Positions 1 to 64,000 of a stretch of 64,000 bases of DNA are shown piece after piece (position 1 is the first letter of the stretch; each line of letters opens with the position of its first letter). The notes under the pieces are model-generated. The model made no database searches. It was not told the DNA's origin and was given only the letters and a program-made list of their open reading frames with translations. The stretch spans positions 248,001-312,000 of the forward strand of contig NZ_LIQG01000020.1 of assembly GCF_001418015.1 (NCBI RefSeq), read 5' to 3'. The position numbers and the translations under genes are program-made. This DNA comes from Lacinutrix mariniflava (GTDB lineage Bacteria; Bacteroidota; Bacteroidia; Flavobacteriales; Flavobacteriaceae).

Positions 1-1
1 G

Positions 2-1759
2 AAATACGTTGAAGAAAACTATCCTGACATGAAAATTTTAGGAAAACTTGCCAATGTTTGGGGCGTTCGAGCATTTCATGCTGCAGACTTAAAATTTAAC
101 GATCAATATAATTTTTTATACATGCATATGGCACGTTCTAATATAGACCAACCATTAGACATGCCTAAAGATTCATTATTAAAATTTAATAAGAACATAG
201 CAAATAAATATAAAGCAGGTGTTGGCTTAAAGTATCTTGATGAATACATGGATTTTAATTCCATGAATAAAATGCTTACTCAGTTTTTAAAAGAAAACAA
301 ATTAGAAACTACAACTTCTGAAGCATTTAAAGACTACCTAAAAGGACATACAGAGAAAGATATTAATTGGTTTTTCGATGATTATGTTGGTAGTAGTAAA
401 AAAATAGATTTCAAAATCAAATCTGTAGAAAAAACGGAAGATTCTTTAACAATAACGATTAAGAACAAAAAGGATCATTTAATGCCTGTGTCATTATTCA
501 CTATTAAAAATGATAGTGTTATATCTAAACAATGGATAGAAGGTTTTAAAGGCTTTAAAACTATTACAATTGCAAATAATGATGCAGATAAACTAGCCTT
601 AAATTATGACACTACTATTCCAGAGATAAATTTAAGAAACAACTGGAAATCTTTAGGAGGTTTTTTATCGAACAATAAACCGCTTCAATTTCGATTGTTT
701 AAAGATATTGAAGACCCTAATTATAGCCAAGTATTCTTTATGCCTGAATTCGCTTATAATTTTTACGACGGTTTTTCTCCTGGATTAAAACTATATAACA
801 AAACAATCTTATCTAAGAATTTTTTATATAAACTAAGCCCTAAATACGCAATAAAAAGCAAGCAGATTGTTGGTAGTGCATCTGTTAGTTATGCAGACAG
901 AAAAGACAACTCCCGCAACTATTATACTAAATATGGAATTGGAGGAGAATATTACAACTACGCTCCTAACCTCTCTTACACATCTTACACACCTTACGTA
1001 GATTTTAGATTTAGAAATCCAGATAATTTAAGAGATAATAAAAGAAGTTCATTGAGCTTTAGGTATGTAAATATCGACAGACAAGTAGATCCTACCGGAG
1101 AGTTTGAAACCGATGGCGAACCCAAATACAGTATTTTCAATGCAAAATACGGACAAAGCGATCCTAACTTAAAAAACTACAGCTCTTGGAACACAGATTT
1201 ACAATTAGCTAAAAACTTTGGAAAACTAGCCGCAACCGCAGAATTCAGAAAATTAACAGAAGGCAATAGACAGTACAACCTGCGCTTATATGCAGGAACC
1301 TTTTTGTATAACAAAACTTATGAATCTACAAACTTCTTTAGTTTCGCTTTAGACAGACCAACAGATTATTTGTTTGACTACGATTATATTGGTCGCTCTG
1401 AAGAAGCAGGATTGTTAAGCCAACAACTAATTGTTTCTGAAGGTGGATTTAAGTCTCAATTAGAACCGGCATTTGCAAACCAATGGATTACTACAGCCAA
1501 CACGAGTACAACCATTTGGCGCTATATTATGGCCTATGGTGATTTGGGTCTGGTAAAAAACCATAACAGAAGCCCAAAATTTGTTTATGATTCTGGAATC
1601 CGTTTAAACTTAGTTGAAGACTATTTTGAACTCTATCTACCTGTCTATTCTAATTTAGGATGGGAAATTGGTCAACCAAATTACGACCAAAGTATTCGTT
1701 TTATTGTTACACTTTCTCCTAAAACACTGCTTAAACTATTTACTAGAAGATGGTATTAA
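2..1759 (+). CDS. M1-like (gluzincin) outer-membrane peptidase, C-terminal part
   Basis: The reading frame is already open at the left edge, so the true start and any HEXXH zinc site lie outside the window; 585 residues are visible. The first ~115 residues resemble the helical C-terminal region of M1-type peptidases and end at WFFDDYVG. An Ig-like stretch follows. The remaining ~370 residues are rich in Tyr, Phe and Asn with alternating polarity and end in an aromatic residue (RRWY), which suggests an outer-membrane beta-barrel. The family call rests on recall of similar flavobacterial proteins and not on a visible catalytic motif. A second, complete M1 aminopeptidase lies at 37183-39243. Confidence 0.6.
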   Translation, partial: KYVEENYPDMKILGKLANVWGVRAFHAADLKFNDQYNFLYMHMARSNIDQPLDMPKDSLLKFNKNIANKYKAGVGLKYLDEYMDFNSMNKMLTQFLKENKLETTTSEAFKDYLKGHTEKDINWFFDDYVGSSKKIDFKIKSVEKTEDSLTITIKNKKDHLMPVSLFTIKNDSVISKQWIEGFKGFKTITIANNDADKLALNYDTTIPEINLRNNWKSLGGFLSNNKPLQFRLFKDIEDPNYSQVFFMPEFAYNFYDGFSPGLKLYNKTILSKNFLYKLSPKYAIKSKQIVGSASVSYADRKDNSRNYYTKYGIGGEYYNYAPNLSYTSYTPYVDFRFRNPDNLRDNKRSSLSFRYVNIDRQVDPTGEFETDGEPKYSIFNAKYGQSDPNLKNYSSWNTDLQLAKNFGKLAATAEFRKLTEGNRQYNLRLYAGTFLYNKTYESTNFFSFALDRPTDYLFDYDYIGRSEEAGLLSQQLIVSEGGFKSQLEPAFANQWITTANTSTTIWRYIMAYGDLGLVKNHNRSPKFVYDSGIRLNLVEDYFELYLPVYSNLGWEIGQPNYDQSIRFIVTLSPKTLLKLFTRRWY

Positions 1760-1869
1760 ATATTTAGGTAATTCTCAACCTATTTTTTTAAAATTGATTA
1801 TATTTCAATAATTCGCAACAAAACATCTATAATATTAAATATTTATCATTTTTTTAAGATGTTTTGATA

Positions 1870-1900
1870 TTGCAAAAATCAGAATAATTCGCTAAATTTG
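1870..1900 (+). promoter_or_regulatory. Bacteroidota-type housekeeping promoter for the E1 gene
   Basis: TTG at 1870-1872, a 20-nt spacer and TAAATTTG at 1893-1900 match the -33/-7 (TTG / TAnnTTTG) consensus of the Bacteroidota primary sigma factor. The start codon at 1922 follows about 15 nt after the expected transcription start. Confidence 0.65.
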
Positions 1901-1921
1901 TGATTCAAAAAACCGACATCT

Positions 1922-4333
1922 ATGAGCACAAATTCAGACTTAAAAAAAGAGCTATCATTCAATGATTTTAAAACACAAGTTTTAAAAGATTATAAGATTG
2001 CTGTAACAAGTCGAGAATGTAGCTTACTTGGTCGTCGTGAGGTTTTAACTGGAAAAGCCAAATTTGGAATTTTTGGAGACGGAAAAGAAGTACCACAATT
2101 GGCATGGGCAAAAGCTTTTGCTAATGGTGATTTTAGATCTGGCTACTACAGAGACCAAACTTTTATGATGGCTATTGGAGCTATGGATATCCAAACTTTT
2201 TTCTCTGGTTTATATGCCAATACCGATTTAGCTTTAGAGCCAATGTCTGGTGGTCGCCAAATGGGAGGCCATTTTTCTACTTTTAGTTTAGATGAAAACG
2301 GTAATTGGAACGATCTTACAAAACAAAAAAATTCAAGTGCAGATATTTCCCCTACAGCAGGACAAATGCCAAGACTTCTAGGTTTGGCACAAGCCTCTAA
2401 AATCTACAGAAATGTAGAAGGAATTAATACTGCCAAGTTTTCGGATAAAGGAAACGAAATTGCTTGGGGAACTATAGGTAATGCAAGCACAAGTGAAGGC
2501 TTGTTTTTCGAAACTATTAATGCAGCAGGTGTTTTACAAGTACCAATGGTTGTTAGTGTTTGGGACGACGAATATGGCATTTCTGTACATGCAAGACACC
2601 AAACTACAAAAGAAAACATTTCTGAAATCCTAAGTGGATTTCAACGCGATAACGAAGCTAAAGGCTACGAGATTCTACGTGTAAAAGGTTGGGATTATGT
2701 TGCGCTTATTGAAACGTATCAAGAAGCTGCAAAAATTGCAAGAACTGAACACGTACCTGTTTTAATACACGTAAACGAATTAACGCAACCTCAAGGTCAC
2801 TCTACTTCTGGTTCTCATGAACGTTATAAAGATAAAGAACGTCTTGCTTGGGAAGCTAAAACTGATTGTAATGTACAATTGCGTAAGTGGATGATTGAAA
2901 CTGGAATTTCTACAGACGAAGAATTAAATACCATAGAAAAAGGAATTAAAAAAGAAGTTCGAGAAGGCAAAAAAGCAGCTTGGAATGCTTATTTAAATCC
3001 AATTTTAAATGAACGTAATAAAATTTCTGAAATACTAACTCAAGTAGCTGTATCAAGCTCCAATAGAGTCTTTATTGAAAAAATTAATAACGAAATACTT
3101 GCTATTTCAGAACCTAATCGTAAAGATTTAGCTTCAGCAGCAAGACGTGTTTTAAGATATTTAGTTTCTGAAACTTCTGAAGCCAAAACACAACTAATAC
3201 AATGGATAGACACTTATTTTAATACTGTTCAACCAAAATACAGTTCTCATTTACATAATGAAACTGCTTCGGCAGCCAAACATATAAAAGAGATTAAACC
3301 AATCTACGATGATAGTAATGAAGAAGTAGATGGTCGTGTGGTTTTAAGAGACAATTTCGATGCCATTTTTAACAAGTATCCGCAATCATTAATATTTGGT
3401 GAAGATGCTGGAAATATTGGAGACGTAAACCAAGGATTAGAAGGTTTACAAGAAAAGTATGGAGAGTTACGTGTTGCAGATGTTGGTATTCGTGAAGCAA
3501 CAATTATTGGTCAAGGTATTGGTATGGCAATGCGTGGTTTAAAACCAATTGCAGAAATTCAATATTTAGATTATATTATGTACGCGCTTCAAATAATGAG
3601 CGACGATTTAGCTACTGTACACTATAGAACAAAAGGTCGCCAAAAAGCACCATTAATCGTACGTACTAGAGGACATAGACTAGAAGGTATTTGGCATTCT
3701 GGATCGCAAATGGGTGGCGTTTTAAACTTAATTCGTGGTATTCATGTTTTAGTTCCAAGAAACATGACTAAAGCTGCTGGTTTTTATAATACTTTATTAG
3801 AAAGTGATGAGCCTGCTTTAGTTGTAGAGTGTTTAAATGGTTACCGATTAAAAGAAAAAAAGCCTACCAATTTTGGAGATTTTAAAACACCAATAGGTGT
3901 AGTAGAAACTGTAAAAGAAGGAAACGACATTACAATACTCTCTTATGGTTCTACACTTAGAATTGTACAAGATGTTGCAAAGGAATTATTACAAGTTGGT
4001 ATTGATGCAGAAATTCTTGATGCACAATCTTTATTACCTTTCGATATAAACCATGATGTTGTTAAGAGTTTAGCAAAAACAAATCGTTTAATGATTATAG
4101 ATGAAGATGTTCCTGGAGGTGCTTCAGCTTATTTGTTAGATGAAATAATAAATAAACAAAATGGTTATAAGTATTTAGATAGTGCACCAAAAACATTGGC
4201 TGCAAAACAACATAGACCTGCTTATGGTACAGATGGAGATTATTTCTCTAAGCCTTCAGCTGAGGATATTTACGAAGCTATTTATGCTGTAATGCATGAA
4301 AACAATCCAAATGACTATCCTAAATTGAGATAG
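1922..4333 (+). CDS. 2-oxoacid (branched-chain type) dehydrogenase E1, fused alpha and beta subunits
   Basis: This is the thiamine-pyrophosphate-dependent E1 component that decarboxylates branched-chain 2-oxoacids and acylates the E2 lipoyl domain. The alpha module (about residues 1-380) and beta module (about 450-800) are fused, as is usual in Bacteroidota. The alpha part has the TSEGLFFETINAAGVLQVP stretch of the TPP fold, but the usual GDG...NN metal-binding motif reads GNA (residues 186-188) ... DDEYGIS. I recall this variation from the Bacteroidota fused family, so it is probably not a defect. The beta part has GEDAG, the REATIIGQGIGMA stretch and a transketolase C-terminal domain. No E2 or E3 gene is nearby. 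A terminator follows at 4362. Confidence 0.9.
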   Translation: MSTNSDLKKELSFNDFKTQVLKDYKIAVTSRECSLLGRREVLTGKAKFGIFGDGKEVPQLAWAKAFANGDFRSGYYRDQTFMMAIGAMDIQTFFSGLYANTDLALEPMSGGRQMGGHFSTFSLDENGNWNDLTKQKNSSADISPTAGQMPRLLGLAQASKIYRNVEGINTAKFSDKGNEIAWGTIGNASTSEGLFFETINAAGVLQVPMVVSVWDDEYGISVHARHQTTKENISEILSGFQRDNEAKGYEILRVKGWDYVALIETYQEAAKIARTEHVPVLIHVNELTQPQGHSTSGSHERYKDKERLAWEAKTDCNVQLRKWMIETGISTDEELNTIEKGIKKEVREGKKAAWNAYLNPILNERNKISEILTQVAVSSSNRVFIEKINNEILAISEPNRKDLASAARRVLRYLVSETSEAKTQLIQWIDTYFNTVQPKYSSHLHNETASAAKHIKEIKPIYDDSNEEVDGRVVLRDNFDAIFNKYPQSLIFGEDAGNIGDVNQGLEGLQEKYGELRVADVGIREATIIGQGIGMAMRGLKPIAEIQYLDYIMYALQIMSDDLATVHYRTKGRQKAPLIVRTRGHRLEGIWHSGSQMGGVLNLIRGIHVLVPRNMTKAAGFYNTLLESDEPALVVECLNGYRLKEKKPTNFGDFKTPIGVVETVKEGNDITILSYGSTLRIVQDVAKELLQVGIDAEILDAQSLLPFDINHDVVKSLAKTNRLMIIDEDVPGGASAYLLDEIINKQNGYKYLDSAPKTLAAKQHRPAYGTDGDYFSKPSAEDIYEAIYAVMHENNPNDYPKLR

Positions 4334-4361
4334 TACTTTAGCATAAAAATAATAAAAACAG

Positions 4362-4391
4362 AGCGTTTACTTTTAGTAAACGCTTTTTTTA
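4362..4391. terminator. Intrinsic terminator between convergent E1 and azoreductase genes
   Basis: A 9-bp stem AGCGTTTAC / GTAAACGCT with a 5-nt loop is followed by a T run at 4385-4390. It lies between two convergent genes and suits the plus-strand E1 gene best. Confidence 0.8.
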
Positions 4392-4461
4392 TTATTTAAA
4401 TTATGATGTGTATTGAAGGCTTTATTTTAGTTGACTTTGTAAAGAAAATAAGTTAATTAGG

Positions 4462-5076
4462 TTAATACCATTTATTACTTACTTCCTTAATTTCTTCTTT
4501 CGCATCCTCTATCATTTGTTCAGATTTATCAGCATATTGTACCATACCAAACTTATTGATAACCTCTGTTGAAATACCAAGAAAATTGAAACTTGTTAAT
4601 AAAAAGGGTGTTGCAAAATTAACACTTTTATAAGGTTCAATTCCAAAATCGCTTCCACTTGTCATTAATACTAGAGCTTTTGTGTTTTCACATAACCCTT
4701 TAATGCCTGTTTCAGTATATGTAAAGGTTTTTCCTGCTTGTATAACCGCATCAAACCAAGCTTTTACTGTTGCAGGAACTGAAAAATTATACATAGGACT
4801 TGCCAAAACAACAAAATCTGTATCCAGTAATTGTTGCATCATTTTATCATTTTTAGATAAAACTTTCTGCTGTTCATTTGTAAGTTCTACACCTCCAAAG
4901 TTTCTATTTACATAAAGGTTTAAATTCTCTTTTAATAATAAATCTGGAGCTTCTTCTGCTAAATCAACAAATGTTATTTCTGTTTTATCTTGATTATTTT
5001 CTATGAAGAAATCAAGCATTTTTTTTGTATTTGAGTTATCTCGTGGAGTATAGCTTAAAATTAATGTTTTTTTCAT
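4462..5076 (-). CDS. azoR: FMN-dependent NADH-azoreductase / quinone reductase (AzoR family)
   Basis: Flavodoxin-fold NAD(P)H-dependent oxidoreductase of 204 residues, the usual length for AzoR. The core motif PMYNFSVPATVKAWFDAVI near residue 95 and the following AGKTFTYTETG segment are the FMN-binding signature of this family. These enzymes reduce azo dyes and quinones by two-electron transfer and often answer electrophile stress. The gene is divergent from an HxlR-family regulator, with a 42-bp palindrome between them, so redox control of this gene is likely. I infer quinone detoxification as the physiological role. Confidence 0.85.
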   Translation of the reverse strand: MKKTLILSYTPRDNSNTKKMLDFFIENNQDKTEITFVDLAEEAPDLLLKENLNLYVNRNFGGVELTNEQQKVLSKNDKMMQQLLDTDFVVLASPMYNFSVPATVKAWFDAVIQAGKTFTYTETGIKGLCENTKALVLMTSGSDFGIEPYKSVNFATPFLLTSFNFLGISTEVINKFGMVQYADKSEQMIEDAKEEIKEVSNKWY

Positions 5077-5135
5077 TTTTAATATTCTTTATATGAGTAT
5101 GAACAAATTTATATTAAATTTACTATAATATATAT

Positions 5136-5177
5136 ACTACTATACTAAAGTATACCAGTATACTTTAGTATAGTAGT
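5136..5177. promoter_or_regulatory. 42-bp double-palindrome operator between azoR and the HxlR regulator
   Basis: Two 20-nt arms are perfect reverse complements around a 2-nt centre (CA at 5156-5157). Each arm contains its own near-palindrome: TATACT-AA-AGTATA at 5141-5154 and TATACT-TT-AGTATA at 5159-5172, 18 bp apart. HxlR-type regulators such as YodB and HypR are known to bind TACT...AGTA dyads, and two in-phase dyads suit two dimers on one DNA face. The site sits between the divergent starts at 5076 and 5198, so it can control both genes. Confidence 0.8.
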
Positions 5178-5197
5178 GTTATTAAAGCAAATCTTAA

Positions 5198-5551
5198 ATG
5201 AATAAAACAGACACTTATACACCTACAGAATGTAAAAAATTTATTCTTCCTGTTCGTGATGTTATAGATCTAATTGGAGGAAAATGGAGATTACCTATTA
5301 TCATAGCGCTTTCGTTTAAAATTCACAGATTTAAAGAATTAGAGCGCCAAATTGAAGGAATAACTCCAAGAATGTTATCTAAAGAATTAAAGGAGTTAGA
5401 AATAAATGGATTAGTCAATAGAGAAGTATTTAATACTATGCCTGTATCCGTTCAATACAGTCTTACCGAATATGGAAAATCATTAGATAAAGTAATTGAA
5501 ACAATGAGAGATTGGGGCTTAACCCATAGAAACAAAATAATTAGTGAATAA
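5198..5551 (+). CDS. HxlR-family winged-helix transcriptional regulator, probably redox-sensing
   Basis: At 117 residues the protein has the usual HxlR length. The family signature IGGKWRLPIIIAL (around residue 25), the RFKELERQIEGITPRMLSKELKELEINGLV recognition segment in two parts, and the beta-wing PVSVQYSLTEYGKSL are all visible. A cysteine at residue 12 lies in the N-terminal position where YodB, HypR and relatives carry their reactive Cys. Those regulators repress azoreductase and nitroreductase genes and are released by quinones or diamide. The divergent azoR and the palindrome between them fit the same logic. Thiol sensing is inferred. Confidence 0.85.
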   Translation: MNKTDTYTPTECKKFILPVRDVIDLIGGKWRLPIIIALSFKIHRFKELERQIEGITPRMLSKELKELEINGLVNREVFNTMPVSVQYSLTEYGKSLDKVIETMRDWGLTHRNKIISE

Positions 5552-5823
5552 AAAATATACATAACAAAGTATAAAAAACATAGGGCATTTGTATTAATTC
5601 CAAAGGTCTGTGTTTATTTACAAATTCCGTTAAATATAAAATTAGGTATTTAAATGAAAAATAAGAGCAAAATATTTATATTTAGCTAAGTAATAAACCG
5701 AAACGAAAGTACTTATTTATTGTGCCCTACGTTTCTTATATTAAACGTAAACGAACCTTCCCAAATCACTAAAAATCAAATCCTAAAACTAATATTTCAT
5801 TTTAAGTTCTAAAACATCAAAAA

Positions 5824-7422
5824 ATGCTAACAAAAAAAGATAAAGTTCAACTAAGAGGAAATATTTTTAGACATCTTGATGGCATTGCAACTGCAACCAC
5901 AGTGTTTTCGTTACACAAAAAAGGTGTTTTAACTTTTCTGTTGAAAAACAAAACAGTAGAACTCTCTAAACTAGTATCACATTTTAAAGCCAATGAAGGT
6001 TATTTAAATGTTGCACTTCGAGTACTCTGTTCGCAAGGTTGGCTGGAACAAGAATTAGATAACAAAAACAATACAGTTACCTATTCTACTAATAAAAACA
6101 GCGGAACTGCATTTGCACTTGCACACCTTTACGAAGATGCTGTAACTATTTTAAACTATGCAGTACACTTTCCTGCCGAACATATAAGAAGTGATGCCTT
6201 TATTGTTTTAGAACGTGTTTTTAAAAAATACTGCGATAACTACGGGTTAAACACTCCGGAAGAAAACACAACAGAGCATCAAGTTTTAAAACATATTGAA
6301 GGTTGTATTGTTGCTCCAATTACCGTAATGTTAGGTGTTAATGGCCTGTTTCATAAATATTTTATGGAGGCTTCTTTTTCTGCCGAAGAATATCATAAAG
6401 ATCCTGAAAGTTTTAAAAAAATATTAGATTTCTTAAGTTATTTAGGATGGTTTAAAAAGAAGAATGGAAATTACCAATTTACAGATCAAGGTTTGTTTTT
6501 TGCCAAACGCGCTTCTGCATACGGTGTAACTGTTTCTTATTTACCTACATTTTTACAGTTAGACGAATTACTTTTTGGTAATCCATTGGTTTTAAAATCT
6601 GCAGAAGGAGAAACTGAAAAACACGTTCACAGAGAAATGAATGTATGGGGATCTGGTGGAGCACATTCTACTTACTTTAAAGTAATAGACCAGGTTATTA
6701 TTAAGCTTTTTAACAAGCCCATAGACGAACAACCAAAAGGTATTCTAGATATGGGTTGTGGTAATGGCGCTTTTATTCAGCATATATTCGAAGTTATCGA
6801 ACACCAAACGCTACGTGGCAGACTACTTGAAGAGCATCCGTTGCTACTTGTTGGAGCCGATTTTAATAAAGCTGCACTAAAAGTAACCAGAGCCAATTTA
6901 ATTAAAGCCGATATTTGGGCAAAAGTAATTTGGGGAGATATTGGTAGACCCGATTTATTAGCAAAAGATTTACGCGAAGATTATAATATTGAACTTAAAG
7001 ATTTACTTAATGTTCGCACCTTTTTAGATCATAATCGTATTTGGGAAGCTCCAAAAAAACCTACAAATCGTGTAAGTAATTCTTCAGGTGCTTTTGCTTA
7101 TAAAGGCAAACGCATCAGTAATAATTTAGTTGAAGATTCTTTATTAGAACATTTACAGAAATGGAAGCCTTATGTAGAGCAATTTGGATTACTAATTATA
7201 GAATTGCACACAATAAACCCAAGGTTAACAGCTAAAAATATAAGTAAAACTGCCGCAACTGCATACGATGCTACACATGGTTATAGCGATCAATATATTT
7301 TGGAGGTTGATGTCTTTAATAAAGTAGCAGAAGAAGCTGGATTAAAACCAGATGCAAACCATTTTTCTAAATTTCCAGATAGCGATTTAGCAACAGTAAG
7401 TGTAAATTTGCTAAAAGGATAA
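5824..7422 (+). CDS. Class I SAM-dependent methyltransferase with N-terminal winged-helix domains
   Basis: A 532-residue protein. Residues ~15-100 and ~150-230 look like winged-helix dimerisation modules of the O-methyltransferase type. The SAM-binding motif I is GILDMGCGNGAF at residues 306-317, with an acidic residue (GADFNKAAL) ending strand 2. It resembles methyltransferases associated with polyketide-type systems, but no such genes are nearby and the substrate is unknown. The next gene starts 4 bp after the stop, so the two are probably co-transcribed. The 272 bp upstream hold no recognisable gene. Confidence 0.75.
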   Translation: MLTKKDKVQLRGNIFRHLDGIATATTVFSLHKKGVLTFLLKNKTVELSKLVSHFKANEGYLNVALRVLCSQGWLEQELDNKNNTVTYSTNKNSGTAFALAHLYEDAVTILNYAVHFPAEHIRSDAFIVLERVFKKYCDNYGLNTPEENTTEHQVLKHIEGCIVAPITVMLGVNGLFHKYFMEASFSAEEYHKDPESFKKILDFLSYLGWFKKKNGNYQFTDQGLFFAKRASAYGVTVSYLPTFLQLDELLFGNPLVLKSAEGETEKHVHREMNVWGSGGAHSTYFKVIDQVIIKLFNKPIDEQPKGILDMGCGNGAFIQHIFEVIEHQTLRGRLLEEHPLLLVGADFNKAALKVTRANLIKADIWAKVIWGDIGRPDLLAKDLREDYNIELKDLLNVRTFLDHNRIWEAPKKPTNRVSNSSGAFAYKGKRISNNLVEDSLLEHLQKWKPYVEQFGLLIIELHTINPRLTAKNISKTAATAYDATHGYSDQYILEVDVFNKVAEEAGLKPDANHFSKFPDSDLATVSVNLLKG

Positions 7423-7426
7423 ATTT

Positions 7427-7690
7427 ATGATAAATGAAAACGACCTAACCACAAGAGATTGGCTTGCCATAGAACGTACTAAACTTGCCAACGAACGCAC
7501 GTTTCTTGCTTATTTTAGAACGTTTGTAGTGTTCTTAGGTTCTGGAATAACAATACTTAAACTAGAATTCTTAACAGAGCTTAAAAGCCTCGGGATAGCC
7601 TTATTAATAATGGCGCCAATAATTTTGTTAATTGGATTAATACGCTTGTTCAAAGTAAAAAGTACAATTAAGAAACATTATAAAGTCTAA
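7427..7690 (+). CDS. DUF202 (YidH-type) small membrane protein
   Basis: An 87-residue protein with the DUF202 hallmark LAIERTKLANERTFLAYFRT near the N-terminus, followed by two hydrophobic segments (about residues 30-47 and 55-73). The function of the family is unknown. It begins 4 bp after the methyltransferase gene and 11 bp before the P-loop gene, so the three form a probable operon. Confidence 0.85.
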   Translation: MINENDLTTRDWLAIERTKLANERTFLAYFRTFVVFLGSGITILKLEFLTELKSLGIALLIMAPIILLIGLIRLFKVKSTIKKHYKV

Positions 7691-7701
7691 TACAATATAG
7701 A

Positions 7702-8190
7702 ATGATACACTTAATAGTTGGTAATACAGGTGCAGGAAAAACCACCTATGCCCATAAGTTACGTGAAGAAAACCAAGGCATTGTTTTTTCTATAGACAAA
7801 TGGAATAACCGCTTATTTATGCTAGACAAGACTAAAGATAGTGGTCTAGAATGGATGCTGGAACGTATTGATAGAAGTGAGACTTTAATAGAACATTATA
7901 TCCTTCAACTAGAGCATAATGGTATCGATTCTATTTTAGATTTAGGTTTTTCAAAATATACACACCGTGAAAAATTTAGACTATTCGCTTTAAAGAATAC
8001 TATTGATTATAAGTTACATTATCTTGATATTTCAATAGACCTAAGAAAAGATCGTGTAATAAAACGCAACACGGAAAAAGGAATGACATACGAGTTTGAA
8101 GTAAAACTAGAAGACCTAGATTTTATGGAAACTTGGTTTGAAAAACCAAATCAAACCGAACTTAAAAAAGCGGTACATATTAAACTATAA
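7702..8190 (+). CDS. P-loop ATP-binding protein (small-molecule or nucleic-acid kinase-like)
   Basis: The 162-residue protein starts with a Walker A motif, GNTGAGKTT at residues 7-15, and has DSILDLGF in the Walker B position. The overall size and the KRVIKRN-like Arg-rich lid (DRVIKRN) resemble zeta/gluconate-type P-loop kinases. The substrate cannot be read from the sequence. It is the last gene of the methyltransferase-DUF202 operon and is followed by a terminator. Confidence 0.75.
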   Translation: MIHLIVGNTGAGKTTYAHKLREENQGIVFSIDKWNNRLFMLDKTKDSGLEWMLERIDRSETLIEHYILQLEHNGIDSILDLGFSKYTHREKFRLFALKNTIDYKLHYLDISIDLRKDRVIKRNTEKGMTYEFEVKLEDLDFMETWFEKPNQTELKKAVHIKL

Positions 8191-8215
8191 AAACGTCTAC
8201 ATATGCAGACGTTTT
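8190..8215. terminator. Bidirectional intrinsic terminator
   Basis: A 9-bp stem AAAACGTCT / AGACGTTTT around an 8-nt loop lies between the convergent P-loop gene and the alpha/beta hydrolase gene. A/T-rich arms on both sides allow termination in either direction. Confidence 0.65.
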
Positions 8216-8243
8216 ATAATAAAACATGTGTAATACTAATGAT

Positions 8244-9080
8244 TTAAGACTTTAAAAAATCTAATAAAATAGTATTCAACTCTTCTTTATGTGTCACATT
8301 TAATCCATGTGGAGCACCTTTTATAACTTTATAAGTAGCATTTTCAATGCCTTTAGCTGCTTGCTCTGCAGACGTCTCAATTGGCACTGTACCATCCGCA
8401 TCACCATGCACTACTAGTGTTGGCACCTTTACATTTTTAAGCTCTGGTCTAAAATCAGTATGCATCCAAGCCAAAGCAGCTTCTATTGTTGCTCGCGGTG
8501 AAGCGTGTGAAGCGACACTAAAATCGTAATCTAAAACGGCTTGACTAATTCGCCCTGCTTTTTCATTCTCTTCAAAATTATAAAAGCCTTTATGGAATTC
8601 TTTTAAAAAACCAACTCTATCATTTTCTAATGCGTCTTGTATACCTTTTAAAGCAGACTCTGGTACGCCTTCCGGGTTGTCGCTTTTCTGTTTTACTAGT
8701 GGTATTATACTAGATATTAAGGCTGCTTTCTCAATTTTAGCATCTCCAAAATCGGTAAGGTAACGTACTACTTCTCCTCCGCCCATCGAGAATCCTACTA
8801 ACACCGCTTTTTCTAACTTTAACGCTTCAATTATTGCGTTTAAATCACTTGCAAGGGAAGAATAATCGTAACCATCCCATGGAGAAGACGACGTACCAAA
8901 ACCTCTTCTATCATAAGAAATACATCGGTAACCAGCTTCTACAATTTTCCAAACTTGGTGTTCCCAAGATTTACGGCTTAGTGGCCATCCATGGATTAAT
9001 ATTACTGGTTGTCCTTCTCCGTAGTCTTCATAAAATAAATCTACTGGTTCCTTACTTTTTGTATTTGTTATAAACGGCAT
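8244..9080 (-). CDS. Alpha/beta hydrolase, non-haem chloroperoxidase-like
   Basis: A 278-residue alpha/beta hydrolase. HGWP (residues 30-33) gives the oxyanion region, GFSMGG places the nucleophile at Ser98, HGDADGTVP holds the acid, and GAPHGLNVTH the catalytic His. The DRRGFGTSS segment and overall length match the cofactor-free haloperoxidase/esterase group. The natural substrate is unknown; haloperoxidase activity in this group is often a side reaction. No signal peptide is visible, so it is cytoplasmic. It is transcribed alone. Confidence 0.85.
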   Translation of the reverse strand: MPFITNTKSKEPVDLFYEDYGEGQPVILIHGWPLSRKSWEHQVWKIVEAGYRCISYDRRGFGTSSSPWDGYDYSSLASDLNAIIEALKLEKAVLVGFSMGGGEVVRYLTDFGDAKIEKAALISSIIPLVKQKSDNPEGVPESALKGIQDALENDRVGFLKEFHKGFYNFEENEKAGRISQAVLDYDFSVASHASPRATIEAALAWMHTDFRPELKNVKVPTLVVHGDADGTVPIETSAEQAAKGIENATYKVIKGAPHGLNVTHKEELNTILLDFLKS

Positions 9081-9223
9081 TTTGATTGTTTTTAATTAAT
9101 AATTCTTTTATTTCAAGGTTCTAGGCCTGATATTGAAAAGGTAATTAAATTCTAAATTAAAATCTGTTAAAGAATTTTTAATTGTGATAACTTTATACAT
9201 TATATTAAAGCAAAATTTTTTAA

Positions 9224-9694
9224 ATGAAAGCAGTTTCAGTAGTTACCATAAGAAAAGAGTTAAAACACAAGTCGAACGAAGAACTTGCAGAACTCTGCTT
9301 GCGTTTATCGCGTTTTAAAAAGGAGAATAAGGAACTACTCACCTATTTACTTTTTGAAGCAGATAGCGAAGCTGGTTATATTGAAACCGTAAAAGAAGAA
9401 ATGGATGAGCAGTTTGAAACGATAAACACAGACAGCTATTTCTATATAAAAAAGAGTGTTCGTAAAATTCTAAGAAACACTAAAAAATACATTCGCTATT
9501 CACTTAACAAGGAAACCGAAGTAGAGCTTCTACTCTACTTTTGTAAAAAGTTAAAAGCTATGAAGCCTTCCATTTCTAGAAATACAACACTAACCAATAT
9601 TTACGATCGCAATATAGAAGCGATTACCAAAAAAGTTTTAAATCTTCATGAAGATTTGCAGTACGACTTTAATATGGAATTGGAAGACCTATAA
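9224..9694 (+). CDS. Conserved hypothetical cytoplasmic protein
   Basis: A 156-residue, Lys/Glu-rich, probably all-helical protein without a signal peptide or membrane segment. I recognise no domain. Coding is supported by flavobacterial-style codon use, an ATG start in an AT-rich leader and no overlap with other genes. It reads like a flavobacterial lineage protein of unknown function. Confidence 0.6.
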   Translation: MKAVSVVTIRKELKHKSNEELAELCLRLSRFKKENKELLTYLLFEADSEAGYIETVKEEMDEQFETINTDSYFYIKKSVRKILRNTKKYIRYSLNKETEVELLLYFCKKLKAMKPSISRNTTLTNIYDRNIEAITKKVLNLHEDLQYDFNMELEDL

Positions 9695-9800
9695 ACACAC
9701 TCAGGATCTAGCTTAAAAACTTTCATTTTATAATTCAGAATAAAGCCAGTCGTTCTTATTATTGTTTTTACTTTTGTAAGGAATTAAAACGAACTCAAAG

Positions 9801-10844
9801 ATGTTGGATTATGTAGTAATTGGTGGAGCACAAGCAGGATTATCTATGGCTTATCATTTACAGAAGATGAATAAAAAGTTTGTAGTTATCGATGGCGAAA
9901 ACGAAATTGGTGCTTCATGGCTAAATAGGTGGGATTCTCTAAAACTATTTACACCCACCGAATACAATCATTTACCAGGTTTAAAGTTCGACGCACCAAA
10001 AGGACACTACCCAACTAAAGTTGAAGTTGCCAACTATTTTAAATCTTATGTAAAGGAATTTAATATTCCTGTGCAATTAAACACATTAATTACATCTGTT
10101 CGTAAAACTGAAAAAGGATTTCATATTACACATAAGGATGGAGAAATTAAAGCTAAAAACGTTGTTATAGCCACTGGTCCATTTCATATTCCATATACAC
10201 CACCTTGCCATACTAAAGTGTCGGAAAACACATTGCAAATGCATAGTAATTACTATAAAACTGCAGACCAATTACAAGAAGGAGATGCCTTAGTTGTTGG
10301 TGGAGGAGATTCTGGATATCAAATATTAAACGAGATTTCTAAAAACGAATCTAGAACGGTATATTTCTCTGGAGATACTACCGTAAGATCATTACCACAA
10401 CATATTTTAGGTAAAACATTGTGGTGGTGGTTTACATTGGTTGGTTTTTTAAGTTATAGTAAATACAGCTGGATTGGTAAGAAAATTAACTCCTCTACAC
10501 AGCCAGTAATTGGTACAGATGTAAAAGGGATTCTTGCCAGAAAAAATGTAATCGCCGTTGGAAGAACTAAAGATGCTTTAAATGATAAAGTTATTTTTGA
10601 AAACAAGAAAGTGTCTAGTATTAAAAATATTATTTGGGCTACAGGTTATCGTCCAAATTTTAAATGGATAGAAGGTTTAGAGTTAGATGCTAATAGCTAC
10701 CCAAAAAACCATAGAGGAGTAAGTAATATAAAAGGTTTATACTTTATTGGCCTGCCTTGGATGTATACTCGTGGATCTGCCACTTTAGGAGGTGTTTCTA
10801 AAGATGCTAGTTATTTAGCTAAGGTTATGAGTGGTGGGGAGTAA
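9801..10844 (+). CDS. NAD(P)/FAD-dependent flavin monooxygenase-like oxidoreductase (CzcO type)
   Basis: A 347-residue two-dinucleotide-fold flavoprotein. The FAD motif VVIGGAQAGLS is at the N-terminus, a second NADP-type motif VVGGGDSGYQI is near residues 165-175, and the IIWATGYRPNF motif typical of this group is near the C-terminus. Related proteins include flavin monooxygenases and the CzcO group. The substrate cannot be told from sequence. It is a single-gene unit; a possible relic of an old-yellow-enzyme gene lies just downstream on the other strand. Confidence 0.8.
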   Translation: MLDYVVIGGAQAGLSMAYHLQKMNKKFVVIDGENEIGASWLNRWDSLKLFTPTEYNHLPGLKFDAPKGHYPTKVEVANYFKSYVKEFNIPVQLNTLITSVRKTEKGFHITHKDGEIKAKNVVIATGPFHIPYTPPCHTKVSENTLQMHSNYYKTADQLQEGDALVVGGGDSGYQILNEISKNESRTVYFSGDTTVRSLPQHILGKTLWWWFTLVGFLSYSKYSWIGKKINSSTQPVIGTDVKGILARKNVIAVGRTKDALNDKVIFENKKVSSIKNIIWATGYRPNFKWIEGLELDANSYPKNHRGVSNIKGLYFIGLPWMYTRGSATLGGVSKDASYLAKVMSGGE

Positions 10845-10897
10845 TTTTAAAAATAAGCCGTTTAAACATAAAATAACGCGCTTAAAACTACTTGATA

Positions 10898-10933
10898 TTA
10901 ATCTAAAAACGAATAATCAGTATAACCTCTTCC
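10898..10933 (-). pseudogene. Possible C-terminal relic of an old yellow enzyme (NADH:flavin oxidoreductase)
   Basis: On the minus strand the last codons read GRGYTDYSFLD then stop, matching the typical end (GYTDYPFL) of OYE/NemA-type alkene reductases. The frame closes at a stop three codons upstream of the motif, so no intact gene exists. The match is short and inferred from memory of the family. Confidence 0.25.
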
Positions 10934-11056
10934 TTTTCATACACTAAATAAAATGTGTTTCTTGCCAATCTTATTCATTTTGACATGCAACACCATTTAT
11001 CAAATAAAAGAAACCTAATAACTTGGTTCTAATATACTTATATGAAATAATTGGGT

Positions 11057-11497
11057 TTAGTCTACTTTTCTATATTTCAGCAATTCTAAACCATTTTTAT
11101 TGTAAAGCGACAGTTTTAGATTTTCAATTTGATAAGAATGAATTAGTTTTAGATTTTCACCAATTTCTTTAGAAAAATTCATATTAGTACATACCACTTC
11201 TGTACTTATTAAAGATTTAAAAGATAACAATTTGGTATCTGCTTTTTCAATAACTCCTGAGAACGTATTGCAGCCATCATTTCCTATAATTTTATTGGTA
11301 TTGAGGTTCAGTTCTAAATATGGATGCTCGTTGTAATTATTAAGTATTATGGTTTCCTTGCTAACCGTTTCAAGCGCCCAAATATCGTGTAATCCTAACG
11401 TCTCTTTATTGACTAAAACATCACTTTCATGCAGTTTACATGAGAATATCAACATTACTAATAGTAACATTTGGAGGTTTACAACTGATTTTATCAT
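11057..11497 (-). CDS. META-domain lipoprotein (HslJ-like)
   Basis: A 146-residue protein with a signal peptide ending in lipobox LIFSC (Cys20). The motif IIGNDGCNTFSG followed by LLSFKSLISTEVVC is the hallmark of the META domain, found in HslJ and other envelope stress-related proteins. A single META domain fills the mature protein. The next gene downstream on the same strand neighbourhood is another small lipoprotein transcribed in the same direction from 11917. Its molecular function is unknown. Confidence 0.75.
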   Translation of the reverse strand: MIKSVVNLQMLLLVMLIFSCKLHESDVLVNKETLGLHDIWALETVSKETIILNNYNEHPYLELNLNTNKIIGNDGCNTFSGVIEKADTKLLSFKSLISTEVVCTNMNFSKEIGENLKLIHSYQIENLKLSLYNKNGLELLKYRKVD

Positions 11498-11554
11498 AGT
11501 ATTAATTCAACTTATTTTTAAATTATAATAAAAAGAAAATTGATATTACAATAA

Positions 11555-11917
11555 TTACTTTGGCTCTATAATCAAATATACCGATGTACTATCTCCCACA
11601 TTAAGCACTTCATGTTCGCTAATTTCAGTCTTAGACCAATTAACACCTGCAGCTACGACCACATCACGCGTTCCTTTAGCATCCGTAATTCGAAAAGTAC
11701 TTCCTGCGAGCGTATATCCAAAATGTGGTTTATGATAATGTTTCTGGTGCCCAACATTTGGAGGAAATGTACATTTTAGAATACGTTGTTTTTTTGTTTC
11801 ATTTAGCACTTCGCAAACCTTCTCTCCTTTCCAACCTGCTTCTAAAGGATCTGGAAGGTTTTGAGTTGACTTACACGAAACCATGAGTATTATTAAAAGG
11901 AATATTATTTTTTTCAT
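11555..11917 (-). CDS. Cupin-fold lipoprotein
   Basis: A 120-residue protein with lipobox LMVSC. The mature part has a small cupin-like barrel: PPNVGHQKHYHKPHFGYTLAG carries a His-rich first cupin motif able to bind a metal, followed by the second-motif region SEHEVLNVGDS. It sits just upstream of the META lipoprotein on the same strand with 57 bp between them, so the two may be one operon. The substrate is unknown. Confidence 0.65.
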   Translation of the reverse strand: MKKIIFLLIILMVSCKSTQNLPDPLEAGWKGEKVCEVLNETKKQRILKCTFPPNVGHQKHYHKPHFGYTLAGSTFRITDAKGTRDVVVAAGVNWSKTEISEHEVLNVGDSTSVYLIIEPK

Positions 11918-12071
11918 ATTATAAAGTGCTATGTCAAGATCAATGCGATTTTAAGTTTTATTACTGTCTTAAAATTAGATTAGAACTCCAACTCTTAACT
12001 TTGAAATGGCAAAAAAATATTATCATCATTTTTATTTTACCTTGTCTAAGATTATTTTTTAAACTCGTATT

Positions 12072-13076
12072 TTAATTCAAAATCCTAACCAGTAATTCTT
12101 TCAACAAATCTTTCTGTGGTACAGCATTTGAATTAACACCTTTACTTCTTACGTCAAATTCTCTAAGAACAGCTATAATACCACTCACTTTTCGCATTGG
12201 GAAATTACGTGCGGCATCTAGGTATTCGTTAACAAAATACGGATTCACACGTAAAGCAGATGCTACACTTCTTGGTGACTTATCAGTCATACCATGCAGC
12301 TGTAATAGTTGTGAAAAGAAATTAAATAATAACGAAACTGTTACTACCATTGGATTATCTTTCGGGTTGTCTCCAAAATAATTTACAATCTTAAAAGCTT
12401 TTGCATCACTACGCGAACCAATAGCTTTTCGCAATTCGAAATTATTATAATCTTTACTAATACCTATATTCTCTTCAATATGAGATGGAGAAATCTCAGT
12501 GCCTTGAGGCAAAACAATCTGAAGCTTTTCTAATTCATTATTAATTTTACTTAAATCTGTACCTAAAAACTCCACTAGCATTTGAGATGCTTTTGGTGCA
12601 ATTTTGTAACCTTTGGTAGATAATGTTCTACGAATCCAATCTGGCACTTGATTATCGTACAGTCTTTTACTCTCGAAAACAACACCAACTTTTTTTATTG
12701 TTTTATAAACAGCTTTACGCTTATCTACACTTTTATATTTATAACAAATAACCAAGACTGTAGAAGGCTGTGGGTTTTTAGCGTAATCTGACAATTTATC
12801 AATAGTACGCGATAAATCTTGAGCTTCTTTTACAATAACTACTTGCTTATCTGCCATCATTGGAAAACGCTTTGCATTACCAACAATGTCTTCTACAGTA
12901 ACATCGCGACCATATAAAACCATCTGGTTAAAACCTTTCTCTTCTTCAGCGAGCACATTGTCTTGAATAAAATCTGATATTTTATCAATGTAATATGCCT
13001 CTTCTCCCATTAGTAAATAAATAGGTGCAAGATTCTTATTCCTTATGTCTGTTACAATTTTTTTGACTTCGTCCAA
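12072..13076 (-). CDS. holA: DNA polymerase III subunit delta
   Basis: A 334-residue protein of typical HolA length. The N-terminal PIYLLMGEEAYYIDKI, the central LSKINNELEKL and the C-terminal helical domain with SLLFNFFSQLLQLHGM match the clamp-loader delta subunit, which opens the beta sliding clamp. It is divergent from the HsdR-N nuclease gene across 118 bp. I see no deviation from the family. Confidence 0.92.
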   Translation of the reverse strand: MDEVKKIVTDIRNKNLAPIYLLMGEEAYYIDKISDFIQDNVLAEEEKGFNQMVLYGRDVTVEDIVGNAKRFPMMADKQVVIVKEAQDLSRTIDKLSDYAKNPQPSTVLVICYKYKSVDKRKAVYKTIKKVGVVFESKRLYDNQVPDWIRRTLSTKGYKIAPKASQMLVEFLGTDLSKINNELEKLQIVLPQGTEISPSHIEENIGISKDYNNFELRKAIGSRSDAKAFKIVNYFGDNPKDNPMVVTVSLLFNFFSQLLQLHGMTDKSPRSVASALRVNPYFVNEYLDAARNFPMRKVSGIIAVLREFDVRSKGVNSNAVPQKDLLKELLVRILN

Positions 13077-13143
13077 AGTAATGTGAATTCCAAATTAAAT
13101 AATTTCAAATTCCAAAATTGAACGAATAAATTACGCTTGTTAT

Positions 13144-13173
13144 TTGGTTTTTGATTGTTGAAGCTTAACTTTG
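13144..13173 (+). promoter_or_regulatory. Bacteroidota-type promoter for the HsdR-N gene
   Basis: TTG at 13144-13146, a 19-nt spacer and TAACTTTG at 13166-13173 match the -33/-7 consensus closely. The ATG at 13195 lies about 15 nt after the expected start of transcription. Confidence 0.65.
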
Positions 13174-13194
13174 AAAAAACTATAAATTGCTTTG

Positions 13195-13638
13195 ATGCAA
13201 GTACTCAATTTTCCAAAGTTTACCTTTCGTTTCAAAAATAGCGAAAATAAAGTATCTATATTCGATGCTATTCGTAAAAAGTTTGTGATTTTACAACCCG
13301 AAGAATGGGTTCGCCAGCATTGTGTGCAGTATTTAATAGATGTTAAAGGCTACCCTATATCTCTTATAAACGTAGAAAAAGAACTTAAAGTCAACGATTT
13401 AAAGAAACGCTACGATATTGTCATTTTTAATCCAAATGGCAGTATTCATCTTATTGTAGAGTGTAAAGCACCTAAAATAAAAATCAAACAAGATACTTTC
13501 GATCAAGTTGCACGATATAATCTAGCACTAAACGCAACATATCTTATGGTGACTAATGGATTAAATCATTATTATTGTATTATGGATTTTGATGTTGAGA
13601 AGTATCATTTTCTAGAAGATATTCCAGATTATAATTAA
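13195..13638 (+). CDS. Stand-alone type I restriction HsdR N-terminal-domain nuclease
   Basis: A 147-residue protein made only of the PD-(D/E)XK nuclease domain seen at the N-terminus of HsdR. The catalytic pattern is visible as RYDIVIF (Asp) and VECKAPKI (Glu-x-Lys). The start is set at the ATG at 13195; a TTG one codon earlier (13192) is possible but unnecessary. No helicase, HsdM or HsdS is present, so it is not a restriction system. Flavobacteria commonly have this gene next to holA, which suggests a housekeeping role of unknown nature. Confidence 0.85.
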   Translation: MQVLNFPKFTFRFKNSENKVSIFDAIRKKFVILQPEEWVRQHCVQYLIDVKGYPISLINVEKELKVNDLKKRYDIVIFNPNGSIHLIVECKAPKIKIKQDTFDQVARYNLALNATYLMVTNGLNHYYCIMDFDVEKYHFLEDIPDYN

Positions 13639-13693
13639 TAATTTCGATACTCACTCTTAGAATTAGAATAACAAAAAGTAAATAAATTATAAA

Positions 13694-14683
13694 TTGAAAA
13701 TAGCAGTAGTTATACTTAATTGGAACGGAAAAGCACTTTTACAAAAGTTCTTACCTTCTATTGTTGCACATTCTCAAGACGCGACTATTTATGTTGCAGA
13801 TAATGCGTCTACAGATGATTCTATTCGTTTTATTGAAAATAATTATCCTCGAATAAAGATTATAAAAAACCAAGAAAACGGTGGTTATGCCAAAGGTTAT
13901 AATGATGCTTTAAAACATTTAGAGGAAGATATTTTCTGTTTAGTTAATAGCGATATCGAAGTAACACAAAACTGGTTACCTCCTATTATAAATACTTTTA
14001 AATCCGAAGAAAATACAGCTATTATTCAACCTAAAATATTAGACTTCAAACTCAAAACTCATTTTGAATATGCTGGAGCGGCAGGTGGCTTTATAGATAA
14101 ATTTGGATATCCTTTTTGTCGCGGTCGCATTTTCGATACTATAGAAAAAGACAATGGACAGTATAATAGTAACTCTGAAATATTTTGGGCTTCTGGTGCT
14201 TGCTTTTTTATTAGAAAAGACGTTTTTAATACTTTAAATGGTTTCGACGAATCGTTTTTTGCACACATGGAAGAAATAGATTTATGCTGGAGGGCTTTTA
14301 ATTTAGGCTACACGTCTAAATATGTTTCACAGTCGACAGTGTATCATGTTGGAGGTGCAACTCTAAGCGCTACGAATCCTAAAAAAACATATCTCAATTT
14401 TAGAAATAGTCTTGCCACATTAACAAAAAATGGTTCAGGTAATATTTTTGTTCTACTCCTTACACGATTAACCTTAGATGGCATAGCAGCTTTAAAATTT
14501 TTAATCGCATTTAAATTCACTCACATTTTAGCTATTCTCAGAGCTCATTTAAGCTTTTATAATAGCTTGCCCAAGCTATTAAAACAACGAAAAGCTCTTG
14601 ATAAAAAAACTGAATATTACAAAACAAAATCCGTTGTATGGTCTTATTTCGCTAGTCAAAAGAAACACTTCTCCGATTTATAG
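13694..14683 (+). CDS. Family 2 glycosyltransferase (rhamnosyltransferase-like)
   Basis: A 329-residue GT-A fold enzyme. The N-terminal VVILNWNG and YVADNASTDDS segments bind the nucleotide sugar, VNSDIEV is the DXD-like metal site, and MEEIDLCWR holds the likely catalytic base. A C-terminal hydrophobic patch (ILALLRAHL-like) may associate with the membrane. The start codon is TTG (13694), chosen because the family begins right at the KIAVVILNWNG strand and no ATG lies nearby. Likely role: cell-surface polysaccharide synthesis. It runs into the OmpA lipoprotein gene on the same strand. Confidence 0.85.
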   Translation: MKIAVVILNWNGKALLQKFLPSIVAHSQDATIYVADNASTDDSIRFIENNYPRIKIIKNQENGGYAKGYNDALKHLEEDIFCLVNSDIEVTQNWLPPIINTFKSEENTAIIQPKILDFKLKTHFEYAGAAGGFIDKFGYPFCRGRIFDTIEKDNGQYNSNSEIFWASGACFFIRKDVFNTLNGFDESFFAHMEEIDLCWRAFNLGYTSKYVSQSTVYHVGGATLSATNPKKTYLNFRNSLATLTKNGSGNIFVLLLTRLTLDGIAALKFLIAFKFTHILAILRAHLSFYNSLPKLLKQRKALDKKTEYYKTKSVVWSYFASQKKHFSDL

Positions 14684-14734
14684 TTCATTTAGCAAAAGTT
14701 TTGTTAATACTTCTTTTAACATACTAAAATTAGC

Positions 14735-14742
14735 TACTTTTG
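14735..14742 (+). promoter_or_regulatory. -7 element upstream of the OmpA-family gene
   Basis: TACTTTTG fits TAnnTTTG and lies 36 nt before the ATG at 14779. No clear TTG sits at the proper distance upstream, so the promoter is incomplete by consensus. Confidence 0.45.
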
Positions 14743-14778
14743 AAGTGTTAAAATTTAATTTTATACTTAATAAGAATT

Positions 14779-15639
14779 ATGAAAAAACTAATGATATTTA
14801 GTGCAGTAGCACTATTAACTTTAAGTTCTTGTGTCTCTAAAAAAGACTTTATGGCACTTGAAACAAAGCAAAAAGAAACTCAAGACCTTTTAAATACAGC
14901 AACTGTTAAACTAAATAGCTGTTTAGCAGACGAGGCAGCCTCAGCAGCACGTATTAAAGAACTTCGTGAGCGTTTATCAGACATGAAGTCTAACAACTTA
15001 GCATTGATTGAAAGTACTAAAGACATGACGGTTTTAACAACACAAGGTGCTAAAAACGTTGAAAAATCTTTAGAAAGCTTAAAAGAAAAAGATTTACGTA
15101 TTACAAGATTACAAGATGCGTTAACTAAAAAGGATAGTGTAACGTTAGCTTTAGTAACTAGCTTAAAGAAAGAAGTTGGTTTAAATGACGAAGACATTGA
15201 AATTAATGTTGAAAAAAGCGTTGTTTTCATCTCTTTATCAGACAAATTATTATTTAAAACAGGAAGCTACAACATTAGCGACAGAGCAAATACTATTCTT
15301 GGAAAAGTAGCTACTGTAATTAATGGTAAGCCAAATTTTGAAGCAATGGTAGAAGGCCATACAGATAATGTACCTTATAACAGAGGTGGTGTTTTATTAG
15401 ACAACTGGGATTTAAGTGTAAAACGTAGTACTTCTATTGTAAGAGCTTTACAAGAGTTAGGCGTTAAACCAGAACAATTGATTGCTGCAGGTCGTGGAGA
15501 TCATTTACCTTTAGTAGCTAACGACTCTCCTACAAATAGAGCAATAAACAGAAGAACTAAAATATATATTCTTCCAAAAATCGATCAGTTCTATGAAATG
15601 ATTGAAACGGAAATGAAAAGCTTATCTCAAGAGAACTAA
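14779..15639 (+). CDS. OmpA-family peptidoglycan-binding lipoprotein
   Basis: A 286-residue lipoprotein with lipobox LTLSSC (Cys18). Residues ~25-120 form a helical, probably coiled-coil region. The C-terminal OmpA/MotB domain (about 140-265) has the peptidoglycan-binding core VEGHTDNVPY, the DLSVKRSTSIV segment and NRAINRRTKI. It probably anchors the outer membrane to the cell wall. An intrinsic terminator follows immediately. Confidence 0.9.
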   Translation: MKKLMIFSAVALLTLSSCVSKKDFMALETKQKETQDLLNTATVKLNSCLADEAASAARIKELRERLSDMKSNNLALIESTKDMTVLTTQGAKNVEKSLESLKEKDLRITRLQDALTKKDSVTLALVTSLKKEVGLNDEDIEINVEKSVVFISLSDKLLFKTGSYNISDRANTILGKVATVINGKPNFEAMVEGHTDNVPYNRGGVLLDNWDLSVKRSTSIVRALQELGVKPEQLIAAGRGDHLPLVANDSPTNRAINRRTKIYILPKIDQFYEMIETEMKSLSQEN

Positions 15640-15661
15640 ATCTCTTTAGTAGTTATAAAAC

Positions 15662-15690
15662 AAAAGCCCAATCGTAAGATTGGGCTTTTT
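15662..15690 (+). terminator. Intrinsic terminator after the OmpA-family gene
   Basis: A 12-bp stem with arms AAAAGCCCAATC and GATTGGGCTTTT closes a GTAA loop at 15674-15677 and runs into a T tract. Confidence 0.9.
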
Positions 15691-15706
15691 CTTTTTTATA
15701 ATATAT

Positions 15707-16062
15707 TTAATTATATGTCCAAACGGCAAGTTCGTTACCTGATGGGTCTAAAAATTGAAATCGACTGCCTCCAGGAAACATAAAAATATCTACTTTAATT
15801 TTTCCTCCAGCATCAATAACATTTTGTTTTGCTTCTATTAAATTATCATGATAAAGCACAACTAATGCGCCATTAACAATAGCCTCTTCCGTTTTTTCGA
15901 AACCTCCTTCTATCCCTGATTCATTTTTTGAGAATGAAGTGTAGTGCTCTCCGTAATCTGTGAATTTCCATCCAAAAACTTAATATAAAATGCTTTAGTA
16001 GCTTTAATATTATTTGTTTTAAACTCTATGTAATTTACAGTATTATTTATGGGTTTCTTCAT
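15707..16062 (-). pseudogene. Frameshifted glyoxalase/VOC-family gene
   Basis: The minus-strand frame from ATG 16062 gives a glyoxalase-fold start (VNYIEFKTNNIKATKAFY) but hits a stop after about 50 codons. Shifting by one base restores the rest of the family: a GWKFTDYGEHYTSFSKN segment, a central GGFEKTEEAI, and the C-terminal FQFLDPSGNELAVW to the stop at 15707. The joint is at AAGTTTTTGGATGG, where one extra base (AAGGTTTTT...) would give the expected KVFGW. The 356-nt length equals 119 codons minus one base. It starts 1 bp after the YciO gene stop, so it was the second gene of that operon. It is either a recent pseudogene or a sequencing error. Confidence 0.8.
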
Positions 16063-16063
16063 C

Positions 16064-16684
16064 TTATAAAATTTCCAAACTCCCTTTGCCTTCTCTTATA
16101 ACTAAAGGTTCTCCATCTGATAAATCTATTATTGTAGAACCTTCATTCCCACCGTATCCTCCATCTATAACTAAGTCGACTAGCTTGTCCCATTTTTCCA
16201 GAATTAATTCTGGATCTGTAGTATATTCAAGAACTTCATCTTCATCACGAATAGATGTAGAAACTAATGGATTTCCAAGAGCTTTTACTATTTCAAGCGT
16301 AATATTGTTATTAGGAATACGAATACCTACTTCTTTTTTCTTTTTAAAAACAGAAGGCAAAGACTTAGAACCTGGTAATATAAAAGTATATGGACCAGGT
16401 AATGCGCGTTTCAAAATTTTAAATGTAGAAGTCTCTATTTGTTTTACATGGTCGCTTAAATTGCTTAAGTCATGGCAAATAAAAGACAGTTTAGCCTTTT
16501 CAAGTTTAACACCTTTAATTCTTGCAATACGCTCTAAAGCTTTATTATTGGTAATATCGCAGCCTAAAGCATATACAGTATCCGTAGGGAAAATTATTAA
16601 TCCTCCACGCTTTAAAACATCTATAACCTTTCTAATCTCCTTAGGATTAGGGTTATCTTCGTAAATTCTAATAAAGTCAGCCAT
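16064..16684 (-). CDS. Sua5/YciO/YrdC-family protein, YciO type
   Basis: A 206-residue YrdC-fold protein beginning with a GGLIIFPTDTVYALGCD segment. The family includes L-threonylcarbamoyladenylate synthases that make the t6A precursor for tRNA. The LSFICHDLSNLSDHV segment and the absence of the classic KRP motif place it with YciO-type proteins, whose activity is weaker or differs from TsaC/Sua5. Another true TsaC may exist elsewhere in the genome. It is followed after 1 bp by the broken VOC gene and is divergent from the esterase lipoprotein. Confidence 0.82.
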   Translation of the reverse strand: MADFIRIYEDNPNPKEIRKVIDVLKRGGLIIFPTDTVYALGCDITNNKALERIARIKGVKLEKAKLSFICHDLSNLSDHVKQIETSTFKILKRALPGPYTFILPGSKSLPSVFKKKKEVGIRIPNNNITLEIVKALGNPLVSTSIRDEDEVLEYTTDPELILEKWDKLVDLVIDGGYGGNEGSTIIDLSDGEPLVIREGKGSLEIL

Positions 16685-16732
16685 AATAAGTATCTTTAAC
16701 TATCGTTTACTAAAGTAAATACTAATTTGTTT

Positions 16733-17602
16733 ATGAAAAAAATATCTGTTCATTATTTATTTGCTTTATCACTATTAATTTTTACTTTTTCATGTTCTGA
16801 AGATTCTGAAACCTCTACAGAGCCTCAAAACACAGATACTACAATTGAAGCTACCCAAATATTAAATGTAGCTTATGGAAATGATAGCGAACAAGTTTAC
16901 GATATCTATCTACCAGAAAACAGAGACGAGAACACTAAAATACTTATTCTTGTTCATGGTGGAGGTTGGACATCTGGTGATAAAACAGATATGAATCCTT
17001 ACAAAATAATTGCTCAAGAGGACATACCAGAATACGCCATTGTTAATATTAATTATCGCTTAGCATCTCAAGGTGTTTCTCCTTTTCCAATGCAACTTAA
17101 CGACATAACTTCGGTAATAAATCATTTAAAAACAAACCAAAGTGAGTATATTATTTCTCAAGATTATGGTTTTGTTGGCGTTAGTGCTGGTGCACATTTA
17201 GCCATGTTATGGAGTTATAGTTACGATACCGAACATGATGTAAATATGGTTGCAAGTATTGTTGGACCAACAAACTTAGCTGATGCTGCTTACAATGATA
17301 ATCCTGCTTTTCAAATAGATTTGATTATGCAATACTTTGGAGAAACACCATCTCTAGCATTTTTAGAAACTTACAGTCCATTGCACCAAGTAATAACAAC
17401 TTCTCCTCCAACCATTTTATTTTATGGCGGATTAGATCCATTAATTCCAAATTCTCAAGGTATCACTATGGATGCCAAGTTAACCGAATTAGATATAACA
17501 CACGATTTCACTTTCTATCCAAATGAAGGACATGGTTGGGTTGGTGCTAATTTATTTGACACTTGGACAAAGCTTAAGTTGTTTATAATAACAAACCATT
17601 AG
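16733..17602 (+). CDS. Lipoprotein esterase, alpha/beta hydrolase (carboxylesterase/HSL-like)
   Basis: From ATG 16733 the protein is 289 residues; a TTG two codons upstream is less likely. The lipobox is FTFSC with acidic residues after the Cys (SEDSE), which in flavobacteria favours outer-surface display. The oxyanion motif HGGGW is at residues 75-79 and the nucleophile Ser151 is in GVSAGAH. GGLDPLIP carries the acid and NEGHGW the His. The closest groups act on short-chain or acetylated sugar esters; the substrate is not known. A strong terminator follows. Confidence 0.82.
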   Translation: MKKISVHYLFALSLLIFTFSCSEDSETSTEPQNTDTTIEATQILNVAYGNDSEQVYDIYLPENRDENTKILILVHGGGWTSGDKTDMNPYKIIAQEDIPEYAIVNINYRLASQGVSPFPMQLNDITSVINHLKTNQSEYIISQDYGFVGVSAGAHLAMLWSYSYDTEHDVNMVASIVGPTNLADAAYNDNPAFQIDLIMQYFGETPSLAFLETYSPLHQVITTSPPTILFYGGLDPLIPNSQGITMDAKLTELDITHDFTFYPNEGHGWVGANLFDTWTKLKLFIITNH

Positions 17603-17603
17603 A

Positions 17604-17640
17604 AATAACAAAAGAGGCTTAAAAAGCCTCTTTTGTTATT
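17604..17640. terminator. Strong bidirectional terminator
   Basis: A perfect 17-bp stem (17604-17620 with 17624-17640) and a 3-nt loop, A-rich on one side and T-rich on the other, separate the convergent esterase and helicase genes. Confidence 0.9.
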
Positions 17641-17664
17641 AAAAACATATATTATAATAGTCTT

Positions 17665-20046
17665 TTAATACTCGCGTGTACGCGTACGTATAGGCTGTAA
17701 CTTAGCAAAGCGTAGTAATAATTTCTTTTTTCCACCAAACTCAAAATCAATTTCGGCTTTAATATCAGCGCCTTTACCTTCAAGACTTAGCACTTCTCCT
17801 GTACCAAACTTTAAATGTTTTACTTTCAATCCAACAACGATATCTTCCGTTTTTATATTTCCACGTATCGTTGGAATTTCATCTACACTAGTTGGAGTTT
17901 CAATCTCTGACGCTTTTGTAAGTTTCTTCGGTACGCTTATTTCGAAGTTTATTGGTTCTTTCTTCTTTGCCACTTTCTTTTGAAATTTTGGTTGTACTGC
18001 TTTTTTAAATCTTATTTTATTTGGTGCAACATCTCCAAAGATATCTGCTGATAACATTGGATTGATGCGACGCTCTTCCATTGGTGTTGTAATATCTAAA
18101 AACTGGTCGTCTATCTCTTCAATAAAACGACTAGGCTCTGAATCTACTAATTTTCCCCAACGATAACGTGATAAAGCATAAGTTAAATATGCTTTCTTTT
18201 CTGCTCGCGTCAAAGCTACGTAAAATAATCGTCTTTCTTCTTCTAGTTCGCTACGAGTGTTCATACTCATGGCACTTGGAAACAAATCCTCTTCTAAACC
18301 AACCACAAATACATGATTGAATTCTAGTCCTTTGGACGAGTGAATAGTCATTAGTGCTACGTGATCCGGATCTCCTTTATCGCCATCTAAATCTGTTGCT
18401 AATGCAACATCTTCTAGAAATTCTGCTAAATTATCTTTAGAGTCAACAATTTCCATTTGTCCTTCAACAAAATCCTTTATACCATTTAATAATTCTTCTA
18501 CATTTTCTAAACGCAAAACACCTTCTGGTGTTCCATCTTTATTAAATTCTCTTATTAAACCAGTGGTTTTTGTAACATATTCGGCTAAATCAAAAGCATT
18601 TGCTGTTTGATTCATAACTTGAAAACTTTTAATAAGCGTTACAAAATCTCTTAGCTTATTTTTAGTTCCTCCATTTATATTAACATCTGCTGTATCTATA
18701 TTTTCTAATAAACCAAAAATAGTTTTACCAGATGCGTTAGCAGCAACCATTAACCTATCTATAGTTGTTTGACCAATACCACGCCCAGGAAAATTAATAA
18801 CACGTTTTAAGGCTTCTTCGTCAGACGAATTTAAAATCAGTCGTAAATAAGCTATTACATCTTTTATCTCTTTTCTTTGGTAAAAAGACAATCCGCCATA
18901 AATACGGTAAGGAATACTTCGCTTTCGTAAAGCTTCCTCCATAGCACGTGACTGCGAATTGGTACGGTATAAAATGGCGAAATCACTATTTTTTAAATGA
19001 TTCGTCATTTTTTCATCCCAAATAGTACTTGCTACAAAACGTCCTTCATCACCATCGGTTAAAGAACGGTTAACTTGTACTTTATCTCCATCATCATTTG
19101 CAGTCCAAACTATTTTATCTAACTTGGTTTGGTTATGCTCAATTACAGAGTTAGCTGCACCCACTATATTTTTTGTAGAACGGTAATTTTGTTCTAAACG
19201 ATACATTTTAACGTCTTCGTAATCTTTCTGGAAGTTTAAAATGTTATTAATATTGGCACCACGAAAGGCGTAAATACTTTGCGCATCATCACCAACCACA
19301 CAAATATTCTGGAATTTATCTGCTAATGCTCTAACAATTAAATATTGAGAATGGTTTGTATCTTGGTACTCATCGACTAGAATATAACGAAATTTATTTT
19401 GATATTGTGCTAAAACCTGAGGAAATCTTGTTAGCAACTCATTGGTTCTCAGCAGCAAGTCGTCAAAATCCATTGCTCCTGCTTTAAAACAGCGATCAAC
19501 GTAATTTTTGTAAATCTCACCCATTCTTGGTCTGCGAGCCATAGCATCTGCCTCCATTAAGTCTGGATTTTTAAAATATGCTTTAACTGTAACTAGACTA
19601 TTTTTGTAAGACGATATTCTACTGTAAACTTGTTTTGTTTTATAGATATCTTTTTCTAAGCCCATTTCTTTAATAATAGAGCCTAAAAGTTTTTGAGAAT
19701 CTTGTGTATCGTAAATTGTAAAATTACTTGGGAATCCTAAATGGTGTCCTTCGAAACGTAGAATTTTAGCAAATACAGAGTGAAATGTTCCCATCCACAA
19801 GTTTTTTGCTTCACCATCACCAACAATTTCTGCAATTCTGCCTTTCATTTCTTTGGCAGCTTTGTTAGTAAATGTTAATGCAAGAATGTTAAAAGAGTCT
19901 ATTCCTTTACTCATTAAGTAAGCAATACGATACGTTAATACACGAGTTTTTCCAGAACCTGCTCCTGCGATAATAATCATAGGGCCTTCTATTTGAACTG
20001 TAGGCTCGTATTGTGCTTCGTTTAACTGACTTAGATACTTTTCCAA
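17665..20046 (-). CDS. UvrD/PcrA-type ATP-dependent DNA helicase
   Basis: A 793-residue superfamily 1A helicase. Motif I GAGSGKTRVL, motif II VDEYQDTNHSQY, motif III GDDAQSIYAFRGA, motif V TIHSSKGLEFNHVFVVGL and motif VI VALTRAEKKAYLTY are all present. The C-terminal ~70 residues (VGLKVKHLKFGTGEVLSL) are the small Tudor-like domain seen in PcrA/UvrD. It unwinds DNA 3'-5' in repair and removal of protein roadblocks. A TATTTTTG -7 element lies upstream at 20069-20076 on this strand. Confidence 0.93.
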   Translation of the reverse strand: MEKYLSQLNEAQYEPTVQIEGPMIIIAGAGSGKTRVLTYRIAYLMSKGIDSFNILALTFTNKAAKEMKGRIAEIVGDGEAKNLWMGTFHSVFAKILRFEGHHLGFPSNFTIYDTQDSQKLLGSIIKEMGLEKDIYKTKQVYSRISSYKNSLVTVKAYFKNPDLMEADAMARRPRMGEIYKNYVDRCFKAGAMDFDDLLLRTNELLTRFPQVLAQYQNKFRYILVDEYQDTNHSQYLIVRALADKFQNICVVGDDAQSIYAFRGANINNILNFQKDYEDVKMYRLEQNYRSTKNIVGAANSVIEHNQTKLDKIVWTANDDGDKVQVNRSLTDGDEGRFVASTIWDEKMTNHLKNSDFAILYRTNSQSRAMEEALRKRSIPYRIYGGLSFYQRKEIKDVIAYLRLILNSSDEEALKRVINFPGRGIGQTTIDRLMVAANASGKTIFGLLENIDTADVNINGGTKNKLRDFVTLIKSFQVMNQTANAFDLAEYVTKTTGLIREFNKDGTPEGVLRLENVEELLNGIKDFVEGQMEIVDSKDNLAEFLEDVALATDLDGDKGDPDHVALMTIHSSKGLEFNHVFVVGLEEDLFPSAMSMNTRSELEEERRLFYVALTRAEKKAYLTYALSRYRWGKLVDSEPSRFIEEIDDQFLDITTPMEERRINPMLSADIFGDVAPNKIRFKKAVQPKFQKKVAKKKEPINFEISVPKKLTKASEIETPTSVDEIPTIRGNIKTEDIVVGLKVKHLKFGTGEVLSLEGKGADIKAEIDFEFGGKKKLLLRFAKLQPIRTRTREY

Positions 20047-20068
20047 ATTGCTTGTTTTTTTGAGGTTA

Positions 20069-20076
20069 CAAAAATA
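20069..20076 (-). promoter_or_regulatory. -7 element of the UvrD-type helicase gene
   Basis: On the minus strand TATTTTTG fits TAnnTTTG and lies 22 nt before the start codon. No matching TTG was found at the right distance. Confidence 0.45.
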
Positions 20077-20125
20077 ACCAATGTAACTGTTTTAATCCCT
20101 TGTATTTGTTAATAATTATAAACAA

Positions 20126-21694
20126 TTAGTCATCTTTTTCACCATCTCCTGCCATTGCAGAAAGCAAACCTGCTTGTGTATTTTTCCAAACAAAATTAAA
20201 AACGGACTTTGTTTTATCTCTTATAACTTCTTTAGTATCGCTATTTCTAAAATTATCGCCTTTATCCTTACTACTCTCTGAAACAAACACATTTATAATA
20301 CTTGAGAGTAGTTTATTTTTTTCTTGACCATTTTCTTTAAGTATTATAATATTGAATTTATCATACTTTGTTTTTAAATTAACATTAGACTTTTCGAGAT
20401 TACCATCAATTGTAAAAAAGGTTTTGGATAATTCTCCTTCTAATTTTAAATTTAAGTTTGGCTTCATAAACTGGTTTAAACTATCAGCATTAAGATTTCC
20501 TAAATCGGCTTTAAAAACAAAATCATCATTAACATTGTTTACATTAAAAGACCACTCTACTTTTAGCGGAGTATTATTCATGAAATTACAATTAATATCA
20601 ATTTTAGTTTTATCTGTATCAAGATAAGTATTGCTAATTTTAGTCAGTTTTGCATTAAAAGCGGTAAAGTCTAGCTTGCCAGCAATATGCTCTGCTTTTA
20701 CTTTTTCCTCGTAGCTTATTGTTCCGTTTAAAATGTCTATTAAATTTATATTTAGTTTAAAATTTAAACCTCTTAGCATTTTACTATATAAATCTTTTTC
20801 AACTAAATCATCGGCAACAAGTTTATCTCTATAAATATTAAACTTTGGATTATTAATGACAATATTATCACAATCTACACCTATTAATTTAGTGTTATTA
20901 AAGTCTAATTTTTGATTATTAATTTCAATTTTAGGTATTTCTAAATCAAAATAATCGCGCTCTACGTCTATTACTTTAGAAAGTTCATTTTTTGAATACT
21001 TTGTTTTAAACTTTAAGTTTGACAAAGTTATTTGATTGTTATCAATCTTTAAATTATCTACAAATAAGTTCTCAAATTCACCTACTTGATGCTCTAAACC
21101 ATTTATAATTATAGAGGACGTTTCAAAATTGAATAAAGAACCTAGCTTAGTAGATTGATCTTTACTGAAATTAGTCATTAAAAAATCGATCTTATTAATT
21201 TTACTAATTATAGAATCATTTTCAACATTATAAACTTCTAATGTTCCTTTATTAATAGCTATATTTTTAATGTTTAAAGTCTGTTTTAATTTAGATATTA
21301 CAGATTGACTGCCTTTGTCTGTATCTGTTAATTTGTTGTAATAATACACAACATTGGGTGCGTTAAATTCTAGGTCACTAATACTCAAAGTAGTATTAAA
21401 TAAATAATCCCAATAGCTAAAGCCTTTTATAGCTAAAGATTGCATATCTACCTGTGTGTTAATTTCTTTTGTTGTTTGTCCTTTTATAGTTATTAAAGGC
21501 TTTTGAAGCTTAACATCTCCACTTAAAAGGTTAATATCTACATTTTCATACATTAAAGAAACATGCTCTGGTAAGCTAGCTAAATTATTTTCAATTTTAT
21601 TTTTAACTACAGATTTAGCTATAATTAAGCCTACTATTAGCAGACTTATAAAAAGCGTTAATGCTATAAATATTTTTCTGTTCTTATCTGACAT
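20126..21694 (-). CDS. AsmA-like membrane-anchored beta-rich protein
   Basis: A 522-residue protein with one N-terminal membrane segment (about residues 8-27) followed by a long, Asn/Asp/Lys-rich region of repeating beta-strand patterns. Such architecture is typical of AsmA/DUF748-like proteins that span the periplasm and are thought to help lipid or protein transfer between membranes. No motif fixes the family. The start was chosen at the ATG giving the membrane anchor. It lies upstream of and co-directional with the UvrD gene, 79 bp away. Confidence 0.55.
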   Translation of the reverse strand: MSDKNRKIFIALTLFISLLIVGLIIAKSVVKNKIENNLASLPEHVSLMYENVDINLLSGDVKLQKPLITIKGQTTKEINTQVDMQSLAIKGFSYWDYLFNTTLSISDLEFNAPNVVYYYNKLTDTDKGSQSVISKLKQTLNIKNIAINKGTLEVYNVENDSIISKINKIDFLMTNFSKDQSTKLGSLFNFETSSIIINGLEHQVGEFENLFVDNLKIDNNQITLSNLKFKTKYSKNELSKVIDVERDYFDLEIPKIEINNQKLDFNNTKLIGVDCDNIVINNPKFNIYRDKLVADDLVEKDLYSKMLRGLNFKLNINLIDILNGTISYEEKVKAEHIAGKLDFTAFNAKLTKISNTYLDTDKTKIDINCNFMNNTPLKVEWSFNVNNVNDDFVFKADLGNLNADSLNQFMKPNLNLKLEGELSKTFFTIDGNLEKSNVNLKTKYDKFNIIILKENGQEKNKLLSSIINVFVSESSKDKGDNFRNSDTKEVIRDKTKSVFNFVWKNTQAGLLSAMAGDGEKDD

Positions 21695-21821
21695 CTTATA
21701 AAGATAAAGCTAAGTCCTTTAACTACAATAACATTTAAAAAACCTTTAACAATGGCAGTTGGCATTACCTATTCTTTTTTGTTTTATTCCATTATTTATT
21801 ATGTAAACTAAAGTTTATCCT

Positions 21822-21829
21822 TATTTTTG
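21822..21829 (+). promoter_or_regulatory. -7 element of the glutamate-synthase-like gene
   Basis: TATTTTTG fits TAnnTTTG and lies 20 nt before the ATG at 21850. The expected TTG position holds TTATG, so only the -7 box is clear. Confidence 0.45.
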
Positions 21830-21849
21830 ATTTAAAATTTATATAACAA

Positions 21850-23427
21850 ATGGATACTTTTTTAACTTTTATTTCTAGCATCTCTTGGTGGCTGTGGATT
21901 ATCATAGTCATAGCTATTGTAGCGCTTCGAGACATTTTTCAGCGTAGTCACACTATTAGCCATAACTTCCCAATTGTTGGACATGTTAGGTATTGGTTTG
22001 AAAGTATTGGACCAGAAATTCGTCAATATTTTGTAGCCAATAATAGAGAAGAATTACCTTTTAACCGTATAGAACGTGGTTGGATTTATGCATCTGCAAA
22101 AGGCGAAAACAATTACGAAGGTTTTGGTACAGATCGCGATATTTATGCACATCAGCATATTTTTATTAATAATGCGATGATACCTTATAAGTTAGCAGAA
22201 GATCACGTTAACAATAAAGACAAGTACTTTTTACCTTGTGCTAAAGTTATAGGCGCACATAATAAACGAAGAAGACCTTTTCGTCCTGCCTCTATTATTA
22301 ACGTCTCGGCAATGAGTTTTGGGTCGTTATCTGCTAGAGCAATAGACTCGCTTAATAAAGGTGCTAAAATGGCTGGAGCGTACCACAACACTGGAGAAGG
22401 TGGTTTATCTCCTTACCATAGTAATGGTGGAGATGTAGTGTTTCATTTTGGAACAGGTTACTTTGGTGTTCGTGCTGAAGATGGTGGTTTTTCTATGGAA
22501 AAGATGAAAAAACTTGTTGAGGATAATCCGTTTATTCGTGCTATAGAATTAAAACTCTCTCAAGGTGCTAAACCTGGAAAAGGTGGCGTTTTACCCGGAG
22601 CCAAAATAACACAACAAATAGCAGACATTCGTGGCGTTGAGATAGGTAAAGATGTTTTATCTCCACCAAATCACAAAGCATTTGATACTATTCCTGAAAT
22701 GGTTGATTTTATTGAAGCTATAGCTGAAGAAACTGGTTTGCCAGTTGGTATTAAAGCAGCCATTGGGAAACTAGAACAATGGGAAGAACTTACAGATATT
22801 ATGAAAAACACAGGAAAAGGTCCTGATTTTATTACTGTAGATGGTGGTGAAGGTGGAACTGGTGCTGCACCTCCAAGTTTTGCAGACCATGTTAGCTTAC
22901 CTTGGGTTTACGGTTTTGGTGATTTATATAAATTATTTCAGAGAAAAGAACTAGAAAAACAAGTCGTTTTTATTGGTAGTGGTAAATTAGGATTCCCTGG
23001 TAAAGCTGCAATGGCTTTTTCTATGGGAGTAGATGTTATTAATGTTGCTCGTGAAGCTATGATGAGTATTGGTTGTATTCAAGCGCAAGTTTGCCATACT
23101 AACAAATGCCCTAGTGGAGTTGCAACGCAGAGCCAATGGTTACAACGTGGTATTGATGTGCCTTTAAAATCTGAACGTGCTGCTCAATACTTTAAATCTT
23201 TTAGAAAAGAATTTATAGAAATTACACATGCTGCAGGTTACGAGCATCCTTGTGAATTTAAAATGAGTGATATTGAAATAAATGTAGACGACCATAATTT
23301 GTCTTCTGAACTTAGTGTTACTTATCAATATCAAAAAACACCCGTACCTTTTAACGGTATGCAATCTTTAAAAGATTGCGAGCATTTAGGTGGGTATTAT
23401 AAACAAAAAATAAAAATCTCAGATTAA
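21850..23427 (+). CDS. FMN-binding glutamate-synthase-family protein (GltB central-domain-like)
   Basis: A 525-residue protein with an N-terminal membrane segment (residues 11-28) and the FMN-binding/synthase domain of glutamate synthase. The TVDGGEGGTGAAPPSFADHV segment is the classical FMN/2-oxoglutarate site. Cysteines at 409, 415 and 420 (CIQAQVC...NKC) match the 3Fe-4S ligands. It lacks the glutaminase domain, so it cannot use glutamine directly. The stand-alone family is widespread and its reaction is not established. A terminator overlaps its stop codon. Confidence 0.85.
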   Translation: MDTFLTFISSISWWLWIIIVIAIVALRDIFQRSHTISHNFPIVGHVRYWFESIGPEIRQYFVANNREELPFNRIERGWIYASAKGENNYEGFGTDRDIYAHQHIFINNAMIPYKLAEDHVNNKDKYFLPCAKVIGAHNKRRRPFRPASIINVSAMSFGSLSARAIDSLNKGAKMAGAYHNTGEGGLSPYHSNGGDVVFHFGTGYFGVRAEDGGFSMEKMKKLVEDNPFIRAIELKLSQGAKPGKGGVLPGAKITQQIADIRGVEIGKDVLSPPNHKAFDTIPEMVDFIEAIAEETGLPVGIKAAIGKLEQWEELTDIMKNTGKGPDFITVDGGEGGTGAAPPSFADHVSLPWVYGFGDLYKLFQRKELEKQVVFIGSGKLGFPGKAAMAFSMGVDVINVAREAMMSIGCIQAQVCHTNKCPSGVATQSQWLQRGIDVPLKSERAAQYFKSFRKEFIEITHAAGYEHPCEFKMSDIEINVDDHNLSSELSVTYQYQKTPVPFNGMQSLKDCEHLGGYYKQKIKISD

Positions 23428-23443
23428 ATTAATCTGAGATTTT
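23413..23443 (+). terminator. Intrinsic terminator overlapping the stop of the glutamate-synthase-like gene
   Basis: A 14-bp perfect stem, AAAATCTCAGATTA / TAATCTGAGATTTT, has a 3-nt loop at 23427-23429. The left arm is within the last codons of the gene. Confidence 0.75.
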
Positions 23444-23462
23444 AAATCTAAAAAGCAACTAA

Positions 23463-23497
23463 ATAAAAGCCATTTCATAAACTGAAATGGCTTTTAT
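23463..23497. terminator. Second, bidirectional terminator
   Basis: A 15-bp stem (23463-23477 with 23483-23497) around a TAAAC loop lies directly before the end of the convergent lipoprotein gene at 23499. It probably terminates the whole minus-strand lipoprotein block. Confidence 0.85.
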
Positions 23498-23498
23498 A

Positions 23499-25259
23499 TT
23501 ACATATCTCTTATTACATGAACTGTAACTGTTGCATTTCTTGTAACACCATCATTATCTGTGTATGTTCCAGAAATAGTTAAATCTACATAACCTCCAAT
23601 CGAATCGAAGTTGGCTAGTGTATATTGTAATGTATCTGGTGCACTATGATCCATATTTAATACTGACGACTCAATACTAAAATCTGAAGTAGTATAAGTA
23701 TTAAGTGCTGATGAATTTCCATCTATATAAACAATACCTCCATTAACTTGAGAGGAAATTTGAATGTATCCATTTCCAGGGTTTAAATTTGCGTTTAAAT
23801 TTACTAAGTAAAACTCTACAGGTTCATTATCTTTTTGAATCGAAATGTATTCTGAAATTGTACTACAAGCTATTAAATTTCCTACGTTTGAATTACTAAA
23901 ATTAAAAGGCAACACTGTAGTTGTTTCAAATGTATTATAATTGAAACCTTCTAAAGTAAACGCATTTAAAGAAGCACACTGTATAACACTCATGTTAAAA
24001 GCACCATTATTAATAGCTAAACCTGAAAACTGGCTTCCGTAATTTAAACTTACATAACCACTTGTTACGTTAACATTAGAACAATCTACTAAGTTTCCTG
24101 AAATTACTTTAGCTATAACACCTGGCATTACTAAGTTTCCATAATTAATATCTGTAGTTACCGTATTAACTGTTGTTGTATAGATTTGCACACCACATTG
24201 ATCGAATGCATTTAAAGTAAACGTTTCGTTTGAAGGTATTTGTCCACAAATTTCTCCATTTCCATTAGAATAAGCTATGCGACCAGAAACTGATACACTT
24301 GACCATAATTCAATTTTTACATTAGATAAAGGTATGTTTGATCCATCCACTACTGTTAAACAAAATTGTACAGAAGGAAATGGCACGTCGTAATTCCACC
24401 ATGAAAAATGAGAGACTTCACCAATATACTTACCTCCTACTAAATTTGCTTCACCATCTTCAATCCAATGTCCAGCAACCTCATCGAAATGCCATAATGG
24501 AATAGATGAAGGCGCATTATTTGTTTGTAAAGGATCTACAGAGATTTCTATTTCTGCAACATGACCGTCTGCAATATTTAATTTTTGACCAGAATCTCCT
24601 TTCAGCTCAACATTAAGCATGCCATAAGTTTCTAATATACGTTCCTCTCCATTTGTATTTTGCGCTTGCAAACTTCCAGGCATAATAGCGTCTATTGATG
24701 GATTAGAAGTTTCTAAATGATACATATAAACATCTACATTACCAGAATATGCATTTCCGTTTTCGTCTTTAAAAGCACCATCAAAACTTACTTTAGTTCC
24801 ATTACTTAAAATCACTTCACTAGCAACTCCTGAAGCAACAGTGCCTGCTAAGTTTTCGTTAATTAACATTATACGAATTGCATTAGTACCTGTAGTAGGT
24901 ACAACAGAACGCATACCCTTTAAATAACCAGGTTTTTCTGCAGTAATAAAAGCTTGCCTTTCTTTAACGGTAGCATCAGATATAATAAAAACACCATTAG
25001 CATCTGTAATTGCCGTTTTGTTACCGATAATAATATTCGCATTATCAATTGGTAAAGATGCTGCATCAACTATTCTACCGATAAAATCTCGTTGAATACT
25101 TGATCCTTGATCTAAAGTAGATTCAGCAGTTCCGGCATTAGTATCGTTATTTGCAAAAGCTTCATCTATTGCTTCATTTGGATTACAAGAATTAAATAGC
25201 GCAGCAAATAGTACCATTACTGCTAAAATAATTTTTGAAGTTGTTTTTTTAGTTTTCAT
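23499..25259 (-). CDS. Large lipoprotein with carboxypeptidase-regulatory-like N-terminal domain (paralogue A)
   Basis: A 586-residue lipoprotein with lipobox LFNSC. Residues ~55-135 form a carboxypeptidase-D-regulatory-like beta-sandwich (RDFIGRIVDAASLPIDNANI ... GVFIISDATV). The middle contains SIPLWHFDE and EVSHFSWWNYDV, followed by a second Ig-like insert and a C-terminal domain ending TVHVIRD. The same order and motifs occur in the 585-residue protein at 32916-34673, so the two are paralogues. It has its own AGGGTAACA-N16-TATATAA promoter. Its role is unknown; I infer a surface or envelope structural function. It is the last gene of the block, just downstream of the LytTR regulator. Confidence 0.8.
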   Translation of the reverse strand: MKTKKTTSKIILAVMVLFAALFNSCNPNEAIDEAFANNDTNAGTAESTLDQGSSIQRDFIGRIVDAASLPIDNANIIIGNKTAITDANGVFIISDATVKERQAFITAEKPGYLKGMRSVVPTTGTNAIRIMLINENLAGTVASGVASEVILSNGTKVSFDGAFKDENGNAYSGNVDVYMYHLETSNPSIDAIMPGSLQAQNTNGEERILETYGMLNVELKGDSGQKLNIADGHVAEIEISVDPLQTNNAPSSIPLWHFDEVAGHWIEDGEANLVGGKYIGEVSHFSWWNYDVPFPSVQFCLTVVDGSNIPLSNVKIELWSSVSVSGRIAYSNGNGEICGQIPSNETFTLNAFDQCGVQIYTTTVNTVTTDINYGNLVMPGVIAKVISGNLVDCSNVNVTSGYVSLNYGSQFSGLAINNGAFNMSVIQCASLNAFTLEGFNYNTFETTTVLPFNFSNSNVGNLIACSTISEYISIQKDNEPVEFYLVNLNANLNPGNGYIQISSQVNGGIVYIDGNSSALNTYTTSDFSIESSVLNMDHSAPDTLQYTLANFDSIGGYVDLTISGTYTDNDGVTRNATVTVHVIRDM

Positions 25260-25299
25260 ATTAGTTAAATTTAAAATGTTATAATTTTATTATTCAACC

Positions 25300-25331
25300 T
25301 TATATAAAAATACCTTCTATTTTGTTACCCT
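25300..25331 (-). promoter_or_regulatory. Shared block promoter, site B (AGGGTAACA-N16-TATATAA)
   Basis: On the minus strand AGGGTAACA (25331-25323), a 16-nt spacer and TATATAA (25306-25300) lie 41 nt before the start of paralogue A. The same boxes and exact spacing occur at two other lipoprotein genes of the block. The spacing fits an alternative (ECF-like) sigma factor or an activator site at -35. Confidence 0.6.
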
Positions 25332-25345
25332 TATTTTTAAAAAAA

Positions 25346-26083
25346 TTAATTAAAAAGTTCTAAAAAGGTTTTTTTATTACTTCTTGATATTGGCACACGC
25401 TGACAATCTTCTAATACAAGATAACCTTCATTTTCAAAATGCCTCACCTTTTCTAGATTGATAATATGCGATTTATGACATTTAAAAAATGTGCTACTTA
25501 ATAGTTTCTCAAACTTACCTAAGTTATAAGAACTCATTATTGTTTTACCATCGATTAAGTGAATTTTAGTATATCCTTCATAACCTTCTAAATGCAATAC
25601 TTCTTCTTGAGGTATAAAAGACATCCCTTTTTGAGTAGGAACAATAATTTTATTACTTGAGATCGTGCTAGTTAAAAGGTTTACAAGTTTATGACTACTT
25701 TCTAACTCACTTTTTGTTTTTATAATGTGTAATGCTTTATTAACAGCTGTTACTAACTCTTCATCATCTATAGGTTTTAAAACATAATCTACTGCATTTT
25801 GTTTAAATGCTTCTATTGCATATTCGCTATAAGCAGTAACAAATATTACTTGAAAATCTACTATTTCTAATTGCGCTAATAAATCGAAACCATTAATTCT
25901 AGGCATTTCAATATCCAAAAACACTAAATCTGGTTGCTCCTTTTGTAATACTTTAATAGCTTCTTCAGGTTTTTGAAACGTATTCTTTATTGTAATACCC
26001 GGAAACAGCTTACCTAGTTTTTGTTCTAATCCTTTTAGGTTAGAGATTTCATCGTCTATTAATATTGCTGTTAGTGTGCTCAT
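25346..26083 (-). CDS. LytTR-family response regulator
   Basis: A 245-residue regulator with an N-terminal receiver domain (phospho-acceptor Asp57 in VFLDIEMPR, plus the VTAYSEYA and VLKPID switch residues) and a C-terminal LytTR DNA-binding domain (about residues 145-243: HLEGYEGYTKIHLIDGK, FFKCHKSHIINLEKV, PISRSNKKTF). Its start lies 3 bp from the end of the sensor kinase gene, so both are co-translated. The neighbouring lipoprotein genes are its most obvious targets; this is inferred from position. Confidence 0.92.
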   Translation of the reverse strand: MSTLTAILIDDEISNLKGLEQKLGKLFPGITIKNTFQKPEEAIKVLQKEQPDLVFLDIEMPRINGFDLLAQLEIVDFQVIFVTAYSEYAIEAFKQNAVDYVLKPIDDEELVTAVNKALHIIKTKSELESSHKLVNLLTSTISSNKIIVPTQKGMSFIPQEEVLHLEGYEGYTKIHLIDGKTIMSSYNLGKFEKLLSSTFFKCHKSHIINLEKVRHFENEGYLVLEDCQRVPISRSNKKTFLELFN

Positions 26084-26086
26084 AAA

Positions 26087-28936
26087 TTAAAGTTGCGTAA
26101 TAATAAATATCGATATGTTTCCTTTATCATTTAAACTAGGATGTAATTCCTTTTCGGAATAAAATATTTCCCAATGTCCCGATTGATTTAAATACTTGAG
26201 TCTATCTGCCAAAACGTTAGAAGATTTCACTTTTCTTTTTCCTCTTTTCTTTGTATTAATAAAACCTACGCCATCATCTATGACCTCAACTTTAAATTGT
26301 TTTTCAGTTAAAGCAATAAAATTAATGGTAACATTACCATTTTCCATTTTATTAAAGATACCATGGTTGATTGCATTTTCTACAATTGGTTGTAAAAGCA
26401 TGGTTGGCAGCTTAGTTGTTTTATTTTTTAGTTTTTCATCTAAATTAATAACATATTGAAACTTATCTTTAAAGCGTAATTTCTCGATATCAAGATAGTT
26501 AGTTAATAGTTCTACCTCCTTTTCTAAGCTAATCTCTTTTTCTTTAGACCACTCAAAAAACTGTCTAATTAGTTTCGAAAACTTAACCAAATAAGCTTCT
26601 GATGCTTCCATTTGATTATTGTTAATGTAATATTGAATAGCCGCTAAAGAGTTAAACACAAAATGCGGATTCATTTGCGAGCGCAACGCACTAAGTTGTA
26701 ACTCACTGAAACGTTTCTCTTCAACTATTTTTTTATTCTTCTTAAATTGTAAACGCCTAATTAACTCCCAAGACATATAAACAATTATTACCACCACTAA
26801 TAAAACAGATGCTATTTTAAACCAAAATGTTTGCCACCACAAGGGTTCTATAGTGAAGTTTAAGCTTTTGGTAATAGCATTAGACTGGATTTCTAATTCA
26901 TATTCCCCTGGTTGAAGATCGTTAAAATTTATAGTTTTTACATTAGAATAAATCCATTCTTTTTGAATAGGCTCTAATCTGTAATTATACAAAAGATTAG
27001 TATTGTTTTCTGAAAAATCCAAACTTGAGATTGAAACATTCATACTATTATTTTTTACATAATCTAAAACTGCTCCACATGATGCTACTATTGGCTTATT
27101 ATTATACCTAACATTTTCAAAATAGATATCCAATAATTGCGATTTGTTTTCTTGATTTTTAGGCAAAATAGCGATTCCGTTATTTGTACTTACTATAAGC
27201 TCTTCTCCTTTAACAATAATACCACTTACACTATTTGATGGTAAACCATCGTTTTTAGTGATTACTTGTTTTAAACTATAATTATTTTCTACCTTCTCGT
27301 ATTTTAACACTCCCGATTCTGTAGCTAACCAAATAATTTCATTTTCTATAAATGCATTATTTACAATTAAAAACTCTGAATCTGGTAATTGTTTAATCGT
27401 TTTTAAGTCTGAAATAAATGCTCCAAATCCATCGGTATTTAATAAAACTTCTTTATTTGAAATTTTATTGATTTTTAAAATAGATTTATTAAATTCTTGA
27501 TTAGTGAAATTAACAGATTCAAATTTACCATCCTTAAAAAACTTTAAACCATTAGATGTTGCTACTAATAGCATATTATTAAAAGTAAACAAATGGTTTA
27601 TTCCACTTTGCGCGTAGCTTGCCTCAACATTAAAACTGTTTGGATTAATTTTATTTATACCTACGGAATAAACGCCGTATAAATAGTCATTATAGTATGC
27701 TAACTCCCTTGCTTTATCGTTAACGTTATATAATCCTGAATCTACTTTAACCTCTGTAACTATATTGTTTCTAACTGCTTTTAAATTTCTTTTAGAAATA
27801 TAATATTCCGTATCTAACTCCTTAATAAAAGTTGCATTATAGATATAACTTTCTTCATTTATATATGGAACAAATTCATCTTTTAAAATATCGTATTCAT
27901 AAAAGCCTTTACTAAAAACATTAGCAATAATCTTATTGTTCACGTTGTTTATATTAGTAACACTTTTATCTACTAAACAATAATTTACATTTTGCTTCTC
28001 TATTGGTAATTGGTAAATACCATTTGTAAAAGTAGAGATCCAAATAGATCCTGTTTTATCGATAAAACCAAAATGAGCTTTTAAATTACTAGGTATATAA
28101 TATGTTTGCTTGATGTGTAGGTCTTTGTCTAAAATACCTACAAAACCTTCTCCTGAAACTTGTATTTGATTATTAATTAAATTTAATCTTACATGTTTAG
28201 ATTTTTCAATTCCAATTTCATCTTTAAATGTTCTTTTATATAATTCTAAAGTATTTAAATTGATAATGTTATACTGCTTATCGTTTACCCAATAAAAAAG
28301 ACTGTCTGTAATTTGACCTCTATAATTATTTTTTTTTAAGACAGTATTAAAATCATATTTTTTAATAGTTTTATTGTTCTTATCTTGAATTATAAGCGAA
28401 TCTAATAATGTAGTTGTTTTAAAATACGATATAATAGGATGCTTTAAATACCTTACAGCATCTAAACTTCTAAGTCTACTTTGTTGTAACAATCTCCATT
28501 TTCCATCTTTTAAAACATGGGTTTTATTGGTACTTGTTAGAAAAATTTCATTTCCAATTTGGCTGGATAAAATAGGATTAAATATCTCTCCTTTTTCTTC
28601 ACTTTCGAAAGCATGTACACTATCATTTTCAATATATCCAAGTTTAGATGTTTTAGAGAGGTACCACACTTTACCATCTGGTGTTGGATATATCTCCCAA
28701 ACGTCGTTATTAGCTAAACCATCTTTTGTTGTAAACTTTTTAAAGTCGGTACCATTGTATTTTACCAAACCTTTGTCTGTCGCAATCCAAATAAAACCCT
28801 TAACGTCTTGCGTCATTTTGTATACGTGTTTACTTGGCAAACCTTCTTTTGTTGTATAGTTGGTAAACTGTTGCGCAAACGAAAAATGCCATATCAAGAT
28901 GAAGAGTAAAGTGATATGGCGTTTTATAATATTCAA
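26087..28936 (-). CDS. Propeller-type LytS-family sensor histidine kinase
   Basis: A 949-residue membrane kinase. A signal peptide (cleavage after FSFAQ) precedes a periplasmic beta-propeller of two-component-regulator repeats (EGLPSKHVYKMTQDVKGFIWIATDKGL and later copies), then a Y_Y_Y-type Ig domain (DFSENNTNLLYNYRLE ... LQPGEYELEIQS). One membrane helix (about 712-732) leads to the cytoplasmic His_kinase domain with phospho-acceptor His758 (MNPHFVFNSL) and the ATP N-box IVENAINHGI. The propeller probably senses a periplasmic or surface-derived ligand. Partner: the LytTR regulator 3 bp downstream. The lipoprotein gene upstream ends 43 bp before it. Confidence 0.92.
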   Translation of the reverse strand: MNIIKRHITLLFILIWHFSFAQQFTNYTTKEGLPSKHVYKMTQDVKGFIWIATDKGLVKYNGTDFKKFTTKDGLANNDVWEIYPTPDGKVWYLSKTSKLGYIENDSVHAFESEEKGEIFNPILSSQIGNEIFLTSTNKTHVLKDGKWRLLQQSRLRSLDAVRYLKHPIISYFKTTTLLDSLIIQDKNNKTIKKYDFNTVLKKNNYRGQITDSLFYWVNDKQYNIINLNTLELYKRTFKDEIGIEKSKHVRLNLINNQIQVSGEGFVGILDKDLHIKQTYYIPSNLKAHFGFIDKTGSIWISTFTNGIYQLPIEKQNVNYCLVDKSVTNINNVNNKIIANVFSKGFYEYDILKDEFVPYINEESYIYNATFIKELDTEYYISKRNLKAVRNNIVTEVKVDSGLYNVNDKARELAYYNDYLYGVYSVGINKINPNSFNVEASYAQSGINHLFTFNNMLLVATSNGLKFFKDGKFESVNFTNQEFNKSILKINKISNKEVLLNTDGFGAFISDLKTIKQLPDSEFLIVNNAFIENEIIWLATESGVLKYEKVENNYSLKQVITKNDGLPSNSVSGIIVKGEELIVSTNNGIAILPKNQENKSQLLDIYFENVRYNNKPIVASCGAVLDYVKNNSMNVSISSLDFSENNTNLLYNYRLEPIQKEWIYSNVKTINFNDLQPGEYELEIQSNAITKSLNFTIEPLWWQTFWFKIASVLLVVVIIVYMSWELIRRLQFKKNKKIVEEKRFSELQLSALRSQMNPHFVFNSLAAIQYYINNNQMEASEAYLVKFSKLIRQFFEWSKEKEISLEKEVELLTNYLDIEKLRFKDKFQYVINLDEKLKNKTTKLPTMLLQPIVENAINHGIFNKMENGNVTINFIALTEKQFKVEVIDDGVGFINTKKRGKRKVKSSNVLADRLKYLNQSGHWEIFYSEKELHPSLNDKGNISIFIITQL

Positions 28937-28979
28937 TTGTAGTTGTTTAGTTTAAAACAAAAGTAATGGTTTTATTGGA

Positions 28980-29537
28980 TTAATAATTTTGGGTGACTTC
29001 TCTTTGCACTCTGCATTCTCCTGAAATATTATGTACAACATTACTATTATCTAGAAATGTACCTGTAAATGTAAATTCTAAATAGTCGCCAACATTTGAC
29101 GGGATTACAGATGTTACAGTAGCATCTATGGGATTTGAAGTATAATCTATTGAAAGTCCAAAAATATGACTTGGAGTAGTTTCACCAAAATAGAATTTTG
29201 CTGCAGGATTACTATCTAATGCAAGACCCCAATTATATATTGTATTTGGCATAAATGCTCCTGAACTATCGAAAGAAAAAACAGCTGCAATTCGTCTTAA
29301 ATCTCCACTTGATTGTTGCCCAGAAGCATTAATTTCATATTTATCTATTATTGTGGTCCCATCTGTTTCAAGATGGGCTTCTATATCATAATCGAAAATA
29401 CGCTCTACTCCATCTATAGTATATTTAAAATACTCATTTGTATTGCCAGTTGTGGTAGATCCATCATCGTCGTCACTGCAGCCAAAAGCTACTAAAACGA
29501 TAGTTAATAACATTATTGATTTTAAAATTGTTTTCAT
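28980..29537 (-). CDS. Surface lipoprotein of unknown function
   Basis: A 185-residue lipoprotein. The lipobox VAFGC is followed by SDDDD, identical to a known Bacteroidota surface-export signal, so display on the outer face is likely. The C-terminal ~40 residues (YLEFTFTGTFLDNSNVVHNISGECRVQR) have the same pattern as the C-termini of the two 585-residue paralogues (TFSGDFTDVNGITRSITGTIHVRR). I recognise no enzyme motif. It starts 4 bp downstream of the next gene of the block and lies just upstream of the sensor kinase. Confidence 0.7.
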   Translation of the reverse strand: MKTILKSIMLLTIVLVAFGCSDDDDGSTTTGNTNEYFKYTIDGVERIFDYDIEAHLETDGTTIIDKYEINASGQQSSGDLRRIAAVFSFDSSGAFMPNTIYNWGLALDSNPAAKFYFGETTPSHIFGLSIDYTSNPIDATVTSVIPSNVGDYLEFTFTGTFLDNSNVVHNISGECRVQREVTQNY

Positions 29538-29541
29538 ATTT

Positions 29542-29853
29542 TCACTTCTTATTATCGTTATAAAATTTTAAAGCATCACGAAAAGGGAAACCAAAAAAGG
29601 CATCTCTACCTTCATAGTGAATAACCTTTACACCATCTGCTATATCATTAAGAAAAATGATTTTATAGAAATTTTTTTCGTCTAAATTTCTTCCGTTAAT
29701 TAAATAATATTTTACAATTTCTGTTTTCTCAGCTTCGCTTAATTCAATTGCTTTTTCAGTTTGTGTTTTATTTTCTAAAACTGTAGTCTTACTTTCATTT
29801 TTACAATTAAAAACAAGCAAACCCAAAAGCAGAAAAATATATTTTATCTTCAT
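29542..29853 (-). CDS. Small lipoprotein of unknown function
   Basis: A 103-residue lipoprotein with lipobox LVFNC (Cys17). The mature part is Lys/Glu-rich, then has FYKIIFLNDIADGVKVIHYEGRD. No family is recognised. It is tightly packed in the block: 25 bp after the LVIVD gene and 4 bp before the 185-residue lipoprotein gene. It differs from its neighbours in lacking the acidic run after Cys, so it may stay periplasmic. Confidence 0.6.
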   Translation of the reverse strand: MKIKYIFLLLGLLVFNCKNESKTTVLENKTQTEKAIELSEAEKTEIVKYYLINGRNLDEKNFYKIIFLNDIADGVKVIHYEGRDAFFGFPFRDALKFYNDNKK

Positions 29854-29878
29854 ATTTATTTAACTTACAATACTTTAA

Positions 29879-31303
29879 TTAATTGTTAATAGATATATAA
29901 TTACCAAATCCTGGTGAATACGTATTTATAAGATTTAAACTTCCTTGACTTACATCGTAAATGTGTAATCCATCTTCATCTGTTACATACGCTATATTAG
30001 ACTTAACAGTAACACCACTTGCATTACTTAATGCTTGAGAATCTACCACCACCATATTACTTAAATCTACCATAGTAACACCATCAAAACTACTTTGTAA
30101 AGGCGCAGAACTACTTGGTTTTGTAGTTATAAAACCATAATTACTATCCACTTTAAAAGCGGTTGCATATCCTGAAATATCCACTTCAGATACCGTTGAA
30201 TAACCCAAAGTACCTTCTTCTACTTTTTTAAGTTTTGCATCTTCAATGTTTGCTACAAAATGTTGAGTACCGTTATTTCTTATCCAACTATGAAAACTTG
30301 CGTTTGCGTTCGGGTATGATGCTATATCAATATCTGTAGGAAAATCTAACATAAGATAATTAGAATTAACTGGAAAACTTGGGTCTGTAACATCAAAACC
30401 GTATAATCCGGCCCAAATACCTAAAGCAGTTATTCTATTATTAATTAACGATAAGCTCATAACGTCATGATTCTCAAAAGAAGTTACTGCTTGAGTAGAT
30501 AAATTTATATGGTGAATACCTCTATATTCATCTGAAACATATAAATAATCTCCAATTTTATCAATATCTGAAAGCCTTCCAAACTGTCCACTTTTTGCAA
30601 TAGATTGATTTAGACTAACACTACCTGTATTTGTTACATCGTAACTGTTTAAAAATGGTTCAATGGCATCAAAATAGCCTAAATATGCAGTATTATCTAT
30701 TACCTCAACAAAGTACGCTGTGTTTGCTGTTGCTGAATACTCAACATAAGGTAAGTAAGGATCAAATACATTAACAATTTTAAAATCTGAACCATCTGTA
30801 ATGTAAACATAATCTGACGCTGTTATTACCTCGTCTATATCTACACAGTATTGTCCTTCTACAAGGCCTTCTCCTGTACCAGAAAACTCTAATAATATTC
30901 TATCACCTATTTGAGATCCTCCTTGCACAGTTGTTAAGTTCATTGGATATTGTGAAGTCCCATAAAAAGGATCATTATCTATTGACAAAAAGCTACCTCC
31001 TGTTGTGTTCCAATTTTGTTCTAAAGTAGAAGTGTCTCCACTATTTACTGCAAAAGTGTAAAAATTGGTAACAGTTGGACCATTATTATTAAAAATATGG
31101 AAATAATTACCTTGAGGGTGACCTGTTACATAATGCACTGTTAACGCTTGGTCATCTATTATATAATTATCATTATAAGTAGATATAGTATAGCCTTGAG
31201 CATTAGTATCGCATGGATTGTATTGCACCTCTTCTGCATCGTCCGAATTACAACCAACAAATATTAAACCTATTATTAGTAGTAGTGTTATTTTATTTTT
31301 CAT
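29879..31303 (-). CDS. LVIVD-repeat surface lipoprotein (beta-propeller)
   Basis: A 474-residue lipoprotein with lipobox FVGC followed by NSDDAEE (surface-export-like). Repeats such as DYVYITDGSDFKIVNVFDP, DNTAYLGYFDAIEPFLNSYDVTN and ITALGIWAGLYGFDVTDPSFP are LVIVD-type propeller blades, about 40 residues each, from roughly residue 170 onward. LVIVD propellers are thought to serve as binding scaffolds. It could be the partner that feeds the sensor kinase propeller, but this is conjecture. Confidence 0.75.
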   Translation of the reverse strand: MKNKITLLLIIGLIFVGCNSDDAEEVQYNPCDTNAQGYTISTYNDNYIIDDQALTVHYVTGHPQGNYFHIFNNNGPTVTNFYTFAVNSGDTSTLEQNWNTTGGSFLSIDNDPFYGTSQYPMNLTTVQGGSQIGDRILLEFSGTGEGLVEGQYCVDIDEVITASDYVYITDGSDFKIVNVFDPYLPYVEYSATANTAYFVEVIDNTAYLGYFDAIEPFLNSYDVTNTGSVSLNQSIAKSGQFGRLSDIDKIGDYLYVSDEYRGIHHINLSTQAVTSFENHDVMSLSLINNRITALGIWAGLYGFDVTDPSFPVNSNYLMLDFPTDIDIASYPNANASFHSWIRNNGTQHFVANIEDAKLKKVEEGTLGYSTVSEVDISGYATAFKVDSNYGFITTKPSSSAPLQSSFDGVTMVDLSNMVVVDSQALSNASGVTVKSNIAYVTDEDGLHIYDVSQGSLNLINTYSPGFGNYISINN

Positions 31304-31333
31304 TTTAAAAATTTTTAAGTCGTTTATTTAAAT

Positions 31334-31387
31334 TTATTCATCTACTGTTTCATCACAATCTTTGTTACTATTATTACGAATTTCTGC
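31334..31387 (-). pseudogene. Possible relic of a MopE-type metal-binding repeat
   Basis: The 136-bp gap between two lipoprotein genes holds a minus-strand frame ending AEIRNNSNKDCDETVDE then stop. This matches the pattern EICNNGIDDDCDGxVDE of MopE-type repeats, with the first Cys changed to Arg. No start codon or full repeat is present. The match rests on one repeat only. Confidence 0.25.
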
Positions 31388-31439
31388 TATTAAAACATTT
31401 ATAAAAAACGTATAATTATGGAAACATTTATACTTGTTT

Positions 31440-32129
31440 TTAGTCTTCAAAAACACCTAATGTGCCTTCGTAATGTCCTGAAATTAATTCACCAGAAGTA
31501 TTTACAAACGTATAGTCTACATCGATTGTACTGTTGGTTGGGTTTACATTATCTATGTTTATAGCATTAATTGTAACCGAATGTCCAAGTGATGCTGGAC
31601 TATAAATAGTACTATTAGTTTCATTGCCTTCGCCAAATTCTACATTTGTACCATCTATATTTATAAACGTTTGCGGACTTGAAGAATCTACCTGTAAATC
31701 TGTAACAACATTAGAATCGTTACTTGAAGCGATATATGTATTACCAGCTGTTGGTGGAATACCTGTTTGTAAACTTGGGTTTACTGCAACATCTATGCTA
31801 AGTACAACAAATTGTGTTGTATTTACTGATAGTAACACCTCATCACTCGTTCCGTTTATATCTGTATCGTTATCTAATAATCTTCCGTTTAAAAAGAAGA
31901 ACCCATAATAATCTGGAGCTAATGGATAAGCATCATCATTATCTTCATCAATTTCTATATAAGCATTAGATGTTGGATAAAAAACAGGAGTTGTATTGTT
32001 TTCATGGTGCGTAAAACCATCGAGAGTTGTAGATGGATCTACTGGATCTGGCGTTACTTCGTCATCATTACTATCGCAACTAAACATTGTTACTGCGAGT
32101 AGGATTAAAAGTGATTTTATAATTTTCAT
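31440..32129 (-). CDS. Surface lipoprotein, tandem paralogue 1
   Basis: A 229-residue lipoprotein with lipobox MFSC followed by DSNDDE (surface-export-like). The C-terminal half (TINAINIDNVNPTNSTIDVDYTFVNTSGELISGHYEGTLG, split here only for reading) aligns with the 226-residue protein just upstream (HINAINIDYSTPSNSTIDIDYTFLDTNG). The N-terminal halves share YIEID/YITID and the YY(G/N)FFF..GR motif. This is a tandem duplication. Function unknown; all-beta fold probable. Confidence 0.7.
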   Translation of the reverse strand: MKIIKSLLILLAVTMFSCDSNDDEVTPDPVDPSTTLDGFTHHENNTTPVFYPTSNAYIEIDEDNDDAYPLAPDYYGFFFLNGRLLDNDTDINGTSDEVLLSVNTTQFVVLSIDVAVNPSLQTGIPPTAGNTYIASSNDSNVVTDLQVDSSSPQTFINIDGTNVEFGEGNETNSTIYSPASLGHSVTINAINIDNVNPTNSTIDVDYTFVNTSGELISGHYEGTLGVFED

Positions 32130-32164
32130 AATTAAATATTTTTAAGTTGAATAATGTTGTGATG

Positions 32165-32845
32165 TTAATCTAATATCAATCCTAAAGTCCCTTCATAGTG
32201 ACCTGTAATCGTTGTACCGTTTGTATCTAAAAAAGTATAATCGATATCAATAGTACTGTTTGAAGGTGTCGAATAATCTATATTGATAGCATTAATATGT
32301 ACAATTGGTCCAGATGTTCCAACGTAATACCAAGCACCATTAGCTTCTTGAATATGACAAAAATCTAGTCCGTTTTCTGTTCCAAAAGTAGGATCTGGTT
32401 GCACGTTATAACCCAATAATGAATCGGTTGAATAACCTGCATTAAATCCGTTTGTTAATACACTAGAAGCGATATAACTATTTCCAGAGCTAATTAGTCC
32501 TGCTGTTAAACTTGGATTAGAAGCACCTGCTATTACTTTTAACTTTACTAAATTGGTTGTATTGTCTGAGTAGCCATAAGCATACCCAATACCTACATCT
32601 CCAAAAGAATCAGTCATTCTACCATCTGTAAAGAAAAAATTATAATAATCTGGAAAACCTCCGCCATCAATATCTGCTTGATCAATGGTAATGTATGCGT
32701 TCTCTGTTCCTTTAAAACTATTGTTAATTGTAAAACCGTCTGTTGGTGTTACAGGAATTGTTTGTTGGTCGTCATTATTATCACAACCAACTAGCGTTAT
32801 TGTTACTAAGATTAATAATACTTTAAGTGTTTTTAATGTTTTCAT
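32165..32845 (-). CDS. Surface lipoprotein, tandem paralogue 2
   Basis: A 226-residue lipoprotein with lipobox LVGC followed by DNNDDQ. It is homologous to the next gene downstream (229 residues) over its whole length, most clearly at PDYYNFFFTDGR and at STIDIDYTF ... GHYEGTLG near the C-terminus. It starts from its own copy of the block promoter at 32871-32902. It is separated from its paralogue by 35 bp. Function unknown. Confidence 0.7.
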   Translation of the reverse strand: MKTLKTLKVLLILVTITLVGCDNNDDQQTIPVTPTDGFTINNSFKGTENAYITIDQADIDGGGFPDYYNFFFTDGRMTDSFGDVGIGYAYGYSDNTTNLVKLKVIAGASNPSLTAGLISSGNSYIASSVLTNGFNAGYSTDSLLGYNVQPDPTFGTENGLDFCHIQEANGAWYYVGTSGPIVHINAINIDYSTPSNSTIDIDYTFLDTNGTTITGHYEGTLGLILD

Positions 32846-32870
32846 AATTAAATTATTTAAGTGTTCATCT

Positions 32871-32902
32871 TTATATCAATAAGACTCTAAAAATGTTACC
32901 CT
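32871..32902 (-). promoter_or_regulatory. Shared block promoter, site C (AGGGTAACA-N16-GATATAA)
   Basis: On the minus strand AGGGTAACA (32902-32894), a 16-nt spacer and GATATAA (32877-32871) lie about 26 nt before the start of the 226-residue lipoprotein gene. It is the least perfect of the three copies but keeps the exact spacing. Confidence 0.55.
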
Positions 32903-32915
32903 AAGTTTATAGTTA

Positions 32916-34673
32916 TTATGTATCTCTTCTTACATGAATTGTACCTGTAATAGATCTTGTTATTCCATTAACATCTGTAAAATCTCCAGAAAAGGTAACA
33001 TCAATATATTCCGTTGGACCTCCAAAATTTGTAATTATAAATTCAAAATTCTGTGTGGTTGTAGTGTCTGTATTTAAATCAATTTCTGAGATAACTAATA
33101 AAGGTGCACTTGCATCTGTTAGACTATAAGAGCCAATTGCCGTGGTGTCTATTTCAAAATTAACTTCGTCAAATGATGTTTCACTATCAGCAAGCACCTG
33201 AAATCCGGTTGTACCACTATTATAAGCACTAATCATAATCTGTTGCGTTGTAACGGCTGGTCCATTATCTACTTGATAGGTAACATATTCGTCTATAGAA
33301 TTACAAGAAATAATAGTACCTATATTAGATACTGGTTGAGAAAAGATAAAAGGAATCACTCCTGTAGATTGTGAATTATTATAATCTAAACCTTCTACAA
33401 AACCGCTTGTACTTCCATTACATATTAATGTACTTATCTCAAAAACACCATTTTCTATGTATTGAATAGTTTGATATCCACCATAACTTAACTCTACATA
33501 ACCATCTATTACAGGACTACCATTACAGTCTAAAAAGTTTCCAGTAATAGTTTGTAATGCTGGACTATTGGGTATCGTAATCGTTTCGTTTATCCAAGTT
33601 GTAGCATTGGTAAAAGGACCAATAGTGTTTGTTGACAAGGTATTTCCACAATCGTCGTAAGCAGTATATGTTATCGTTTGATTAGTTGGTACTACACCAC
33701 ATATTCTTCCTAACGCATTAGATACACCTGTTCCAGGAAAAGGATTACCAGGAAAAGATAAGTCTACATTTACATTAGCTAATGGGTTTCCGTTAGCGTC
33801 CTCAACAGTTAAACATAATACTTCTGTTGGAAAATTTATATCGCAATTCCACCAAGAGAAATGAGATACAGTACCAACATATTCACTACCTGTTTTGGTA
33901 GCAAATCCATCTTCTACCCAATAACCAACAGCTTCATCAAAACTCCATAACGGAATAGTAACAGGTGCAGCGCCAGACAATACACTTGGAATTGGCATTC
34001 TAATTTCAGCAGTACTTCCAGCTGCTATTTGAAGAGGATTACCACTTGCATCTGTTAAACTAACATGCAACATACCATAGGTTTGTAACATTTCGAAATC
34101 ATCTGCAGTTGTTTTACCTAAAAGCATTCCGGGCATTTCGTTAGCAATAGTTGGACTCGCAGGATCTATATGGTTCATCGAGTAATTAACAACTCCGTTA
34201 TAAGCATTACCGGAAGCATCTTCAAAACCGCCATTAAAGGTTACTTTTGTTCCATTAATTAATTGTATTTGACTGTTTGATGGTAGTGGCTGTATGTTTT
34301 CTGTTAACAATACTAAATCTACCTGACTAACATCTTGTGTAGGCGCTACCGTTTTTAATCCTTTTAAATAGCCTATTTTACTTACTTCTATATATGCAAA
34401 GCGCTCTTGTACTGTAGCATTTTTTATAATAAAAATACCTTTTGCATCTGTTGTTGCCGTTTTTGTACCTATGCTTACTAAAGCGTTACTAATTGCAACG
34501 TTAGATTCGTCTTTTATAGAACCCATAAAATCACGTTGCACTTGACTTCCAAATTCAAATTCTTGATTTGTTCCTCCGGGAGTACCTTCGCCGTCTATCG
34601 ATTCGTTTTTATTACAACTATAAATGGTAAGCGCTAATAAAAATAGCAATATTGGTTTTAAAAAATTTTTCAT
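32916..34673 (-). CDS. Large lipoprotein with carboxypeptidase-regulatory-like N-terminal domain (paralogue B)
   Basis: A 585-residue lipoprotein with lipobox TIYSC. Residues ~50-130 (RDFMGSIKDESNVAISNALV ... GIFIIKNATV) form the carboxypeptidase-D-regulatory-like domain. Central motifs TIPLWSFDE and TVSHFSWWNCDI, the later GRICGVVP and the end IHVRRD match paralogue A at 23499-25259 in the same order. The gene begins 35 bp after the 198-residue lipoprotein gene, so it probably shares that gene's promoter (site A). Function unknown. No catalytic motif is seen. Confidence 0.8.
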   Translation of the reverse strand: MKNFLKPILLFLLALTIYSCNKNESIDGEGTPGGTNQEFEFGSQVQRDFMGSIKDESNVAISNALVSIGTKTATTDAKGIFIIKNATVQERFAYIEVSKIGYLKGLKTVAPTQDVSQVDLVLLTENIQPLPSNSQIQLINGTKVTFNGGFEDASGNAYNGVVNYSMNHIDPASPTIANEMPGMLLGKTTADDFEMLQTYGMLHVSLTDASGNPLQIAAGSTAEIRMPIPSVLSGAAPVTIPLWSFDEAVGYWVEDGFATKTGSEYVGTVSHFSWWNCDINFPTEVLCLTVEDANGNPLANVNVDLSFPGNPFPGTGVSNALGRICGVVPTNQTITYTAYDDCGNTLSTNTIGPFTNATTWINETITIPNSPALQTITGNFLDCNGSPVIDGYVELSYGGYQTIQYIENGVFEISTLICNGSTSGFVEGLDYNNSQSTGVIPFIFSQPVSNIGTIISCNSIDEYVTYQVDNGPAVTTQQIMISAYNSGTTGFQVLADSETSFDEVNFEIDTTAIGSYSLTDASAPLLVISEIDLNTDTTTTQNFEFIITNFGGPTEYIDVTFSGDFTDVNGITRSITGTIHVRRDT

Positions 34674-34708
34674 TATTTATAATTTTAGAAGATTATTGTT
34701 TTTTTTTA

Positions 34709-35305
34709 TTAATTAGTTTCAAATCCTAAAGCGATATACGGAATAGCGGTATCATATTCTGCAGTTCCACCACCTTCAAAACTTGAGGCTTCAAATTTTA
34801 CATTAACACCTGTTATTGGATATAAAAAAGAAGTGTTATCGGTTCTCTCTATAATTTTACCTTCTGCTTGATTTATATTAGTATAACCGGGAGCAATTGT
34901 TCTCCATACACTAATATAATCTCCTGCTTGTACACTTAATGTTTGAGAGATATTATGAAATTCTAACTGAGATTGCGAAAATGAAAAATCATCTTCGTAA
35001 ATAAATCCGTTATTATTATTCGTCATTTTAATAGTATAATTACCCGAATAGCCTACAGGATTTTGATAACCTACACTGCATATATTACCATCGGCAAGTA
35101 TTCTTATTGCATAATGGTGTACTTCTAATGGTTTTCCATCAATTATACCTGTGTAACCGTTTGCACTAGAAAAAGTATCTGCTACTTCTGTAATTACATA
35201 ACCTTCGTTACAACTATTTACAGGTGTATTTAAATTATCGTCGCTACTGCAGCTAGATATTATAAAAACCAATAGTATTGAAAGTGTTTTAAGTGAAATT
35301 TTCAT
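34709..35305 (-). CDS. Surface lipoprotein, first gene of the block
   Basis: A 198-residue lipoprotein with lipobox ISSC followed by SSDDN (surface-export-like). The mature region is Asn/Thr-rich and probably beta. I recognise no family. It is the first gene of the ten-gene minus-strand block and lies directly downstream of promoter site A. Confidence 0.65.
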   Translation of the reverse strand: MKISLKTLSILLVFIISSCSSDDNLNTPVNSCNEGYVITEVADTFSSANGYTGIIDGKPLEVHHYAIRILADGNICSVGYQNPVGYSGNYTIKMTNNNNGFIYEDDFSFSQSQLEFHNISQTLSVQAGDYISVWRTIAPGYTNINQAEGKIIERTDNTSFLYPITGVNVKFEASSFEGGGTAEYDTAIPYIALGFETN

Positions 35306-35330
35306 GATTTAAGTTTTAGTATTTATAAAC

Positions 35331-35362
35331 TTATATAAAGACAGCAACCATTTTGTTACCCT
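35331..35362 (-). promoter_or_regulatory. Shared block promoter, site A (AGGGTAACA-N16-TATATAA)
   Basis: On the minus strand AGGGTAACA (35362-35354), a 16-nt spacer and TATATAA (35337-35331) lie 26 nt before the start of the first lipoprotein gene. The preceding TTTTTAAAAATA stretch is also shared with site B. Confidence 0.6.
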
Positions 35363-35369
35363 TATTTTT

Positions 35370-35416
35370 AAAAAAAAGAATCGGTAATAGTCACTCACGT
35401 AAATAAAACCGATTCT
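35370..35416 (-). terminator. Terminator-like hairpin just upstream of promoter site A
   Basis: On the minus strand a 9-bp stem, AGAATCGGT / ACCGATTCT, with a 22-nt loop is followed by a T run. It would stop transcription entering the lipoprotein block from the right. No gene on that strand precedes it, so it may end a small RNA from the 35.42-35.58 kb gap, or act as an insulator. The rest of this 283-bp gap shows nothing recognisable. Confidence 0.5.
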
Positions 35417-35588
35417 GTATTCAGATTAATAGCATTTCAAAAATAACGATGAAACCGACAATAAAACATTGCTATTTTACAACACGTTGTTTTCATTCTA
35501 TAAAAAAGAGCTTTCATTCCATGAACGGTTTTCTTGTACAATACTTAAAAACATATTAAGTTTGTTCAATATCTAAAACTGAATAAAA

Positions 35589-36110
35589 ATGGGAGATCAA
35601 TTATTGAATTTGTTAATGTATGCTGTACCGTCTTTAATTGTTGGAGCTATAGCTTTTTTGTTTTTTAGAGAGCATGTAGAGAACGAAGATAACAGACGAA
35701 AATTTTTAATAGTTAAGCAGCTTCAAAAGGAATCATTACCTCAACGTTTTCAGGCCTACGAGCGTTTCTCGTTGTTTTTAGAACGTATTTCTCCAAATAA
35801 ATTATTAATTAGAATTTCTCCTGTATCCTCTAATAAAGACGACTACGAAATACTTTTAATAAATAGCATAGAACAAGAATTCGAACACAACTTATCGCAA
35901 CAAATTTATGTTACAGACAGTTGTTGGAGTATTATTAATGCTTCTAAAAGTGCTACTATTCAATTAATAAGAAAAGCTGCACTAAGCGATAAAATAGATT
36001 CTGCAGATAAACTAAGAGAAACTATATTAACAGATATGATGGATAAAACACCTCCAAGTAGCGCAGGATTATCTTACATAAAACAAGAGGTTAGCGAACT
36101 TTGGCAGTAG
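35589..36110 (+). CDS. Conserved Bacteroidota membrane-anchored protein (DUF7935-like)
   Basis: A 173-residue protein with one N-terminal membrane segment (about residues 7-27, LLMYAVPSLIVGAIAFLFF) and a cytoplasmic remainder with QAYERFSLFLERISPNKLL and EFEHNLSQQIYV. I recall this pattern from a conserved flavobacterial family (DUF7935) of unknown function. It is monocistronic and followed by an imperfect terminator. Confidence 0.7.
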   Translation: MGDQLLNLLMYAVPSLIVGAIAFLFFREHVENEDNRRKFLIVKQLQKESLPQRFQAYERFSLFLERISPNKLLIRISPVSSNKDDYEILLINSIEQEFEHNLSQQIYVTDSCWSIINASKSATIQLIRKAALSDKIDSADKLRETILTDMMDKTPPSSAGLSYIKQEVSELWQ

Positions 36111-36127
36111 CCAAAACAAAACATAAT

Positions 36128-36178
36128 AAAAAAGCACATCAATGATTTACGCGTAGACTAAATTGATATGCTTTTTTT
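36128..36178. terminator. Imperfect bidirectional terminator
   Basis: Arms at 36128-36143 and 36162-36177 pair over 16 bp with one mismatch, with an 18-nt loop and A/T runs at both ends. It separates the convergent DUF7935-like and patatin genes. Confidence 0.6.
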
Positions 36179-36200
36179 TATGTCCTCGATTTAATTAGGT

Positions 36201-37127
36201 TTATAAATTTGGTTTTATTGGCACTGTAGACCTTAACGGATTACTATCTCCATGCTTTTCTTGAGCATATAAAAAACCTTCCATCCACCATTTTTCCATT
36301 AATTTCTTATTAAAAATAAGAGAATTCTCAGTCAATTTTGTTGGTGTATAATATAAGTTTAAAGTTACGTTTTTATGCAAAGCCGCTAGCTTACCAATAG
36401 TAATGTCTCCGCGTTCTACTTGATCTAGTAAATGACCAAAAAGGTTAATCATTAAAGAAAACGGATTTTTACCTAATACCTTATTGTATTCTAAGTTTTC
36501 ACTTTCTAGAATAATAGCGTCAATTTCTGTGGCTCCTCTATTAATAGCTTCTCTTATTGGCACAACACAGCCTAATCCACCATCTGCATACTCAAAACCA
36601 TTACGTTTTACTAAAGACATAAACGGAATGTAATTACAAGAAATCCATATCCAATCGCAAAACTCTTCGTAACTATAATCGTTAATCGATTTATATTCTG
36701 TTCTGTTTTTAGAGAGATTGGCAACCGTTACTACAACATCTTCTTTCTCTTCTCGAATTCTGTTATACTCCTCTAAAGTAAATTTCTTTTTTATTAATCG
36801 TTTTAAAGATTTGCTCTCGCCAAATGTGCGTTTCTTTTTTATAAACTGAAGCATGGTATTAAAGTAGTTTATAGACACATACTCTCTACCATTCTTCTTT
36901 TTTATTACAAATGGATTGATACTAAAAATAGAATGCTGGTTTACGTGTGTAAACACATCGTATAACTTACCAATATCGTTAGAAGCCAAATGTGGCACCA
37001 ATAAACTTCCTGTTGAGGTTCCTAGAAACATATCGTATTCTCGACCTTCTTGCTCTATAAGATACTGTGCAACACCTCCAGCGAATGCGCCTTTACTTCC
37101 TCCTCCTGAAATTACTAATGCTTTCAA
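36201..37127 (-). CDS. Patatin-like phospholipase
   Basis: A 308-residue patatin-fold acyl hydrolase. The oxyanion loop SGGGSKGAF (residues 7-15), the nucleophile Ser38 in GTSTG and the catalytic Asp182 in YADGG form the complete catalytic dyad. It has no signal peptide, so it acts in the cytoplasm or at the inner membrane. Such proteins hydrolyse phospholipids or lipid acyl esters. It is 56 bp downstream of the M1 aminopeptidase gene on the same strand. Confidence 0.88.
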   Translation of the reverse strand: MKALVISGGGSKGAFAGGVAQYLIEQEGREYDMFLGTSTGSLLVPHLASNDIGKLYDVFTHVNQHSIFSINPFVIKKKNGREYVSINYFNTMLQFIKKKRTFGESKSLKRLIKKKFTLEEYNRIREEKEDVVVTVANLSKNRTEYKSINDYSYEEFCDWIWISCNYIPFMSLVKRNGFEYADGGLGCVVPIREAINRGATEIDAIILESENLEYNKVLGKNPFSLMINLFGHLLDQVERGDITIGKLAALHKNVTLNLYYTPTKLTENSLIFNKKLMEKWWMEGFLYAQEKHGDSNPLRSTVPIKPNL

Positions 37128-37182
37128 AAATGCTTATTTGTTTCTTGGTTAGTTTTAATTGAGTTGGAAATATAAGCTAAAA

Positions 37183-39243
37183 CTATTGCTTTTTAAGTTC
37201 CTCTTGCAAATTAGCGATTATCTCTTTATGTTTTTCGTCTTCAGATAAGGTTTTTAATAAATCTTTTGCAAAACTCTTAAATCTCCAATTGTGGTGATGT
37301 GTAGCATCAATTAAATTAATTAGGGTTTCAATATTAAAAATCTTTAGGTTATTAATGTAACTAAATGCGTTTTGTCGTGTTTGAAAACCATATTCCGAAG
37401 AAGTATAATTCCCCAACTCTTTCATGTAACGTTTACTTAATCCTGCATTATATTCTGGTGTTGCTAATGCTAAGGTTAACCACAAACATCTTACATTTTT
37501 ATCGTTAAAACCAACAACACCTTCTGTAGCATTTAAATAATTAGCTCTATCGTTAGGAAACTTAGACCATAAATTCATCAAAGCAATTTCTATTGTAGTG
37601 TACGACGCGTCTTTTAACAACGATTCGTTTTCCGCTTTAAAACCATCTGGAATGTACCTTGCCAATAGTTGCCTCGTTTTTATTTCATTAGAATTAAAAG
37701 CTTCTTGTATTAAATCTTTATACGTTGGATACTCTGGTTTCTTTATCGCTTCTTTTAAAACCGCTAGTCTTTCAGTATAAAAACCTTTTGGTAACTCTGT
37801 AACCAAACTAGAAGCAATGTATCCATTCTCGTCTGTTCTATAGGTTAAATAATCGGCATCGTCTATAGTTTCTAAAAAAGCAATACTTTTATTTTGCTTT
37901 AAAGTAGCTCTCATTTTTGCAATTGGTAGTTTTTTAGACAATAACCATTCGTTTTCAAAACTACCTAAATTTTGTCCAGATACTTTTTCAACTTCAGAAA
38001 TAAAATCTTGTGTCTCTACATTTTTAAAAGCATACTTGTTTAAATAACCCTTAACAGCCTCTTTAAACGCTTTCTCTCCTACTTTCTCCTTTAAAACATG
38101 TAAAGCCCAAGCTCCTTTTTTATAAAAGGTCGTGCTGCTTGCTTTCGGGTCCAGTAAAGCTGTTGCCTCTTCTGCAATTTCTTGGTTAATTAACTCCTTT
38201 GCATAGTCGTAAAGCGTATTGTAATAATAATCGTCGCCCAAAACAGCGCGCTCAGCCAATAAAGCATAATATGTTGCAAAACCTTCTTGCAACCAATGGT
38301 GCTTGCTTTCTGTTGCTGTTACAAAATCGCCAAACCATTGGTGCGCCAATTCATGTGCGTTTACGTTTACGTAGTTTTTATCTACAAACGAAGTTTCATC
38401 AATCATAAAATCGTCGCTAAAAATAGTAAGACTTGTATTCTCCATTCCAGAATACAAAAAATCTTTAACTGGTACTTGCTTATAGTTTTGCCATGGGTAA
38501 GCAACACCTATTTCTTCTTCTAAGAAATCGAACATTTGTTTTGTATAACGATACGTTGGCTCTACTCTTGCAGAATCTTCAGGGTAATAATATAACTCAA
38601 TCGGTATTCCGCTTTTAGAAACAATTTCTTTTTTATTGTATTTACCAATGGCTAAAGCTACCAGATAACTCGGCATTGGTTTTTGCATGTTGTAATGCCA
38701 AATTTTAATAGGCCTACCAAACTCATCAGCATTAACCGATACTAATTTCCCATTTGCTATAACCTCATAATTTTTATCTGTTGCAATAATTAAATCAAAC
38801 TCAAGTTTCTCATTCATGTCATCAAAACTTGGCAACCAATTACTAGTGTACTTACCTTGCCCTTGAGTCCAAACTTGATTATTATTTTCTTCCGCTATAA
38901 AATACATTGCTTTCTTAGGAAACGTGGTGTAACCAACAGATAACTTGTTCTCTAAAGAAGGTTTAAAACTGTTGTAAATCCAAAGTTTCTTACCTTTATT
39001 AGAATGCTTTACAGGTTTCCCGTTAAGTAAAACATACTCAAATTCCATACCTACTGCATCTATAAATATAGAATCTGTAGTTTTTAAAACATCAAATTGA
39101 TAATCTACAGAACCTTTAATTTTCTCATCCTTTATCTCTATGCCAAGTAAAGCTTTTGCTTTTTTAAAATCAACATATTCAGTTTGTTGCGCTTTCGCGG
39201 AAAAACATAGCAGTGCAGTTAAAATGTAAAGGAAGTGTCTCAT
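37183..39243 (-). CDS. M1-family zinc aminopeptidase, secreted
   Basis: A 686-residue peptidase with a signal peptide ending in AKAQ. The exopeptidase motif is GMENTSL, and the zinc site is HELAHQW (His297, Glu298, His301) with the third ligand Glu320 in WLQEGF, 19 residues further on as expected. The C-terminal ~200 residues are helical and repeat-like. It removes N-terminal amino acids from peptides in the periplasm or outside. Its catalytic motifs are intact, in contrast to the partial M1-like gene at the left edge, whose active-site region is off the window. Confidence 0.92.
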   Translation of the reverse strand: MRHFLYILTALLCFSAKAQQTEYVDFKKAKALLGIEIKDEKIKGSVDYQFDVLKTTDSIFIDAVGMEFEYVLLNGKPVKHSNKGKKLWIYNSFKPSLENKLSVGYTTFPKKAMYFIAEENNNQVWTQGQGKYTSNWLPSFDDMNEKLEFDLIIATDKNYEVIANGKLVSVNADEFGRPIKIWHYNMQKPMPSYLVALAIGKYNKKEIVSKSGIPIELYYYPEDSARVEPTYRYTKQMFDFLEEEIGVAYPWQNYKQVPVKDFLYSGMENTSLTIFSDDFMIDETSFVDKNYVNVNAHELAHQWFGDFVTATESKHHWLQEGFATYYALLAERAVLGDDYYYNTLYDYAKELINQEIAEEATALLDPKASSTTFYKKGAWALHVLKEKVGEKAFKEAVKGYLNKYAFKNVETQDFISEVEKVSGQNLGSFENEWLLSKKLPIAKMRATLKQNKSIAFLETIDDADYLTYRTDENGYIASSLVTELPKGFYTERLAVLKEAIKKPEYPTYKDLIQEAFNSNEIKTRQLLARYIPDGFKAENESLLKDASYTTIEIALMNLWSKFPNDRANYLNATEGVVGFNDKNVRCLWLTLALATPEYNAGLSKRYMKELGNYTSSEYGFQTRQNAFSYINNLKIFNIETLINLIDATHHHNWRFKSFAKDLLKTLSEDEKHKEIIANLQEELKKQ

Positions 39244-39468
39244 AAGTAGATTTAAACAAGTATGAAGCCAAAATACAATTTTTTAAGATTTCTATGAAAA
39301 TAGCAAAACACAATAAAAACATAAAGTTTTAATAGATTACTTGTTTCGAAGTAATGTTAATAATTAAGGATCTTGATACCTTTTATCTATGCTTCAAAAA
39401 ATACTAGAAGTAACAACAAAAGAAATATACTTTTACTTTAAAAAGAAATACCTTAATTTCGTTTTCTA

Positions 39469-41571
39469 ATGGCAATAAATCTTCAAACTTCTATAGATTA
39501 CCTAAAAGGTGTTGGACCAAATCGAGCCGATTTGCTTCGCAAGGAACTAGGCATACACACCTATCAAGATCTTATTAATTTGTTTCCAAATCGTTATTTA
39601 GATCGTACAAAATATTACACCATAAATACGCTTTATCAAAATACTGCCGAGGTTCAAGTTATTGGAAAAATTACAAATTTTAAGGAGGTTGGTCAAAAAA
39701 GAGGCAAGCGATTAGTCGCTACTTTTCAAGACGAAACTGGCACCATGGAATTGGTTTGGTTTCGTGGTCAAAAATGGATTCGAGAAGGTCTAAAATTAAA
39801 TGTCCCTTATGTTATATTTGGGAAGGCAAATAGCTTTGGCGGAAAATATAATATGGCACATCCAGACATAGAATTATTGTCTGAACATGAGCAAAATTTA
39901 CGCTCTGCTTTGCAACCTATTTATCCATCGACAGAGAAGTTATCGACCAGAGGAATCACGAACAGAATGATGACAAAAATCATGCAAAATCTGTTCATAG
40001 AAACTGGTGGAAAGTTCGTAGAAACGCTCTCTAAAAACCTGCTTGAAAATTTAAAATTAGTACCTAAATCTGAAGCGCTTTTAAACATTCATTTCCCTAA
40101 AGATTCTGAAGCACTTTTTAAGGCAGAATTCAGACTAAAATTTGAAGAATTATTTTACATACAATTACAATTAATTCTTAAAAATTTAATCCATAAATCG
40201 AAGATAAAAGGCTTTCCTTTTGAAACCGTTGGCGAACCATTTAACACCTTTTTTAAAAACCATTTGCCGTTCGAATTAACTGGTGCGCAAAAAAGAGTAC
40301 TCAAAGAAATTAGAGCAGATATGGGTAGTAATGCCCAAATGAACCGCCTTTTACAAGGTGATGTGGGCTCCGGGAAGACTATTGTAGCACTTATGTCAAT
40401 GTTAATAGCGGTTGGCAATGGTTTTCAAGCGTGTCTAATGGCGCCTACTGCTATTTTGTCAGTACAGCACTACAGCGGACTAGTTGACTTGTGTAAAAAT
40501 CTGAAAATCAGTATTAGACTGCTTCAAGGTTCAAGTAAAACTTCAGAACGTCGAGAGATCCACGAAATGCTAGAAAGTGGAGAATTAGACATCCTAATTG
40601 GTACACATGCTGTACTCGAAGATAAAGTAAAATTTAAAAATTTAGGCTTAGCAGTTATAGACGAGCAACATCGATTTGGTGTAAAGCAACGTTCTAAATT
40701 ATGGAAAAAAAACACCTTCCCTCCTCACGTTTTGGTAATGACTGCAACACCAATTCCAAGAACATTAGCCATGTCTGTTTATGGTGATTTAGACATCTCT
40801 GTAATTGACGAATTACCACCTGGTAGAAAGGCCATAAAAACAGTCCACAGATACGACTCAAATAGACTAAAAGTTTTTCAATTTATACGCTCTGAAATCA
40901 AGAAGAAAAGACAGGTTTATATTGTCTATCCTTTGATACAAGAAAGTGCACAAATGGACTACAAAGATTTAATGGATGGCTACGAAAGTATTGCTCGAGA
41001 TTTTCCTGCTCCAGAGTTTCAAATTTCGATAGTTCATGGCAAAATGAAACCTGCAGATAAGGAGTTCGAAATGCAACGTTTTATAAAAGGACAAACACAA
41101 ATTATGGTGGCAACAACTGTAATTGAAGTTGGCGTAAATGTGCCAAATGCATCGGTCATGATTATAGAAAGTGCAGAGCGTTTTGGGCTCTCTCAATTAC
41201 ACCAATTAAGAGGTCGAGTTGGTCGTGGAGCAGAACAAAGTTATTGCATTTTAATGACGAGTCACAAGCAGTCTGAAAACAGTAAAAAACGAATTGAAAC
41301 CATGGTAAAAACCAACGACGGTTTTGAAATTGCAGAGGTAGATTTAAACCTTCGTGGACCTGGAGATATTATGGGAACACAACAAAGCGGAATACTAAAT
41401 CTTAGGATTGCAGATATTATAAAAGACAGCGACATATTAAAACATGCAAGACACCATGCTAAAAAACTTTTAGAAATAGATCCTTCGCTTGGTCATGCAG
41501 AAAATGCTGTAATTTTAGAAACTTACAGACAAATGAGTAAGTATAAAAACATCTGGAATTATATTAGTTAA
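39469..41571 (+). CDS. recG: ATP-dependent DNA helicase RecG
   Basis: A 700-residue helicase of standard length. The N-terminal wedge/OB domain starts with GVGPNRADLLRKEL. Helicase motifs are Walker A GDVGSGKT, DEQH box VIDEQHRFG, motif III MTATPIPRTLA, and the C-terminal QLRGRVGRGAEQSYC. It reverses stalled replication forks and processes branched DNA. It is monocistronic; a tandem-repeat region follows. Confidence 0.95.
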   Translation: MAINLQTSIDYLKGVGPNRADLLRKELGIHTYQDLINLFPNRYLDRTKYYTINTLYQNTAEVQVIGKITNFKEVGQKRGKRLVATFQDETGTMELVWFRGQKWIREGLKLNVPYVIFGKANSFGGKYNMAHPDIELLSEHEQNLRSALQPIYPSTEKLSTRGITNRMMTKIMQNLFIETGGKFVETLSKNLLENLKLVPKSEALLNIHFPKDSEALFKAEFRLKFEELFYIQLQLILKNLIHKSKIKGFPFETVGEPFNTFFKNHLPFELTGAQKRVLKEIRADMGSNAQMNRLLQGDVGSGKTIVALMSMLIAVGNGFQACLMAPTAILSVQHYSGLVDLCKNLKISIRLLQGSSKTSERREIHEMLESGELDILIGTHAVLEDKVKFKNLGLAVIDEQHRFGVKQRSKLWKKNTFPPHVLVMTATPIPRTLAMSVYGDLDISVIDELPPGRKAIKTVHRYDSNRLKVFQFIRSEIKKKRQVYIVYPLIQESAQMDYKDLMDGYESIARDFPAPEFQISIVHGKMKPADKEFEMQRFIKGQTQIMVATTVIEVGVNVPNASVMIIESAERFGLSQLHQLRGRVGRGAEQSYCILMTSHKQSENSKKRIETMVKTNDGFEIAEVDLNLRGPGDIMGTQQSGILNLRIADIIKDSDILKHARHHAKKLLEIDPSLGHAENAVILETYRQMSKYKNIWNYIS

Positions 41572-42356
41572 TTTTTAGTCGCAGTCACAGTATTTAGTTG
41601 CCTACTCTTGTTCTTTACACAAGAATAACACTAATTCTCACTAATCTGTGTGGTCTTGCTCTTAACTAAAGTCTCACAAATTATTATCGTTTTGCTCAAA
41701 TGCTAATCACACAGCGCTACTTCCTTCAGTTGAAGGAAGGTGGTTTTACATAGCAAAAGCGGATGGTTTGAAGAAAAATAGCGGAGCTTCTTTTAAACGC
41801 AACCTAACAACAACAGTACAAAAACTCCTCTTTCTTCAAATTCTCTATCGGAATTTAAATTCATTCTCCTCTTTTAAAATAAAGAGGAGAGCGACTACAC
41901 AACAAACCTTATAGAAATACTTTAAAATCGAACATTAAAACCAAACACCAATAGCACACCGCTCCTTCCTTCAGTTGAAGGAAGGTGGTTTTACAAAGTA
42001 AAAGTGGATGGTTTGAAGAAAAAGAGCATAGCTTCTTTTAAAAATACAACTTTATAACAACAGTTAAAAAAACTCCTCTTTCTTCAAATTCTCTATCTGA
42101 ATTTAAATTCATTCTCCTCTTTTAAAATAAAGAGGAGAGCGACTACATAACAAACCTTATAGAAATACTTTAAAATAGAACTTTAAACCCAAATACCAAT
42201 CACAAAGCGCTCCTTCCTTCAGTTGAAGGAAGGTGGTTTTACAAAGTAAAAGCGGATGGTTTGAAGAAAAAGAGCGAAGCTTCTTTTTTATTAGTACTAC
42301 TTTAGCAAACAACACGTAAGCTTCGACTAAAACTAAAGATTTACCTCTCATAATTT
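41572..42356. repeat. Gene-free region with ~2.4 tandem copies of a ~246-bp unit
   Basis: The unit repeats from about 41697 to 42290. A 20-nt marker, TTCCTTCAGTTGAAGGAAGG, recurs at 41721, 41966 and 42214 (periods 245 and 248). Each unit holds a palindrome (CCTTCCTTCA-GT-TGAAGGAAGG in copies 2 and 3), and the two complete units also hold a 9-bp hairpin CTCCTCTTT / AAAGAGGAG. Each copy also has a terminator-like AAAAAGAGC...GCTTCTTTT segment. Complete copies look about 95% alike. Short frames on the minus strand here lack domains and are not believed. The first 120 bp (41572-41690) show nothing. Confidence 0.85.
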
Positions 42357-43427
42357 ATGAAAACAATAAAAACAGATGTACTTATTATTGGTGGTGGTTT
42401 AACAGGCTTAACACTCGCTTACTACCTTAAAAAGGCTAACATAACCTTTAAAATCCTAGAAGCTAACAACATCGTTGGTGGCAGAATTAAAACACAATAC
42501 AACACTAATCAAGCACCAATAGAATTAGGTGCTACGTGGCTAATAAACCAACAAGTTAATGCTTTAGCATTATTAAAAGAACTTAATATTACTATTTTCC
42601 AGCAGCATTATGGTAACACAGCCATTTACCATCCTAATCAAGATCAAGCAGCGCAATTAGTACAATTACCGCCAAACAATGCTGCTAGTTATCGTGTTGC
42701 AAATGGCACCTATTCTATTATTAAAGCTTTAGAGCAAAAACTAGATACCAATACCATTGCATGTAACCAAATCGTGCAATCTATTAAATTGCTTCCTAAT
42801 GGTTTAGAGGCAAAAACAAACGATACAACATACCATTGTAAACATATTGTTTCTACACTTCCACCATTATTGTTTTCTAAAAACATAACCATAAAACCCG
42901 CATTACCAATAGCTATTCAAGACCTTTTAAAGAACACACACACTTGGATGCATAATTCTATAAGAATTGGCTTTACCTATAAAGCACCATTTTGGAAAGC
43001 CGAACGTACAAGCGGCACCATTTACAGCAGTGTTAGCATTATTCAAGAGTTTTACGACCACTCGAATACAGACAAAAACTTACACGCATTAAGCGGTTTC
43101 ATAAATCCATCGTTTTCTAAACACACTAAAGAAGAACGAAAAATCCTAGCCTTAAAACAACTACAAAGCTACTATGGAGATCAAGCATTAGATTTTGAAA
43201 GCTACGAAGAATGCGATTGGTCAAACCAAAAACACACCACTATTGAAAGCGACAGCTTTTTAATGCCACAAGCTAATAATGGCCATCCATTGTTTAAGGA
43301 CACCTATTTAGATAACAAGTTATTTATAGCTGGAGCAGAAACAAGTACTGTGTTTCCTGGAAAAATGGAAGGTGCTATTACTAGTTCTCAATTTGTTTTT
43401 AATCAACTTAAAGCTATTTACAAATAA
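42357..43427 (+). CDS. Flavin-containing amine oxidase family protein
   Basis: A 356-residue FAD protein. The Rossmann motif VLIIGGGLTGLTLAYYL is at residues 8-24, the EANNIVGGRI segment follows near 40, and the C-terminal LFIAGAETSTVFPGKMEGAI is the second FAD-contact signature of monoamine oxidase-type proteins. It is shorter than classical amine oxidases (~450), so the substrate domain is reduced. Substrate unknown. It is monocistronic and followed by a palindromic repeat element. Confidence 0.82.
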   Translation: MKTIKTDVLIIGGGLTGLTLAYYLKKANITFKILEANNIVGGRIKTQYNTNQAPIELGATWLINQQVNALALLKELNITIFQQHYGNTAIYHPNQDQAAQLVQLPPNNAASYRVANGTYSIIKALEQKLDTNTIACNQIVQSIKLLPNGLEAKTNDTTYHCKHIVSTLPPLLFSKNITIKPALPIAIQDLLKNTHTWMHNSIRIGFTYKAPFWKAERTSGTIYSSVSIIQEFYDHSNTDKNLHALSGFINPSFSKHTKEERKILALKQLQSYYGDQALDFESYEECDWSNQKHTTIESDSFLMPQANNGHPLFKDTYLDNKLFIAGAETSTVFPGKMEGAITSSQFVFNQLKAIYK

Positions 43428-43444
43428 TAGCTTTAGCTAGCTGC

Positions 43445-43571
43445 GTCAGTTCGAGTGATACGACTTTAGGAGTATTGTATCGAGAACCTTTTTAAACGTA
43501 GCTAAACCTTGAAAAACTATAACGGCTTCCCGATACAAAATTCTAAAAAAAAGAATTTCACTCGAAGTGAC
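43445..43571. repeat. 127-bp palindromic intergenic repeat element
   Basis: Outer arms GTCAGTTCGAGTGA (43445) and TCACTCGAAGTGAC (43558) pair over 13 of 14 positions. Inner arms TGTATCG (43476) and CGATACA (43531) also pair, giving a long cruciform or RNA hairpin. I recall very similar elements scattered between genes in many Flavobacteriaceae. It has no coding content. Confidence 0.75.
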
Positions 43572-43620
43572 ACGTGTAAACTATTTCTATTATAATTATC
43601 TTTACAAAAAATAGTAAACT

Positions 43621-44208
43621 ATGAGCATGCTTCACCTAAAATTAGAAACCGATCCACGTTGGGTAACCATTGTAGAGAGTAATATTGAAGAAATATTAAC
43701 CGATCATGCTTGGTGTGAGCAAAAAGCAGCAACCAATGCTATTACTATTATTACTAACAATAGCGAGCACGAAGAATTAGTTACAGAACTAATTAAACTT
43801 GCTCAAGAAGAGTTAGAACATTTTCAGATGGTGCACGATATCATTAAAAAACGTGGCTATACTTTAGGCCGTGAACGTAAAGACCATTATGTAAACCAAT
43901 TGTACAAGTTTATGAACAAAGGTGGCAGCAGACAACAAAGTTTTGTGGATCGTTTATTGTTTTCTGCTATGATAGAAGCACGAAGCTGCGAACGTTTTAA
44001 ACTCTTATCTCAACGTATTAATGACGAAGAACTCTCTAAGTTCTACCACGATTTAATGATTAGCGAAGCTGGACATTACACTACTTTCATAACCTTTGCT
44101 AGACAATACGGAAAAGGTATCGATGTAGATAAACGCTGGCAAGAATTAGTGGAGTTTGAAGGTATATTAATAAAAAGCTATGGTAAGAGCGAAACCATAC
44201 ATGGTTAA
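43621..44208 (+). CDS. miaE: tRNA-(ms2io6A)-hydroxylase
   Basis: A 195-residue ferritin-like di-iron protein. Iron ligands are visible as the pairs in EEELEHFQM (Glu/His), EARSCERF (Glu) and EAGHYTTF (Glu/His), in the MiaE order. It hydroxylates the isopentenyl group of ms2i6A at tRNA position 37. The start gives MSMLHLKL; the ATG two codons later is also possible. The gene-free stretch after it is described separately. Confidence 0.92.
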   Translation: MSMLHLKLETDPRWVTIVESNIEEILTDHAWCEQKAATNAITIITNNSEHEELVTELIKLAQEELEHFQMVHDIIKKRGYTLGRERKDHYVNQLYKFMNKGGSRQQSFVDRLLFSAMIEARSCERFKLLSQRINDEELSKFYHDLMISEAGHYTTFITFARQYGKGIDVDKRWQELVEFEGILIKSYGKSETIHG

Positions 44209-44572
44209 CATATGTCTCTAAAAATAGTAATGCCATAAATTTAAAAAATAAATAACAAATAAGTATTTGTCCTATCTGCTTTTGAGAAAACACGATTAAA
44301 AAATTCGCTTTTTTAACAGAAAACAGAAAACTGCTCACTATTCAATAATAGCGCTAAGTTAAAACATAGAATTTACACAAGTCGCACAGCCTCATTAATA
44401 GACTCCTTACCTCCCCAAATAACTAAATACGAGAACCGAGACAACCTCAATGTTTAAATAAGAAACTATTCTAAAACACAATTACTGATGTGGTAACGCA
44501 ATAAAAAACACCTCATTTTAAATTTAAAATTTTTTATCTAAAATCGTTCGGTTTCAGTTTCTAAAAACCTAA
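44209..44572. other. Gene-free stretch with a conserved 31-bp motif
   Basis: No gene is visible here. A 31-bp motif at 44536-44566 matches 26 of 31 bases of a segment at 47959-47989. In one frame both end as KSFGF(S/N)F then stop, so both may be tails of decayed genes of one family. The remainder is AT-rich and featureless. Confidence 0.5.
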
Positions 44573-44848
44573 CTTAGCTACACCTTCGAAGCTATAAAAA
44601 GAGAATCAATAACGTTTAAAACTCGTTTTTATAATCGATTAATAAAGACTAAAAGTGAGTACGCGAAATGCCGTCCTGAATATATAAAACAAGCTCAAAA
44701 CTTTCTTAAAACCGACAAAGAGAGCCTCAAAACCTTACAAGATTTAAATATCTATCCTTTTATTAATAATCGAATTAGAAACATCGACTATAAAGAAAAA
44801 GGAATAAAAAAGAAAGTTGTTATAAATTTCAATGGTGTCAATAATTAA
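44573..44848 (+). pseudogene. Possible gene relic without start codon
   Basis: An open frame of 91 codons runs from just after a TAA at 44570-44572 to a TAA at 44846-44848, but has no ATG, GTG or TTG near its beginning. Its later half (YAKCRPEYIKQAQNFL, LQDLNIYPFINNRIRNI) reads like real protein. It follows the KSFGFSF tail. It is probably a truncated 3' end left by an insertion or deletion. Family not recognised. Confidence 0.3.
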
Positions 44849-44895
44849 GCTTTAATTAAAACAGGTTCAAATACTTAAAATCGTAATAAAAAATC

Positions 44896-46203
44896 ATGAA
44901 GAACATTCTAATATTAGCCATTTTAAGTCTTTGCTTTCAAACAAGTTTAATTGGGCAGGACTTTAAAAAGTCTAAAACCTTATCAATATCAAAAATTAAC
45001 ACTTACACAAGCCTATCAAATGGAAATGATTCCTACAAACAAACAATTTATTTAGAAAGCGCTAATACTAAAAAACTTATAAGTTTTGAAGTTAATTTAG
45101 ATACATATAACAATGAGTATTCTTCTGTTTCAGAAACAACAGAAACTCAATTAAAGAATATATCTAAAATTGTAAAAATCAATATCGATCATTGTGCTTG
45201 TTATTGTAATACAGATGTTTATTATTACTTGGTTACCAATAATAACGAGTGGATTGGGCTTCCTAAACTAGAACAAAACGATTACGATATTGGAAACACA
45301 TATCTAGAATATGCTTTTAGAAAAGAAAGTAAAACAACTATTGAAGTAGTAGAGTATCGAGAAAAAATTAACAAAAACAAACCTAATAAAAACAGTCTTC
45401 TTGGTTTTGAGACAGAAAGAATTCACGAAAAAACAATAAAAACGATAACTTGGACAGGTAACGAACTAAAAGGCTTAGAAGAAAAATATATAGTAACTGC
45501 AGAAAATGGCTTGCTACTTAGAAACAAACCCGGTTTAAAAAGCAAAAAAATAGGAAAAATATATTCTGGAGCTCAAATAACTATTATAGAAAAAACAAGA
45601 TTCACAGAAACCATAAGCGATAAAGGAAAAAAAATTAATGGAAATTGGGTGAAAGTAGAATTTAAAAATTACCCAATTCAAATTACAACATTAGCAGACT
45701 CTAATAAAGGTTATGGGTATGTATTTGATGGTTACACAGAGAAAATGTCCGATAATTTACACAATTTAAGTCATGAATTAATCCAATATAGTGAATATGA
45801 AAATCTAACCATTAATAAAAGTAAGTCACCATATTTTTTAAAAGGCGACTTTTTTGGAGACGGCATAAATGATATTGCTGTACTTTTAAAAGACAAAGAA
45901 GGCGCAACTAAAATTGGAATAATTAACTATAATAACTATCAAAACAGTCTTCTTATTTTAGGAAATGAAAATGATCCTTTTAAAATGACAGATTATGGTT
46001 GGGTTGGTGTATTTCAAAAAGTAAATAAAAATGAAGTTTTATGGTCAAACTACGAAGACGATTTTATAGACTATGAAGATGTACCAGAAAACAAAAAAAT
46101 TAGAGTCGATTATAATGCCATATATATGCATGCCTCAGAAAGTTGTGGTGGCGGTTTTGTTTACTGGAAAAACGGAAAGTTTAATTGGTTACAACAAGAA
46201 TAA
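44896..46203 (+). CDS. Secreted protein with bacterial SH3 domain
   Basis: A 435-residue protein with a signal peptide (cleavage near LIGQ, residue 21). Residues ~195-285 are an SH3b-like domain (VTAENGLLLRNKPGLKSKKIG ... GNWVKVEF). The C-terminal part has DFFGDGINDIAVLL, an FG-GAP-like calcium-loop sequence. SH3b domains often bind peptidoglycan or peptides. Function unknown. It is followed by a second SH3b gene 27 bp downstream. Confidence 0.7.
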   Translation: MKNILILAILSLCFQTSLIGQDFKKSKTLSISKINTYTSLSNGNDSYKQTIYLESANTKKLISFEVNLDTYNNEYSSVSETTETQLKNISKIVKINIDHCACYCNTDVYYYLVTNNNEWIGLPKLEQNDYDIGNTYLEYAFRKESKTTIEVVEYREKINKNKPNKNSLLGFETERIHEKTIKTITWTGNELKGLEEKYIVTAENGLLLRNKPGLKSKKIGKIYSGAQITIIEKTRFTETISDKGKKINGNWVKVEFKNYPIQITTLADSNKGYGYVFDGYTEKMSDNLHNLSHELIQYSEYENLTINKSKSPYFLKGDFFGDGINDIAVLLKDKEGATKIGIINYNNYQNSLLILGNENDPFKMTDYGWVGVFQKVNKNEVLWSNYEDDFIDYEDVPENKKIRVDYNAIYMHASESCGGGFVYWKNGKFNWLQQE

Positions 46204-46230
46204 AACACGTTCACTTATTACATAACAACC

Positions 46231-47265
46231 ATGAAAAAAGTATTCTATATTTTACTTGCTACTCTACTTCTAAATTGTAAAACTAACACCAAAGAAAACA
46301 CAACTTTTAATGAGGACGGAATTCAGGTAAATAAACAAGCAGAGGCTATTACTAAAGAAAAATTCGTGATTGCTAAATCCGGATTAAATTACAGAAAAGA
46401 ACCCAAAGGAGAGGTTATTGGAAAATTTGAATACGCAACAAAAGTAAACATCGTTAAACACAGTCTTGTTTTTGAAACCATTAATGATAATAACAACATT
46501 AAAAAAGGCGAATGGCTAGGTGTATTAGTTAATAATGACACTGTTTACACCTTTGGCGCCTATTTATCGAACCAAAAACCCAATATTAGCAAAACAACCA
46601 AAGCGCAAGAAAAAAGTGTTTTAGACGATATCCTTTTACCTTTTACTTATCGCGATTGGGAAAACAAAAACCCAGTAAATGGTTTAAATAAAAATTGGTT
46701 AGAGCTTAACACAGAAGACGCTAACTTCTATTTAAACCATGCTAATTATACTATTAAAAGCGATGAAGATGCGTGTACAGGAGATTCTACAAAAACCATC
46801 ATACCCAAAAACAAAACGCTTATTTATATTAATAACCCTAATTTAAAACTTGGAGCCGTTTACTCTAAAAAGAGTAGTAAAAATAAAATATGGCCTAACG
46901 AAAAAGTAACCTTTAATTACAAAGCCACCAAGTACACTATAAGAGCAGAAGGCGACATTATTTCTACAGAACAAGTACATGAAAACAACTCCTTAGAACG
47001 CTACTCGGTAGTAGAAAACTACAAACTTTACATTGCAACAGACCAAATTTCGGAAGTGCTATTTTTAGAAGAAGCGTCTTTTAACGATACTTTTGTTAAA
47101 CTACTATTTATAGGCGATATCGATTCGGATAATAAATTAGATTTCATATTTGAAGCCAATAGACATTACGAAGAAAAAAGAATTATTTTATATCTTTCTA
47201 CTATAGCAAAAGACAATGAAATTATAAAAAAAGCAGCAGAAATAGCTATTGGTTTTGACTGTTAA
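46231..47265 (+). CDS. SH3-domain lipoprotein
   Basis: A 344-residue lipoprotein with lipobox LLLNC (Cys16). Residues ~45-115 form an SH3b-like domain (IAKSGLNYRKEPKGEVIG). The C-terminus has GDIDSDNKLDFIFEA, another FG-GAP-like loop. Its organisation mirrors the upstream 435-residue protein, so the two are related and probably one operon. Function unknown. Confidence 0.7.
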   Translation: MKKVFYILLATLLLNCKTNTKENTTFNEDGIQVNKQAEAITKEKFVIAKSGLNYRKEPKGEVIGKFEYATKVNIVKHSLVFETINDNNNIKKGEWLGVLVNNDTVYTFGAYLSNQKPNISKTTKAQEKSVLDDILLPFTYRDWENKNPVNGLNKNWLELNTEDANFYLNHANYTIKSDEDACTGDSTKTIIPKNKTLIYINNPNLKLGAVYSKKSSKNKIWPNEKVTFNYKATKYTIRAEGDIISTEQVHENNSLERYSVVENYKLYIATDQISEVLFLEEASFNDTFVKLLFIGDIDSDNKLDFIFEANRHYEEKRIILYLSTIAKDNEIIKKAAEIAIGFDC

Positions 47266-47315
47266 CGCACAAAACAGACTAAAAAAGTAACATTACAAGC
47301 CGTTTTAACTTTTTA

Positions 47316-47351
47316 TTGACATAAAAGCCACGTCTTAAATTCGTAAATTTG
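47316..47351 (+). promoter_or_regulatory. Possible promoter of the CIA30 gene
   Basis: TAAATTTG at 47344-47351 fits the -7 consensus. The nearest TTG (47316-47318) is 25 nt upstream, which is long. ATG is at 47366. Confidence 0.4.
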
Positions 47352-47365
47352 ATAAAACCATCGCT

Positions 47366-47899
47366 ATGAAATCTCTAGCCTTAATTTTACTAATCACTGC
47401 TGTTATGACGACCTCAACAACACTTTTTAATTTCACCAAAGATGCTAATATTTCTAATTGGCATATTGTAGACGATGTGGTTATGGGCGGACGCTCTAAC
47501 GGAAACTTTGCCTTAAGCAAAGATGGACACGGTAAATTTAGTGGTGCAATTTCTTTAGAGAATAATGGTGGGTTTTCGTCTTTACGCTACAACATGGAAA
47601 CGGTAGACGTCTCTAAACATACCAAAGTTTGCTTAAAACTAAAAGGCGATGGCAAAGCATACCAGTTTAGAGTAAAAGCAAACAAAAACGAACGGTTCTC
47701 TTATATAGCAACATTTACTACTTCTAGCGAATGGGAAACCATTACCATAGATTTAAAAAACATGTATCCTGCCTTTAGAGGTCGCACACTCGATATCCCA
47801 AACTTCGACAAAAATACGATAGAAGAATTGGCTTTTTTAATAGGGAATAAAAAGGCTGAAAAATTTGAGTTATTGATTGATGCTATTGAACTGAATTAA
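47366..47899 (+). CDS. CIA30-family (NDUFAF1-like) protein
   Basis: A 177-residue CIA30 beta-sandwich protein. The signature WHIVDDVVMGGRSNG and GGFSSLR match the family, as does the conserved YPAFRGR. The N-terminal ~15 residues are hydrophobic and may be a signal peptide or anchor. The eukaryotic relative assists complex I assembly; the bacterial role is not known. It is monocistronic. Confidence 0.85.
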   Translation: MKSLALILLITAVMTTSTTLFNFTKDANISNWHIVDDVVMGGRSNGNFALSKDGHGKFSGAISLENNGGFSSLRYNMETVDVSKHTKVCLKLKGDGKAYQFRVKANKNERFSYIATFTTSSEWETITIDLKNMYPAFRGRTLDIPNFDKNTIEELAFLIGNKKAEKFELLIDAIELN

Positions 47900-48008
47900 A
47901 AGTCATTAATCTTCTTTTTTAACAAGAAAAAACTTGTTGACGTTTAATTCTGTTTCGCATCGAAAATCATTCGGTTTTAATTTTTAAAAGTATAACTTTG
48001 ATAGCGTC

Positions 48009-48039
48009 TGATACAAAATATTGATAAGATTTTGTATCA
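48009..48039. terminator. Hairpin at the left edge of the cassette
   Basis: A perfect 11-bp stem, TGATACAAAAT / ATTTTGTATCA, with a 9-nt loop sits just before the GTTGGCAACA repeat. It lacks a T run after the stem, so it may be structural rather than a terminator. Confidence 0.4.
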
Positions 48040-48105
48040 ACGAAACGGTTGGCAACAAGACGCTCACTCAATCGGCATATTGAAACGGAAGAAACTGAAT
48101 AAAAA

Positions 48106-48381
48106 TTGTATCCAATTAATTCAGATTCTGTGGGAATTGAAGTAGCTGGTAAATTCACTAAAACATCAGGTAAAGAGACTTCTGGAAAATACAAAGGAGA
48201 AGATAAAGGAGTCTGGGATAAATTGACAGAGAAGCAGAAAAAAGCTGTAATATGTTTATGTAAAGTTTTAAAGAAGCAATACTCTTTAGATAATAAGGAT
48301 ATATTTTCGCACGACGAAATAAAACCCAAAACTAAAGGTGAAGGAAGTAGTTTTATTAACGACATATTAAAAGAATTATAA
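48106..48381 (+). pseudogene. C-terminal fragment of a peptidoglycan amidase (toxin-type N-acetylmuramoyl-L-alanine amidase)
   Basis: The 91-codon frame opens right after a stop (48100-48102) and has only a TTG as possible start. It reads YPINSDSVGIEVAGKF ... LTEKQKKAVICLCKVLKKQY ... IFSHDEIKPKTKGEG, the second half of the amidase_2/PGRP fold with the late zinc His (SHDEI) and the Lys-Gly-Glu-Gly end. The first zinc His and the catalytic Tyr half are missing, so it should be inactive. Relatives with this exact pattern occur as C-terminal toxins of polymorphic toxin or type VI effectors. Its stop overlaps the next start (TAATG). Confidence 0.65.
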
Positions 48382-48929
48382 TGAAAAAAGCAATACTATT
48401 TTTATTTATCTTATTATCAATTTCATGCAGAGTAAAACCTAAGCAAGTAAATGCTGATGAGAAATTGACAGCAACCATTTATGAAATACTAAAACTATCT
48501 AATAAAAAAGACATAAAAAAAATAAATGAAAAATATATTCATTCTGAATTTGGAATATATGAAGTGTCTAGAATCGGAATAACTGATGAGGTAAAACATT
48601 GGAATGATATAAAAATCGAAAAAAGTGCATTGGGAACTATATTTCAGATTATAACTAATGTAAATGTTGAAGATTATTCTAAAGAAATAATAAAATATAA
48701 TGTGAATTATAACTGTGACGATTTTGAATGGAAAAAAAAAGGTTTATTCTTTTCTAATATAATTACCAATCATAGAATATCAGAAGTGTTTAAGAAAAAT
48801 AAAGTAATAGAAGCTAATAATTATAGGATTGTATTAACGGAAAAAGATTTAATTTTTTATCTAACTAAAATAGACGATAATTTTTACATAACATTAATCG
48901 ACAGAGTAACCACAGATTGTAGTGCTTAA
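48381..48929 (+). CDS. Lipoprotein, possible immunity protein to the amidase
   Basis: A 182-residue lipoprotein with lipobox LSISC (Cys16). The mature part is Lys/Glu/Asn-rich with no recognised domain. Its ATG overlaps the amidase stop, the tight coupling usual for effector-immunity pairs, and a periplasm-facing lipoprotein is the right place to block a cell-wall amidase. It appears intact, so it could persist as an orphan immunity gene. The function is inferred from position only. Confidence 0.55.
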   Translation: MKKAILFLFILLSISCRVKPKQVNADEKLTATIYEILKLSNKKDIKKINEKYIHSEFGIYEVSRIGITDEVKHWNDIKIEKSALGTIFQIITNVNVEDYSKEIIKYNVNYNCDDFEWKKKGLFFSNIITNHRISEVFKKNKVIEANNYRIVLTEKDLIFYLTKIDDNFYITLIDRVTTDCSA

Positions 48930-49426
48930 TCAAATTCCAGTTGCCAACAATGTATAAAAATAATAGCGGTTTAGTTGCTAAAACAAAAGTAAGTAAATTT
49001 CAAAAAACAACTCATAGCCGCCAGGAGTTAGCGAAACCATAAATTCACTCCCACGAATTTTAATATACAACAACCACCTCAACCAATAAACCAATCCCTA
49101 ATTCAAAACATAAAGACTATATGTTTTGTAATAATTACAATACTCATCATCAGCTTCATAAGTGATTAGAAGTATAAAAACAAGAAAAAGGATACTAGTT
49201 TTTTACATACTTAAACAAACTTAATTCCATTAAATTCAAATGAATAGAAGCGTTTTACAATCAGAATTTAAGCTAAAGAAAGAGGCCTTTAAGAAACATT
49301 CTGTTTTCGTTTTTGCAATAAAATTAGCATCCGAATATTATACTTGGAACAGGTATTAAATATAAATAACACAACTGCTAATTGGGAACTAAAAAAATAA
49401 CTAAATCCACCAACAAGTAAATACAT
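48930..49426. other. Gene-free stretch with a decayed duplicate of the 51.3 kb region
   Basis: Positions ~49010-49215 align with ~51258-51460 (upstream region and first codons of the small membrane-protein gene). Shared landmarks are ACCAATAAA, AAGACTA and AGTATAAAAACAAGAAAA. The ATG of the intact copy is ATA here, followed by indels, so it is a pseudogene remnant. A 39-codon frame at 49240-49359 has no support. The first ~20 bp are the right boundary of the candidate cassette. Confidence 0.65.
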
Positions 49427-50632
49427 CTACTTCTCTAAAACAGCTTTTATAACTCTACGCAAACCTTCTTCTAATATTACTCTAGGACAAGCAAGATTTA
49501 ATCGAATATAGCCATCTGCATTAGCGACAAACATATTTCCGCCTTCTAATAAAACACCTGCATTTCGTGCGAAATACAAGGTTAGATTTTCAGTATTAGT
49601 AAAATAATAACTCACATCTACCCAAGCCAAGTAGGTTGAATCTGGAATTACGAACTTTGTATGAGGCAAATGTGTATCTAATTGTTCTTTTAAGTATTTA
49701 AAATTATCATCTAAATAATCTGTTAATTCAATAAGCCAATCATGGCCTTTGGAATAAGCAGACTGAGACGCTACAAAACTTAATGGGTTTTCTACAGGTA
49801 AATAAAATGCGTTGTATTTAAGTCTTAATTCAGCATTAGGAATAATAATATTAGCAAATAAATTACCTGCAAGGTTAAATGTTTTACTTGGTGCCATACA
49901 CGTGATTATCTTATCCGAATTAGGAAAAAGACTCGCCAAAGGCGTAAAGGTTTTATCTTTACGGAGTAAGTCGCAATGAATTTCATCAGAAATTATAGTC
50001 ACTCCGTTTTCTAAACAAACGTTTCCAAACTCTAATAATTCTTTTTTAGACCATAGTCTACCAGTTGGATTATGAGGGTTACAGAAAACTGCCAAAACAC
50101 ATTTCTCGTCGGAAGTTTTCTTTTTAATATCGTCCATATCCATGCTAAACCTACCTTTCTCTTCTACCAAATCTGAACAAACCAATTCTACCTCATTATA
50201 ATTGGCTCCATGCTTAAAAAACGCATAAGACGGCGTAACAATTAATACTTTTTCATCTGGTTTACAGATTTGACCAATTAAATCGTACAAAGCAGGAATA
50301 ACACCTTTAGCATGTACTAAATGCGCTGTGTTAAACGTCCATTGATAACGATCGATACACCATTGCTGAAAACTCAACGCATAAGAAGGATCTGCTACCA
50401 TAGTATAGCCCAACAATGGGTGTTCTAAGCGTGCTTTCATAGCATTAATAATTTCTGGAGCGATAGCAAATTCCATATCTGCAACCCACATTTTAATAAA
50501 ATCTGCTTCAGGATATTTACCACTAAGATCTTCTTCTGGATCAAAAAGATAACCTCTATAACCCTCAACAGACATAGCATTGGTTCCTTTTCGTTCTAAT
50601 ACTTGATTAAACTGGTATTTGTTAGATGGCAT
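49427..50632 (-). CDS. patB: PatB/MalY-family PLP enzyme (cystathionine beta-lyase-like)
   Basis: A 401-residue fold-type I PLP enzyme. WVADMEF near residue 49, NPHNPTGRLW (substrate/PLP contact), SDEIHCDLL and the PLP lysine K250 in APSKTFNLAG match the MalY/PatB group. These enzymes cleave C-S bonds of cystathionine and related thioethers and can affect methionine metabolism. The RidA gene lies 40 bp upstream on the same strand, and RidA deaminates the reactive enamines such lyases release, so the pairing is functional. Confidence 0.88.
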   Translation of the reverse strand: MPSNKYQFNQVLERKGTNAMSVEGYRGYLFDPEEDLSGKYPEADFIKMWVADMEFAIAPEIINAMKARLEHPLLGYTMVADPSYALSFQQWCIDRYQWTFNTAHLVHAKGVIPALYDLIGQICKPDEKVLIVTPSYAFFKHGANYNEVELVCSDLVEEKGRFSMDMDDIKKKTSDEKCVLAVFCNPHNPTGRLWSKKELLEFGNVCLENGVTIISDEIHCDLLRKDKTFTPLASLFPNSDKIITCMAPSKTFNLAGNLFANIIIPNAELRLKYNAFYLPVENPLSFVASQSAYSKGHDWLIELTDYLDDNFKYLKEQLDTHLPHTKFVIPDSTYLAWVDVSYYFTNTENLTLYFARNAGVLLEGGNMFVANADGYIRLNLACPRVILEEGLRRVIKAVLEK

Positions 50633-50672
50633 GATTTTAAAAATTTAGATTGACTAAAAGTACACGATTATA

Positions 50673-51038
50673 TTATTTTTTTTCTGTTGTTATTTTTGCA
50701 GCAACTACAGACATTTCTACCAGCAATTCTGGTCGCGCCATACGGGCTTCGACACATGCACGTACTGGCTGATAGCCTTCTGCTACCCATGCATCCCAAA
50801 CTTCATTCATTGCAGAGAAGTCTTTTATGTCTCTTACATAAATGGTTACCGAAAGGATGTGTTTTTTATCAGAACCTGCTTTGTTAAGCAATTCTTCAAC
50901 CTTTTCTAGTGTTGTTTCCGTTTGCTCTTTAATGCCTTTAGTTGCATCTTTTGCCACTTGACCACAAAGATAAATGGTATTATTGTGTTCAACAATCCTA
51001 CTCATACGTGGTGTTGTATCCGTTCTAGTTATCGACAT
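50673..51038 (-). CDS. RidA-family enamine/imine deaminase
   Basis: A 121-residue RidA/YjgF-type trimeric protein. The conserved Arg is in [16 protein letters not shown], and YLCGQVAKD with [13 protein letters not shown] fits the family. It hydrolyses reactive enamines made by PLP enzymes. It precedes patB in an apparent two-gene operon. The subgroup differs from classical RidA (N-terminal residues RTDTTPRMS), so the specificity may be narrower. Confidence 0.88.
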
Positions 51039-51354
51039 TGGTTTATAGTATTGGTTAAAGTTTAAAACTAGTAAATTATTTTTATTTAAGATTTACTTTT
51101 ATTTAAAAAAAGCAAATAGCAACCTAAATTATTTCAATCTAAATAGCATAAATACATTGCTTATTAGCACACATAATTAATTACTTAATTATTGTCTGCT
51201 TACTAAAATCTTAACGGATTTTCTATTACGTTTGTATTAGTTACTTAAACAACGAAACAAATTAGCCGATACGTTAGTGAAACCCAAATTATTACGGCTG
51301 GTTTAAGTCTAAAAAGACACGTTTAAACCAATAAATTAAGACCTAATTTAAAAT
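51039..51354. other. Intergenic stretch between ridA and the small membrane-protein gene
   Basis: 316 bp without a gene. A hairpin occurs at 51300-51329: GGTTTAA pairs with TTAAACC, with an inner GTCT / AGAC. From about 51258 it is the intact counterpart of the decayed copy at 49010-49215. Nothing else is seen. Confidence 0.5.
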
Positions 51355-51741
51355 ATGAAGACTACATATATTGTTATTATTATAATTATAATCATCCTAA
51401 TTAGCAGCTTAGTTGTATACAAGTATAAAAACAAGAAAAGAGACACTAGTGTTTTAAGAGTTGGAGGTCTTTATACTTCAAAAGGCAAAAATGGTACTTA
51501 TGGCGTAACTAAAATATTAGCATTAGATGACATTATGGTTCATATAAGACAATATTCTACTACCTTCGAGACCAAACCTACTGCTATTAATACTTCAGAA
51601 TTAAACTATTTTATTGGTCATATTCCTATGGCTAAATCAGGTTTTAGGCTAGACAAACAAGAACTTTTAAAAGTAGAAAAAGTACAAGAAAATGAGCTAG
51701 AAGGTTACAATTACTACTTAAAAGCTACTAGAATTCAATAA
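51355..51741 (+). CDS. Small single-pass membrane protein of unknown function
   Basis: A 128-residue protein with one strongly hydrophobic N-terminal helix (residues 4-21, Ile-rich) followed by the basic KYKNKKR and a soluble domain with VGGLYTSKGKNGTYGVTKILALDD. No family is recognised. A degraded partial copy lies ~2.25 kb to the left, so this gene belongs to a duplicated locus. Its stop is 10 bp from the end of the convergent TlpA gene. Confidence 0.6.
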   Translation: MKTTYIVIIIIIIILISSLVVYKYKNKKRDTSVLRVGGLYTSKGKNGTYGVTKILALDDIMVHIRQYSTTFETKPTAINTSELNYFIGHIPMAKSGFRLDKQELLKVEKVQENELEGYNYYLKATRIQ

Positions 51742-51751
51742 GTATATTAAA

Positions 51752-52963
51752 TTACTCTGCTAACAACTCTCCAACAAACGCAGTAAACTCACTCTTAAAC
51801 TCTGTAAATTTTTCACCAGTTGCAGGACCATTAAAGCCTGTATGTATTTTACGTACTTTGCCTTGCTTGTCTACAAACACTGTAGTTGGATAACTTAATA
51901 CATGGTTAAGCATTGGTAATTTTTCTTGCGCTTTTTGTTTACTTGTAGTTCCTGTTTGCGCTAATACAATAGGATACGTAATATCTATTCTATCTTGCAA
52001 GCGTTTTATACTTGCAAAGGCTTTTTCGTTGGTTTTAGCATACTCAAACGCTAAGGCTACAACTTCTAAACCTTTGGCTTGATTTTCTTTGTAGAATTCT
52101 GCGTAGTATTTACTTTCGTCTAAACAATTAGGACACCAAGTTCCCATAATTTGTACTAAAACCACTTTGTTTTTAAAACGCTCGTCTGCAAGAGAGATCA
52201 TGTTTCCGTTAGCATCTGGAAAGGTAAAAGTCAAACTATCGTAACCTTCTTTTAAATAGGTTAATGCGTTTGCACTTGGCAGTTTGTAATCAGCATTGCG
52301 CTTCGCTGTAAAAGGTTCTTTCCAGTGACTTCCAGAGTAGAAGGTTCCGTTAATAGTAGAATCGGTTACTTTGCCAGTAAACAAAAAGGCATGAGCACCA
52401 TCGAAGGTAGAGAGTTTTAAATCTGTTCCATTTATAACGCCTTCCAGAAAACGATAATCTCCAGTTTCGGTTAAAAAGGTTCCTGTTACTTGATTTCCGT
52501 TTTGTTTAAAAACACCTTTTGCTATGTATTTGTCGGCTTCAGTTTCTGGACTAAATACCGTTTCCCAGTTTCCAGAAATATTTGCTTCGGCTTTAGCTGT
52601 AACATTAAAACGTGTATTGCTTTTTTCTGCTTTAAAAGGCACGACTCTATCTTTACCTTCTATTATAAAGTTACCTGTTAATGTTTGATCTTTAATTTTT
52701 GCTGCTAAAAGTGCTTCAAAAACTGGCATTTGTATAAATACAGAGTCGTTACTGTATTCTATTTCGTTTACTTCAATTTGTTCTTCAGCATTAAAAACAG
52801 TTAAGTTGTTTGCATCTTTTACTTTAAAAGTAAATGGTATAACTTCGGTATCGTTTATTTTTAATTCTGCCCTATAGTCACCAAAAGAAAGAAATTCTTG
52901 AGTCGATGTTTCTTGACAAGAAAAGAGTACCGCTAGAGTTAAAATTGCTAGTATTTTACGCAT
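51752..52963 (-). CDS. TlpA-family thioredoxin lipoprotein
   Basis: A 403-residue lipoprotein with lipobox VLFSC. The N-terminal ~230 residues are a beta-rich region. The C-terminal thioredoxin domain has the redox motif CPNC (Cys277, Cys280) in MGTWCPNCLDES and the cis-Pro SYPTTVF. It reduces or oxidises disulfides on periplasmic proteins, as TlpA/ResA do for haem and cytochrome maturation. Its target is unknown. It is monocistronic. Confidence 0.85.
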   Translation of the reverse strand: MRKILAILTLAVLFSCQETSTQEFLSFGDYRAELKINDTEVIPFTFKVKDANNLTVFNAEEQIEVNEIEYSNDSVFIQMPVFEALLAAKIKDQTLTGNFIIEGKDRVVPFKAEKSNTRFNVTAKAEANISGNWETVFSPETEADKYIAKGVFKQNGNQVTGTFLTETGDYRFLEGVINGTDLKLSTFDGAHAFLFTGKVTDSTINGTFYSGSHWKEPFTAKRNADYKLPSANALTYLKEGYDSLTFTFPDANGNMISLADERFKNKVVLVQIMGTWCPNCLDESKYYAEFYKENQAKGLEVVALAFEYAKTNEKAFASIKRLQDRIDITYPIVLAQTGTTSKQKAQEKLPMLNHVLSYPTTVFVDKQGKVRKIHTGFNGPATGEKFTEFKSEFTAFVGELLAE

Positions 52964-53069
52964 ATTTATTCTGTTTTTAATATTATTCGAAATAACGACA
53001 AAAACCTAACAAATAAAAACAGTTTTTTAGTTAAACCTTACTACTGTGTTTTAGGTTTTGTCTAAACAC

Positions 53070-53098
53070 AAAAAAAAGACACTGCTTTCGCAATGTCT
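53070..53098 (-). terminator. Intrinsic terminator of the acidic-protein gene
   Basis: On the minus strand a stem of five plus three base pairs (one internal mismatch) with a GAAA loop is followed by eight T residues, 40 bp after the gene end at 53138. Confidence 0.7.
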
Positions 53099-53137
53099 CA
53101 TTATTATTAAACTTGAGGGAAGCTTAATAGTATCGTT

Positions 53138-53431
53138 TTAGTTTCTGTTGTCGTCCTCATCTTCGTCTTCATCGTCCTTTTTAATATCAAGATCTTCTTC
53201 TTTAACACCTTCACCGTCTAAACTTTTTAGCTCCGTTTCCTCCTCTTCGGTCTTCGATAATTTAACAGATTCTTCGTCTCTTCTATTTATAGTTTTAACA
53301 GCTTCTTTTTCTTCTTTTACTTGTTCTTCTGTCTGTTCTTCAACTTCAACTTCTACTTGAGCAGTCGCTAATTGAGTACCTGCAAGACTAAATGTTACCG
53401 CTAAAAATAATGCAATTTTTAAATTTTTCAT
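53138..53431 (-). CDS. Small, highly acidic exported protein
   Basis: A 97-residue protein with a signal peptide (cleavage near ATAQ, residue 25). The mature ~72 residues are dominated by Glu and Asp (start VEVEVEEQTEEQ, end KKDDEDEDEDD) and are probably disordered. No family is recognised. The plus-strand frame over it is an artefact of the repetitive codons. It might bind calcium or other cations. It has its own terminator. Confidence 0.6.
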   Translation of the reverse strand: MKNLKIALFLAVTFSLAGTQLATAQVEVEVEEQTEEQVKEEKEAVKTINRRDEESVKLSKTEEEETELKSLDGEGVKEEDLDIKKDDEDEDEDDNRN

Positions 53432-53576
53432 TTGTTGATAATTTTTAAATAGATTAATAATGTTTGTTTTGTTATAGTTACGCTAAGAAAATAAATTTAG
53501 ATGTTTTGCATCTCATATTTAACATTTACAATCCAATCTTTCGACTGAATTTCTTACTATTTACAGCTATTAAAGT

Positions 53577-55613
53577 TTATTTATTAATAATCTTCTTTTT
53601 TATAACGCGTTGCCCATCGTTTATATGAATAATGTATGTTCCAGACTCCAAGTTTTTTAAGTTTATCTGTTCTGAAAAGCTTCCGTTTACTACCACACTC
53701 CCATTTAAACTATAAACACTGTAGTTTACCTTGCGTTGGTCTTTCATATTTAAAGTTAAGCCACTATAAGCATTATAAATGACTGAATTAAAAATGGGTT
53801 TTTCATCCTCTAACGATTCCCCTAACAACTTTTTAGTACGCGCTCCTAATTTTGCACTACTTCCTATATTTAAGGTATAATCCTCTACTTCTCCATAACT
53901 AAAGGTTTCGCATGGTGTTGGTGCTGCATTATATTTCATAGATACTCGCATTCTAGTTGCTCCAGCTAATGCAGAACTAGGAATAGTAAAGGTTCTTGAT
54001 AAATTACCAGCACTTGATGATGAGCCGCTTGCTGCTTCCTCGTTAGCATCGAAAGTGCCATCTTGATTATAATCTATCCATACTTTCCAAAATTCGGTAT
54101 ACGCTTGTCCCGTAAAACCGGTACTAAATATAATCGTATTAGAACCATAACCAACATTACCAACCATATTAGTATTATCTATATAACCACCATTTGCTCC
54201 AGAACTGTTAGAAATACCTCCAATACTTACAAAATCTATAAACTCGTCTGCAACGCTATTTCCTTTTGTACTGCAATATGTTACAGTTGGATTTGGAGGG
54301 TTTGAGCCACCACCATCTACGGTATGTGTTCCTAAATTAGAAAACGAATCTTTAATAAAAGTATCCCATTCTGAAACTGTATATGTTGCATTTGGAGAAT
54401 CTATAGCTGTTTTTCTTCGTAAAGTAACATCTTTAGCAAAGTTTGAACTCCCACCATTAAACGTACCTACAATATCTACCAATACTCCATTTTTAAAGAG
54501 ACCAACAGGATCGTTTCCATTAAAAGACATGGCAGTATTTGTTGTTGTTACATCTGCATTTGCTTTGGCTAGAGTGCTAGCATTACTATTGGCTATTACA
54601 AAAACAGTTGCATTAGTAAGCGCACCACTTAGTGTGTAACCAGTATTCCAATTTCCAGAACCGTTAGTTTGCTTTTTAAGTGTGTAAGCAGAAAGGTTTA
54701 CCGTGTTTCCTGTAAAGTTGGCTATCTCAATAACTTTGTTATTAGAAGAACCTTCTACGTATTCTGAAATAAACAACTCGTCTGCTGTTCCTGTATTATC
54801 TCCAGTTCCTGGATCTGTTCCGTTTCCGTTTCCAAAACGATCTTCGGCCTGTACACCTCCCCAAATTTGGGTTGCAAATGCAGGATTGTCTATAAACGGA
54901 TTCCTGTTACCTTGAGCGCTTTCAATTGCCTGATTACGTTGGTCTTCGAATGCATTAACTGGGTCTTCGGCATTCCATTGTAAAAATAAATCTACCATAT
55001 TACTATCTCCAGAAACAGTGTTTCCAATGCCTACATTTACAGGTAAGCATCTATTATTATAGCGTAAATACATATAAAGCATCATTCTTGCTACATCACC
55101 TTTCCATTCGTCTCCAGGATAAAAATAACCTTGAGATGTAACATCTGCATCACCAGAACCATCTGCAAATTTTCTATTATTTCTAGTAGAATTCATTTGT
55201 CCGTCGCTTGCTCTTAAATGGTGCGCATCACTGCCAGGTCCCGAGGTTCCTAAATTCGGTGTTCCTAAAGATTTTGGGTAACCATGTTCTCTATTCCATG
55301 TACCAACTCCTGTGCCATTAGCATCTTTATCTCTTGTTCTGTCTGTTTTTGCAACACCATCTGCATCATTATAACCATAGACAAGTAATACATTACTGCT
55401 ATTGTTTGGATCTAAGTCTGCTTGTTTTAGTGCATTCCAAACGCCAGGAGTGTAGCTTAAAAAGTTACTATGTGTACTTATTATTTTTGTTGCTAAATCC
55501 TCTTTTAGAGCAGTACCACTTTGGGTTAAATCGACATCGTTATAATAAGACGGGACTTGCGAAAATGCTATTGTAGAACCTAATAGCAAGAGTAATAGTA
55601 GTTTGTTTTTCAT
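53577..55613 (-). CDS. Secreted endonuclease I-family nuclease with LTD, GEVED and T9SS sorting domains
   Basis: Start set at 55613, the Met directly before the signal peptide (cleavage at IAFSQ); a longer frame to 55706 would put 31 basic residues in front of it. The product has 678 residues. The endonuclease I domain (about 20-260) has NREHGYPKS and HLRASDGQMNSTRNNRKFAD. A lamin-tail domain follows (LFISEYVEGSSNNKVIEI), then a GEVED domain (WIDYNQDGTFDANEEA). The C-terminal ~75 residues end in GTYIIHINDGQRVIKKKIINK, a type A T9SS sorting signal. It is exported by T9SS and degrades extracellular nucleic acid. Confidence 0.85.
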   Translation of the reverse strand: MKNKLLLLLLLGSTIAFSQVPSYYNDVDLTQSGTALKEDLATKIISTHSNFLSYTPGVWNALKQADLDPNNSSNVLLVYGYNDADGVAKTDRTRDKDANGTGVGTWNREHGYPKSLGTPNLGTSGPGSDAHHLRASDGQMNSTRNNRKFADGSGDADVTSQGYFYPGDEWKGDVARMMLYMYLRYNNRCLPVNVGIGNTVSGDSNMVDLFLQWNAEDPVNAFEDQRNQAIESAQGNRNPFIDNPAFATQIWGGVQAEDRFGNGNGTDPGTGDNTGTADELFISEYVEGSSNNKVIEIANFTGNTVNLSAYTLKKQTNGSGNWNTGYTLSGALTNATVFVIANSNASTLAKANADVTTTNTAMSFNGNDPVGLFKNGVLVDIVGTFNGGSSNFAKDVTLRRKTAIDSPNATYTVSEWDTFIKDSFSNLGTHTVDGGGSNPPNPTVTYCSTKGNSVADEFIDFVSIGGISNSSGANGGYIDNTNMVGNVGYGSNTIIFSTGFTGQAYTEFWKVWIDYNQDGTFDANEEAASGSSSSAGNLSRTFTIPSSALAGATRMRVSMKYNAAPTPCETFSYGEVEDYTLNIGSSAKLGARTKKLLGESLEDEKPIFNSVIYNAYSGLTLNMKDQRKVNYSVYSLNGSVVVNGSFSEQINLKNLESGTYIIHINDGQRVIKKKIINK

Positions 55614-55813
55614 TTTTATGGGTGGATTTGGTTTGTTTACTAAAGATATTCTATTAAATAACACCTTTTTAAGTCTTCGTCTTTTATGTTTTAAAATTAG
55701 TAACAATATTCCGCTTAAGCTATGCTAATAGGTTAATTCGGCTTAAAAAAACTGTTAACAACTATTTTTTAAACAAATCACTTTTTTCAATTTAAATAAG
55801 CCACAACAATTCT

Positions 55814-55821
55814 TATATTTG
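55814..55821 (+). promoter_or_regulatory. -7 element of pheT
   Basis: TATATTTG fits TAnnTTTG and lies 19 nt before the ATG at 55841. No TTG is found at the expected -33 position. Confidence 0.45.
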
Positions 55822-55840
55822 CGCTCTTAAAGCATACTAC

Positions 55841-58267
55841 ATGAAGATTTCTTATAACTGGATCAAACAATTTATAAAAACAGATTGGACACCAGAACAA
55901 ACCAGCGAATTACTAACAGATTTAGGTCTTGAAGTTGAAGGGCTAGACACTTACCAAAGCGTAAAAGGCGGATTGGAAGGCGTTGTAGTTGGCGAGGTTT
56001 TAACTTGCGAACAACATAGTAATGCAGATAAACTTAAGGTTACTACTGTAAATATTGGCACAGAAACTCCTGTACAAATTGTTTGTGGAGCTCCAAATGT
56101 TGCCGCTGGACAAAAAGTGCCTGTTGCTACTATTGGTACCACTCTATATACTGATGAAGGTGAAGCTTGGACTATAAAAAAAGGGAAGATTCGTGGTGAG
56201 GAAAGTTTTGGGATGATTTGTGCCGAAGACGAACTTGGCTTAGGAAAATCTCACGACGGTATTATGGTTTTACCAGAAAATACTGTTGTTGGAACTGCTT
56301 GCGCAGATTTATTTAAAATTGAAAACGACCAGGTTTTCGAAATTGGTTTAACACCAAACCGCGCAGATGCCATGAGTCATTTTGGTACCGCACGCGATTT
56401 AAAAGCTGGTTTACAACATAAAGACATTAATTTAGAATTAATAACACCTTCTGTAAGTGCGTTTCATGTAGATAGCCGCTCTTTAAAGATAGATGTAAAT
56501 GTTTTAAATAAAGACTTAGCACCACGTTATTGTGGTGTCACCATATCTGGTGTTAAAGTTGGAGACTCTCCATCTTGGATACAACACAGATTAAAAGCAA
56601 TTGGTTTATCGCCAATAAATAATATTGTAGATGCTACTAATTATGTTTTACATGAATTAGGGCAACCACTTCATGCTTTTGATGCTGATAAAATTGCTGA
56701 TAATAAAATTGAAGTAAAGACCGTTGCTAAAGGTACAAAGTTTACAACCTTAGATGGTGTTGAGCGCGAATTACACGAAGACGATTTAATGATTTGCGAT
56801 ACTAAAAAACCACTATGTATTGCCGGTGTTTTTGGTGGATTAGATTCTGGAGTGTCTGAGAACACAACAAAAATTTTCTTAGAAAGTGCTTTCTTCAATC
56901 CTGTAAGCGTTAGAAAAACAGCAAAGCGTCATGCTTTAAATACAGATGCTTCTTTTAGATTTGAACGTGGTATCGATCCAAACATTACAGAGTATGCTTT
57001 AAAACGTGCTGCACTATTAATTCAAGAAGTGGCAGGTGGTGAAATTACAAGTGATGTTTCAGACTCGTATTCTAATAAAATTGAAGACTTTCAGGTCCAT
57101 ATTACTTTCGATAAAGTAACAAAACTTATTGGTCAAGAAATTGATAAAGAAACGATAAAAAGCATTTTATCCTCTTTAGAAATTAAAGTAAATAATGTTA
57201 CTGAGACTGGTTTAGGTTTAACCATTCCTGCCTATAGAAACGATGTACAACGCGAGGCTGATGTTATAGAAGAAATACTTCGTGTGTATGGTTACAACAA
57301 CATTAAAACCACTACGAAGCTTAACGCATCGATTTCAAACTCTTCAAAATTTGAAGATCATAAACTACAAAACGTTATTGGTAATCAATTAGCATCTCAA
57401 GGTTTCTATGAAATCATGGCTAATTCTTTAACAACACCTAATTACATTGCACTTAGCGATCAGTTAAAAGAAGAGCATAATATTACAATGCTTAATCCAT
57501 TAAGTAACGATTTATCTGTTATGAGACAGTCGTTATTGTTTTCTGGATTAGAGGCTGTGTCTTATAATATTAATAGAAGACGTAGTGATTTAAAGTTTTT
57601 TGAATTCGGAAAAACATATCACGATTACAATGGTTCTCGTGAAGAATACAAACACTTAACGCTTTTTGTTACAGGTAATAAATCTCCTGAAAGTTGGGCA
57701 ACACCACAGCAAAAAGGTGACTTCTTTTATTTAAAAGGGAGTATTGAAGCTGCTTTAGAGCGTTTAGGAATATCTCGTTACAGAGCATTACCTTCAAAAA
57801 ATGATGTTTTTACAGAAGGGATACAATACACTATTGGTAAAACTGTTTTAGTAGACTTTGGAATTGTAAAAAACAAAATCACTAAACATTTTGATATTAG
57901 TCAAGAGGTATTATTTGCCGATTTTAATTGGGATAATATCATTGAAGTTGCAAAACGCAATAAAATTAAGTTTACTGCAATACCTAAATACCCTGAAGTT
58001 AGACGTGATTTTGCGCTATTGTTAGATGATAAAGTTACATTTGAAGACATACACACTATTGCCAAGCAAACTGAAAAACAACTGCTTAAAAACGTAAACC
58101 TTTTTGATGTTTACCAAGGTAAAAACTTACCTAATGGAAAGAAGAGTTATGCTGTAAGTTTTATGTTTCAAGATGAACACAAAACGCTTACAGATAAAGT
58201 TGTAGATAAAATAATGAGCAAGCTTCAAAAAAACTTTGAAACTAAGCTAGGTGCAGAATTGAGATAA
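55841..58267 (+). CDS. pheT: Phenylalanine--tRNA ligase subunit beta
   Basis: An 808-residue beta subunit of standard length. The N-terminal EMAP-II-like tRNA-binding domain is at about 40-150 (VVVGEVLTCEQHSNADKLKV). The B3/B4 editing domain and B5 domain follow, with VYGYNNIKTTT in the core region. The C-terminal anticodon-binding domain (FDX-ACB) starts near 715 (AIPKYPEVRRDFALLL). With PheS it charges tRNA-Phe. No pheS is in the window. Confidence 0.95.
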   Translation: MKISYNWIKQFIKTDWTPEQTSELLTDLGLEVEGLDTYQSVKGGLEGVVVGEVLTCEQHSNADKLKVTTVNIGTETPVQIVCGAPNVAAGQKVPVATIGTTLYTDEGEAWTIKKGKIRGEESFGMICAEDELGLGKSHDGIMVLPENTVVGTACADLFKIENDQVFEIGLTPNRADAMSHFGTARDLKAGLQHKDINLELITPSVSAFHVDSRSLKIDVNVLNKDLAPRYCGVTISGVKVGDSPSWIQHRLKAIGLSPINNIVDATNYVLHELGQPLHAFDADKIADNKIEVKTVAKGTKFTTLDGVERELHEDDLMICDTKKPLCIAGVFGGLDSGVSENTTKIFLESAFFNPVSVRKTAKRHALNTDASFRFERGIDPNITEYALKRAALLIQEVAGGEITSDVSDSYSNKIEDFQVHITFDKVTKLIGQEIDKETIKSILSSLEIKVNNVTETGLGLTIPAYRNDVQREADVIEEILRVYGYNNIKTTTKLNASISNSSKFEDHKLQNVIGNQLASQGFYEIMANSLTTPNYIALSDQLKEEHNITMLNPLSNDLSVMRQSLLFSGLEAVSYNINRRRSDLKFFEFGKTYHDYNGSREEYKHLTLFVTGNKSPESWATPQQKGDFFYLKGSIEAALERLGISRYRALPSKNDVFTEGIQYTIGKTVLVDFGIVKNKITKHFDISQEVLFADFNWDNIIEVAKRNKIKFTAIPKYPEVRRDFALLLDDKVTFEDIHTIAKQTEKQLLKNVNLFDVYQGKNLPNGKKSYAVSFMFQDEHKTLTDKVVDKIMSKLQKNFETKLGAELR

Positions 58268-58269
58268 TT

Positions 58270-58472
58270 ATGGAAACGCAAAACGACAAGCCAAAGCAAA
58301 AAAAATAATAAGTTTAATTGCTGGAATTGCGTTTATTGGTGTTGGAGGTTACCGCATCTATAATCACTTATTTATTGATACTATTAATTATGGTAACTTT
58401 AGATTAATACTTGCTGCTGTGCTAATAGGTTATGGAGCGTATAGAATTTATAATTATTTAAAAGCTGAGTAA
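58270..58472 (+). pseudogene. Small two-helix membrane protein gene broken in an A8 tract
   Basis: From ATG 58270 the frame reads METQNDKPKQKK and stops. After a run of eight A, adding one A restores KIISLIAGIAFIGVGGYRIYN, then a short loop, then LILAAVLIGYGAYRIYNYLKAE to the stop at 58472. The two hydrophobic segments both end in YRIYN, so the protein is an internally repeated membrane hairpin of about 67 residues. The 203-nt length is one base short of a multiple of three. A homopolymer error, a real lesion or transcriptional slippage are all possible. It starts 2 bp after pheT. Confidence 0.7.
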
Positions 58473-58521
58473 GGGAGATTTGCTTTTACTTCTAAAAAGC
58501 TGAGTTAAAATAAGCTAATAC

Positions 58522-58650
58522 TTATCCTTTTAGTTCTTTATAATCTAGTCTCATGCCTTTTTTTGACAGTACTATAGCTTTGCCTTTTTTAATGCAGAAA
58601 ATGTTCTGATGTAAAAAAGAAATCTCATTTAAGATTTCACTTATATCCAT
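58522..58650 (-). CDS. Small hypothetical protein, 42 residues
   Basis: An ATG-started frame of 42 codons lies 13 bp downstream of the fasciclin gene on the same strand. Its N-terminus reads MDISEILNEISFLHQNIF and its C-terminus is basic. It is protein-like in composition but matches no family known to me. It could be translated from the fasciclin transcript. Confidence 0.35.
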   Translation of the reverse strand: MDISEILNEISFLHQNIFCIKKGKAIVLSKKGMRLDYKELKG

Positions 58651-58663
58651 TGTAATATTTCGG

Positions 58664-59236
58664 CTATTGAGGTATCAATACAGAATCTACTACATGTACA
58701 ATACCATTGCTTTGTAATTTATCCGGATTTTCTATTAATATACCCTTACCTCTATTACCTTCGATAGCAAAAATTCCTTGCTTCATAAAAACGGTAATTG
58801 CACCACCACTTTTAGCTTGAAACTTAGCTTTACCTCTATTTTTTGTAATTATTTTAGACATTGCAGTAGAACTTTCACTTCCCACTAGTATATGATAATT
58901 AAGAATATTAATAAGCTTGTATTTATTTTCTGGTAGCGTTAAATTTTCTAAAGTCCCTTTTGGCAACTTCTCGAAACCTGCATTTGTTGGCGCAAAGAGA
59001 GTAAGAATCGTTTCTGACGAAAAATCCTCGTCTACTCCTGATACCTTGAGTAAGTTTAAAAATATAGAATGTTCCTTTGATGCAGCTAAAAATGAAATAA
59101 TATCTGTTTTAGAATGCACTACAGTATCCTGAAGTACTTCTACTCTATTTTCATCGGCTGTTTGAGCATCTACACCCATTGAAAAACCAAGAAGCAATAA
59201 CCACACTGTAAATTTTAGTCTTACTACACTGTTCAT
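58664..59236 (-). CDS. Fasciclin (FAS1)-domain secreted protein
   Basis: A 190-residue protein with a signal peptide (cleavage after GVDAQ). One FAS1 domain spans about 45-190: TLFAPTNAGFEKLP is the H1 box and the C-terminal NGIVHVVDSVLIPQ is the H2 box with YH. FAS1 proteins are adhesion-related. It is divergent from the DUF2007 gene, with a 13-bp inverted repeat in the shared promoter region. Confidence 0.88.
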   Translation of the reverse strand: MNSVVRLKFTVWLLLLGFSMGVDAQTADENRVEVLQDTVVHSKTDIISFLAASKEHSIFLNLLKVSGVDEDFSSETILTLFAPTNAGFEKLPKGTLENLTLPENKYKLINILNYHILVGSESSTAMSKIITKNRGKAKFQAKSGGAITVFMKQGIFAIEGNRGKGILIENPDKLQSNGIVHVVDSVLIPQ

Positions 59237-59260
59237 CTCAATTTGTTTATAATACGCATG

Positions 59261-59362
59261 TACTTAAAGATACGAAATAAATGCGATTTTGGATCTCTTA
59301 AAATAAACTTAAACTATAATATCTATTGTAAGTTTATACTTATTATTTTGTATCTTTAAGTA
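59261..59362. promoter_or_regulatory. Divergent promoter region with 13-bp inverted repeat
   Basis: TACTTAAAGATAC (59261-59273) and GTATCTTTAAGTA (59350-59362) are perfect reverse complements, each placed about 22-25 nt before a start codon (59236 minus, 59385 plus). Each contains TATCTTTA, close to the -7 TAnnTTTG. It looks like two facing promoters with the same -7 sequence. Confidence 0.5.
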
Positions 59363-59384
59363 TAACCTTATTAACACAACAACT

Positions 59385-59624
59385 ATGACAGATTCAGAAT
59401 ACATAAAAATTTACACAGGCGGAACTATAATTGTTCAATTAATTAAACAACGTTTAGAAGCCGAAGGTATAAACCCAGTAATTAAAGACGAAACTGAATC
59501 AGGTCGCTTGGCTGGATTTGGTGCTTCTCTAATTGGGCAACCAGAAGTTTACGTTCACGAAAGCGAAACAGATGTTGCTGTACGTATAGTAGAAGCAGTT
59601 CGTGGTGAAATGGAAAACCAGTAA
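59385..59624 (+). CDS. DUF2007-domain protein
   Basis: A 79-residue protein of the DUF2007 family, sometimes called putative signal-transducing. IKIYTGGTIIVQLIKQRLEAEGI and EVYVHESETDVAVRIVEA are typical. No enzyme motif or signal peptide is seen. A strong terminator follows. Confidence 0.85.
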   Translation: MTDSEYIKIYTGGTIIVQLIKQRLEAEGINPVIKDETESGRLAGFGASLIGQPEVYVHESETDVAVRIVEAVRGEMENQ

Positions 59625-59635
59625 ACAGCAACTAA

Positions 59636-59679
59636 AAATAAAAAGCCTCAAAATCTAAGATTTTTGAGGCTTTTTATTT
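59636..59679. terminator. Strong bidirectional terminator
   Basis: An 18-bp stem (59636-59653 with 59662-59679) has an 8-nt loop and A- and T-rich ends. It separates the DUF2007 gene from the convergent ABC-F gene. Confidence 0.9.
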
Positions 59680-59705
59680 GACTTCAACTGTTGTTTACCT
59701 AATAA

Positions 59706-61331
59706 TTAAGCTTTAACAGTATACATTTTCTCTCTAAGCTCTTTAATTTTAGAATCTTGCATGTACTCATCAAAAGTAGTATACTTATCTATAACACCAT
59801 TTGGTGTTAATTCAACCACTCTATTACCCACTGTTTGTGCAAACTCATGATCATGAGTCGTAAACAGTATTGTACCTTTAAAATTCTTTAAAGAGTTATT
59901 AAAAGCAGTAATACTTTCTAAGTCTAAGTGATTTGTTGGTTCGTCTAATTGTAGAACGTTCGCTCTAGTCATCATCATACGAGATAACATACAACGCACT
60001 TTTTCTCCTCCAGATAGTACAGACGATTTTTTAAAAGCTTCTTCACCACTAAAAATCATTTTACCAAGAAATCCACGAATATTTACTTCTTCTCTTTCTT
60101 CTTCTGTTTGAGCCCATTGACGCAACCAATCGATTAAGTTTAAATTTTCTGTAAAGAAAGCATCATTTTCTAATGGCAAATAAGATTGTGTTGTCGTAAC
60201 TCCCCAATTAAACTTACCTGAATCTGCTTTAAGATTATTATTTAAAATCTGATAAAAAGCAGTTGTTGCTCTAGAATCTCTAGAGAACAAAACAACCTTA
60301 TCTCCTTTTTGAAGGTTTAAATCTACATCTTTAAATAAGGTCTCTCCATCCAAAGTAGCCGCTAAGCCTTCTACACCAAGTATCTGATCACCAGCTTCTC
60401 TATCACGCTCAAAAATAATTGCAGGATAACGACGACTTGTACGTCTAATATCTTCAATATTAAGCTTATCAATCATCTTTTTTCTACTAGTAGCCTGTTT
60501 ACTTTTTGCTACATTGGCAGAGAAACGACGAATAAATTCTTCTAATTCTTTCTTTTTATCCTCAGCTTTCTTGTTCTGTTGTGCGTGCTGTCTTGCTGCT
60601 AATTGAGAAGACTCGTACCAGAAGGTATAATTACCAGAGAAGTGTGTAATTTTCCCAAAATCAATATCACTAATATGCGTACAAACAGCATCTAAAAAGT
60701 GTCTATCGTGAGAGACTACAATAACGCAATTATCGTAGTTTGCTAAGAAGTTTTCTAACCAAGAAATAGTTTCGTAATCCAAATCATTGGTAGGCTCATC
60801 CATAATAAGTACATCTGGATTTCCAAAAAGTGCCTGTGCTAATAAAACACGTATTTTTTGCTTACCATCAAGATCTCCCATTAAAGTGTAATGGTAATCT
60901 GCTTTAATACCTAAGTTAGATAACATTGCAGCAGCATCACTATCTGCATTCCAACCATTCATTTCTTCAAATTGTACTTGAAGTTCTCCTATTTTTTCCG
61001 CATTTGCATCTGTATAATCTGCGTATAATGCATCAATTTCAGACTTCAATTTATATAAAGGTTGATTCCCTTTTAAAATAGTCTCTAAAACAGTGTCTTC
61101 GTCATGCTTGTTGTGATCTTGTGTTAAGACAGACAAACGTTTACCTGACTCTAAATGTACACTTCCTGAATTCGCTTCTTGCTGACCAGAAATTATTTTT
61201 AAAAATGTTGATTTCCCTGCACCGTTGGCTCCTATAATCCCATAGCAATTACCGTTATTAAACGTGGTATTTACTTCGTCAAATAGTATTCTTTTACCAA
61301 ATTGTACTGAAAGATTTGAAACTGATAACAT
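59706..61331 (-). CDS. ABC-F family ATPase (YbiT-like translation factor)
   Basis: A 541-residue soluble protein with two ABC domains, no membrane helices and the interdomain linker of ABC-F proteins. Length and order match YbiT. NBD1 has Walker A GANGAGKST (34-42), a weak signature (LDGKQKIR) and Walker B VLIMDEPTNDLD. NBD2 keeps the signature LSGGEKVR and Walker B VLQLDEPTNHLD, but its Walker A reads FSRDSRATTAF and lacks the GxxGxGK lysine. Such degeneration is known to me from some Bacteroidota YbiT relatives. ABC-F proteins bind the ribosomal E site and rescue stalled translation. A 14-codon reading frame occurs in its leader. Confidence 0.88.
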   Translation of the reverse strand: MLSVSNLSVQFGKRILFDEVNTTFNNGNCYGIIGANGAGKSTFLKIISGQQEANSGSVHLESGKRLSVLTQDHNKHDEDTVLETILKGNQPLYKLKSEIDALYADYTDANAEKIGELQVQFEEMNGWNADSDAAAMLSNLGIKADYHYTLMGDLDGKQKIRVLLAQALFGNPDVLIMDEPTNDLDYETISWLENFLANYDNCVIVVSHDRHFLDAVCTHISDIDFGKITHFSGNYTFWYESSQLAARQHAQQNKKAEDKKKELEEFIRRFSANVAKSKQATSRKKMIDKLNIEDIRRTSRRYPAIIFERDREAGDQILGVEGLAATLDGETLFKDVDLNLQKGDKVVLFSRDSRATTAFYQILNNNLKADSGKFNWGVTTTQSYLPLENDAFFTENLNLIDWLRQWAQTEEEREEVNIRGFLGKMIFSGEEAFKKSSVLSGGEKVRCMLSRMMMTRANVLQLDEPTNHLDLESITAFNNSLKNFKGTILFTTHDHEFAQTVGNRVVELTPNGVIDKYTTFDEYMQDSKIKELREKMYTVKA

Positions 61332-61373
61332 CTATTCTATTTATTTTTAACTCAGAATTTTTTATTCTATTTT

Positions 61374-61418
61374 TTAATCGAAAAACCTATAAAATTTATG
61401 CTTTTTACTCCTTGACAT
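61374..61418 (-). CDS. Possible 14-codon leader peptide of the ABC-F gene
   Basis: On the minus strand MSRSKKHKFYRFFD then stop is encoded between a -7 box (61441-61448) and the ABC-F start at 61331. It begins ~20 nt after the predicted transcription start and ends 42 nt before the ABC-F ATG. It is strongly basic. Leader peptides control several ABC-F resistance genes; here that role is only inferred. Confidence 0.3.
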   Translation of the reverse strand: MSRSKKHKFYRFFD

Positions 61419-61440
61419 AAAAGCCGATATAAGTTTTTTG

Positions 61441-61448
61441 CAAAAGTA
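61441..61448 (-). promoter_or_regulatory. -7 element of the ABC-F gene
   Basis: On the minus strand TACTTTTG fits TAnnTTTG exactly. It gives a 5' leader of about 105 nt before the ABC-F start, long enough to hold the small frame at 61374-61418. Confidence 0.5.
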
Positions 61449-61614
61449 AAAAATATCTTCGGTTTAAGAAAACAAATACACTGTTATATACATTAACCAA
61501 CGCTTTAAAAACCAAACAATTAACTTATTTTATATTCAATTTAACAACGCATTAACACCACTACTCGATTTCAAAACATACATTTGTTTTACTAACTATT
61601 GCGCATGCTTATCT

Positions 61615-63042
61615 ATGAAATCTAATTTTTTATTTGTTATTTTATTACTGGCAGTATCTCAATTTTCTTGCAAAAAGAAGAGTGATGATTCTACTATTAA
61701 CAAAGCATACATTGGAGGAGAAATTATTAATCCCAATAAAAAATATATTACAATATTAAAATCTGGTCAAATATTAGATACTTTGATGCTCAATGAAAAA
61801 AACAGGTTTTCGTATAATTTTAAAGACTTCCAACCTGGTTTATATACCTTTTTTCATGGTAGAGAGTACCAAAACTTCTTAATTGAAGCTAACGATAGTA
61901 TAATGTTACGCTTAAACACTTTCGATTTTGATGAATCCTTAGTCTATACAGGTAAAGGTGCTAAAGAAAACAATTTCTTAATGGACATTTATTTACTAAA
62001 TGAAGAAGAAGATGAAAAAACACTTCGTTTAGGACAGAAAAATGTAACAGAATTCGACAGTATTTATAGAACTTCGAGAGACACAAAATTAAAGAAACTT
62101 GAAAAATTTGTTATAAAAAATGAAACTTCAAAGTTATTTAATGAAATAGCAGAAGCAAGCATAAACTATGAGTATTATGCACACAAAGAACTGTATCCTC
62201 TAGCTAATTATAAAATATCTGAGCTAGATGCTTTTAAAGGTCTTCCTGAAGGTTTCTATGATTATAGAGAAAAAATAGATTACAACAATACTGCATTAAA
62301 AGACAACAACCCATATTTATCTTTTTTAAGATTTCATTTCAATAATATTGCATTACAAGAACACTTCTCTCACTCTAAAGATAGTTTGTATAATAAGCTA
62401 GACCTACATTACAACCTCGATAAAATGGAGTTGATTAATACTAAAATAAGCAATGAGAGTATTAAAAACGATCTTTTAAAGAATGTGATTCATCAATTTA
62501 TTAGTGTTTCTAAAAACACTGACGATTATGATGCAATGTTACAATCCTTTAAAGCAAAAAGTACGAACAAAGTAGACATAGAATTTGCCTCGCAGTTTGT
62601 TTGTTCTTACAAAAGATTAAAACTAGGAAACAAAATTCCTCCAGTAACATTATTGGATAAAAATGATGAAGAAATTAGCATTTACGATCTTATAAAAGAA
62701 CCAACAATTGTATATTTCTGGTCTAAAAGGAATAAAAACCATCTAATATCATCTCATAATCGCGCAAAAGAATTAGGTGTAAAATATCCTGAATTTAATA
62801 TTATCGCTATTAATATTGATGCGGCTTCTTATGACCAACAATTAAAAGTCTTAAACAATAATGGTGCTAGAGTGCATAACGAATATCGTTTTAAATCTCC
62901 GAGACAATCTAAAGAAACACTTTCTGTCGAACCAATATTAAAAGTCTTTATCCTTAATAAAAACGGCGAAATTATAAATGCAAAAGCCAATATGTTTGGC
63001 GTAGGTTTTGAGCAAGAGTTGCTTGGTTTACTAAACCAATAA
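61615..63042 (+). CDS. TlpA-like lipoprotein lacking the redox cysteines
   Basis: A 475-residue lipoprotein with lipobox QFSC (Cys19) followed by KKKSDD. Residues ~25-115 look like the DUF4369 domain that precedes thioredoxin domains in Bacteroidota. The C-terminal thioredoxin-like domain (about 335-475) has the strand TIVYFWSKRNKNHLISSH where the active site should be WCxxC: both cysteines are absent. It is therefore unlikely to be a disulfide reductase and may bind rather than act. It is monocistronic. Confidence 0.75.
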   Translation: MKSNFLFVILLLAVSQFSCKKKSDDSTINKAYIGGEIINPNKKYITILKSGQILDTLMLNEKNRFSYNFKDFQPGLYTFFHGREYQNFLIEANDSIMLRLNTFDFDESLVYTGKGAKENNFLMDIYLLNEEEDEKTLRLGQKNVTEFDSIYRTSRDTKLKKLEKFVIKNETSKLFNEIAEASINYEYYAHKELYPLANYKISELDAFKGLPEGFYDYREKIDYNNTALKDNNPYLSFLRFHFNNIALQEHFSHSKDSLYNKLDLHYNLDKMELINTKISNESIKNDLLKNVIHQFISVSKNTDDYDAMLQSFKAKSTNKVDIEFASQFVCSYKRLKLGNKIPPVTLLDKNDEEISIYDLIKEPTIVYFWSKRNKNHLISSHNRAKELGVKYPEFNIIAINIDAASYDQQLKVLNNNGARVHNEYRFKSPRQSKETLSVEPILKVFILNKNGEIINAKANMFGVGFEQELLGLLNQ

Positions 63043-63157
63043 CCTGTAAGTATAAAACTGAATATGTAAATTTATTTGGTTTTATTTTACATAAAAAAAA
63101 AACTGATAAATTATGAATATAGTCTTTTTTTATACACTATATTTTAAACTATTTATC

Positions 63158-63811
63158 TTAGTTTCCTTTTTTATAATCTTCTAAGAATTTAGCTAAACCA
63201 ATATCTGTAAGTGGATGCTTTAATAAACCTTCGATAGAACTTAAAGGCCCAGTCATTACATCTGCACCAAGCTTAGCGCAATCAATAACGTGCATTGTAT
63301 GGCGAACAGAAGCTGCAAGAATTTGAGTTTCAAATGCATAATTATCATAAATTTGTCTAATCTCTGCAATAAGATTTAAACCATCTGTAGAGATATCATC
63401 TAAACGTCCAATAAAAGGAGAAACATATGTTGCACCAGCTTTTGCAGCTAATAATGCTTGACCAGCAGAAAAAACTAGTGTTACGTTTGTTTTAATACCT
63501 TTATCACTAAAGTATTTACAAGCTTTAATACCATCTTTAATCATTGGTAACTTTACAACAATCTGGTCGTGTAAATCGGCTAATGCTTCACCTTCTCTTA
63601 CCATACCTTCAAAATCGGTAGCAATAACTTCTGCACTTACATCACCTTCAACAAGATTACAAATCTTTACGTAATGTTTTAAAATATTATCTGTACCTGT
63701 AATGCCTTCTTTAGCCATTAACGATGGGTTTGTAGTAACGCCATCTAAGATTCCCATATCTTCTGCTTCTTTAATTTGCTCAAGATTGGCTGTGTCAATA
63801 AAAAATTTCAT
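63158..63811 (-). CDS. fsa: Fructose-6-phosphate aldolase / small transaldolase
   Basis: A 217-residue TIM-barrel aldolase of the short transaldolase group. [12 protein letters not shown] and [14 protein letters not shown] start the protein, the Schiff-base lysine is Lys87 in VVKLPM, and QILAASVRH is the conserved phosphate-site region. It splits fructose 6-phosphate to dihydroxyacetone and glyceraldehyde 3-phosphate, or acts as transaldolase; sequence alone does not separate the two. A repeat element lies upstream. Confidence 0.9.
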
Positions 63812-63840
63812 ATTAAATATTTAGTTGTGTTTATTATTTT

Positions 63841-63923
63841 GGGCGTTACCTAAAGGTCAGGCTATACGCTATATCTTTTTTGTTTTTAATGACAAAAAAG
63901 GATGCCGCTTCTATCCTTAACGC
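63841..63923. repeat. 83-bp structured intergenic repeat element
   Basis: Ends GGGCGTTA (63841) and TAACGC (63918) pair, and an inner stem CTTTTTTGT (63875-63883) / ACAAAAAAG (63892-63900) has an 8-nt loop. The middle GGTCAGGCTATACGCTATATC and GGATGCCGCTT segments match a dispersed element I recall upstream or downstream of many flavobacterial genes. No coding content. It lies 30 bp upstream of the fsa start; the last 77 bp of the window hold nothing recognisable. Confidence 0.7.
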
Positions 63924-64000
63924 AAAGCAAAGTTACGCTTTAAGTTAAACTAGCAGAAAAAATGATGTTAAATGATATTAACAATATCTTATCTATTAAT

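Follow-up and report, generated by a model that had tools for sequence, protein, structure and literature searches.

What switches on a compact run of lipoprotein genes that carries its own two-component pair, and does such a run form a single system? The question is raised by a block in a Lacinutrix-type genome where the genes of eight lipoproteins lie together with those of a LytS-type kinase and a LytTR regulator, in a 64,000-nucleotide stretch of DNA that was analysed as a whole (the window). An earlier note on this DNA had proposed a candidate surface system in which the regulator drives the lipoprotein genes. Judging from comparisons of sequence, the block genes probably owe their expression to a distant ECF sigma factor, either instead of the kinase pair among them or in addition to it.

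Composition of the lipoprotein block

The block is a run of ten minus-strand ORFs from 35305 down to 23499, with gaps of 35, 70, 35, 136, 25, 4, 43, 3 and 86 nt, which agrees with the ten genes in one orientation with short gaps described earlier. L1 (34709..35305, minus strand, as are all window features below) is a 198-aa lipoprotein with a CSSDDN start and no Pfam match. C585a (32916..34673) is a 585-aa lipoprotein with a CarboxypepD_reg-like N-terminal domain (PF13620, E 3.8e-7, below the curated cut-off) and beta domains. L3 (32165..32845; 226 aa, CDNNDDQ) and L4 (31440..32129; 229 aa, CDSNDDE) are paralogues with 43% identity. LV5 (29879..31303; 474 aa, CNSDDAEE) has a weak LVIVD repeat (PF08309, 10.3 bits, below cut-off) and is followed by L6 (29542..29853; 103 aa, no acidic start) and L7 (28980..29537; 185 aa, CSDDDD). 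The sensor kinase (26087..28936) has Reg_prop, Y_Y_Y and His_kinase (PF06580) matches above the Pfam cut-offs and HATPase_c below its own, and the regulator (25346..26083) has Response_reg and LytTR matches (Pfam). This is the composition of a LytS/LytTR two-component pair with a propeller kinase, as had been recognised before. The last gene, C585b (23499..25259), encodes a 586-aa lipoprotein which is 39% identical to C585a over 584 positions; the claimed homology of the two is thus correct, with lengths of 585 and 586 aa rather than 585 for both. L3 and L4 form a second homologous pair in the block, which the earlier note did not mention. A pattern scan found a terminator-like hairpin after C585b (23413..23443), the sole one on the minus strand in 23300-35700. 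Over both strands of this region the scan found three hairpins against 4.0 expected, and the C585b terminator is therefore weak.

Eight of the ten proteins have a hydrophobic signal followed by a lipobox-like Cys at the N-terminus, and in five of the eight (L1, L3, L4, LV5, L7) an acidic run directly follows the Cys, both counts matching the earlier ones. The remaining three lack such a run (CNKNES, CNPNEA, CKNESK). For the lipoprotein export signal (LES) of Bacteroidetes, the B. fragilis consensus is given as SDDDD (PMC5080379). L7 carries SDDDD itself and the four others have polar then acidic residues, a resemblance of sequence alone, whereas C585a, C585b and L6 have no LES. It is plausible from these export-signal-like starts that the acidic-start lipoproteins are located at the cell surface. 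There is no indication of a Sus-like or polysaccharide utilisation locus: Pfam matched no SusC TonB receptor or SusD lipoprotein, either among the ten proteins of the block or among the seven neighbouring ones that were scanned.

Profile searches and structure prediction, which the earlier note had suggested, were informative for one domain. No Pfam or NCBIfam family was above cut-off for L1, C585a, L3, L4, LV5, L6, L7 or C585b, and the predicted L4 structure (mean pLDDT 31) is unusable. The predicted C585a structure (pLDDT 62.5) is mostly beta. In Foldseek its N-terminal domain alone was clearly matched, for example by the transthyretin-like domain of carboxypeptidase D (5aq0_A, TMt 0.76) and by a SusC NTE domain (9hfj, TMt 0.79). 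Long matches (pilins and the like) were set aside, with a query-normalised TM of at most 0.18 among the best 50, as was a weak FAM171-like match (E 0.0017-0.015).

Promoter-like sites and an unlinked ECF sigma locus

One site layout, AGGGTAACA-N16-[T/G]ATATAA, recurs three times in the block, upstream of L1-C585a, L3 and C585b. P1 (AGGGTAACA-N16-TATATAA, 35331..35362) scores 29.3 bits, and L1 follows 22 nt beyond the end of the 35-base model. P2 (AGGGTAACA-N16-GATATAA, 32871..32902; 30.4 bits) lies 13 nt past the C585a stop codon, and P3 (AGGGTAACA-N16-TATATAA, 25300..25331; 34.7 bits) has its model end 37 nt before C585b. These repeated sites were absent from the earlier note, although its end coordinate for the block, 35362, is the first base of P1. 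In the window AGGGTAACA occurs three times against 0.28 expected, always on the block strand and within the block. The core GGTAACA-N16-KATATAA has five copies in the whole genome (3.97 Mb): the three block sites and two more at the locus of an unlinked ECF sigma gene. A matrix was trained on 51 sites at sigma loci of other genomes, a few of them inside sigma genes. In the window it ranked the block sites 1-3, the next hit scoring 11.3 bits, and in 200 simulated windows its maximum was never above 19.4 bits; both boxes of the matrix had been fixed beforehand by the pattern used to pick the training sites, so the ranking is not blind.

The sigma gene is located on another contig (G000:C26:55967-56545) and its 193-aa product is above the curated ECF cut-offs (TIGR02937, 54.8 vs 42.9 bits; PF04542, 28.0 vs 24). 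The site adjoins sigma orthologues in 34 of the 36 loci examined (31 by script and three seen in sequence where the called ORF start had hidden the site), and it does so in more than 20 other genera. The two loci lacking it (L207, L208) contain the two lowest-identity sigmas. The site is divergent from the sigma gene and points away from it rather than into it, so the usual ECF autoregulation is not seen. The arrangement expected of an ECF regulon, a shared two-box promoter-like site upstream of the targets and at the sigma locus, is present, with none upstream of sigma itself. A TPR protein gene adjoins sigma in 35 of 36 loci (in the last the contig ends beside sigma); the protein has one hydrophobic stretch by eye, and no anti-sigma model matched it. 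The sigma-locus lipoproteins have a domain in common with C585 (hhalign 96.8%, E 2.6e-10).

Among 199 genomes of the family, a stricter site pattern was present in 14, the sigma in 27 and both in nine (Fisher 5.3e-6; 2.5e-5 without the genome under study), a result that rests on these nine genomes, related genomes not being independent. The five genomes with the pattern and no sigma match have six hits, about as many as the reversed control (seven). In the eight other genomes with both pattern and sigma, eight of ten hits are within 2 kb of the sigma gene. Both hits of the sigma-bearing G071 are about 0.46-0.47 Mb from it; one has no listed gene behind it. G206, an 89% complete genome, has no sigma match yet one site. 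L1-like and L4-like lipoproteins stand directly behind sites in two other genera: the G038 sigma locus holds an L1 relative at 39% identity with a 41.7-bit site 34 nt upstream, and in G071 a distant L4 relative directly follows a 26.9-bit site.

Upstream of the kinase, TACTTTTG (28958..28965, read by eye) fits the TAnnTTTG box, described as the consensus of the primary sigma factor (PMC9723704), and TACWTTTG is found there in all five genomes compared (own included; by eye). A generic sigma-70 scan gave 59 sites, fewer than the shuffle mean of 73.

Separation of the modules in relatives

An orthologous regulator was found in six of 13 genomes of the genus, and the block could be read in five of these six. 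In every one of the five (own included) the kinase pair is accompanied by L4/L6/L7-type lipoproteins. Three relatives (G203, G201, G207) have C585 and the site without an orthologous kinase pair, their best regulator matches being just 35-39% identical; another, distant kinase/regulator pair (38/30% identical) is located about 7 kb from the C585 of G207. G209 has a 79% identical regulator, the kinase pair and the lipoproteins, with neither C585 nor the site in the block. L1/C585 and the kinase module are therefore separable, and the block is not one system in the sense first proposed. Of that proposal the plausible surface lipoproteins and the company of the kinase pair with the L4/L6/L7 types stand. 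Kinase pair and lipoproteins at unrelated loci, which had been named as counter-evidence, were found for C585 alone, which also exists without the pair; in the five readable blocks the pair stays with the L4/L6/L7 types. The slot is flanked by a glutamate-synthase-domain gene on one side and a DUF7935/patatin pair on the other, and its content varies: MopE-motif lipoproteins and an LGT-family gene occur in G204, a DUF3179 gene in G205 and further small lipoproteins in G209, and C585 copies range from 0 to 3 among the genomes read.

In a census of C585 genes, 13 of the short type were in sigma-bearing genomes: ten have the site directly upstream (nine at 20 bits or more, and a weak one of 14.3 bits in G072) and three follow a site-bearing L1. 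No site was found at the 12 short-type genes whose genomes lack a sigma match, nor at any of the 12 long-type genes. For the kinase, regulator, L4, LV5, L6 and L7 genes the census found no site in the 250 bp upstream. Its counts leave out G015, G116, G206, G079 (6 matches), G179:C3 and G199:C23, where the stretch was too short or had no complete ORF; L067/L173 (one place) were counted once, and L041 and L042, which repeat L062 and L063, stand outside.

The best explanation, at a probability of roughly 70%, is that two modules merged at one chromosomal slot. It builds on what can be read from the sequences themselves: gene layout, sites, conservation, sigma co-occurrence, natural module separation and the common domain. 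One module would be the C585 lipoproteins with L1, and here also L3 onward, transcribed by the ECF sigma from GGTAACA-N16-[T/G]ATATAA promoters. The other would be the LytS/LytTR pair with L4/L6/L7-type lipoproteins, perhaps with a housekeeping-type promoter of its own before the kinase. An envelope signal may reach the TPR protein beside sigma, a putative membrane anti-sigma factor, and the freed sigma would let RNA polymerase start at P1, P2 and P3. It would also act at its own locus, on K145 and a lipoprotein with a C585 domain. The acidic-start lipoproteins would go to the cell surface, and read-through from P2 would raise the kinase pair as well, adding a second control. We infer use of the sites by this sigma; a role of the TPR protein as anti-sigma, a location at the surface, read-through and any C585 function are likewise putative.

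Rival readings and known systems

One alternative, which follows the logic of the earlier note, makes the block's LytTR regulator the protein that recognises the GGTAACA box and, together with the kinase, turns on the lipoprotein genes. The regulator is indeed inside the block and conserved with L4-type lipoproteins, and P3 is just 3' of its gene. This reading was rejected as the leading view and is very improbable: the sole shared upstream signal found adjoins the unlinked sigma, also in the many other genera, and is present on C585 in the three genomes without an orthologous pair, while the G209 block has the pair and no site. Since every genome contains other LytTR proteins, a paralogue could bind the site. 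It is also improbable, if somewhat less so, that the first box serves as a dyad for a non-sigma protein, which then activates a promoter carrying the ATATAA box. Several sigma-locus sites have near-palindromic halves (e.g. GGGGTAAC-N5-GTTACCCC), and this would fit the binding of a dimer, be it a repressor or an activator, but the second half is largely missing from the block and C585 copies, the elements that stay constant are two boxes with an invariant 16-nt spacer, and the neighbours that stay constant are the genes of sigma and of the TPR protein.

A hot spot where unrelated lipoprotein genes have piled up without a common function, their promoters having travelled with duplicated C585 copies, would suit the strong differences in slot content and C585 number between species. 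It is doubtful: the genes that follow P1 and P2 are not C585 genes, both sites are retained in three genomes, and in other genera the site is found with L1-like and L4-like proteins. Returning to the two merged modules, a bolder extension is conceivable though rather unlikely: an undescribed flavobacterial ECF sigma may run a small dispersed regulon of beta-domain surface lipoproteins, and one Lacinutrix clade may have captured the LytS/LytTR pair behind P2. Sigma would then switch on the sensor of the surface being built, a two-tier surface-state feedback with the PorXY-SigP order reversed.

The PorX-PorY-SigP cascade of Porphyromonas gingivalis, as described in PMC4800418, works through binding of the sigma protein by the response regulator and has type IX secretion genes as its targets. 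The block shares with it a two-component pair and an ECF sigma at separate loci, cell-surface export genes and a Bacteroidota host. It differs in having a LytTR DNA-binding regulator inside the target block and lipoprotein targets, regulator-sigma contact being a feature of PorX-PorY-SigP. A transcriptome study of Flavobacterium psychrophilum reports seven ECF factors and one motif, SM6, tied to ECF-type recognition; type IX secretion genes are among the targets of these predicted promoters, as is one sigma/anti-sigma pair, and further ECF-controlled starts are said to await possible discovery (PMC9723704). The present site is a predicted ECF-type promoter from the same family, but where SM6 carries CGT in its -10 region (PMC9723704), the present site has ATATAA, with a GGTAACA first box.

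Our literature search found no description of a GGTAAC motif with a sigma factor in Bacteroidota-type organisms and no paper joining a flavobacterial ECF sigma, lipoproteins and a promoter motif. To our knowledge, flavobacterial ECF sigma regulons are largely unassigned. The finding offers one sigma family (27 of 199 sampled family genomes) with a sharply defined promoter-like motif and a list of candidate target genes, and a candidate regulator for surface lipoproteins of obscure role. The block pair itself is ordinary, with the usual propeller LytS/LytTR make-up (Reg_prop/Y_Y_Y/His_kinase), and its genome has 18 LytTR matches. By eye, a second motif also seems common to the upstream regions of the first genes in G000, G204 and G209.

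The lipoprotein block and its promoter-like sites

The earlier description of this block as ten same-strand genes, with eight lipoproteins and five acidic starts, is borne out by the ORF layout and the N-termini. The ten minus-strand ORFs run from 35305 to 23499 with intergenic gaps of 3 to 136 nt, in the order L1, C585a, L3, L4, LV5, L6, L7, kinase (LytS-type), LytTR regulator, C585b (L1 to L7, LV5, C585, K145 and lip324 are names coined in this analysis). Eight products were judged to be lipoproteins by their starts, and in five of the eight an acidic run follows the Cys. Two paralogue pairs are present, C585a/C585b (39% identical) and L3/L4 (43% identical), and a Lacinutrix algicola protein is 97% identical to C585a, which places the host in Lacinutrix or very close to it. 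The block is flanked by a glutamate-synthase-domain gene (21850-23427) on one side and by a DUF7935 gene (35589-36110), with a patatin-type gene next to it, on the other. Elsewhere in the window, the gene at 53577-55706 codes for an endonuclease I that also carries GEVED, lamin-tail and T9SS sorting domains.

The window contains three copies of AGGGTAACA (0.28 expected), each upstream of a block gene: at 35362 before L1 (P1), at 32902 before L3 (P2) and at 25331 before C585b (P3). In all three copies a 16-base spacer separates it from TATATAA or GATATAA. A two-box layout whose first box contains AAC is typical of ECF promoters. The relaxed core GGTAACA-N16-KATATAA has exactly five matches in the whole own genome (3.97 Mb, 32 contigs), three in the block and two on contig C26, and the reversed control pattern has two. 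One C26 site lies in the gap between an ECF sigma gene and the divergent K145, the other upstream of lip324, a 324-aa lipoprotein gene at the same locus. Six more matches with one mismatch represent no above-chance excess (control: 10 at up to one mismatch).

Another own-genome site, of 26.2 bits, precedes the gene of an OmpA-family protein with a carboxypeptidase-regulatory-like domain (L174:4145, G000:C26:756145). By mismatch count alone this site is not above chance; the protein is a possible further target. The nearest regulator paralogue (47% identity) follows about 5 kb later. G206, a genome without a sigma match, has a site behind a 125-aa gene that, judged by eye, appears to be the same as here.

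An ECF sigma gene beside the site

The sigma gene (G000:C26:55967-56545) encodes a 193-aa ECF factor (TIGR02937, 54.8 bits; cut-off 42.9). The search ran from the block-derived pattern through 199 family genomes to the sigma locus. Protein searches detected sigma in 11/13 genus genomes (E 1e-25) and 27/199 family genomes (E 1e-30). The strict pattern is found in 14 of the 199, nine of which possess sigma (Fisher 5.3e-6; 2.5e-5 without the own genome). The other five hold six matches, and the reversed control gave seven matches in seven genomes. Most matches in other sigma-bearing genera fell beside the sigma gene: in the eight other sigma-bearing genomes, 8 of 10 lie less than 2 kb from it. 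G071 accounts for the remaining two, at about 0.46-0.47 Mb from its sigma: one immediately precedes an L4-like lipoprotein gene, and for the other no gene is listed downstream. The strict pattern is absent in 18 of the 27 sigma-bearing genomes, most of which carry the GATATAA variant at sigma.

In total 36 sigma loci were compared, 27 from the family (own genome and G091 included) and nine from further genus genomes. A divergent site of at least 20 bits was located by script within 250 bp of sigma at 31 loci; at L184, L186 and L196 it is also present, hidden from the script by ORF starts called too early. No divergent site was found at the two loci whose sigmas are least identical (54% and 51%). 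Many of the sites also served to train the scoring matrix, so their scores are not independent; their position beside sigma is. A TPR protein adjoins sigma in 35/36 loci. No site is oriented into the sigma gene across the 36 loci (best -8.6 bits), and a site-like stretch inside the gene (18 rows) is coding sequence and was left out as evidence. Near-perfect inverted repeats GGTAAC...GTTACC occur at several sigma-locus sites (L178:12578, L177:8979-9000, L184:914) and are perhaps a second control layer. Genes for PKD/DUF7849, CHAT+TPR and retropepsin-like proteins neighbour the sigma locus (L170:12373-17413), and in G203 the usual place of K145 is taken by a protein that ends in a T9SS sorting tail.

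The 35-column matrix was built from 51 unique sites taken at sigma loci outside the own genome. It gives the block sites the three highest scores of all window positions (34.7, 30.4 and 29.3 bits; fourth 11.3), and the best score in 200 first-order Markov windows was 19.4. Its training pattern, derived from the block plus sigma-locus sequences already seen, fixed most of both boxes and left only flanks and spacer free. The argument therefore leans on the places at which the pattern turns up in other genomes.

Separate distribution of the site and the kinase pair

Regulator orthologues of at least 72% identity exist in 6 of the 13 genus genomes. The kinase pair (kinase plus regulator) stands beside L4-type lipoproteins in five; in G205, the sixth, the contig breaks off within the kinase. 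G203, G201 and G207 carry C585 and its site at the same slot without an orthologous kinase pair; G207 has a distant pair (38/30% identity) about 7 kb off, past its recG. The G209 slot contains the kinase pair with L4-, L6- and L7-like lipoproteins; no C585 match was found in this genome and no site in its slot stretch. The first gene of the G204 kinase/lipoprotein block is of the LGT family (prolipoprotein diacylglyceryl transferase; L173:8858-9658 = L067:18858-19658), and the block also contains MopE-motif lipoproteins.

In sigma-bearing genomes the site is directly upstream of 10/13 short-type C585 genes (582-589 aa; one split gene in G201 included), once weakly (14.3 bits), and the other three are second behind L1, which carries it. 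It precedes none of the nine long-type C585 genes (686-803 aa) in these genomes and, in genomes without a sigma match, none of 12 short-type (586-646 aa) and three long-type genes. In the same census no site was found upstream of kinase, regulator, L4, LV5, L6 or L7 genes. These counts indicate that the site tracks sigma and the short-type C585, L1 and L3 genes rather than the kinase pair.

TACWTTTG was seen by eye upstream of the kinase in all five genomes compared. It fits as a candidate primary-sigma box, given for flavobacteria as TAnnTTTG in PMC9723704. The terminator scan of the block strand found no terminator-like site inside the block and a single one after C585b. Read-through from P1 and P2 could therefore possibly reach the kinase.

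Proposed regulation and protein evidence

Most likely, sigma would be released from the TPR protein and, once freed, transcribe lipoprotein genes at scattered loci; in the own clade this group of genes has most likely merged with the kinase/lipoprotein module. A literature search of open-licence papers found no description of the motif or regulon. ECF regulons for surface proteins are already known, and the proposed one would add a member; a kinase pair behind an ECF promoter, if shown, would be a variant on them.

At the G038 sigma locus a 41.7-bit site immediately precedes an L1 relative (39%, E 1.9e-42), and in G071 a 26.9-bit site precedes an L4 relative (26%, E 1.7e-10). C585a shares a domain (residues ~137-336) with sigma-locus lipoproteins (hhalign probability 96.8, E 2.6e-10); in the same type of comparison with L3/L4 only signal-peptide stretches aligned. 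The C585 structure model, of moderate confidence, is a beta-rich multidomain lipoprotein whose first domain is transthyretin-like; such an architecture would suit a stalk or binding protein. C585 (window 32916-34673) also weakly resembles FAM171 proteins in their extracellular part (Pfam E 0.0017; PDB 9y6n E 0.015).
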